Virus record (IMG/VR): IMGVR_UViG_3300018476_000039
Span: 1-25,441 of that record
DNA length: 25,441 nt
Strand: one strand, 5' to 3'
Origin: a virus
Shown: positions 1 through 25,441 of the stretch, in pieces
How positions within the stretch are numbered: the first letter of the stretch is position 1
Layout of the letters: the number at the start of each line of letters is the position of its first letter
Position numbers and translations under genes: made by a program
Notes under the pieces: model-generated
Databases searched by the model: none
Seen by the model: only the letters and a program-made list of their open reading frames with translations
Told to the model about the DNA's origin: nothing

Positions 1-744
1 GCCCGACCGAGTTCTGCCCTGCCGCGCCTGCCTTGCTCAGCCACGCCCAGCCCCGCCATGCCCGGCCCTGCCCTGCCTGCCACGCCCGGCCGTGCCCTGC
101 CGAAACAGGTCCCGCCAAGCCACGCCTGCCTTGCCATTGCGGGACATGCCGTGCCGAGCCCAGCCGTGCCATGCCTGCCACGCCACGCCTTGACTGGACC
201 CACCAAGACAGTCCTTGCCCCGCCATGCCATGCCTGCCTTGCCCTGACGAGCCGGTCCGGTCCGTGACTGGCCGCGACAAGCCAAGCCCCGCCTGCACTG
301 CCTCGCCACGCCGCGCCCGGACTTGCCGTGCCTTGCCTGCCGCGCCCGTCCTGTCCACGCCTCGACGCGCCGCGCCCGGCCTAGCCATGCCTGCCTTGCC
401 CGGTCGCGCCAAGCCGCGCCGAGCCGCGCCGTTCCGTGCCTGCCTTACCGCGCCACGCCCGGCCGAGCCCCAACCGGCCGAGCCGAGCCCCGCCTAGCCT
501 GCCTTGCCACGCAACAGCCCTGCCTTGCCACGCAGAACAGACCTAGCCATGCCTGCCTTGCCCCGCCCGGTCTGGACAGTCCTGTCCGGGACGTGCCGTG
601 CCTTGCCTGCCTTGCCCGGACTGGCCTCGCCACGCCGCGCCCAGCCGAACCAAGCCTGCCGTGCCGAGCCGGGACCGGCCGTGCCACGCCGGGACCGACC
701 ATGCCTCGCCTGCCTTGCCGAGCCGCGACATGCCATGCCGTGCC
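1..744. repeat. Degenerate 5-bp-register (NNGCC) array with ~52-bp higher-order unit
   Basis: Nearly every fifth base begins GCC, or a one-base variant of it (GAC, TCC, ACC, GTC). The register is held for long runs, for example 335-389 and 605-742. It is reset by one 4-bp step at each GCCTGCC. That word lies at 26, 75, 124, 173, 232, 335, 389, 438, 497, 551, 605, 654 and 708, with a variant GCCTGCA at 291. The 13 successive spacings are 49, 49, 49, 59, 59, 44, 54, 49, 59, 54, 54, 49 and 54, all equal to 4 modulo 5. Long open frames cross the region on both strands, but a 5-bp period is incompatible with codon periodicity, so I treat it as non-coding. The array may start left of the window. 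It ends 3 bp before the stop codon of the minus-strand gene at 748, so transcripts of that operon would enter it. Function unknown. Confidence 0.93.
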
Positions 745-747
745 AAT

Positions 748-921
748 TCACTTGCGATTTGTCTCGTAGCCTTCAGGCAGATGATGTTGCCCATCCGCTT
801 CGCACTTCCAGAACGCATCACCTTTGCTGCGGCTGTCGCCCCAGCGATAGGTTCCGCTACCCACCTTGTGCAGGTAGATAGCGGAACCACAGTGAACGCA
901 GGTGCTCACGATTACGTTCAT
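748..921 (-). CDS. 57-aa putative zinc-binding protein
   Basis: Starts ATG at 921 and ends TGA at 748-750. The ATG overlaps the TGA of the upstream gene (ATGA), the coupling used throughout this genome. The product has a CVHC pair at residues 8-11 and a third cysteine in a WKC context at residue 40, with histidines following, so a small zinc-ribbon-like fold is possible but the fourth ligand is not obvious. It is the last gene of the minus-strand operon and stops 3 bp before the pentamer array. No family is recognised. The start is chosen from the 4-bp overlap. Confidence 0.75.
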   Translation of the reverse strand: MNVIVSTCVHCGSAIYLHKVGSGTYRWGDSRSKGDAFWKCEADGQHHLPEGYETNRK

Positions 922-1445
922 GCGTGCGGCTGATGCCCTCCCGCCGCCGCATACCGCGCACGACGTTCCGCGATCATTTCACGAGCCTTGCGGATCGCAT
1001 CGCAGATGTCGGCGTGGATCATCAACCGCCTTTCGTAGCTCAACATATCGCTCTCTGCCTGCCGCAGAGCGAGATCGGTCAGGTGCGCGGAACTTATGAT
1101 TTCATCAGCACGGTGGTAGCTGTGACCACTGCGGTCGATAAGGCTGATGAATGCCGGTATCCGGCGTTCCTCGCCGCGTGCCTTATCCACGATATTGATG
1201 GACCCGATCAGATCGCGCGCCTGCACCTGTCGCCACTTGTCGGCGGCAACAGTATCCTCCCACTCAAAGAACCGATGCAGGTAGTTCGACGGCTTGCCCT
1301 TGACGGCTTCAAGCACAGTCTTTGACGTGCATCGGCCCTTGGCCTGCTCTTTGATCTTGCTGAGCGCTTCACCGATCTTTTGCGCGCTCGCCTTGTCAGC
1401 ACCCCGCAGGGTGTTGGGCCGGTCTCGGAATTCGTACTTGATCAT
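918..1445 (-). CDS. Conserved phage protein of unknown function, 175 aa
   Basis: The ATG at 1445 overlaps the stop of the preceding gene by four bases, and its own stop overlaps the next start in the same way, so the three genes 2221 to 748 form one translationally coupled unit. The product is charged and helical. It has a YLHRFFEW segment near the middle and an Arg/Ala-rich C-terminal helix. I have the impression of similar proteins beside phage recombination or replication genes but cannot name a family. No catalytic motif or membrane segment is visible. A structural or DNA-associated accessory role is only an inference from position beside the methyltransferase and nuclease genes. Confidence 0.85.
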   Translation of the reverse strand: MIKYEFRDRPNTLRGADKASAQKIGEALSKIKEQAKGRCTSKTVLEAVKGKPSNYLHRFFEWEDTVAADKWRQVQARDLIGSINIVDKARGEERRIPAFISLIDRSGHSYHRADEIISSAHLTDLALRQAESDMLSYERRLMIHADICDAIRKAREMIAERRARYAAAGGHQPHA

Positions 1446-2221
1446 GCCGCCTCCAGTTGACGAGTTGTGTTGGGCACCGGACCGCGACCTTCAGCGAACC
1501 GCTCCCATGCTGCCTGCTCTACCGCATCAGCAAGACGGAAACCCCCGAACATGCCGCGCTTCTCGTTACGCCACTCACCGATCCCAACACCAAGACCAGC
1601 CTCGATGATCAGGAAGCTGAGCGCTTCCGCTGACAGCACGGTCGGGTTGAATTTGCCGGTCAGGCAGATCGCCCAGTTGGTGAACTGACCACGATAGGCG
1701 AGGCTGGATTTCTTGCTCAAGCCAACGCCGACACGGACCATGTCTTCGCGCATTTCCGGCTCCGAGCCGTAGATGCGGACCAGCGGCATGTCGCAGATCG
1801 CACCGGCCAGCGCCGGTCGCACGCGCACCATGTCGGCCTCGACCCAGAGCGCCGACATCACGGTGGTCCGGGGCACGCCCTTGTCTTTGTGTGCGGTGGT
1901 CAGGATCGCGTTCTTGATGCCGGTGACGGGGAAGCCATAGACCGTCTTGCCCTTGACCTTGCCCATTTCATAGAGAGAATTGACAAAATCCTCCTGCGGG
2001 TTGCGTGCTTCCTTGCCGGTCTTGACCGCCTTCACCTGCTTTTGCAGCATTTCGCGCTTGGCCTTCTCGGACCATGCGTGCACGACAAGCGGCGTGGTGC
2101 CGAGCAGCCAGACCTTGAAGTGCTGATAGACGACCTTGCCGGACAGAACCGTTGCGAGGTTCAATACCTCGTCGCTTGCAGCAGGCTTCACGGGTGCGGG
2201 TTTAGTGGATTTCTTAGCCAT
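1442..2221 (-). CDS. Conserved phage protein with Gly-rich C-terminal motif, 259 aa
   Basis: The ATG at 2221 is preceded by GGAGCA at 2236-2231. An in-frame extension upstream is possible but would run through the promoter region. The first 25 residues are Lys/Pro/Ala-rich and probably flexible. The core contains YGFPVTGIKNAI and, near the C-terminus, GVGIGEWRNEKRGMFGGF. That glycine- and Arg-rich loop recalls nucleic-acid-binding RAMP-like or single-strand-annealing folds in outline, but the resemblance is too weak for a call. It is the first gene of the minus operon and is divergent from the methyltransferase operon across 112 bp. A role in phage DNA metabolism is plausible from context only. 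Confidence 0.88.
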   Translation of the reverse strand: MAKKSTKPAPVKPAASDEVLNLATVLSGKVVYQHFKVWLLGTTPLVVHAWSEKAKREMLQKQVKAVKTGKEARNPQEDFVNSLYEMGKVKGKTVYGFPVTGIKNAILTTAHKDKGVPRTTVMSALWVEADMVRVRPALAGAICDMPLVRIYGSEPEMREDMVRVGVGLSKKSSLAYRGQFTNWAICLTGKFNPTVLSAEALSFLIIEAGLGVGIGEWRNEKRGMFGGFRLADAVEQAAWERFAEGRGPVPNTTRQLEAA

Positions 2222-2274
2222 AATTCGGGATGCTCCATCTGTTTTGACCACCACAAGCAGTAGCGGCGGACGAA

Positions 2275-2303
2275 AAGATAGGCTATCCTTTGCTTTCAGG
2301 CAA
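2275..2303 (-). promoter_or_regulatory. Putative sigma-70-type promoter for the minus operon
   Basis: Read on the minus strand, TTGCCT (2303-2298) and TATCTT (2280-2275) are separated by 17 bp. They lie about 55-80 bp upstream of the ATG at 2221, inside the divergent intergenic region. Both hexamers are close to the vegetative consensus. No start-site data are available. Confidence 0.5.
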
Positions 2304-2333
2304 GTGTAACTTACCTTTGCTATAGGAGTGAAT

Positions 2334-2507
2334 ATGACCACACAGAAGATCGGCCCCAAGGAAGCAGAGCTTCGCGCCCTGCGCGAGAAGCGGGAGGCAC
2401 TGGACGGGCAGCTTGACAGGCCCCGGAGCAAGGCCGAGCGGCTAAAGATGCGCAGCATGCACAAGGTGCAGGTGGTGAAGCTGAAAAGCCGGGGACGGGG
2501 GCGGTGA
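2334..2507 (+). CDS. 57-aa basic, helical protein
   Basis: The ATG at 2334 has an AGGAG sequence at 2324-2328, a good spacing. The product is highly charged, with repeated Lys/Glu/Arg and a very basic C-terminus (KSRGRGR), and looks like one or two helices. Its TGA at 2505-2507 abuts the ATG of the methyltransferase at 2508, so the two are co-transcribed and probably translationally coupled. It resembles small nucleic-acid-binding phage proteins in composition only. No family is recognised. Confidence 0.75.
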   Translation: MTTQKIGPKEAELRALREKREALDGQLDRPRSKAERLKMRSMHKVQVVKLKSRGRGR

Positions 2508-3407
2508 ATGCAACATGGGCCACTGGTTAAGTCTAGGCGCGCAGGCACTCAGCTTGAAATTTACGAACCTGCGCGGCACCGACTGAAAGTCGCTGCCGCA
2601 GAGTTTGGGATCAAGGAAGCTAAGCGGATAAAGGACTGGCCCGCGCTGGAAGCCGCCATCGACGCCAAGATCGAGGAACAGCAGAAGTTCGTCGCGTGGT
2701 GGAAGGGGCATGTCACCGATAAAGGCGGGCGGCCATCAAAGAACCGCGCCGGGATCTCGGCGCAGTTTTCGGAGCGCGACGCCGAACGCCAGACAGGCAT
2801 GAAGCACCAGCGCGTCTCCGACCTAGGCAAGTGGCTGCGGAAGCCGAAGCAGTACCGGGCATATCTGGTCGGGGCTGAGTATCGGGCGGCCTTTCTGGAG
2901 GGGGCGGGAAGCCAGCAAAACCAGCAATCACTTTCCAACGAACACTATACACCGGCAGTCTACATCGAGGCAGCGCGCACCGTGCTTGGTGGAATTGATG
3001 TGGACCCTGCCTCATGCGACGAGGCGAACACGATAGTGCGCGCCAAGCACTACTTCACAGCGAAGAACAGCGGCCTCAAGGCTGACTGGTGCGGCCGGGT
3101 GTGGCTCAACCCGCCGTATGGTGACGAAGCTGGGGCATTTATCGATAGGCTGGACCAGCAACATCGCGCCGGGAATATAACCGCCGCCGTAGTGCTGGTG
3201 AATGCGCACTGCACCGACACGAAGTGGTTCCAGTCACTTTGGAATGGTGACGCGCTATGCTTCACCGACCACCGGATAAACTTCTACGGTGATGACACCC
3301 GCAGCGGATCGACGCATGGAAGCGTGTTCGTCTACTTCGGGCCTGATCGACCCGGCTTCATCCGAGAGTTTACGCGCTTCGGTGCGATTGTAGGGAAGAT
3401 CGCGTGA
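2508..3407 (+). CDS. Phage DNA N6-adenine methyltransferase (Dam-type)
   Basis: The 299-aa product carries the phage Dam-family signature in its C-terminal half: an EHYTP segment, GIDVDPAS at about residues 162-169 (AdoMet-binding region), then WLNPPYG with the catalytic NPPY at 201-204. The family methylates adenine N6 using AdoMet. The N-terminal ~140 residues are helical and basic, include an RQTGMKHQRVSDLGKWL helix-turn-helix-like stretch, and may act in DNA recognition. The start directly follows the stop of the 57-aa gene. The stop overlaps the GTG of the nuclease gene. Likely roles are protection from host restriction or regulation; the target site cannot be read from sequence. Confidence 0.92.
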   Translation: MQHGPLVKSRRAGTQLEIYEPARHRLKVAAAEFGIKEAKRIKDWPALEAAIDAKIEEQQKFVAWWKGHVTDKGGRPSKNRAGISAQFSERDAERQTGMKHQRVSDLGKWLRKPKQYRAYLVGAEYRAAFLEGAGSQQNQQSLSNEHYTPAVYIEAARTVLGGIDVDPASCDEANTIVRAKHYFTAKNSGLKADWCGRVWLNPPYGDEAGAFIDRLDQQHRAGNITAAVVLVNAHCTDTKWFQSLWNGDALCFTDHRINFYGDDTRSGSTHGSVFVYFGPDRPGFIREFTRFGAIVGKIA

Positions 3408-3853
3408 CCATCAGAAACAAAGACGCCTACATGCGAGCGCTGTGGGATTGGGGCTTCCTAAATAATCAGTGCTTTGGAGACACCGGGTGCCAAGTGAGCG
3501 ACATCGATGGTGCCGTCGAGCGCAGGGGGCATGTTATTTTTATAGAAGCAAAGCCGCCCGGCAAAAAGGTTTCGAGGGGACAGATGAAGTTCTTTGCCGC
3601 TTTATCGCAGAGCGGCTTCACGGTCCTAATTGTGTGGGGTGAAACGAATAAGCCGCAGGAGGCTCAGATATGGGAGCCACACAAAGAACTCGCAGGCAAG
3701 AAGATGCCTGCTACAGAAGCGTCCATAATTGAAATTGTGCGCAGATGGTTTGTATGGGTCAACCAAATCCCAGCCAAGGGTGAATTAGATCGGACTGGCA
3801 AATGGCCGATCACGCTTCACTTACAGCCTGAAAAACCAGAGGGCGGTGTATGA
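3404..3853 (+). CDS. PD-(D/E)XK-like nuclease, 149 aa
   Basis: The GTG at 3404 overlaps the methyltransferase stop (GTGA). The product has the layout of a small PD-(D/E)XK (VRR-NUC-like) nuclease: DIDG with Asp35, then a hydrophobic strand ending FIEAK with Glu48-Ala-Lys50, followed by an SRGQ...FF helix and a VLIVWG strand. Such proteins cut branched or single-strand-containing DNA in recombination or replication. Together with the RuvC-like gene 430 bp downstream it suggests two structure-specific nucleases in one operon. Base composition is slightly more AT-rich than its neighbours, a possible sign of separate acquisition. Exact substrate unknown. Confidence 0.8.
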   Translation: MTIRNKDAYMRALWDWGFLNNQCFGDTGCQVSDIDGAVERRGHVIFIEAKPPGKKVSRGQMKFFAALSQSGFTVLIVWGETNKPQEAQIWEPHKELAGKKMPATEASIIEIVRRWFVWVNQIPAKGELDRTGKWPITLHLQPEKPEGGV

Positions 3854-4035
3854 ACCCACCAAGCGCCCGCTACGTGATCATGGACCGCCTGCTGTTCCGC
3901 TACGGCATGGGCCAGATCAACGCCACGCAGTTCGAGGCCGAGATGAAGCAGCACAAGTTCACGCAGGCCGACATCGACAAGTTCTTGGTGGAGTATCGCA
4001 AACGTGAGGCAGTGAAGATGGAGCAGCAGCGATGA
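3850..4035 (+). CDS. 61-aa hypothetical protein
   Basis: The ATG at 3850 overlaps the previous stop by four bases, and its TGA overlaps the next ATG. The product is helical and highly charged, with an FEAEMKQHKFTQADIDKFL segment and no cysteines or membrane helices. No family is recognised. It is kept as real because of the coupling on both sides and its uniform operon setting. Confidence 0.75.
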   Translation: MNPPSARYVIMDRLLFRYGMGQINATQFEAEMKQHKFTQADIDKFLVEYRKREAVKMEQQR

Positions 4036-4283
4036 TTTTCTCTGACAGACTATTCCCGAAACGGAATGATGATGGCGCAGCAAAGCGGTGGCGCGGTCCA
4101 ATGCGAATGCCAGAGCCGCTGATGTGGTATGGCGACGCAAAGACAGTTGAGCCGCCGAACTCAGTTACGTTTCCGATTTGCAGTTTTTGTCGGCATATCA
4201 TTTGGGATTGGCCGCACTTTGAGGAGCCGGTTGCCGACAACAGTGTCTGCGAGGCGTGCTTCAAAGAGGAAGAGTTGGGCTAA
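4032..4283 (+). CDS. 83-aa zinc-finger-like protein
   Basis: ATGA overlap with the upstream gene. The C-terminal half holds CSFC and CEAC pairs about 24 residues apart, with CRH context in the first pair, consistent with a four-cysteine zinc ribbon. The N-terminal part is Arg/Pro-rich. The stop TAA at 4281-4283 abuts the ATG of the resolvase gene. It may bind nucleic acid or a partner protein of the recombination module; no specific function is assigned. Confidence 0.78.
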   Translation: MIFSDRLFPKRNDDGAAKRWRGPMRMPEPLMWYGDAKTVEPPNSVTFPICSFCRHIIWDWPHFEEPVADNSVCEACFKEEELG

Positions 4284-4817
4284 ATGAAATTCACCGGCAA
4301 CGTGCTCGCGCTCGACATCGCGTCGACGATGGGCTGGGCGCTGGGCAAGCCCGGCACGATCCCGACGTTCGGCACCGTCAGCTTCATCAAGCCGGGGCAG
4401 CCACGCGCCAAGGCGCACCGGCAGTTTCGCTTGTGGCTCGACCTGTTCATGTCGGCGCACAAGGTGGCGCTGATCGTGTACGAGAGCCCCGCGATCCCGA
4501 TGATCATGCACGGCCGCACCAACATCGACACTGTCAAGATGCTGATCGGGCTGGCGGAACATCTGGAGGAATGGGCCTATCAGCGGTTCGAGCTACGCGA
4601 GGCGACGGTGTCGCAGGTGCGCTGCCACTTCATCGGCCGCAACATGAAAAGCGCGCTGGCCACGCCATTGACCATCGAAAGGTGCCGTTCACTCGGATGG
4701 AACGTAAATTGTGATGATGAAGCAGATGCTTGCGCGCTATGGGATTATCAGTGCGGCTTCCTGCGGCCTGATCTTGCTGCCAACACCACCCCGCTGTTCG
4801 CACAACGGGTGGGGTGA
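4284..4817 (+). CDS. RuvC-like Holliday junction resolvase, phage type
   Basis: The 177-aa product shows the RuvC/RNase H-fold acidic residues in order: ALDIASTMGWA (Asp11) at the N-terminal strand, IVYESP (Glu67) in the middle, and a CDDEADACAL helix near the C-terminus (Asp144/145 and Asp148). Length matches RuvC (about 170 aa). The family resolves four-way junctions by metal-dependent symmetric nicking; phage versions debranch DNA before packaging. It is the last gene of the 2334-4817 operon and is followed by a strong hairpin at 4899-4932. The start immediately follows the stop of the zinc-finger gene. Confidence 0.88.
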   Translation: MKFTGNVLALDIASTMGWALGKPGTIPTFGTVSFIKPGQPRAKAHRQFRLWLDLFMSAHKVALIVYESPAIPMIMHGRTNIDTVKMLIGLAEHLEEWAYQRFELREATVSQVRCHFIGRNMKSALATPLTIERCRSLGWNVNCDDEADACALWDYQCGFLRPDLAANTTPLFAQRVG

Positions 4818-4898
4818 CGTGGACGTATCCACCGCAACATCTGGTGCTGCGAAAATTATGTTGCGTTCGGCATCGAAGCGGACGTAGCTTGGAAATAC

Positions 4899-4932
4899 GA
4901 GGGGCGGGTGTCAGCAACAACACCCGCCCCTC
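4899..4932 (+). terminator. Strong hairpin at the end of the resolvase operon
   Basis: A perfect 12-bp stem (GAGGGGCGGGTG with its complement at 4921-4932) and a 10-nt loop that can close by one more T-A pair. No U-tract follows, so it may be a Rho-assisted terminator or a 3'-end stabiliser. The 4818-4898 stretch before it contains no convincing gene. Confidence 0.6.
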
Positions 4933-4999
4933 AATCCCGAACCTTGATGCAAAAGGTTAGGATTACTTGTCCGAAACATACACTCTCGGCAAGTATATT

Positions 5000-5261
5000 C
5001 AAGCCCCCAAGTTGTCAAGGTCCCGGTCGGTTCGCGGCAGGGCTGTTGGGTGTGGCTCGAAGGTTCCCCCCCATAGAAGCATGCTGTGACCGTGATGCCC
5101 TGAGCCATGGGGAACGCAGCCTATTGGGGCTGCCCGTTGTCCACTTTCGGATGGCTGACCTAAGAGGCGCGACGAGTACTCCCGCAGGATCGCATTCCTG
5201 CTGCCCGCCAAGGGCTAAGAGCACCCCACAGAGGGTATCTTAGGAGGAAAGTGGAGGTGGT
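5000..5261 (+). promoter_or_regulatory. Long structured 5' leader with SD-overlapping alternative pairings
   Basis: No gene is supported between 4933 and 5261. The stretch holds several stems: GTTCCCC (5063-5069) with GGGGAAC (5109-5115); GCAGCC (5116-5121) with GGCTGC (5128-5133); GCAGGA (5184-5189) with TCCTGC (5196-5201). The last element TCTTAG (5238-5243) overlaps AGGAGG (5242-5247), the best SD-like sequence before the downstream operon. It can pair with CTAAGA at 5215-5220, helped by ACCC (5223-5226) with GGGT (5233-5236), or as TCTTAGG with CCTAAGA at 5159-5165. The two pairings exclude each other. This resembles riboswitch or attenuator logic, but no known class is recognised. An imperfect inverted repeat CTTGtCCGA (4966-4974) / TCGGCAAG (4986-4993) upstream might be an operator. 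Confidence 0.45.
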
Positions 5262-5492
5262 GTGAGCGAAACGCAAAATGGCGAGGACAACATGCCCAAG
5301 ACGATGGACTGGCGAAAGGCCCGCAAGTTCGCTGCAACCGAGGTGAAGTACGACAACGGCACCGTGCTGGAGAATGGTCCGCAGGCTGGACGGGTGATCT
5401 ACAAGCCGGTGCGCGACAGCTTGGAGGCACGCGCGAGAGAGGCCGAAAGGCAGTGGCTCAAGCAAGTTGGTAAGCAGGGAAAGAAGCCATGA
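5262..5492 (+). CDS. 76-aa hypothetical charged protein
   Basis: GTG at 5262 lies 4 nt after GGAGG (5253-5257) and 14 nt after AGGAGG (5242-5247). An internal ATG at 5292, preceded by GAGGA, would give 66 aa and is a real alternative. The product has a TVLENGPQAGRVIYKPV stretch followed by a charged helix and a Lys-rich C-terminus. No family is recognised. It opens the helicase operon directly behind the structured leader, and its stop overlaps the next ATG. Confidence 0.72.
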   Translation: MSETQNGEDNMPKTMDWRKARKFAATEVKYDNGTVLENGPQAGRVIYKPVRDSLEARAREAERQWLKQVGKQGKKP

Positions 5493-5584
5493 CCGTAGCG
5501 TCGTTCTTGTACACCTACTGGTACACGTTCGTCCCGCTGCTGCTGTTGCTGTTGCTGCTGTCGATCACGTCGGTGGCTGACTGA
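5489..5584 (+). CDS. 31-aa single-pass membrane peptide
   Basis: ATGA overlap with the upstream gene and a TGATG overlap with the downstream one. The product is an N-terminal aromatic segment (LYTYWYTF) followed by a run of eight leucines and a short polar tail, so one transmembrane helix. Such short hydrophobic proteins are common in phages. A lysis or membrane-anchoring role is possible but unsupported. The double overlap is the main reason to accept it as a gene. Confidence 0.65.
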   Translation: MTVASFLYTYWYTFVPLLLLLLLLSITSVAD

Positions 5585-5808
5585 TGGACACTGAGCACAG
5601 GGAGTTCCTGCTGTCGGCTTTGCGCACGGCATGTTTGCGCTGCAAGGCGATGGAAAGCGATCTCGGCAGCATCGGGATCGCGCTCAAGGCCGACCTGATC
5701 AGCCCTGACACCGCGGTGCAGTGGATTGAGGATGCCGGGCTGATGTTCCTCGTGCAGCCGCTGCCAGCGACCGTTGGGCTGCTGGCCAAGCAAGGGGGTG
5801 GGCCATGA
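5584..5808 (+). CDS. 74-aa hypothetical protein
   Basis: The ATG at 5584 shares its A with the TGA of the preceding peptide gene. The product is mostly helical, with CLRC at about residues 17-20 and an AVQWIEDAGLMFL helix. No family is recognised. The stop overlaps the next ATG by four bases, in line with the rest of the operon. Confidence 0.75.
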   Translation: MDTEHREFLLSALRTACLRCKAMESDLGSIGIALKADLISPDTAVQWIEDAGLMFLVQPLPATVGLLAKQGGGP

Positions 5809-5990
5809 AGTGGCTGTGCACGACCTGCCGGATACAACCGCCCATCCCCGACAAGCTGCGCTGTCCGGCATGCCATGCGGCTTATGTGCGCGGCCGCCGG
5901 GCTGCATCACTGGAAGGCTGGAGGACACGTCGTCGGATGGCGCGTGCGCGTCGTGACAAGTTGGAAACTCGTGATGGAGCAGAGACATGA
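5805..5990 (+). CDS. 61-aa zinc-ribbon protein
   Basis: The N-terminal half carries CTTC and CPAC pairs about 12 residues apart, a classic short zinc ribbon. The C-terminal half is an Arg-rich basic tail suited to binding nucleic acid. Overlaps of four bases on both sides tie it to the helicase gene. It may be an accessory factor of the helicase, whose own C-terminal domain also has a zinc ribbon; this is inference from position. Confidence 0.78.
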   Translation: MKWLCTTCRIQPPIPDKLRCPACHAAYVRGRRAASLEGWRTRRRMARARRDKLETRDGAET

Positions 5991-7504
5991 AGGAGCTACG
6001 AGACGACCAGACGCAAGCATTGGAGGATTTACGGCGCAACGTGGCGAACGGCCATAAGCGCATCTGCATGCAGGCCCCGACCGGGTTCGGCAAGACCGTT
6101 CTGGCTGGGGCGCTGGTGAACGGTGCCAAGGCCAAGGCGAAGAAAGTGCTGTTCACGGTGCCAGCGGTTGGCCTGATCGACCAGACCGTCGAGATGTTCT
6201 ACGCGCAGGGCATCGAGGACGTCGGGGTGATCCAGTCGCACCACCACATGACCGATTGGTCGAAGCCCATTCAGATCGCGTCAGTGCAGACGCTGATGAA
6301 GCGGCCGATGCCGGAATGCGACGTGGTGCTTGTGGATGAGTGCCACAGGTGGTTCACGATCTACGATCAGTGGCTGTCACAGGATCAGGGCTGGAAGTGT
6401 CCGGTGATCGGGTTGTCAGCCACGCCGTGGACGAAGGGGCTGGGCAAATACTATCGCGGGCCATTTGGATTGCCGAGCGATCAGCAGGAGCAGTGCTTGA
6501 TCGTGGCGTCGACCACAGAGAGCCTGATCGAGCGCGGGCTGTTGTCCAACTTCAAGGTGTTTGCGCCATCGCATCCCGATCTCTCGGGTGTCAGCACCAA
6601 AGCGGGCGACTATCACGAAGGCGAGTTGTCAAAGACGATGCAGAATGGTGCGCTGGTGGCGAATGCGGTCGATACATGGCTGCGGCTGGGCGAGTGCAGG
6701 CCAACGCTGTGCTATGCGGTCGACCGTGCGCACGCCAAGAGGCTACAGCAGGAATTTGAGGCGGCCGGTGTGCCGTGCGGCTATCAGGATGCCTACACGC
6801 CGGATTTGGAGCGCACGCGGCTCAAGATCGACTTTCACAGCGGCAAAGTGCGCGTGGTGGTGAATGTCGGGACGTTGACCACGGGCATCGATTGGGATGT
6901 GCGCTGTATCAGCCTATGCCGCCCCACCAAGAGCGACATACTGTTCTCGCAGATCATTGGGCGTGGATTACGTACAGCACCGGGCAAGGATTACTGTCTG
7001 ATCCTCGATCACAGCGACAATCACCTGCGGCTGGGCTGTGTGACCGATATTGACCAGAGCTACGTCGGCCTGCACGATGGCAAGTCGCCCCCGGAGGCCA
7101 ATCGCACTGACAACATCCGTTTGCCGAAGGAGTGTCCGAAGTGCGCGTTCCTGCGCTCGCCACGGGCGTCGATCTGTCCAGCATGCGGCTTCAAGGCTGA
7201 AATGGTGTCGAGCATCAAGCACGAAGCTGGTGAGTTGCGTGAGTTGCGGCGCAAGCCGAAGCGGCCGAAGGGTGCGTTCGAGGTTGTCGACAAGGCGCTG
7301 TTCTTTGCTGAACTGAAAGCCTATGCGCAGGATCACGAGTACAAGGAAGGCTGGGCAGCCAACCAGTATCGTGAGAAGATCGGGGTATGGCCGAGCCCCC
7401 TCATCAAGCACATTCCGCCTGCGCTGCATGTTTCGCCTGCAACGGTTGGCTGGATCAAGAGCAGGATGATCGCGTGGGCCAGAGGTGTACGGGATGCGCG
7501 GTGA
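5987..7504 (+). CDS. SF2 (DEAD/DEAH-like) helicase with zinc ribbon
   Basis: The 505-aa product contains the SF2 helicase motifs: Q-like DDQTQAL at the start, motif I APTGFGKT (residues 30-37), motif II DECH (117-120), motif III SATPW (144-148) and motif VI QIIGRGLR (322-329). A CPKC/CPAC zinc ribbon follows at 383-400, then a ~100-residue C-terminal region of unknown fold. It matches phage replicative or recombination helicases of the type III-restriction/UvsW-like group, which unwind or remodel branched DNA with ATP. It is the main enzyme of the 5262-7712 operon. The start overlaps the zinc-ribbon gene stop by four bases. Confidence 0.93.
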   Translation: MKELRDDQTQALEDLRRNVANGHKRICMQAPTGFGKTVLAGALVNGAKAKAKKVLFTVPAVGLIDQTVEMFYAQGIEDVGVIQSHHHMTDWSKPIQIASVQTLMKRPMPECDVVLVDECHRWFTIYDQWLSQDQGWKCPVIGLSATPWTKGLGKYYRGPFGLPSDQQEQCLIVASTTESLIERGLLSNFKVFAPSHPDLSGVSTKAGDYHEGELSKTMQNGALVANAVDTWLRLGECRPTLCYAVDRAHAKRLQQEFEAAGVPCGYQDAYTPDLERTRLKIDFHSGKVRVVVNVGTLTTGIDWDVRCISLCRPTKSDILFSQIIGRGLRTAPGKDYCLILDHSDNHLRLGCVTDIDQSYVGLHDGKSPPEANRTDNIRLPKECPKCAFLRSPRASICPACGFKAEMVSSIKHEAGELRELRRKPKRPKGAFEVVDKALFFAELKAYAQDHEYKEGWAANQYREKIGVWPSPLIKHIPPALHVSPATVGWIKSRMIAWARGVRDAR

Positions 7505-7712
7505 TCGCCTGATCAGCATCGACTACAACACGCAGCATCATGCTGTGCTGGTCGTGTACGAGCCCGATGCTGAATACAGCACAAGCGAGATCATCGGCTA
7601 TGTGGAGGATGTGTCCGAAGGACGGTCACGCAGGATCATGGTGTACGAAGGTGAAACCCTCATGCACGATCTGCGCCGCAGCGACGAAGCAGGATGGCAT
7701 GACGTTGCATAA
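7494..7712 (+). CDS. 72-aa hypothetical protein
   Basis: I prefer the ATG at 7494 because AGAGG at 7481-7485 lies 8 nt upstream; a GTG at 7485 would overlap that site. It overlaps the helicase end by 11 bp. The product is a likely beta-rich small domain (HHAVLVVYEP, GYVEDV, RIMVYEGETL). No family is recognised. Confidence 0.72.
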   Translation: MRGDRLISIDYNTQHHAVLVVYEPDAEYSTSEIIGYVEDVSEGRSRRIMVYEGETLMHDLRRSDEAGWHDVA

Positions 7713-7935
7713 GGCGCTGCACATGCGATATGATCAGGCAATCGTCGCTCATGGCTTGCTCCATCGCCAGTCCCAGAGCGGCGACGAAGGGGTGGCCGCG
7801 AGCGCCACCCCTTTTTCTATTCCGGCCGACCAGCAGCGTTATCCACCCAGATGTCCCGATCCAGATTGGTGTCGAGGCAGCAAGCTCTGCTACTGGCACT
7901 GTGTCGCACGACCAGATGACGATCTGGAGCAATAG
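7699..7935 (+). CDS. Possible 78-aa Cys-rich protein overlapping a terminator
   Basis: The C-terminal part has regularly spaced cysteines in a conserved-looking context: CPDPDWCRGSKLCYWHC. The stop TAG at 7933-7935 is 2 nt before the next ATG. Both facts suggest a real reading frame. The only good upstream starts (ATG 7699 or 7723) force the gene across the intrinsic terminator at 7787-7816, which then encodes DEGVAASATPFS. Either the terminator is read through, a non-standard start lies after it, or the frame is a remnant. Confidence 0.4.
   Translation: MTLHKALHMRYDQAIVAHGLLHRQSQSGDEGVAASATPFSIPADQQRYPPRCPDPDWCRGSKLCYWHCVARPDDDLEQ
7787..7816 (+). terminator. Rho-independent terminator
   Basis: A perfect 10-bp stem AAGGGGTGGC (7787-7796) / GCCACCCCTT (7804-7813) with a 7-nt loop, continuing into a T-run to 7816. 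It closes the helicase operon. Confidence 0.85.
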
Positions 7936-7937
7936 CC

Positions 7938-8525
7938 ATGATCAAGCTGGAGTTCGATTACAAAGAGTTGGAGAAGTATGCCCTACGCTTAGGAGCGTCG
8001 GTCGATCAGATACCATTCGCACTCGCAACGGCAATGAACCGTTCCGCCGATGTGACCCGCAACTTCCTGATCAAGCAGACGTGGCCAGCCCACATCAAGC
8101 AGCGCAATGCCTCCTTCATCGCAGCGTCACTGACCACCAAGGATGCGCGCGCCAACAAGCAGTCCCTGTCAGTCGAAATCTATGATCGTCTCAACAGGGG
8201 CAATCTCAAGATGCAGGCCAAAGGTGGAGTGCGCACGCCCCGTGGTGGCGGCAACCTCGCTGTGCCTGCGTCGAGCGTACAGAAGGGTGCGCGCGGTGTA
8301 CCCTCTCGCCTTCGACCGAAGAACCTCAAGAACAGCTTCAAGGCCAAGGGCATGTTGTTCGCGCGTGATAGTAAGAACCGCGTTCGATTGGTCTATGCGT
8401 TGAAGCCCGCAACGAAGATACCGAAGCGCGTCCCGTTCTATGAGGACTTCGCAGCGTCCATGCAGCGCGAGCTACGCAGGACCATCCCACTGGCAGTCGC
8501 CAGAGCTATGTCGACACGACGCTAG
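7938..8525 (+). CDS. Phage protein, possibly tail-completion or minor tail (gpZ-like)
   Basis: 195 aa, ATG at 7938 with TGGAG about 9 nt upstream. It has AMNRSADVTRNFLIKQ followed by WPAHIKQRNASFI, a basic Gly-rich middle and a C-terminal helix ending near PLAVARAMSTRR. This helix/basic-loop/helix layout recalls phage minor tail protein Z or other tail-completion proteins, which shape the tail terminus or neck. The resemblance is by impression only. Its position, away from the head genes and just after the replication genes, is unusual for a virion protein. Alternative: a DNA-binding phage protein of unknown role. Confidence 0.8.
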   Translation: MIKLEFDYKELEKYALRLGASVDQIPFALATAMNRSADVTRNFLIKQTWPAHIKQRNASFIAASLTTKDARANKQSLSVEIYDRLNRGNLKMQAKGGVRTPRGGGNLAVPASSVQKGARGVPSRLRPKNLKNSFKAKGMLFARDSKNRVRLVYALKPATKIPKRVPFYEDFAASMQRELRRTIPLAVARAMSTRR

Positions 8526-8614
8526 TGCACCATGTTCAAGAGCACGACACCAACCACGATCACAGCTACAACAACAAGCATCCACGTCACAGCAACAGGG
8601 ATATCGGTGATCAC
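8522..8614 (-). CDS. Possible 30-aa membrane peptide, opposite strand
   Basis: Minus-strand GTG at 8614 with GAGG about 7 nt upstream. The product is a short polar start followed by one hydrophobic helix (WMLVVVAVIVVGVVLL) and ends TAG at 8522-8524, overlapping the stop region of the convergent plus gene. The GTG overlaps the TGA of a longer hydrophobic minus-strand frame (8611-8844), the stop/start pattern used by true genes here. Low complexity of the DNA makes chance possible. Confidence 0.3.
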   Translation of the reverse strand: MITDIPVAVTWMLVVVAVIVVGVVLLNMVH

Positions 8615-8874
8615 GGCATCCTCACAAGGCAGCAGATCATGGACTTGACCATCAAGCACGTCATGCCACGCAAGGGCAGACAAAGCACGCCGCAGCCGCA
8701 AAGCAAAGCAGCGCACAGCAGCATCACCATCCAATACACCAGCAACATCAACAACATCAGCAGCAAGGCAGGGCCAAGGTACTGTGAACCGGGGGGTCGA
8801 ATGCGGGGACCGCGCGACGCCGATGCTTCTGGATATTTCACCAAGCGCTAAATCCCCTTTATTTCCGGGGACTT
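8615..8874. other. Intergenic, low-complexity stretch before the ParB-like gene
   Basis: Rich in CAR/AAC triplets on the plus strand. The plus frame is His/Asn/Gln-rich and the minus frame is strongly hydrophobic; neither has a convincing ribosome-binding site. A hairpin TCCCC (8853-8857) / GGGGA (8867-8871) sits just before the ATG at 8875 and would cover its weak GGGG SD. No other feature seen. Confidence 0.4.
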
Positions 8875-9549
8875 ATGGGGGGTGCGGTGGCGGAACTGCG
8901 AGATCGGATCGTCGCGTTGCGGCGAGTGAAGGCGGCAGACCTGCGGGTGAACCCGAAGAACTGGCGCATGCACCCGGACGGGCAGCGCAGTGCGGTGTCG
9001 GAAATGCTGTCCAGCATTGGTTTTGTCGGTGCGCTTGCAGCACGCGAGGTGGATGGTGGGCTGGAGCTACTGGACGGGCATCTGCGGCGCGACATTGCAG
9101 CCGACAGCGAGGTGCCGGTGCTGGTGTTGGACCTCAACGATGAAGAGGCCGACAAGATGCTGGCGACATTTGATCCGCTGGCGGGGCTGGCACTGCCCGA
9201 CAGCGACAAGCTGGCTGACCTATTGAAGGGCATCAGCATCGACGGCAACGCCGAGATCAGCCGGATGTTCGCGGACTTGATGACGACGCTGGAGCGGGAA
9301 GAGGATGAGGACGAAGAGGATGAGCAGCGCGAGGTGGTCGGCATGGCCTTGCAGCCGCACGAGCACTACGACTTCCTCGTTGTGCTCTGCACCACCTCAC
9401 AGGAGTGGAATGTACTGTGCGACAAGCTGGGGCTGGTCCCGCAGAAGAGGCGTGGCCGCATGGGCACCAGCCGGGCGATCCGCGCCGACAAGCTACTGAA
9501 GCTGCTGGAGCAAGTTGCCGAGGGCAAGACAAAGGGGAAAAAGAAATGA
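8875..9549 (+). CDS. ParB/Srx-fold (ParB-like nuclease) domain protein
   Basis: 224 aa. Residues about 20-105 form a ParB N-terminal domain: VNPKNWRMHP, a switch helix SEMLSSIGF, and the LLDGHLRR box at 66-72, followed by VPVLVLDLNDEEAD. An acidic linker (about 142-155, nearly all Asp/Glu) leads to a C-terminal domain ending in Lys-rich sequence. In phages such proteins occur beside packaging or modification genes and may act as CTP- or ATP-using switches or DNA-binding adaptors. A GTG at 8887 is an alternative start. It precedes the glycosyltransferase operon, but a divergent small gene lies between, so a shared function is not proven. Confidence 0.87.
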   Translation: MGGAVAELRDRIVALRRVKAADLRVNPKNWRMHPDGQRSAVSEMLSSIGFVGALAAREVDGGLELLDGHLRRDIAADSEVPVLVLDLNDEEADKMLATFDPLAGLALPDSDKLADLLKGISIDGNAEISRMFADLMTTLEREEDEDEEDEQREVVGMALQPHEHYDFLVVLCTTSQEWNVLCDKLGLVPQKRRGRMGTSRAIRADKLLKLLEQVAEGKTKGKKK

Positions 9550-9613
9550 TGGCGCGGGTGTCCGGGGGCTGTGGGGCAGGGGAAGGACACCGCGCGCCAA
9601 TGGGCAGCAGTCG

Positions 9614-9763
9614 TTAGGATTGACCGGCTTGCTGCACCAACTGCTCAACCTTCTGCTGGGCGCTGTTGATGGCCTGCTCAAGCTGCGCAGGATCGTTCTT
9701 CGCCTGCTTGATCTTGTCGAAGCACTGCTTCACCTCGTTCGCTGCGGTGCGAAGGTCTGCCAT
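9614..9763 (-). CDS. 49-aa helical protein on the opposite strand
   Basis: Minus-strand ATG at 9763 with a near-perfect AAGGAG (9776-9771) 7 nt upstream, and TAA at 9614-9616. The product is one amphipathic, Gln/Lys/Glu-rich helix or coiled coil with a single Cys. It sits between two plus-strand genes, and its ribosome-binding site is only 14 bp from the GTG of the glycosyltransferase, so its promoter must lie inside that gene. No family is recognised. Confidence 0.75.
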   Translation of the reverse strand: MADLRTAANEVKQCFDKIKQAKNDPAQLEQAINSAQQKVEQLVQQAGQS

Positions 9764-9789
9764 AACTTATCTCCTTCAATGGTGGGAAC

Positions 9790-10557
9790 GTGAAACAACT
9801 CGACTACACGATCATCGTTCCATCGCGCCGCCGCGCCCACAACATGCCCTTGTTGTTGCGGCTGCTGCCGACAGCGGTGATCTGCGTGGACGAGCGCGAG
9901 GCCGACGACTATGCAGCGGCAGTGCCGTCGCCACGGCTGCTGCTGCACCCGCCACTTGATGGTCTGCCGCCGGTTCTGAACTGGATCATCGACACCGTGC
10001 GCGAGCCGATCCTGATCACCGTGGACGATGACTTTCAGGGCGTGCAGGCCAACACCGCATCGCGCCGCTACATCACCGATGCCGATGAGATACTGGCGAT
10101 CTTGGAGAACGCCGCGCGCAACTGCCACGACCTTGGGCTTGGCGCGTTCTGCTTCTCACGCACGCCCAACACCACGATCATCCGTCCTGATGAGCGGCCG
10201 ATTGTGCCGACGCAAGTGGTGGCGTCGTGCCGTGGCGTGATGAACGGTGCGCGCACCCGCAAGTACCGCACGGACATGCACGGCCGCGCCGATCTGGACT
10301 GGACCATGCGGACGCTGCTGGAGGATCGCTGCATCTATGCTGACGTGCGGTTCTATTTCGACTTCGGGCCGATCTACTCAGGACGTGGCGGTTCGGTCGG
10401 GCTGATCACACCGGAGGTGTTCGAGGCGTCGTCGCGCGCGCTCAAGCAGCACTGGCCGGGCTGCCTGTCATTCAAGGCACCGGGGTTCATGCGCCGCAAG
10501 AACGTGGCGGCGATGAGCATCCGGGTGTCACGCACATCGAAGCTGGCGCAGCGATGA
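9790..10557 (+). CDS. GT-A-type glycosyltransferase (TAGT/GREB1-like)
   Basis: 255 aa from GTG at 9790 (GGTGGG just upstream; the ATG at 9779 runs into a stop). The fold is GT-A-like: IIVPSRRRA strand and loop, ICVDEREADDY, then the nucleotide-sugar/metal motif VDDDF with Asp79-81, and a late DLDW at 168-171 that may hold the acceptor-side acid. The arrangement resembles the TET-associated and GREB1-like glycosyltransferases that Iyer, Aravind and co-workers described for phage base modification. No TET/JBP oxygenase is in this window, so the acceptor may be DNA, a virion protein or host surface glycan. Its TGA overlaps the ATG of the mutase gene. Confidence 0.82.
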   Translation: MKQLDYTIIVPSRRRAHNMPLLLRLLPTAVICVDEREADDYAAAVPSPRLLLHPPLDGLPPVLNWIIDTVREPILITVDDDFQGVQANTASRRYITDADEILAILENAARNCHDLGLGAFCFSRTPNTTIIRPDERPIVPTQVVASCRGVMNGARTRKYRTDMHGRADLDWTMRTLLEDRCIYADVRFYFDFGPIYSGRGGSVGLITPEVFEASSRALKQHWPGCLSFKAPGFMRRKNVAAMSIRVSRTSKLAQR

Positions 10558-11663
10558 GCCGGGTGCTGGTGGTCGGGGCTGGTCTGTATGGCGCGACGAT
10601 GGCGCGCGAGCTAACGGACGCAGGCCATCATGTGCTGGTGCTGGAGCGCCGCACGCACATCGGCGGCAACGCCTTCACTCGCTGGAACGATGAGACCGCC
10701 TGCCACGAGCACGTCTATGGCGCGCACATCTTCCACACCTCGAACCCGGTGGTCTGGGAGTATGTGCAGCGCTTTGCGACCTTCAACAGCTACCGGCATC
10801 GGGTGCGGGCGATGAGTTCGGGGGTGCTGTATTCGTTTCCGATCAACCTCATGACGCTGCATCAGGTGTTCGGTTCGGCCACGCCGGAGGAAGGGGCCGA
10901 GGCGATGGCGGCCGACTGCATCCCGTGCGACGAGATCAGCAACATGGAGCAGCACTGTCTGGCAACCATTGGGGAGACGCTGTACCGGCTGTTCATCGAG
11001 GGCTACAGCAAGAAGCAGTGGGGTTGCGAGCCGCGGCACCTGCCTGCGTCGACCATCAAGCGCATTCCAGTGCGGCTGGATCACAATGACCGCTACTTTA
11101 ACGATAAGTGGGAGGGCATCCCGGTGGACGGCTACACCGACATGATCCGGCTGATGCTGACCGGCGTGGCGGTAGAGACCGACACCGACATGCTGGAGGC
11201 GCGTGACAACTGGGTCAGCCAATGGGATGCGGTGGTTTACAGCGGCAGCCTTGACGAGTTCTACAGTTACCGGCTGGGGCGGCTGCCGTATCGGTCGCTG
11301 CGGTTCGAGACGCGCATCCTCGATGACAATGATGTGCAGGGCATTGCCGTCATCAACGAGTGCGATTATCCGTTTCCGTCTTGCACCCGGACTATTGAGC
11401 ACAAGCACTTCATGGAGGTGCCGCCGCAGGTCCGCCGCACGCTGCTGACGATTGAAATTCCCGCCAGCGCGGGCGAGCCGTTCTATCCCATCCGCAGCGA
11501 CGAGAGCGACCGGCTGCTGGAGCGCTACCGCAAGCTGGCCGAGCAGGAGCATCCAACCGTTGTGTTCGGCGGCCGGTTGGGCCAGTACCGTTACCTAGAC
11601 ATGCACCAAGTGATTGCCAGCGCACTTGCCAAGTCGCGCGAACTGATGGAGCGCCTGCGATGA
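10554..11663 (+). CDS. glf: UDP-galactopyranose mutase
   Basis: 369 aa, the usual length. It has the N-terminal FAD-binding GAGLYGA (8-14), the ERRTHIGGNAF strand-loop, HVYGAHIFHT, the EGYSKKQWG substrate segment and the C-terminal GGRLGQYRYLDM FAD-contact motif. The enzyme, with reduced FAD, interconverts UDP-galactopyranose and UDP-galactofuranose. Carried between a glycosyltransferase and a sulfotransferase with ATGA overlaps on both sides, it most likely supplies UDP-Galf to the glycosyltransferase. Galactofuranose is rare, so the acceptor is of interest. Conserved motifs are intact, so activity is expected. Confidence 0.95.
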   Translation: MSRVLVVGAGLYGATMARELTDAGHHVLVLERRTHIGGNAFTRWNDETACHEHVYGAHIFHTSNPVVWEYVQRFATFNSYRHRVRAMSSGVLYSFPINLMTLHQVFGSATPEEGAEAMAADCIPCDEISNMEQHCLATIGETLYRLFIEGYSKKQWGCEPRHLPASTIKRIPVRLDHNDRYFNDKWEGIPVDGYTDMIRLMLTGVAVETDTDMLEARDNWVSQWDAVVYSGSLDEFYSYRLGRLPYRSLRFETRILDDNDVQGIAVINECDYPFPSCTRTIEHKHFMEVPPQVRRTLLTIEIPASAGEPFYPIRSDESDRLLERYRKLAEQEHPTVVFGGRLGQYRYLDMHQVIASALAKSRELMERLR

Positions 11664-12364
11664 AGCCACTACTGATGCAAGGGTTGCCCAACTCGGGATC
11701 GACATGGTTTGCCGCCTTGCTCGCCAAGAACATTCGAGGCTGCCGCTACTACGACAAGGAGTTCTTCAACCCAGTGTGCAACATCAAGCACGAGGTGGTG
11801 TTGCGGAAGAATTTCGGCTGCGAACTGGTGTCCTGCTATCGCAACATCGCGACCGCTGGCGGCCCCGGCATCCATGACGACATCCGGGCGACGTGGGGTG
11901 CCGAGAACTACACATTCACCAAGGAGTGCAACAGCGCCTTCAAGCTGCCGGTCTTCATCGAGCACTTCGACTGCTTCGTGTTCCTGCGTTCGGCCAAGAA
12001 CACGTTCCCACCGGGGCGGGCGCGGGTGTGGTCGTTCTACGAGCACGCATGGTGGGCTCTCAGAGAGGCGGGGCATGACGTGGTGGACATCAGCACGCCA
12101 GATCGCGCGCATGAGGCGTTCGGCATCCTCACCGAGGTCATCCTGTACGACGCCAATCGGCTGAAGGTGCCGGTGATCTGGTGGGAGGACTTGGCGGCCG
12201 ATCCAGGGGGAGTGCTCCGCAAGCTGCTGACCGTCACCGGCCTTGACGCGGCGGGCCTGCTCAAGGACATGACAGCGACATTCAAAGACAAAGCGGAGCC
12301 TGCTTTGACAAGCCCCGCCATGCCACGCCAGTCTAGTCCTTGCCCGTCCACGCCAACCACATAA
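11660..12364 (+). CDS. PAPS-dependent sulfotransferase-like protein
   Basis: 234 aa. The N-terminus has the 5'-phosphosulfate loop GLPNSGSTWF (8-17). A FLRSAKN segment (Arg110) and WSFY (Ser125) fit the 3'-phosphate-binding region. The family moves sulfate from PAPS to sugars or other hydroxyls. The next gene encodes an APS kinase, which makes PAPS, so the two fit as donor synthesis and transfer. The ATG overlaps the mutase stop. The last ~20 codons lie in an NNGCC pentamer element (12312-12354) and read as Pro/Ser/Thr-rich sequence unlike the rest of the protein; the element probably inserted and replaced the original end. Confidence 0.82.
   Translation: MKPLLMQGLPNSGSTWFAALLAKNIRGCRYYDKEFFNPVCNIKHEVVLRKNFGCELVSCYRNIATAGGPGIHDDIRATWGAENYTFTKECNSAFKLPVFIEHFDCFVFLRSAKNTFPPGRARVWSFYEHAWWALREAGHDVVDISTPDRAHEAFGILTEVILYDANRLKVPVIWWEDLAADPGGVLRKLLTVTGLDAAGLLKDMTATFKDKAEPALTSPAMPRQSSPCPSTPTT
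12312..12354. repeat. Displaced copy of the NNGCC pentamer element
   Basis: Triplets at 12312, 12317, 12322, 12327, 12332, 12337, 12342, 12347 and 12352 read GCC, GCC, GCC, GCC, TCT, TCC, GCC, TCC, GCC: the same 5-bp register and substitution types as the array at 1-744. The word AGTCCTTGCCC is shared with positions 210-220 apart from one flank base. It is about one higher-order unit long and spans the 3' end of the sulfotransferase gene. Confidence 0.82.
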
Positions 12365-12384
12365 CCTTAAAGGAAAGAGAACCT

Positions 12385-13161
12385 TTGCGCAAACTTCTGA
12401 TCATGGGCCTGCCGGGTGCAGGCAAGACGACGCTGGCGACGCTGGTGGCGGCGCGGATCAACGCCGTTCATTTCAACGCCGATGAGGTGCGGGCGAACAT
12501 CAACAGCGATCTCGGGTTCTCCGAGGCCGACCGGATCGAGCACGCCCGGCGGATGGGGTGGCTGTGCGACCGGGTGGTGGCGACCGGGGGCTTTGCTGTG
12601 GCGGACTTTATCTGCCCTACGGAAGCCGCCCGTGCGGCCTTTTTTTTAGGCGGGGGAGGGTGCCTGATCTTCGTGGATCGCATTGAGGCGGGGCGCTACG
12701 AGGATACGAACAGGCTTTTCGAGGCTCCTGCGGTCCACGATCTGCGGGTGGGGCCGGATGGAACTCCCGAGTATTGGGCCGAGCAGGTGGTGAAGCTGGT
12801 CCGGCCGGTGTTCAACCCGCGTCGGGCGACGGCGCTGATGGTCGGGCGCTTCCAGCCGTTCCATGCCGGGCACAAGGCGCTGGCCGAGGAAGCGATCCGG
12901 CGAGCCGGTCAGGTCTGCATTGCGGTGCGCAACACCATGCGCGACGGCGGCAACCCGTTCGGGTTCGAGGATGTGCGGGCTCGCATCGAGCATGCCATGC
13001 GCGAGCACGAGGGCAAGTTCATCGTGCAGCAGGTGCCGAACATCAGCACCATCCTGTACGGGCGTGACGTCGGCTACAGCATCGAGCGGGTGGACTTGGG
13101 CGAGGCGACGGAAGCTATCTCAGCCACCGCCGCCCGCGCCAAGCTCACGGCAGCTTCGTGA
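12385..13161 (+). CDS. Bifunctional APS kinase / NMNAT-like nucleotidyltransferase
   Basis: 258 aa from TTG at 12385, placed 8 nt after AGGAAAG; upstream in-frame TTGs lie inside the pentamer element and are rejected. The kinase domain has P-loop GLPGAGKT (8-15), then ADEVRANINSDLGFSEADR, the APS-kinase signature, which phosphorylates adenylyl sulfate to PAPS. The C-terminal domain has GRFQPFHAGH with HxGH at 160-163 and an ISATAAR motif at 245-251, as in NMN/cytidylyl-type transferases. The ATP-sulfurylase signature is not evident, so the second activity may make another nucleotide donor or, less likely, APS itself. Rhizobial NodQ fuses APS kinase to ATP sulfurylase for Nod-factor sulfation, a useful analogy. 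A T8 run and terminator-like stem lie inside the gene. Confidence 0.88.
   Translation: MRKLLIMGLPGAGKTTLATLVAARINAVHFNADEVRANINSDLGFSEADRIEHARRMGWLCDRVVATGGFAVADFICPTEAARAAFFLGGGGCLIFVDRIEAGRYEDTNRLFEAPAVHDLRVGPDGTPEYWAEQVVKLVRPVFNPRRATALMVGRFQPFHAGHKALAEEAIRRAGQVCIAVRNTMRDGGNPFGFEDVRARIEHAMREHEGKFIVQQVPNISTILYGRDVGYSIERVDLGEATEAISATAARAKLTAAS
12625..12647 (+). terminator. Terminator-like hairpin inside the APS kinase gene
   Basis: Stem GCCGC (12625-12629) / GCGGC (12634-12638) with loop CCGT, then C and eight Ts (12640-12647). It is short but has an ideal U-tract. It lies in codons for the FF-L segment between two clearly APS-kinase-like blocks that share one frame. Confidence 0.45.
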
Positions 13162-13612
13162 CCGACACGGTCAGGCCGGTCAGCGGTCGGTTCGGTCGGC
13201 CGTCTGGCCGCAGCGGTTTGATCGTCGATGACCTGCGCCAGAACTCCATCGCTGCCTCGCGGGTGGTGAAGCGCAGCGCACGCTTTGGATCGCGGGTGAA
13301 CTCACCGAAGCCGCGCCCTTCATCGAATTCGTGGTCGAATGACTTCAGCCACTCTCCAGCGTGTGGACAGTCGCCACCATTGGCAAAGCCCACGGCGATC
13401 ATGCCGTAGGCCACCAGTTGGACGCTCTTGCCGTTGACCCACGCATGAGTGACGGGGTCCTCGCTCTCGGTCGCGCGCCATTGGCGCACCAAGGTCCAGC
13501 GCCGCGCGAGGTCCTGTGCGTTGGCTTCGGCCTCTTCGCAGGTGGCGAAGCGCAGCAGGTTGCCGCACCATTTGCCGCTGTTGTCAGCGATCACTTCCGG
13601 TTTCCATGACAT
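13145..13612 (-). CDS. Conserved hypothetical protein, 155 aa
   Basis: ATG at 13612 overlaps the upstream TGA by one base (TGATG). It has an N-terminal block KPEVIADNSGKWCGNLLRF with an EEAEANAQDLARRW helix, typical of short conserved proteins in rhizobial genomes and their phages, and a C-terminal block around DPKRALRFTTREAAMEFW that looks like a second copy of the same kind of fold (a strand followed by an EAxxFW helix). Function unknown. It is the last gene of the minus block and converges with the APS kinase gene, overlapping it by 17 bp. Confidence 0.82.
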   Translation of the reverse strand: MSWKPEVIADNSGKWCGNLLRFATCEEAEANAQDLARRWTLVRQWRATESEDPVTHAWVNGKSVQLVAYGMIAVGFANGGDCPHAGEWLKSFDHEFDEGRGFGEFTRDPKRALRFTTREAAMEFWRRSSTIKPLRPDGRPNRPLTGLTVSVTKLP

Positions 13613-13833
13613 CAGTGCTTCTCCTGTTTCAGCGGCTGCCCTTCAATGTCGTCTGCGATGTTGCGCAGCAGCTTGGGGATTGTCAGCACGGTGAGCAGGT
13701 CGGCCTGCACGCTAAAGCCGCCTCCTTTGTTGCCGCCGATCACGATCAGGAGGACACCGCCGCCGGTGTCGGGGGTGACACCAACAAGCTCGCGCGCGAC
13801 CTCGCAGACATCGTCATACTTGCCGGGCTTCAT
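13612..13833 (-). CDS. 73-aa hypothetical protein
   Basis: TGATG overlaps on both ends link it to its neighbours. The product has a GVLLIVIGGNKGGGFSVQ segment, a hydrophobic strand and Gly-rich loop, followed by a helix. There is no clear signal peptide. No family is recognised. Confidence 0.7.
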   Translation of the reverse strand: MKPGKYDDVCEVARELVGVTPDTGGGVLLIVIGGNKGGGFSVQADLLTVLTIPKLLRNIADDIEGQPLKQEKH

Positions 13834-13979
13834 CAGCGCCTCCTGCCAAGTGACGGCAGCCCGCCCGAGACGGCGCGGATGCTCTTGCGGCTCATGGTGT
13901 CGATCCGCAGCCGCTTGCTGCGCTTGCGGCGCAGCCTCAGTCTGCGCTTGCGCTCGTGATCAATGGGCTTGCTGTCCAT
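13833..13979 (-). CDS. 48-aa very basic protein
   Basis: ATG at 13979 and TGA at 13833-13835, each in a TGATG overlap. About a third of the residues are Arg or Lys, with an RKRRLRLRRKRSKRLR stretch, so it should bind nucleic acid or another polyanion, or it may be a small protein stabilised by partners. No family recognised. Confidence 0.65.
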   Translation of the reverse strand: MDSKPIDHERKRRLRLRRKRSKRLRIDTMSRKSIRAVSGGLPSLGRRR

Positions 13980-14236
13980 CAGCGCCTCCCGTTCGGTGTG
14001 ATCGTGCTCTGCACGCGCCCGTCGCTGCCGTAGATCGTGACGGTGCCGTTACTGCCGGTGGATGTGCGGCCCTGCACGCGGCCGTCGCTGCCGTAGACTG
14101 TGGTGCTGCCGTTCGAGCCGGTATGGGTGCGGGCCTGCACCCTGCCGTCGCGCCCGTAGATGGTGGTGCTCTCTGCGCGCAGATCGTGCGGCCAGAGCAT
14201 CAGCAGCGCGAGCGCTGCGGCGGTGATCCTGCTCAT
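13979..14236 (-). CDS. Secreted 21-residue tandem-repeat protein
   Basis: 85 aa: a signal peptide (hydrophobic AAALALLML and likely cleavage after LRA, near residue 21), then three copies of a 21-residue repeat at 23-43, 44-64 and 65-83 with core YGSDGRVQ and TGSNG. The DNA repeats with a 63-bp period. Secreted proteins with similar short Tyr-Gly-x-Asp-Gly-Arg repeats are found widely in Proteobacteria and their mobile elements. A periplasmic or envelope role is likely; the copy number could vary by recombination. ATG overlaps the upstream stop (ATGA), and GGAGAC lies 5 nt upstream. Confidence 0.8.
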   Translation of the reverse strand: MSRITAAALALLMLWPHDLRAESTTIYGRDGRVQARTHTGSNGSTTVYGSDGRVQGRTSTGSNGTVTIYGSDGRVQSTITPNGRR

Positions 14237-14409
14237 GACTGGTCTCCATCAAGGACGGTGACGCTGACCACCTCAAGCCGGACGAGTTCGACGCTGCGCA
14301 GCAGGCAGCCGCCGCAGTTCATCCCAGCCGCAATGTTTTGGGTGGTCAGGGTGATCTGCTCGCGGTGCTTGCAGCGTGGACAGATCAGATCGAAGCGATA
14401 GCTGCGCAT
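14233..14409 (-). CDS. 58-aa zinc-ribbon protein
   Basis: ATG at 14409 with GGAGCA 5 nt upstream and a 4-bp overlap with the repeat-protein gene. CPRC (10-13) and CGGC (32-35) form a four-Cys zinc ribbon, followed by two beta strands (VELVRLEVVSVTV). No function assigned. Confidence 0.75.
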   Translation of the reverse strand: MRSYRFDLICPRCKHREQITLTTQNIAAGMNCGGCLLRSVELVRLEVVSVTVLDGDQS

Positions 14410-14432
14410 GTGGTTGCTCCATCAGTTGAATT

Positions 14433-14459
14433 CCGGCGCAGCCATCATGGCCGCGCCGG
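14433..14459 (-). terminator. Hairpin after the 195-aa gene
   Basis: CCGGCGC (14433-14439) pairs with GCGCCGG (14453-14459), continued after one mismatch by GCC/GGC around a 5-nt loop ATCAT. It follows the stop at 14467 by 7 bp. No T-run. Confidence 0.55.
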
Positions 14460-14466
14460 TCGCCAC

Positions 14467-15054
14467 TCATTCCTCGAACAGGTCGTCTGCGGTCTTCGTT
14501 TTCGGCTGCTTCATCTTGAGTGCGAGCATCTTGTAGGCACGATCCTCGTACTGATCCTTCGCGACCGGCGGCACCAGCTTGGTACTTTCCTTGCGGAAAA
14601 AGTCGAGCCCACGCCCGCGCCTGCGTCCTTCATGGGTGTGATGGTCATAAGCGAAGTCTGGAATACTCGGCACGTAGCCGCCGATCTGGTTCGCGAGCCC
14701 GAAGGCGATCCCGAAGTGATCCCCCTCGCGCGACTTTTGCGCCCGGCACATCATCCTGATCGCATTACCGATGCACATGCGCGACGCGCCGATCTTCTGC
14801 GGGTCGTACCATCGCATTGCCTGCGCACAGGCGGCGGCGACAAATGGGACGATGCGGGGGTCGGCGGCGGTGTCGATATCCTCGTGCGATATGATCTCCA
14901 GCCGCCTGCACACCATCGAGTGGTACGCCTTGCTGCTGTGGATCAGTTCACAGGCGAACTGCATCGCCTCTTCCTCCCCGCCGCGCCGGATGCACTTCTG
15001 CATCGCGGACAGGCACGCCATCGCGGGCAGGTCGTTGTGGGTCTTGGGCATCAT
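14467..15054 (-). CDS. Stand-alone MgsA/RarA C-terminal-like domain protein
   Basis: 195 aa with two adjacent ATGs (15054, 15051) and GGAGCA 5 nt upstream. Segments HSMVCRRLEIISHEDI, AMRWYDPQKIGASRM and the HTHEGRRRGRGLDFFRKE motif recall the helical C-terminal tetramerisation domain of MgsA/RarA AAA+ clamp-loader-like ATPases. The ATPase itself (Walker A/B) is missing. Such an isolated domain might interact with host replication-fork or clamp-loading proteins; this is inference from weak similarity. Confidence 0.8.
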   Translation of the reverse strand: MMPKTHNDLPAMACLSAMQKCIRRGGEEEAMQFACELIHSSKAYHSMVCRRLEIISHEDIDTAADPRIVPFVAAACAQAMRWYDPQKIGASRMCIGNAIRMMCRAQKSREGDHFGIAFGLANQIGGYVPSIPDFAYDHHTHEGRRRGRGLDFFRKESTKLVPPVAKDQYEDRAYKMLALKMKQPKTKTADDLFEE

Positions 15055-15073
15055 GAGCTTGCTCCATGCAAGA

Positions 15074-15098
15074 GGGGCCGGGCACGATGCCCGGCCCC
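15074..15098 (-). terminator. Hairpin after the 76-aa gene
   Basis: Perfect 10-bp stem GGGGCCGGGC (15074-15083) / GCCCGGCCCC (15089-15098) with loop ACGAT, 19 bp after the stop at 15118. No T-run. Confidence 0.6.
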
Positions 15099-15117
15099 AT
15101 CGGGGGGTGGTCGGTGA

Positions 15118-15348
15118 TTAGCTGGCGAGCGGTACGATCAACGCCTCGACTTCGTCCGGGGTGTTGTGAACCGCGAACCCGCCGCCGTCGTTGAAGGTGA
15201 TGCGGGTGCCGGGCTTGTCGTCGCGGCGCGCGTAGAAGCACCGGATGCAGTTGGCGTTGATAACGACCGACTGCGAGGCTTCGTTGTGCGCGCCGGTGTC
15301 CTCATCGAACGCGCCGCGCGTGACCATGCTCAGAGAAATGAAAGTCAT
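15118..15348 (-). CDS. 76-aa FlbD/Sm-like small protein
   Basis: ATG at 15348 (GGAGCA 5 nt upstream) is preferred over longer in-frame starts that would cross the promoter. The layout resembles small beta-rich FlbD-type proteins: VVINANCI, RITFNDGG, then AVHNTPDEVEALI. It is a promoter-proximal gene. The role is not known. Confidence 0.75.
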   Translation of the reverse strand: MTFISLSMVTRGAFDEDTGAHNEASQSVVINANCIRCFYARRDDKPGTRITFNDGGGFAVHNTPDEVEALIVPLAS

Positions 15349-15405
15349 CTTAGTGCTCCATCTTTCGGCGGCGCTTGTTCCGGTGGCCGCCTGCCCGGTT
15401 TTGAT

Positions 15406-15433
15406 AAGGTAGCATCGTCTAAAGAGTAGTAAA
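15406..15433 (-). promoter_or_regulatory. Putative sigma-70-type promoter
   Basis: On the minus strand, TTTACT (15433-15428) and TACCTT (15411-15406) are 16 bp apart, 58-85 bp upstream of the ATG at 15348. The 130-bp gap 15349-15478 otherwise holds no gene. Confidence 0.45.
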
Positions 15434-15478
15434 CCTTTTCTTTCGCATAGGCTCACCGAGTTCTATGCGCTGGCGCGA

Positions 15479-15706
15479 TCAGCGGCAGAACGCCTTCCGC
15501 AGCCGAAAGTAGTTCTCGGGCAGGTACAGCACAGGCTTGCCGGGGTTGGGATCGTCAACGCGCCATGGCAGCGACTTGCCTGTCTTGGTCGCAATCATCA
15601 GCATAAGGTCGTCTGCGGCGTTGCGGTCGGCAAATCCGACGAGCACGAGGTTCGGAGCGATGCTGGTCCATCGGCCAGCGCCTGTGATCTGCTTCAAGAG
15701 GTCCAT
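15479..15706 (-). CDS. 75-aa hypothetical protein
   Basis: ATG at 15706 with GGAGAC 5 nt upstream. The product starts with a helix (MDLLKQITGAG), then alternates strands and a DDLMLMIATK helix, ending with YLPENYFRLRKAFCR. No motif or membrane segment is recognised. Confidence 0.75.
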   Translation of the reverse strand: MDLLKQITGAGRWTSIAPNLVLVGFADRNAADDLMLMIATKTGKSLPWRVDDPNPGKPVLYLPENYFRLRKAFCR

Positions 15707-15733
15707 GTTCAGTCTCCATTTGTTTGTGAAGCG

Positions 15734-15934
15734 TCAAAGCCTGATCGTGAAGTCGTTGGCACCCGGCTGGCGGACAGGGATGAAGCACCAGACAAATGCG
15801 CCAACCCAGCCAATGAAGGTCCAGCCAGCGACGATATTGAGCACGGTGATCGCGGTGCGATGCGGGTGCCCTTGCCGCCACGCAACAAGCGTCGGCAGGA
15901 GGTAGATCGGGGCGATGGTCAGCAGTAATTCCAT
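15734..15934 (-). CDS. imm: T4 Imm-like superinfection immunity protein
   Basis: 66 aa from ATG 15934, overlapping the upstream TGA (TGATG). It has two membrane helices separated by a short basic loop: TIAPIYLLPTLVAW, then GHPHR, then VLNIVAGWTFIGWVGAFVW. The LNxxxGWTxIGWVxAxVW pattern is that of the superinfection immunity family named for T4 Imm, which sits in the inner membrane and blocks DNA entry of related phages. Found in an accessory cassette region, it fits phage-phage exclusion. Confidence 0.88.
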   Translation of the reverse strand: MELLLTIAPIYLLPTLVAWRQGHPHRTAITVLNIVAGWTFIGWVGAFVWCFIPVRQPGANDFTIRL

Positions 15935-16290
15935 CACCGCCTCCCACCGAGCATGCGGAACACTTCGTCGTTGTTGCCGGTGCTGGCAGCGCGTCGGAGC
16001 GCATTGGCCAGCGTCTGCAAGCTGCCGGTGCGGGCGGCGCGGCGCGTGGCGCGCACCCGTTTGTTGTGCTCTTTCAGAGCGGTGGCGGTGGCGAAGCCGA
16101 GGGCTTGCGCGGCCACCTCGCGGAACGCTGCTTCGGGCGTGCTGGCGGTGGCGGTAAACTGGCCGATGCGGCCGACAAAGTCGCGGCCGTTCTCGGCAGA
16201 GCGGACGCTGCCAGCAAGTCGGCCACGGCTGCGAATGTGGCCGAGGTAGTTGGCATCACGGCCAAAGGTCGGGCTGAAAGTGAAACGCAT
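15934..16290 (-). CDS. 118-aa hypothetical protein
   Basis: ATG at 16290 with GGAGCA 5 nt upstream; its stop overlaps the imm start. The product begins with a basic beta-like region (MRFTFSPTFGRDANYLG), has a TPEAAFREVAAQALG helix and an Ala/Arg-rich C-terminus. No family is recognised. It may be co-expressed with imm. Confidence 0.75.
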   Translation of the reverse strand: MRFTFSPTFGRDANYLGHIRSRGRLAGSVRSAENGRDFVGRIGQFTATASTPEAAFREVAAQALGFATATALKEHNKRVRATRRAARTGSLQTLANALRRAASTGNNDEVFRMLGGRR

Positions 16291-16325
16291 GAGAGTGCTC
16301 CATCAGTTTAGGAAGTGCCGGGTGG

Positions 16326-16369
16326 CGCTTCGTGCGGGGCACCGGCATGCGGTGCCCCGAGGCGAAGCG
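16326..16369 (-). terminator. Long two-part hairpin after the DUF6011-like gene
   Basis: Inner perfect 10-bp stem CGGGGCACCG (16335-16344) / CGGTGCCCCG (16350-16359) with a 5-nt loop GCATG, and an outer 7-bp stem CGCTTCG (16326-16332) / CGAAGCG (16363-16369). It abuts the stop codon at 16370. No T-run. Confidence 0.65.
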
Positions 16370-17098
16370 TCACGCGACGCCGTGCGCGGGCTCCTGCGGC
16401 GGGTGGGCGAGCATCACCGGGGCGTCGCTGGCGACCGGCGCTGGCGCATCCTGCCGCGCCGCGACGGCGGCGCTGGCGGCGCGCGTGCCCCACGCGAGGC
16501 CGAAGTGGTCCGCGCAGTCCGGGCCATAGCCGATCTCGACCGAGCGGCGGTCATCACCCTCACCGAGCCGGTGGTTGCAGAAGCAGCACCGCCCAGCGAG
16601 GCGACCATAGGCGGCGGCCTCACCAACCGGGTCCGCCGCGAACCGGCGCAGCTTGTCGGCAATCGCGGGGTCCGCCGAGAAGCCCGGCTCATACACGCCC
16701 GCGCGGGTGACGCGGCCCAGCCACTTGCGGCGCTGGCGGCCGGTGCGCGCGTCGAAGAACGTGTCCACCGACAGGATGGTCAGGCAGCCCGGCTCGCGCG
16801 CGGTCGCGCCCGCGACGTTGACGCGGAAGCCGTCGAGCGCAATCGCTGGCTTGCGCAGGTGGGTCCGCGCGCGGTCGAACATCGCAACGATGGCGGAAAG
16901 GTCGCCCACCTGTTCGGCGGCGCGCGGTGCTTGCGCGGCGCGCGGGGCGACGCGGAAGAATGCGCCCACCACCCACTCGCCCAACTGGACTTGCTTCGTC
17001 CCGCCGCTGCGCAGGGTCACGGTGACGGTCTGGCCTGCGGTCGCGCCGGTGAGAACCTGCACAACCCACTCGCCGTTGTACTTCTTGAAGGTGTTCAT
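16370..17098 (-). CDS. DUF6011-like protein, 242 aa
   Basis: ATG at 17098 with AGGAGCA 5 nt upstream; longer frames upstream are the leader element. The middle has beta-type sequence (TVTVTLRSGG, LTILSVDTFFDARTGR). The C-terminal third has CCFCNHRLGEGDDRRSVEIG with a following DCADHFG, a Cys-rich motif as in DUF6011 proteins, which are common in phages and of unknown role. A zinc site is likely. The last ~30 residues are Ala/Pro-rich. The gene shares a related leader with the amidoligase gene. Confidence 0.82.
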   Translation of the reverse strand: MNTFKKYNGEWVVQVLTGATAGQTVTVTLRSGGTKQVQLGEWVVGAFFRVAPRAAQAPRAAEQVGDLSAIVAMFDRARTHLRKPAIALDGFRVNVAGATAREPGCLTILSVDTFFDARTGRQRRKWLGRVTRAGVYEPGFSADPAIADKLRRFAADPVGEAAAYGRLAGRCCFCNHRLGEGDDRRSVEIGYGPDCADHFGLAWGTRAASAAVAARQDAPAPVASDAPVMLAHPPQEPAHGVA

Positions 17099-17177
17099 TT
17101 CATTGCTCCTGTGCCCTGTCCGGGGCGTTGCGGGGGATGGGTCCCCCGGCGGCCCGTCCGGGCCGCACCCCTCTTGA

Positions 17178-17328
17178 AGCACCGGGTCCGGCGAAAGGAA
17201 AGCACTTCTTTCCTTTTCCCGGCACCCGCATGGCTGGGCAGGCGCAGAACGCATGGGACGGGCTGCCTGCGGGGGCGCTGGTCGGGGACCTGTGGGGGCG
17301 CGGCCGACATTAGGAGGGCGCTGGTGCG
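17178..17328 (-). repeat. Leader element A (upstream of the DUF6011-like gene)
   Basis: The gap 17099-17469 contains no gene. Positions 17178-17233 match 19692-19745 with few differences, and 17311-17328 matches 19835-19853, in the same order and at similar distance from the downstream ATG. On the minus strand the core forms a stem GGAAAG/CTTTCC with loop AAGTG. Probably a shared promoter or RNA control element. Confidence 0.75.
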
Positions 17329-17399
17329 CTGTCCGGGGGTCAGCGCTATGGGTAGCTCCAGCCCTGCCCCGCGCAATGGGCGGGCTTTTCTGGACAAGG

Positions 17400-17435
17400 A
17401 AAAAATCCCCCGCCCGGCGGAGCCCCGGGGGGGGG
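17400..17435 (-). terminator. Rho-independent terminator for the GGCT-like gene
   Basis: On the minus strand, stem CCCCC (17435-17431)/GGGGG (17411-17407) and CCCGG/CCGGG, with one mismatch between, lead into TTTTTT (17405-17400). It follows the stop at 17470. Confidence 0.75.
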
Positions 17436-17469
17436 TCGGAGCGGGGGCGGACACCCCCGCGCGCGGCGG

Positions 17470-18201
17470 TCAGTAACTGCCGCCGGTTTCCTGCTGATGC
17501 TCCAGCCATGCGGCCAGACTGGTTTTGTAATTGCCGACGACCGGCCGCACCCGCTTTTTTAGTTCTGCGCTGGCGCGATCTGCCTCGCGCGCGGCGGCAC
17601 GGATTTTGGCGCGCGCCGCAGCGCGATCCGGCGACACAGGCACCCATGCACGCTGCGCGGCGGGCAGCACGGCGGTCGGCTCCTGCTTGACCTTGCGCGG
17701 ATCAGCGGCGGACGGCTGGCGGCCAGTGCGGCGGATGCGCTTGCGCTCGACATGCGACGGCGCTTTCGCATCGTGCGCGTGCTTGAGCGCTTCCTTGAGC
17801 GGCCACAGCTTGAGCCCGAAATCTTTGTAGCCCTGCCGCACGCCTTTGAAGTAGCCGACTGACGGCGGATAGATGCCGGACGAATTCATCGTGTAGATCA
17901 TCACTTCGGTTTCGCCATCCGGCAGCCCGGCGACTTGGATGTACTCTTTCGAGTACATGCCGCTGTCGGGATAGCGCGGGTCAAAGCCTTCGTAGCGGTC
18001 CAGCGCCTGTTCGCACTTCGGCGTGAGCCGCCACAGCCCGCCGGGGCAGGTTGCACCATCTTCTGCGATCACATCGCAGACACGGCGAAAAACGAGCCGG
18101 GTGTCGGGGAGGTAGAACTTGCCGAGCGGCGTCGCGGCCGGGCATCGGCGTGCCATCTGCGAAAGGTCGAGATTGCTGCCATAGGCGAAATAGAGGGTCA
18201 T
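17470..18201 (-). CDS. Gamma-glutamylcyclotransferase (GGCT/AIG2)-like protein
   Basis: 243 aa, ATG at 18201 with AGGAGCA 6 nt upstream. The N-terminal ~130 residues show the GGCT fold: YFAYGSNL (4-11) as the substrate loop and LDRYEG with Glu71 as the likely general acid/base. GGCT-like enzymes cleave gamma-glutamyl amides to 5-oxoproline. The ~100-residue C-terminal part is basic and helical, not part of the family core, and may bind nucleic acid or a partner. An amidoligase gene lies one gene upstream; the ligase/GGCT pairing has been described in phages and predicted to make and remove gamma-glutamyl-type links (Iyer, Aravind and co-workers). Confidence 0.85.
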   Translation of the reverse strand: MTLYFAYGSNLDLSQMARRCPAATPLGKFYLPDTRLVFRRVCDVIAEDGATCPGGLWRLTPKCEQALDRYEGFDPRYPDSGMYSKEYIQVAGLPDGETEVMIYTMNSSGIYPPSVGYFKGVRQGYKDFGLKLWPLKEALKHAHDAKAPSHVERKRIRRTGRQPSAADPRKVKQEPTAVLPAAQRAWVPVSPDRAAARAKIRAAAREADRASAELKKRVRPVVGNYKTSLAAWLEHQQETGGSY

Positions 18202-18240
18202 CGGTTTTGCTCCTGATCGGTGTCCGTTTTGAAAGTAAAG

Positions 18241-18268
18241 CAAAGCTGGACTGTGCGGTCCAGCATTG
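18241..18268 (-). terminator. Terminator after the 73-aa gene
   Basis: Stem GCTGGAC (18245-18251) / GTCCAGC (18258-18264) with 6-nt loop, extended past an A-A mismatch by CAA/TTG. On the minus strand it is followed by T-rich sequence (TTTGCTTTACTTTC). Confidence 0.7.
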
Positions 18269-18279
18269 CCTGCGCATGG

Positions 18280-18501
18280 CTAGTAATCGTTCGGGATGTA
18301 ATCCCAGTCATCGAAGTCAGCAGGCACCGTGACCGGCACCAGCATGTCGCCCGGTTCCGGGTCCCGCTCCAGACACTCGCGGAATTTCTCCGGCGATGAA
18401 AAGAACAGGTCAGCACACACACCGGGGTATCCGATGCAGTACGGGTGGATTGCATAGGCCCACATGAATGCAGGCTTCGTGTTGTCATAGGCTTCGGTCA
18501 T
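18280..18501 (-). CDS. 73-aa hypothetical acidic protein
   Basis: ATG at 18501 is preferred to the in-frame ATG at 18507 because GGAGCA (18512-18507) then has the 5-nt spacing seen in its neighbours. The product is acidic with several Cys and aromatic residues (PYCIGYPGVCADLFF) and ends DFDDWDYIPNDY. No family recognised. It lies between amidoligase and GGCT-like genes with a hairpin on each side, so it may be part of the same system. Confidence 0.72.
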   Translation of the reverse strand: MTEAYDNTKPAFMWAYAIHPYCIGYPGVCADLFFSSPEKFRECLERDPEPGDMLVPVTVPADFDDWDYIPNDY

Positions 18502-18528
18502 CTTCATGCTCCATCGAGTTTGGGTGGT

Positions 18529-18551
18529 GCCCCCGGCGGAATGCCGGGGGC
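18529..18551 (-). terminator. Hairpin after the amidoligase gene
   Basis: Perfect 9-bp stem GCCCCCGGC (18529-18537) / GCCGGGGGC (18543-18551) with loop GGAAT, 7 bp beyond the stop at 18559. No T-run. Confidence 0.6.
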
Positions 18552-18558
18552 GGTGGAA

Positions 18559-19626
18559 TTAAGCGCGGGCGGCGGTGGCTGCCGCGCGCGCGCGGGTCGC
18601 GTAGAATGCGCGCTGGTCCGCGTCCGCTTCGATTAGGTCCGCGAAACCGTCGAGCGTGGTGGGGAAAGCGGCGGTCGCGGTGTCGGTCGTGACGGCGCTT
18701 CCGTGTATCGCGTGAAAACGATCCTTGCCGGTGCGGCTGTCGCGGGTGACGTAGTACGAAAGGTCCGCGTCGCGAAGCTGCTTGCGCGCGCTAATCGTGG
18801 CGTAGCCGTATGCGGCGCGAATTTCCTCGTTTGTTGCGCCTTCCGCGCGGGCGATAAGGGTTGCGACGTGGGCTTGCTTTCCTGCGAGACGGGAAAGGTC
18901 CCAAGAAATCGCGCGGACGATCTGTGCTCCGGTTTCGCCTGTCTTGCCTGCCTTGGCGGTCGCGACGAGCCGGAGACAAGTTACGATCCAATTTGTGGCC
19001 TTCGCGGTGTCGACCGTTCCTGCGTGCTGGCGAAACTCTACCGTTTTGTGCTTGTCGAAAGCGAGGACGTTGACCTTGTGATACCGGACTGCGGCCGCGC
19101 CGCTGGCGCGCGCGATAGCGTATCCTAGCGAAGTAAGGTCCCGCGCGCCGTCGATTGCCTCGCGTGAAACGAGCGAAACCGTTTTGGCGTAGCTTGCCTC
19201 GTTGCCGCGCCGCGAAACCGGCATAAGCGCGTCGATTGCGGTCTCGTATCGGCTATAGAGTTTTACGAGTGTCTTGAAAAAATCGAGCCCTTGATCGCGC
19301 GCGCCGACGTGAACGTGAAAGCCGCAAGTGGAGTTTACCGTCGCGCCCATTTGGCGAAGCGCGGCGAGGACCTTGGCGACCGATGCGAGGCCCGTATCGC
19401 CCGAAAGAATTGGGCCGACAAATTCTAAGCCGTGAACGCCGCGACCGCGAACCGATCCATCCGTGACGACTTTCCATGCGCCTGCCGGTGCGCCTTCCAT
19501 GCGGGGATGGACGTATTCCCCGATGAGACGGGAAAGTTCGGCGGCCGCGCCGCTTTGCGTGAAGCGATAGGGGAGAAGAACCTCGAACTCGGGGCCGAAG
19601 GTGAGATTGGCGATCGCTGCGTGCAT
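18559..19626 (-). CDS. Putative amidoligase (carboxylate-amine ligase family)
   Basis: 355 aa, ATG at 19626 with AGGAGCA 4 nt upstream. It shows the amidoligase-type glutamine-synthetase-like fold: FGPEFEVLLP (10-19) with metal-binding Glu13/Glu15, LEFVGPIL (67-74), CGFHVHVGA (101-109) and VEFRQHAG (196-203). The family joins a carboxylate to an amine with ATP, making amide or gamma-glutamyl links on small metabolites, peptides or proteins. It is first in the minus block and sits 358 bp from the GGCT-like gene. The substrate is unknown; roles in wall, peptide or protein tagging are all open. Expression is likely set by leader element B. Confidence 0.86.
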   Translation of the reverse strand: MHAAIANLTFGPEFEVLLPYRFTQSGAAAELSRLIGEYVHPRMEGAPAGAWKVVTDGSVRGRGVHGLEFVGPILSGDTGLASVAKVLAALRQMGATVNSTCGFHVHVGARDQGLDFFKTLVKLYSRYETAIDALMPVSRRGNEASYAKTVSLVSREAIDGARDLTSLGYAIARASGAAAVRYHKVNVLAFDKHKTVEFRQHAGTVDTAKATNWIVTCLRLVATAKAGKTGETGAQIVRAISWDLSRLAGKQAHVATLIARAEGATNEEIRAAYGYATISARKQLRDADLSYYVTRDSRTGKDRFHAIHGSAVTTDTATAAFPTTLDGFADLIEADADQRAFYATRARAAATAARA

Positions 19627-19691
19627 TTTGTGCTCCTGCGGTTGAACCGGGTGTCCGCCCGGTGTCGGCTGCGGCCGACGACTAGGAACAT

Positions 19692-19853
19692 AGCACCGGC
19701 CGGACGAAAGAAAAGCATTTCTTTCCTTTTCCGGCACCCGCATGGGAGGGCACCGCCGGACGCATGGCGGGGGTCCGTTCGACATTTGTTCCAGCAAAAA
19801 GTGCCCGTTTCTGTAGGGCAACTTGAACACACAATAGGAGGGTCGCTGGCGCG
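19692..19853 (-). repeat. Leader element B (upstream of the amidoligase gene)
   Basis: Counterpart of the element at 17178-17328, with two conserved blocks (19692-19745 and 19835-19853). On the minus strand the stem keeps GGAAAG but its partner is CTTTTC, so one G-C pair becomes G-U and the RNA stem is retained. Confidence 0.75.
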
Positions 19854-19984
19854 TTTTCCTGCCTGCCGCGCTAGGTCTTATCGGGCACCCCCGGATGCCT
19901 GCCCCCCGCCCATCCCTGCCCATCTGCGGGGGCGTTGCCCCCGGAAGATGCCGCTGGAGCCCGTGGCCCGGACCGGGCAGTGTG

Positions 19985-20005
19985 GCCTCCCGACAACAGG
20001 GAGGC
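19985..20005 (+). promoter_or_regulatory. Hairpin covering the terS ribosome-binding site
   Basis: GCCTCCC (19985-19991) pairs perfectly with GGGAGGC (19999-20005), loop 7 nt, extended by G-U and T-A. The 3' arm is the SD of the gene starting at 20013. Confidence 0.6.
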
Positions 20006-20012
20006 TAATCCT

Positions 20013-20738
20013 ATGGCGGAACCAGAAGCCGGAACGGTATCGGCTGAACAGGCTATGCTCTTGCTCCTGCTCGACAGCGCCGCCGAATTGAAACGGCTGG
20101 AACGCGAGGGCGCTTTCCAGCAGATCGCCCCCGGACGCTATTGGCTGAAAGACCTTGTACAGGGTTTCGTCCGGCACTCGCGCGAGCACCGCAACGTGAC
20201 CGACAGTGGTGTTCTGGCGCGATGCTGGAACCTGACCAGCGCCCGCGTCGGGCAGCTTGCGCGCGAAGGCTGGTTCAAGTCGCTGGAGGGCACGCATGGC
20301 AAATACGATTGGTTCGATGCCTGCGCTGGCTTCATCCGTTACTTGCGCGACGAAGATCGCCGCTCAACCAAGTCGGCAGCAGAGACGCGCATCCGCGATG
20401 CCAAGGCACGCGACATCGAGGTGCGCACGCAGCAGCGGCTGTCCCGCCTGATCCCGCTGGATGTCTACGAGGAAATGATCGACGGCATGGCAGGCATGGT
20501 AAGGAGTGAGTTTGCCGGGCTGGCGGCGGCAACAACGCGCGACCTCACCATGCGGCGGATGATCGAGAGGGAAGTCAATGCAAGGCTCAGGCGGATCGCA
20601 GAGCACGCAATGGCACAAGCCATACGGCTTGAGGCGGCTGGCAGCGCTGATGATGCCGTCGGAGCCGACCGAGCCGGACCTGTGGGCAGCAGCCAATCGG
20701 ACCTACCCAGCAACGGCGGCGGTGCCCGGACCACGTGA
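20013..20738 (+). CDS. terS: Terminase small subunit (Nu1-like)
   Basis: 241 aa, ATG at 20013, GGGAGG at 19999-20004. The N-terminal half has a winged-helix-like region (VLARCWNLTSARVGQLAREGWF) that would bind the packaging site; the middle has KSAAETRIRDAKARDIEV, the helix that assembles small terminase subunits, followed by long helices. This arrangement is that of lambda Nu1-type proteins, which recognise the packaging start and recruit the large subunit. Its 3' end overlaps the large-subunit gene. Confidence 0.82.
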   Translation: MAEPEAGTVSAEQAMLLLLLDSAAELKRLEREGAFQQIAPGRYWLKDLVQGFVRHSREHRNVTDSGVLARCWNLTSARVGQLAREGWFKSLEGTHGKYDWFDACAGFIRYLRDEDRRSTKSAAETRIRDAKARDIEVRTQQRLSRLIPLDVYEEMIDGMAGMVRSEFAGLAAATTRDLTMRRMIEREVNARLRRIAEHAMAQAIRLEAAGSADDAVGADRAGPVGSSQSDLPSNGGGARTT

Positions 20739-22605
20739 TCCTCTGCTGACACCATACGTGATCGAGCCCGAGCGCGTCATCGCATCCGGCAAGTACAAGC
20801 GCGTCGTCATGGTGTTCGGCGCGCAGTCAGGCAAGTCCGAGTTGATGCTGGACGTAGCCGGGCAGCGCCTCGACCAGCGACCGGGTCCCATCCTGTACGT
20901 TGGCCCCAACAAGCAGTTCCTCACCGAGCAGTTCGAGCCGCGCGTCATGGCACTGCTCGACGAAGCACCGTCGCTGATGGCCAAGGTCGCGCGCGGCAAG
21001 CGCATGACCAAGACACGCAAGGTGGTGGCAGGCGTCCCGTTCCGTCTTGCACACTCAGGATCGTCAACAGCACTGAAGTCCGATCCCGCCGTGCTCGCAC
21101 TGGTCGATGAGTACGATGAGATGCGCGACAACGTGAACAATCAGGGCGGTCCGCTGGGTCTGGTCGAGCGGCGCGGCGACACCTTCGCGGACTTCGTTTG
21201 CGTCGTCACCTCGACACCGAAGCGCGGGCGCGTGGCAGCCATCAAGGACGAAGCGTCGGGCTTGTTCTTCTGGGAGCCAGCAGTCGCAGAGGACATCGAG
21301 AGCCCGATCTGGCAACTCTGGCAGCAGGCCACGCGGCATCACTGGTGTTGGCCCTGTCCGCAGTGTGGCGACTATTTCGTGCCGCGCTTCGACTTGCTGC
21401 GCTACCCATTGAAGGGCAGTCCATTGGAGGCGGCGCGCGAGACCTTTGTGGAATGCCCATCATGCAGCGGCGTGATCGAGGACAGCCACAAGGCCGAAAT
21501 GAATGCGCGCGGGCGCTATGTCGCGCCGGGCCAGACCATCGACAAGGCTGGGGTCATCACAGGCGAGCCAGCCGAGAGCAAGTCGGTATCGTTCTGGTGC
21601 TCAGGACTGGCATCACCGTTCGTCACGTTCGGAGAGCGGGTCGCAGTGCTGGTCGAGGCACAGCAGTCCGGCGACGACGCGATGGTGCAGCAGGCGGTGA
21701 ACGCAGGCTTTGGCGAACTGTACAGCCAAGGCGGCGGCGAGGTGCCCGAATGGATGGAGATCAAGGAGAAGTCGCGACAGGCCACATACCAGCGCGGTCA
21801 GGTGCCCGAGGACGCGCTCTACCTCACACTCACGGGTGACGTGCAGCGGCATTCGATCCCGTGGCTGATCCGGGCATGGGGTCCGCGTGCCACCTCATGG
21901 CTGGTCAACTACGGCTATCTGCGCGGCGACACTTCCGAGGAAGAAATCTGGATGGCGCTGGGCGATCTGGTTTCACAGCCGGTCGACGGCATGCCGATCC
22001 GGCTGGCCTTCATCGACAGCGGCTTCCGGCCCGGCAAGACCGACACCCTGCCGATCAACCGCATCTACGAGTTCTGCCGCCGCTTCATGCGCAGGGTGCG
22101 CCCGACCAAGGGGTCATCGAGCCCGATGCGCACACCGCTGATCTTCTCCAAGATCGAGGTGAGCCGCAAGGACGGCCGGGCTGCCAAGTACGGACTGGAC
22201 CTCGTTCGGCTCGACACCGATCACTGGAAAAGCTGGGTTCATGAAAGACTTAGGTGGCCAGACGAGCAGATCGGGGGGTGGCATGTCTTCCGCGGTGTCG
22301 ATGACGACTATTGCCACCAACTGGTCTCGGAAGCACGGCTCAAGCTGCCGACCGGCCGGGTCGAGTGGGTGCAACGCTCGCGCGACAATCACTTCTTTGA
22401 CTGCGAGGCGATGCAGGCGGCAGCAGGCTACCTGTTGAACGTGCAACGTATCCCGTTGCAGAAGAAGGAACTTAGCGCTACAGGTGGGGTCGGCAGGCAG
22501 CCACCAACCCCATCTGAGGTAGCAGACGCACCGCCCGTACCGCCCGCGCTCGCGCGTGCGCGCAAGGTCCGGCGCATCATCAGGTCGAGCTATCTGGGTG
22601 CGTGA
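20578..22605 (+). CDS. terL: Terminase large subunit (GpA family)
   Basis: 675 aa if ATG 20578 (GAGGGA just upstream) is used; it would overlap terS by 161 bp. ATG 20650 or 20653 would shorten it by about 25 residues. The ATPase has Walker A GAQSGKSE (81-88) and Walker B ALVDEYDE (174-181), and a CPQC/CPSC pair typical of the GpA family. The nuclease domain has GDVQ (Asp421) and FIDSGF (Asp480). The enzyme translocates DNA into the prohead and cuts it. Its presence with lambda-type portal suggests cos- or pac-type packaging like lambda relatives. Confidence 0.93.
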   Translation: MQGSGGSQSTQWHKPYGLRRLAALMMPSEPTEPDLWAAANRTYPATAAVPGPRDPLLTPYVIEPERVIASGKYKRVVMVFGAQSGKSELMLDVAGQRLDQRPGPILYVGPNKQFLTEQFEPRVMALLDEAPSLMAKVARGKRMTKTRKVVAGVPFRLAHSGSSTALKSDPAVLALVDEYDEMRDNVNNQGGPLGLVERRGDTFADFVCVVTSTPKRGRVAAIKDEASGLFFWEPAVAEDIESPIWQLWQQATRHHWCWPCPQCGDYFVPRFDLLRYPLKGSPLEAARETFVECPSCSGVIEDSHKAEMNARGRYVAPGQTIDKAGVITGEPAESKSVSFWCSGLASPFVTFGERVAVLVEAQQSGDDAMVQQAVNAGFGELYSQGGGEVPEWMEIKEKSRQATYQRGQVPEDALYLTLTGDVQRHSIPWLIRAWGPRATSWLVNYGYLRGDTSEEEIWMALGDLVSQPVDGMPIRLAFIDSGFRPGKTDTLPINRIYEFCRRFMRRVRPTKGSSSPMRTPLIFSKIEVSRKDGRAAKYGLDLVRLDTDHWKSWVHERLRWPDEQIGGWHVFRGVDDDYCHQLVSEARLKLPTGRVEWVQRSRDNHFFDCEAMQAAAGYLLNVQRIPLQKKELSATGGVGRQPPTPSEVADAPPVPPALARARKVRRIIRSSYLGA

Positions 22606-22620
22606 CACTACGCACTGGTC

Positions 22621-22926
22621 ATGTGGTCTCGCTACGTTTCTCCCCGCATCTCTCCCCGCTATGTCCGGCGGCGGCGCATGGCGCGCAGCGGCACCGACCT
22701 TAACGGTGCGGCCGATCTGATCCGGGCACGCATCCTCGAAATCAAGACCACGATGGCGTCGGGTGTCGAGGGTGCAGCCTATGGCGACAAGCGCACCGAC
22801 TTCCGCACGCTCTCCGAGTTGCGCGAAATCCTCAATGGACTGGAAGAGGAACTGGACGACCTGCTTGGCATCGGTGGGCGGGTGCGGCAGATCAGAGTAA
22901 CGACGTCATGGGATAAGGGGCTGTGA
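22621..22926 (+). CDS. gpW-like head-tail joining protein
   Basis: 101 aa from ATG 22621, or 82 aa from ATG 22678; neither has a good SD. The C-terminal 80 residues have helix LIRARILEIKTTMASG, the YGDKRTDFRTLSELREIL segment and strand GRVRQIRV, as in phage gpW-like head-completion proteins, and it sits between terminase and portal, the usual place. The TGA overlaps the portal start. Confidence 0.75.
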   Translation: MWSRYVSPRISPRYVRRRRMARSGTDLNGAADLIRARILEIKTTMASGVEGAAYGDKRTDFRTLSELREILNGLEEELDDLLGIGGRVRQIRVTTSWDKGL

Positions 22927-24467
22927 TGGGCATCGGCAGCATGCTCAGCAAGGTCTTTTCGCGCTCCAGCAAGCGCGCCCGCAATGACTTCGATGGCGGC
23001 CGGGCACGGCGAAGGCTCTCAAGCTGGCAGCCAACGCGCGCCACCGTCAACACCATCCTGACTTCAAGCGGTGATCTTCTGCGCGCCCGCGCGCGCGATG
23101 CGCTGCGCAACAACGCTCACGCCACCGCCGCCTGCGACAGCATGTGCGCAAACCTCATTGGCACCGGGATCAAGCCATCGTCGCTGCTGACCGATCAGCC
23201 CGATCTGCGCGAGCAGATGATGCAGTTATGGGCGGACTGGACCGACCAGTGCGACGCAGACGGCATCGCAGACTTCTATGGCATGCAGACTGTGGTGGCT
23301 CGCGCTCTATTCGAGGCGGGGGAATGCTTCATCAGGTTTCGACCGCGCAGGCCAGAGGACGGGCTGCTGGTCCCACTACAGTTGCAGTTGCTTGAAAGCG
23401 ATATGTGCCCCTACGGCAAGAATGAGACTGCGCCGAACGGCAACTTCATCATGAACGGGATCGAGTTGGATTTTCTGGGCGCACGCGCTGCCTATTGGTT
23501 CTATCCAACGCACCCCGGCGATGCAGCCATTGAGACCGGCGTAACTGGACTGGAAACAGTGCGCGTTCCAGCCAGCGAGGTGTTGCACATCTTCAAGTGC
23601 ACCCGGCCGGGCCAGATGCGCGGTGTGCCGATGATCACACCGGCGCTGATCAGGATGTTCCTGCTCGACCAGTACGATGACGCAGAACTGGAGCGGAAAC
23701 GAATTGCGGCGATGTTTGCCGCATTCATTACGACGGCAACACCTGAAGATGTAGTGCCCATCGACGGCATCGACACCAGTGCACCGCAGGACAACATCGC
23801 GCTGTCGGGGCTGGAGCCCGGCACCATGCAGACGCTGTTGCCCGGTGAGGACATCAAGTTTGCGGAGCCAGCAGACGTTGGCGGCTCATACGAGGCATAT
23901 CAGTATCGCCAGCAACTCGCGCTCTATGCGGCACTTGGCATCCCCTATTCGCTTGCCACTTCAGACCTGCGGCGCGCGAACTATTCATCGCTGCGCGGCT
24001 CCATCGTCGAGTACCGGCGCAAGCTGGAGCAGATGCAGCACAACATCTTCGTGTTTCAGATGTGCATGCCGATCTGGCGGCGCTGGCTCGACACGGCGGT
24101 GCTGTCGCAGGCGCTGCCCATCGATGCGACGCTCTACATGGCTGCGCCGATGCTCTACCAGCGCGCCAAGTTCATCCCGCAGCGCAACGACTGGGTCGAT
24201 CCGCTGAAGGACCGGCAGGCCGAGAAGCTGGCGGTCGATGCAGGCTTCAAGTCACGCAGCGATGTGATTGAGGCCGAGGGCTACGATCCAGAAGAGAACG
24301 ACAAGCGCATCGCCGCCGACAACGAGCGGGCCGACGCGCTGGGGCTCGACTTTGCACCGAAGCCAGCCTCGCCATTCGGCGGTGGACCACCCGGCGGCAA
24401 AGACCCCGAGGAAGATGAGCAGGTCAAGGCGGACGCAGAAGAAGCTGAAGACGACAAGGCAGCTTAA
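22926..24467 (+). CDS. Portal protein (lambda family)
   Basis: 513 aa from ATG 22926 (TGATG overlap); a GTG at 22923 is equally placed. Blocks typical of lambda-type portals: RARARDALRNNAHATAACD near the N-terminus, GTGIKP, ALFEAGECFIRF, DQYDDAELERKRIAAMFA and YRQQLALYAALGIPY. It forms the ring at the head vertex through which DNA passes. The last ~40 residues are charged. Confidence 0.93.
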   Translation: MGIGSMLSKVFSRSSKRARNDFDGGRARRRLSSWQPTRATVNTILTSSGDLLRARARDALRNNAHATAACDSMCANLIGTGIKPSSLLTDQPDLREQMMQLWADWTDQCDADGIADFYGMQTVVARALFEAGECFIRFRPRRPEDGLLVPLQLQLLESDMCPYGKNETAPNGNFIMNGIELDFLGARAAYWFYPTHPGDAAIETGVTGLETVRVPASEVLHIFKCTRPGQMRGVPMITPALIRMFLLDQYDDAELERKRIAAMFAAFITTATPEDVVPIDGIDTSAPQDNIALSGLEPGTMQTLLPGEDIKFAEPADVGGSYEAYQYRQQLALYAALGIPYSLATSDLRRANYSSLRGSIVEYRRKLEQMQHNIFVFQMCMPIWRRWLDTAVLSQALPIDATLYMAAPMLYQRAKFIPQRNDWVDPLKDRQAEKLAVDAGFKSRSDVIEAEGYDPEENDKRIAADNERADALGLDFAPKPASPFGGGPPGGKDPEEDEQVKADAEEAEDDKAA

Positions 24468-24479
24468 AGGAACGACATC

Positions 24480-25441
24480 ATGCGCAACTGGTACACGATG
24501 AAGGTGAAAGAGGCCGAGGACGACGAGGACGATGACGACGAGGACAAGAAGAAGAACCCGTTCGCAGAGATCGTTATCTACGACGCAATCGGCCAGTCAT
24601 TCTTCGACGATCAGGCGGTCAGCGCCAAGCAGTTCATTGACGCCCTCAACGCGATTGATCCGAAGGTGGAGGACATCCGCCTGCGCATCAACTCGCCGGG
24701 CGGCGACGTGTTCGACGGTGTCGCGATCTACAACGCACTGAAGAACCACAAGGCGAAAATCACCGCGCATGTGGACGGTATTGCCGCTTCCATTGCGTCG
24801 GTGATCGCGATGGCGGCCGACAAGATCATCATGCCGTCGAACGCCTTCATGCTGGTGCACAACTCGCAGGGCTTCTCGATGGGCACTGCCGAGGAAATGC
24901 ACGCGCTGGCGGCCGACCTTGAGCGCATCGACAAGTCGATCACCGCGACCTATTCGGCGCGCACCGGCACATCGGCGGCGAAGGTCCGCGCGCTGATGAA
25001 GGAAGACCGGCTGATGGACGCCAAGGAAGCCAAGGAGCTTGGCTTCGCAGACGAGGTGTCGTCACCAGTCAAGATGGCAGCGCGCATGAACCTGCGGCTG
25101 CTGCCGAAAGCCATTGCAGCGGTGTTCGCTGCCGAGACGGGGATCGTGCAGGGCGAGCCGCCTCATTCTGCATCGACCTCTCAGGAACCGGCGGGACAGC
25201 CATCCGTCCCGCCGGTTCCGCCCGAGCCGCTGCCGCCTGCGCCAGAGCAGCCGAAGCGCGAGCCGGGCAGCAACGAGCCACGACTGCCGCCCGATCCGTT
25301 CGCCACGCCCGGCACCCGCGATAATCCGAAGCCGGGCGCAGAGGTGGTCGATCTCAACGCGGCGCGGCAGCAGGGCATCGAGGATCATCGCGCCTATGTC
25401 ACCGCTGTGACCGATTTGTGCACGCTCGCGCGTGCGCCCGA
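24480..25441 (+). CDS. ClpP-like prohead (capsid maturation) protease, partial
   Basis: ATG at 24480 with AAAGGA 7-12 nt upstream; open to the window edge (320 codons). After an acidic N-terminus it has INSPGGDVFDG, GIAAS with nucleophile Ser104 and LVHNSQG with His127, the S14/ClpP-type site used for scaffold and capsid cleavage. From ~residue 200 a Pro-rich linker leads to DLNAARQQGIEDHRAYV, which looks like the start of a scaffold-type domain, so the full protein is probably longer. Confidence 0.9.
   Translation, partial: MRNWYTMKVKEAEDDEDDDDEDKKKNPFAEIVIYDAIGQSFFDDQAVSAKQFIDALNAIDPKVEDIRLRINSPGGDVFDGVAIYNALKNHKAKITAHVDGIAASIASVIAMAADKIIMPSNAFMLVHNSQGFSMGTAEEMHALAADLERIDKSITATYSARTGTSAAKVRALMKEDRLMDAKEAKELGFADEVSSPVKMAARMNLRLLPKAIAAVFAAETGIVQGEPPHSASTSQEPAGQPSVPPVPPEPLPPAPEQPKREPGSNEPRLPPDPFATPGTRDNPKPGAEVVDLNAARQQGIEDHRAYVTAVTDLCTLARAP

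Follow-up and report, generated by a model that had tools for sequence, protein, structure and literature searches.

Why would a phage carry, side by side, genes for a glycosyltransferase, a nucleotide-sugar enzyme, a sulfotransferase and an APS-kinase-like protein, and what would their products act on? Such a block occupies positions 9790-13161 of the stretch analyzed here (the window; 25,441 nucleotides of the virus record IMGVR_UViG_3300018476_000039), in the order glycosyltransferase (GT), UDP-galactopyranose mutase (UGM), sulfotransferase (ST) and KIN, an APS-kinase-like/nucleotidyltransferase fusion. Since a relative of DNA sugar transferases is combined here with sulfate and sugar enzymes, a decoration with a sulfated sugar is probable. 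The soil phage family to which the window belongs probably decorates something, perhaps its own DNA, in this way, and we consider it fairly probable that the genes form a phage-encoded module that glycosylates and then sulfates.

The enzymes of the block

Two ATGA overlaps join GT to UGM and UGM to ST, and the gap of 20 bp between ST and KIN contains the ribosome site AAGGAAAGAG; GT starts with GTG and KIN with TTG (position 12385). The gene coordinates, the overlaps and the gap are those of the original prediction, which had read the block as a coordinated set of a GT-A glycosyltransferase, a UDP-galactopyranose mutase, a PAPS-type sulfotransferase and an APS kinase fusion. All four genes are under purifying selection (dN/dS of 0.15 for GT, 0.35 for UGM, 0.30 for ST and 0.21 for KIN). 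Neither an Rfam match nor a tRNA was found in the window, and no membrane segment in the five proteins (the mean hydropathy over 19 residues never exceeds 1.4 in the cassette).

The modelled structure of GT (P0001; 9790..10557, plus strand; pLDDT 82) has a GT-A fold with an acidic metal motif; the DDD motif covers residues 79-81, of which D80 and D81 are invariant in the homologues. The protein stays about 1 bit below the cut-off of the TAGT family PF20691 (E 7.4e-6; 26.5 versus 27.5 bits), a family matched by 19 of 21 GT homologues with a best E-value of 5.7e-14, and it matches phrog_842 (E 3.8e-9). Moreover, its best Foldseek matches among the viral models of BFVD were TAGTs, the named ones reaching an E-value of 4e-12, with generic GT2 enzymes behind (4e-6). 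Judged from profiles and modelled fold, P0001 belongs to TAGT, the family of phage DNA sugar transferases, which refines the GT-A assignment.

The identity of the mutase (P0002; 10554..11663, plus strand) was confirmed by the equivalog TIGR00031 (317.5 versus 303.75 bits). The protein matches the structure 1i8t (E 1.7e-91), with a conserved FAD motif and active-site segments, and would be the predicted source of UDP-Galf in the window phage. Relatives of UGM are numerous in phages, in other gene contexts. Another phage UGM (L002) is located within a sugar cluster adjoining tail genes.

In the case of ST (P0003; 11660..12364, plus strand), conserved motifs and fold uphold the PAPS-type sulfotransferase, but a Pfam match above the cut-off is absent. 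The protein has a 5'-PSB loop (LPNSGSTW) and a 3'-PB segment (FLRxA...RVWSFYEHAW), and the PAPS-binding motifs are kept in 6 homologues. The best PDB matches of its AlphaFold2 model (pLDDT 80) in VIA-align were PAP-bound tyrosylprotein sulfotransferases (Z 11.3), a similarity of fold that says nothing about the acceptor. Foldseek with the model yielded nothing significant (weak kinase-like P-loop folds ranked first), Pfam and PHROGs gave no accepted match (Sulfotransfer_3, PF13469: E 0.007, 17 bits versus 27), and a scan with the ST alignment gave zero additional phages. The P0003 family is a separate, diverged branch of sulfotransferases.

The predicted APS kinase fusion, KIN (P0004; 12385..13161, plus strand), matched the Pfam family APS_kinase (PF01583: E 9e-14, 52.2 bits versus a cut-off of 21.1) but failed the apsK equivalog TIGR00455 (49.3 versus 138.7 bits). 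The best APS-kinase-like match covers residues 4-84, and residues 148-256 or thereabouts form an NMNAT-like HxGH nucleotidyltransferase domain with the motif GRFQPFHxGH. KIN also matches APS kinase structures (E 4e-8), PF01467 (E 2e-6) and phrog_10255 (E 2e-51). It carries a P-loop and a DLGFSxxDR segment, and in KIN and nearly all close relatives H/Q replaces the Asn of the ENxRR motif of aligned APS kinases. The listed matches of the C-terminal domain were CTP_transf_like/NMNAT profiles, with no ATP sulfurylase profile among them.

KIN may instead be an enzyme of nucleotide or NAD salvage outside sulfation, with the sulfotransferase taking its PAPS from the host, and we regard this as a real possibility, albeit the less probable one. 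It would fit the NMNAT-like C-terminal domain, the missed apsK cut-off, the lack of KIN in a GT-UGM-ST locus elsewhere (L008) and the KIN relatives of Stenotrophomonas phages, which adjoin NADAR. However, the segment DLGFSEADR is identical to that of a solved APS kinase (1d6j/3cr7), and KIN clusters significantly with sulfotransferases of several families. Indeed, sulfotransferases are found near the viral relatives of KIN (n = 47), in four Pfam kinds, one of them fused to a GT, and in 20 KIN records 8 of 10 sulfotransferase domains lie within 6.5 kb of KIN (1.9 expected; P 5e-5). Plain NAD salvage was ranked below the module.

Conserved core and exchangeable parts

We compared 20 distinct GT loci, 19 of them viral and one in a Bradyrhizobium prophage; 391 genomes of the Bradyrhizobium family returned the known prophage only. 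A sulfotransferase accompanies GT in 14 of these loci (the GT homologues without ST are those of L010, L011, L065, L071, L015 and L077), either directly after GT or next but one, past UGM or a small gene. It belongs to one of two separate families, P0003-like or Sulfotransfer_2-like (ST2), and at least five changes of the ST state were counted on the GT tree. At L012 and L013 ST2 is masked by an opposite-strand frame and was recovered by profile search. The nucleotide-sugar enzymes linked to GT differ as well, and include UGM, an SDR epimerase/dehydratase and UDP-glucose dehydrogenase. Partial combinations occur, such as GT-UGM-ST without KIN in L008 and ST2-KIN in L016, but the exact set GT-UGM-ST-KIN was seen in the window only. 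A coordinated sugar and sulfate set in phages was thus recovered, though not the precise four-gene combination, and the homologues are not scattered without co-occurrence: GT-ST and KIN-ST neighbourhoods are found in relatives.

Two members of the core had been overlooked in the original prediction. The first encodes a ParB-like protein (P0005; 8875..9549, plus strand; phrog_723/620) with a ParB/Srx fold and an extra C-terminal domain, and is present upstream of GT in every GT relative whose contig extends there. The second (14467..15054, minus strand) encodes an MgsA_C-like protein, i.e. one with a RarA C-terminal domain (PF12002, E 6e-5, sub-threshold). Only the ParB-like, GT and MgsA_C-like genes are common to all eight of the eight compared phages, the virion genes of which differ. 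In Microbacterium phages the ParB-like gene precedes GT and the MgsA_C-like gene follows it, and the cultured ones combine the trio with UDP-glucose dehydrogenase. Arthrobacter phages have an MgsA_C-like gene without ParB-GT, so the gene also exists outside the module. At one locus (L063) a Mom DNA-modification gene lies immediately upstream. The fixed partners of GT are the ParB-like and MgsA_C-like genes, whereas UGM, ST and KIN are exchangeable tailoring parts; as a whole, the original prediction is partly supported.

The acceptor

In the proposed module, UGM would convert host UDP-Galp to UDP-Galf, the TAGT-type GT would attach the sugar to an acceptor that the ParB-like partner marks or presents, P0003 would pass the sulfate of PAPS on to the transferred sugar and KIN would increase the PAPS supply. 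The most likely acceptor is phage DNA, followed by one of the core proteins and lastly by a glycan on the host surface. Given the module, phage DNA has close to an even chance; it is favoured by the nature of the ParB-like and MgsA_C-like partners, by the fact that the trio alone is shared and by the Mom gene at L063. Phage DNA would then be decorated after replication, as a protection against nucleases. The most specific version, in which sulfo-galactofuranose is put directly on the DNA of the window phage by a ParB-guided TAGT and the PAPS-dependent sulfotransferase, so that a hypermodified, charged base would arise with no known base hydroxylase involved, is somewhat unlikely. A hydroxylated base for a DNA glycosyltransferase is not evident, since homologues of the TET/JBP and thymidylate-synthase types were not found: TET/JBP (PF12851) was absent from 23 records and thymidylate synthase/dCMP hydroxymethylase (PF00303) from 22 phage records, which are possibly fragments with partial annotation, and neither TET/JBP nor thymidylate synthase turned up when 30 proteins of a complete Microbacterium phage, most of them without annotation, were scanned against Pfam.

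That the sulfated sugar is borne by a protein, be it a virion protein or one of the two core partners of GT (ParB-like, MgsA_C-like), is unlikely. The two partners are the sole other genes common to all compared phages, the L002 mutase adjoins tail genes, and the P0003 model is nearest to protein-tyrosine sulfotransferases, although that likeness does not indicate the acceptor. Yet the TAGT relatives of known function act on DNA (PMC13216743). Moreover, virion genes vary among trio-bearing phages, and a lineage-specific virion protein is an unlikely acceptor because the trio is all that these eight phages, with their differing virion genes, have in common.

Bacterial surface-glycan clusters can contain UGM and sulfotransferases, and one relative is a Bradyrhizobium prophage, both of which would suit a conversion of the host surface, where a host glycan (e.g. 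rhizobial LPS or capsule) is altered and other phages are excluded. Nevertheless, such a conversion is very doubtful: the cassette has no membrane segments, flippase or polyprenyl-phosphate transferase, the core partners are DNA-type genes, and the trio is also present in lytic Microbacterium phages, whose cluster EC has no repressor or integrase (PMC7302621). Serotype conversion of the gtrABC type, whose membrane flippase and polyprenyl glucosyltransferase are absent from the cassette, was ranked below the module. Least probable of all are chance neighbours, unlinked cargo genes without a common product: the complete set is confined to the window, and relatives of UGM and KIN are numerous in phages in other gene surroundings, but the ATGA overlaps, the purifying selection and the recurrent GT-ST adjacency with non-homologous replacement of ST argue against it.

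Relation to known systems

The T6-type TAGT (beta-glucosyl-HMC-alpha-glucosyltransferase, PF20691) is likewise phage-encoded, profile and fold place it in the GT-A family of P0001, and solitary TAGTs without alpha/beta-GT were reported for 288 of 753 phage genomes (PMC13216743). In contrast to the T6 type, no hydroxymethylcytosine genes were found here, GT is locked to the ParB-like and MgsA_C-like genes, and sulfotransferases and sugar-nucleotide enzymes come after it. Microbacterium phages of cluster EC (Quhwah, KaiHaiDragon, Metamorphoo) have the same trio in the same order, in a block ParB-GT-UDP-glucose dehydrogenase-'AAA-ATPase', but neither ST family was found in a profile search of those phages, and their GT is only 27% identical to that of L015. 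Other phage UGMs (phiM9, Agrobacterium and Streptococcus phages) are of the same family, mostly at 37-44% identity; the annotated neighbours of the phiM9 UGM are unrelated, and an adjoining TAGT or sulfotransferase is absent. Marine phages carry PAPS-sulfotransferase-like genes with a function stated as unclear (PMC10580990), whereas the genes described here are tied to a defined GT partner and an APS-kinase-like gene. Like PAPS synthetase, which joins APS kinase and ATP sulfurylase, KIN has an APS-kinase-like part N-terminal to an HxGH nucleotidyltransferase, but its kinase is shortened and diverged and its second domain matches NMNAT/cytidylyltransferase instead of ATP sulfurylase.

We found no paper that joins UGM, phage and sulfotransferase, nothing relevant that joins phage sulfotransferases with DNA modification, and no close relatives of GT, ST or ST2 among 50,697 named phages; to our knowledge, the decoration with a sulfated sugar is a chemistry known from no phage. 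Solitary TAGTs are common in phages, with unknown products (PMC13216743), and phage sulfotransferases have been without a known role (PMC10580990); the two are now linked in one conserved module with named fixed partners, for which lytic Microbacterium phages, available in culture and sharing this core, are a ready test bed. The module is a variant of TAGT glycosylation, and a sulfated sugar on DNA, if real, would be a new nucleobase chemistry and a new layer of the restriction arms race.

Layout of the cluster and its surroundings

The four-gene layout of the original prediction was borne out in its coordinates, its two ATGA overlaps and its 20-bp gap. On the plus strand of the window, a virus contig of 25,441 bases, a glycosyltransferase gene (GT, 9790-10557) overlaps by ATGA with the gene of UDP-galactopyranose mutase (UGM, 10554-11663), which in turn overlaps by ATGA with that of a sulfotransferase-fold protein (ST, 11660-12364); the 20-bp gap, containing a AAGGAAAGAG site, then precedes the gene of an APS-kinase-like fusion protein (KIN, 12385-13161). 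The terminase, portal and head protease genes occupy 20578-25441 and the Dam-type methyltransferase, RuvC-like and helicase genes 2508-7504. The first kb of the contig is 70% GC, with GC-rich low-complexity tandem repeats at the left end (14-101 and 658-710), and a further tandem repeat (period 63, 2.6 copies, 14009-14170) lies between minus-strand genes. A Tail-completion/Neck1-like gene (7938-8525), remote from the structural block, is found upstream of parB, an order that is kept in the related loci L011, L074, L076 and L080. On the minus strand, a gamma-glutamyl-cyclotransferase-like gene (phrog_2520, 17470-18243), seen again in L008, L010, L012, L014 and L073, neighbours an amidoligase gene (phrog_2443, 18559-19923); the pair may serve in amidoligase-based tagging or in a cell-wall system.

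Identity of the encoded proteins

Judged from its sequence, the assignment of UGM is beyond doubt: it scores above the TIGR00031 cut-off in a profile search and matches structure 1i8t with an E-value of 1.7e-91. The predicted glycosyltransferase nature of GT stood as well, and its family could be specified as TAGT, the phage DNA-sugar-transferases. PF20691 is the sole Pfam match of the window GT, at 26.5 bits and thus under the cut-off of 27.5, and the protein also matches phrog_842 (beta-glucosyl-HMC-alpha-glucosyltransferase). Among its 21 homologues 19 match PF20691 (best E 6e-14) and none matches another Pfam family, and the top viral matches of its structure model (pLDDT 82) are TAGT proteins, with generic GT2 enzymes far behind. 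That ST is a PAPS-type sulfotransferase was supported by conserved motifs and model alignment, although Pfam gave no accepted match. Its PSB loop (LPNSGSTW) and 3'-PB segment are kept in six homologues, and PAP-bound tyrosylprotein sulfotransferases give the best alignment to its model (Z 11.3, 175 residues aligned), rows 1-16 of the alignment list being sulfotransferases without exception; Foldseek by itself returned nothing significant for this model.

KIN combines an APS-kinase-like with an NMNAT-like domain. The two are split over adjoining genes in L045/L046, and the kinase domain occurs by itself (135-148 aa) in L050 and L057-L060, some of which have sulfotransferases close by. The clustering of sulfotransferases near KIN supports a PAPS-related role, as far as gene neighbourhoods can tell: sulfotransferase domains lie within 6.5 kb in 8/10 cases against 1.9 expected (P 5e-5; 20 KIN records). 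GT2 and Sulfotransfer_3/1 are the Pfam families most frequent among neighbours of KIN relatives, the sulfotransferases being of the Sulfotransfer_1/3, _2 and _4 types, and in L017 (6670-7998) one protein, followed by a KIN homologue, joins a galactosyltransferase-like N-terminal part to a Sulfotransfer_4 domain. However, KIN is found in phages that have no sulfotransferase as well, and in Stenotrophomonas phages it is a neighbour of NADAR.

Conserved core and variable partners of GT

Comparison of the window with seven longer relatives, two records being covered except for small parts, revealed exactly three genes common to all eight phages: those of the ParB-like protein (8875-9549, plus strand), GT and an MgsA_C-like protein (RarA C-terminal domain; 14467-15054, minus strand). 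Two of the eight lack terminase and portal homologues and have other virion genes in common; the trio therefore crosses phage types. With the distant GT of L015 as lead, 56 Microbacterium phage records were retrieved, where KaiHaiDragon and Metamorphoo have the order ParB, GT, UDP-glucose dehydrogenase and MgsA_C-like 'AAA-ATPase', as confirmed by profiles.

Single-protein scans and a GT alignment scan, plus the prophage of Bradyrhizobium sp. BRP22 (L080), yielded 20 distinct scorable GT loci, window included, after exclusion of duplicates and the truncated L064. A ParB-like gene lies upstream of GT in every locus whose contig extends there, and a sulfotransferase accompanies GT in 14 of the 20. 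It is ST-like in the window, L008, L063, L068, L069 and L070, and Sulfotransfer_2-like in L012, L014, L066, L067, L073, L074, L076 and L080 (seven of these backed by Pfam); the two kinds share 15-20% identity, a likeness at superfamily level only. No sulfotransferase adjoins GT in L010, L011, L015, L065, L071 and L077. The sulfotransferase state changed at least five times on the GT tree, several branches of which are weak. UGM was found in the window, L008 and L064; L010, L065 and L066 carry a sugar-nucleotide gene of the SDR type.

Acceptor and proposed pathway

DNA is the favoured acceptor, because the TAGTs characterised so far act on DNA (PMC13216743, PMC13390438), the fixed partners of GT resemble DNA-handling proteins, the carriers have no virion genes in common, and in one relative a Mom family protein (L063:6606-7160; PF25680, E 1.6e-10) is encoded immediately upstream of the ParB-GT-ST set. 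No Mom homologue was found in the remaining fetched loci. Against DNA counts that a search for a base-hydroxylating gene of known kind found none. After DNA, the likeliest acceptor is one of the core proteins. The lack of a membrane segment in any cassette protein speaks against a gtr-type surface conversion.

The function of phage sulfotransferases has been stated to be unclear (PMC10580990), and we found no paper on phage UGM together with a sulfotransferase, nor any that connects phage sulfotransferases with DNA modification. GT belongs to an already known family; for its association with ParB/MgsA_C and with sulfotransferases our searches turned up no earlier description. To the gene set, member families and conservation demonstrated here we add a proposed pathway with DNA as the favoured target: UGM would convert UDP-Galp to UDP-Galf, the TAGT-type GT would move the sugar to the acceptor, ST would sulfate that sugar with PAPS as donor, and KIN may help the PAPS supply.

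Follow-up and report, generated by a model that had tools for sequence, protein, structure and literature searches.

The pentamer unit that forms the end of the sulfotransferase-like gene, displaced from the main repeat array, is probably (about 0.7) a stand-alone vrRNA of the phage's own VIPR system, encoded on the minus strand and carrying a guide against APS-kinase-like genes of the neighbouring type in rival phages. VIPR (Viral Interference Programmable Repeat), a CRISPR-ancestor-like system, is described in a 2026 preprint for phage SUSP1, type II (PMC13142463). According to that preprint, its components are the Vipr protein, a vap gene and vrRNAs with 9-16 YNNGG repeats, the NN dinucleotides pair with DNA while skipping one base, usually the codon wobble base, and the natural targets are competing phages (PMC13142463). 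The window analysed here is a whole stretch of 25,441 nucleotides, positions 1 to 25,441 of IMG/VR record IMGVR_UViG_3300018476_000039, and the features on which the argument draws are as follows.

16-744, minus strand: predicted main vrRNA array, staggered, with 13-14 GGCNN tracts split by GGCAGGC junctions
918-1445, minus strand: partner gene of vipr (vap-like), phrog_15946
1442-2191, minus strand: predicted vipr gene (RAMP protein), phrog_4652; the profile match spans 1514-2137
11660-12364, plus strand: sulfotransferase-like gene; its last ~18 codons are antisense to the candidate solo vrRNA
12292-12319, minus strand: terminator-like hairpin of 12 pairs at the vrRNA 3' end, followed by TTGTCTTT
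12298-12364, minus strand: candidate solo vrRNA gene, a GGY/NN tract (triplets 12302-12354) with a GCCT/GCT 4-bp slip on its 3' side
12385-12410, plus strand: best guide match in the window (1-nt skip), the first nine codons of the APS-kinase-like gene
12385-13161, plus strand: APS-kinase-like P-loop kinase fused to a nucleotidyltransferase (NMNAT/cytidylyltransferase-like), with a TTG start

The VIPR locus and the displaced unit

The product of 1442-2191 is identified from profile comparison and structure prediction as a Vipr RAMP-family protein. The profile of its family matches PDB 36pp_D, the solved SUSP1 Vipr, with an E-value of 6e-39, 70 of 71 family members match phrog_4652, and the predicted structure (pLDDT 87) aligns with Csm3/Cas7 RAMPs at Z ~11. 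The main array extends to the left contig end, and its (GGCNN)n lies on the same strand as, and 3' of, the coding strand of vipr and its partner. GGC dominates among the triplets, with GGA and GTC as local variants, and a 4-bp slip (GCCTGCC on the GCC strand) separates the tracts. Intergenic GGY/NN arrays with hypervariable NN on the vipr coding strand are a VIPR feature that the window locus shares; as judged from its sequence, the main array is a VIPR vrRNA array. Its guides have no significant targets in the 2 Mb searched. Neither Pfam nor Rfam was informative on the array, vipr or the partner; the array family was identified through a PDB sequence search, and literature searches on pentamer repeats gave nothing earlier. 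TRAP-like ring binding, suggested by the 5-nt period, was dropped once the relation to Vipr was found.

GCCNN arrays are widespread, occurring in at least 120 viral contigs and 36 bacterial-genome loci, and among phage records in 27 from Mycobacterium phages and three from Gordonia phages. A survey of 155 loci, in which a simple script based on codon usage called the genes, places 210 of 220 arrays between genes. Between co-directional genes, GGCNN lies on the mRNA strand in 140 of 147 cases and on the opposite strand in seven; antisense orientation is rare (7/167 arrays). Two gene families dominate the flanks, one of ~200 aa (vipr, 78 loci) and one of ~155 aa (the partner family phrog_15946, 42 loci), and the window contains both.

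Cultured Mycobacterium smegmatis phages of the genus Cheoctovirus and a Gordonia phage carry VIPR-type arrays in their early region. The array-bearing L159, L160, L161 and L162 are Mattes, Brocalys, UmaThurman and Quico. The array and a flanking gene (gp52 in Mattes) co-occur in exactly the same 27 Mycobacterium records, and the arrays differ despite flanks that are 98-100% identical. These Cheoctovirus and Gordonia phages would make good laboratory models. In L012, L037 and L104, other junction words stand between the GGCNN tracts (TGAACGCC, TGCGGTGCC and TGAGGTAGCC on the GCC strand), and by their sequence these are other array architectures.

The displaced unit, ~11.5 kb from the main array, comprises nine triplets at exact 5-bp spacing between 12312 and 12354 (GCC, GCC, GCC, GCC, TCT, TCC, GCC, TCC, GCC), as the preliminary description had reported. 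The register continues further leftward through GAC at 12307 and GCT at 12302, and the left end carries a 4-bp slip (GCC 12298 / T / GCT 12302) as in the main array, a detail absent from that description. A register scan of both strands across the 25 kb finds this to be the sole GCC-register segment outside the main array. Its register score is 11.7, against a best of ~8 in 300 third-order Markov genomes; the phage DNA flanking APS-kinase homologues (361 kb, GC 40%) holds no segment of 8 or more, and the top clearly coding register segment in 694 kb of GC-rich DNA outside arrays reaches 10.6. On the minus strand the unit reads GGC-gt-GGA-cg-GGC-aa-GGA-ct-AGA-ct-GGC-gt-GGC-at-GGC-gg-GGC-tt-GTC-aa-AGC-ag-GC, with 11 in-register triplets, a repeat number within the published vrRNA range. 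Six are exact GGC and the rest GGA, AGA, GTC or AGC; three of the 11 (TCT, GCT and GAC on the GCC strand) are poor.

Unit and array share an exact 11-mer, AGTCCTTGCCC, present at 210-220 and 12335-12345, absent elsewhere in the window and found in 0 of 100 shuffles. The GAC and TCC triplets are variants typical of the phage's own main array. The whole unit matches its own array at 33/53 positions and the arrays of other phages at 31-39/53, and a copy of the phage's own array was rejected as its origin because this similarity is only average. A search for an IS or MITE found no identical or near-identical copies elsewhere in the genome, only the 11-mer being common with the array, and neither terminal repeats nor a target duplication were noticed.

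The unit runs antisense to the glycosyltransferase-UGM-sulfotransferase-kinase operon. On the minus strand the tract is followed immediately by the 12292-12319 hairpin (-20.1 kcal/mol, z -4.2) with its T-rich tail, which ranks 20 among 207 array 3' ends. The published vrRNAs have a structured 3' extension (PMC13142463), of which this hairpin may be a counterpart; the main array, cut by the contig end, offers no tail for comparison. A hairpin with a T-run follows 5 of 8 antisense-oriented arrays, compared with 12 of 139 sense-oriented ones, which gives the antisense solo units the look of transcription units in their own right. At the displaced unit no promoter, and nothing sigma-70-like, was recognised on the minus strand.

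The sulfotransferase gene end and the mosaic joint

The sulfotransferase-like gene has no Pfam or PHROG match, and its name is that of the preliminary description. Its sole homologue found lies in L002, is 67% identical over its length and stands in the same gene order (glycosyltransferase-UGM-sulfotransferase); no further homologues appear in phages or in 385 genomes. Alignment of the two gene ends shows that the L002 homologue terminates just past the residues aligned to window residue 216, without the pentamer register or the unit's residues. The window gene extends ~18 codons beyond that stop, through the displaced unit, which thus adds to the coding region instead of replacing its end, as had been supposed. 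With the candidate vrRNA on the minus strand, the extra C-terminal residues look like a by-product. The unit does end, as described earlier, just before the Shine-Dalgarno sequence of the APS-kinase-like gene.

That kinase gene is common to the window and L164, in which a different gene precedes it. With the L002-shared sulfotransferase module on one side and the L164-shared kinase module on the other, the unit is placed by this comparison at a mosaic boundary. The joint may have arisen by insertion or by mosaic joining, and none of the records compared has an empty site with matching flanks.

The segment 9790-12364 encodes in succession a glycosyltransferase, a UDP-galactopyranose-mutase-like gene and the sulfotransferase-like gene. 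The glycosyltransferase has weak matches to the TET-associated GT family (Pfam TAGT, below cut-off) and to beta-glucosyl-HMC glucosyltransferase (phrog_842), and the three genes possibly form a DNA base or surface modification cassette. Further along, at 14009-14170, a small minus-strand ORF contains 2.6 copies of a 63-bp tandem repeat and encodes repeated YGSDGRVQ-like peptides; similar peptides occur in L002. The fusion domain of the 12385-13161 product matches phrog_10255 and, weakly, phrog_3462; a role in NAD salvage or nucleotide modification is possible. A terminator-like hairpin followed by eight T lies on the plus strand at 12618-12642, inside the kinase reading frame.

The guide and the start of the kinase gene

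The guide dinucleotides of the displaced unit are GT CG AA CT CT GT AT GG TT. Decoded with the published 1-nt skip, they give GTx CGx AAx CTx CTx GTx ATx GGx TTx, or V/M-R-K-L-L-V-M-G-F. The best match falls on the first codons of the APS-kinase-like gene, TTG CGC AAA CTT CTG ATC ATG GGC CT(G), which lies 31 bp from the unit and is matched in codon register. This match, imperfect and found post hoc, covers 15/18 positions for nine NN, the next best site on either strand of the window reaching 13; for the eight NN within 12312-12354 it covers 14/16, with a next best of 11. Two of the three mismatches are capable of G-U pairing, which would raise the score to 17/18. Skips of 0, 2 or 3 nt produce no comparable match in the window. 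From permuted guides, 1.7e-4 matches of this quality would be expected within 300 bp and 0.015 across the window; at the site itself, 51 of 200000 permuted orders, identity included, do as well as the true guide.

The fit extends to the gene family. Across 16 homologous gene starts the mean match is 12.8/18, compared with 6.6 for permuted guides, and 2 of 20000 permutations reach 12.8. Among ~65 homologue starts only those of the window and L256 score 15, and only the window allele shares the guide's CTN at codon 4; the guide codons at the three mismatched positions (GTG start, Val, Phe/Leu) all occur there in homologues. No perfect APS-kinase target is present in the viral contigs, where none of 42 pattern matches falls in an APS kinase, and 385 alphaproteobacterial genomes contain 45 matches with at most two mismatches, near the level of a reversed-pattern control. 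Since most guides would by chance score 15/18 somewhere else in 2 Mb, the evidence consists of adjacency, codon register and the family-level fit.

Comparable cases exist in other phages. A strong local match with a 1-nt skip is found for 3 of 15 antisense units (those of the window, L106 and L038:10440) and for 5 of 339 sense units, an excess with a Fisher probability of 0.003, or 0.027 without the window. In L106 an antisense solo unit with a terminator lies between baseplate genes, and its guide, AT TA GT AA GC GT AG GT GG CA GA, reads M-Y-V-K-A-V-R-V-G-Q. It matches the phage's own neighbouring baseplate allele at 18/22 and two sibling alleles at 19/22, on homologous codons and in frame, a fit reached by 0-1 of 20000 permutations; the one-position gap between own and sibling alleles is too small to be proof of exclusion. 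Of 80 loci with the L106 neighbour gene, 77 are empty at that gap; the unit-bearing ones are L106 itself and L315/L316. The L315/L316 unit has a similar hairpin and another guide, with no match to the neighbour gene, so unit content appears to change in place. Exact targets of the L106 and L112 guides are absent from the viral contigs. In L141 a vrRNA tract at 1833-1895 has a guide that fits the adjacent vipr (2092-2787) in codon register, with 2 of 9 NN differing.

Taken over all guides, near matches number 21, compared with 5.5 for permuted guides and only ~1.7-fold over far windows, and neighbour-targeting as a general rule is suggestive only. No Vipr was found in the partial records of L002, L164, L106, L038, L033 and L068; solitary units there may therefore act through a Vipr encoded elsewhere, or vipr may lie outside the fragments.

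Alternative readings and known systems

Under the preferred reading, the displaced unit would be transcribed from the minus strand, antisense to the operon, to give a solo vrRNA whose GGY-type triplets are held by Vipr subunits. The intervening dinucleotides would serve as the guide, read with a 1-nt skip, and would recognise the 5' end of APS-kinase-like genes of the downstream-neighbour kind, where the Vipr complex would block transcription. Its chief use would be against related phages with another allele of this gene. The phage's own allele differs from the guide at three positions, which may or may not protect it. Visible in the sequence itself are the unit with its register, the Vipr-partner-array locus, the in-register match at the kinase start, the hairpin with its T-run and the lack of the unit in the L002 homologue, whereas transcription, loading on Vipr, repression and a use against siblings are inferred. 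Against this reading stand the failure to recognise a promoter, the rarity of antisense arrays, the imperfect match and the three poor triplets. A more specific proposal, which we put forward tentatively and hold to be somewhat doubtful, is RNA-guided marker exclusion, in which a solitary antisense vrRNA beside its own diverged allele silences the allele of a sibling at co-infection. If so, guide and allele would spread together, as a free-standing homing endonuclease does with its resistant site.

The main rival is self-regulation, in which the solo vrRNA acts on the APS-kinase-like gene of its own phage and represses it, for instance in lysogeny or early infection. The adjacent site, the joint best score of the own allele among the homologue starts and its exclusive CTN at codon 4 all speak for this, and because the target sits upstream of the point where the vrRNA begins, binding there could also reduce the vrRNA itself. 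It is nonetheless unlikely, given one true and two wobble mismatches to the own target, the slightly better fit of the L106 siblings than of the phage itself, and the competing elements named as targets in the preprint (PMC13142463). Still less probable is a dead scar at the sulfotransferase-kinase joint, where what was once a vrRNA or part of an array would persist without function. The separation of L002-shared from L164-shared modules there, the degenerate triplets and the failure to recognise a promoter agree with such a remnant, whereas a guide match in codon register to the adjacent gene and a hairpin with a T-run in the right place would be unexpected.

The preliminary description favoured a dispersed or mobile element captured at gene ends. 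Part of this stands: unit and array are alike in kind, the unit is dispersed, and it is absent from the homologue's gene end, with presence/absence polymorphism between relatives and a location at a gene boundary. Mobility as such is improbable to a high degree, since the unit is a single copy in which no signature of transposition was noticed and which is not a recent copy of the array, and since the L106 gap holds a different guide in L315/L316; capture as a C-terminus fares no better at a mosaic boundary with the minus strand as the candidate functional strand. Hardly credible, finally, is chance periodicity in a low-complexity, proline/serine-rich C-terminus with GCC at 5-bp steps. The modest register score and the average similarity to the own array would suit it, but Markov genomes never reach that score, control DNA holds nothing comparable, the slip junction, the guide match and the hairpin would have to be explained as well, and the L002 homologue lacks these C-terminal residues.

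The stand-alone vrRNA reading resembles SUSP1 VIPR in its Vipr RAMP protein, phage-borne location, GGY/NN vrRNAs and hypervariable NN; its small vap-like partner gene and the candidate target match, in which the one skipped nucleotide falls on the wobble base, would be further points of likeness. The preprint includes staggered arrays (fig. S18) and single-vrRNA systems (PMC13142463), and the window array with its GGCAGGC junctions likewise looks like overlapping units. Published vrRNAs adjoin vipr (PMC13142463), whereas the candidate vrRNA of the window is separated from the locus by more than 11 kb, runs antisense to an unrelated operon, has its own terminator-like hairpin and stands beside the gene that its guide fits. 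Orphan or self-targeting guides, terminators and mycobacteriophages do not come up in the main text of the preprint (PMC13142463). The displaced unit is hence best classed as a putative VIPR member in an undescribed arrangement. If solitary vrRNAs do sit in unrelated operons beside their targets, vipr-anchored searches would miss part of the guide repertoire, and a link between guide and neighbouring allele would make targets readable directly from genomes. The fold of the window Vipr recalls the RAMPs of class 1 CRISPR systems, Csm3/Cas7; unlike those systems, the window has 5-nt repeats and no repeat-spacer arrays, and neither cas genes nor a CRISPR array were noticed in it.

In marker exclusion by homing endonucleases, a selfish factor lies beside its own resistant allele and is aimed at the allele of a sibling. 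Free-standing homing endonucleases and marker exclusion in T4-like phages are the topic of PMC2988022, and nuclease genes at boundaries of genetic exchange that of PMC10448857. The arrangement proposed here would work in a similar way, with a factor beside its own allele, directed against that of a sibling and located at an exchange boundary, a comparison of operation and not of membership. In contrast to those nucleases, the window system would be RNA-guided, and a vipr without a nuclease is expected to repress and not to cut. If the reading holds, it would represent an RNA-guided counterpart to homing-endonuclease marker exclusion.
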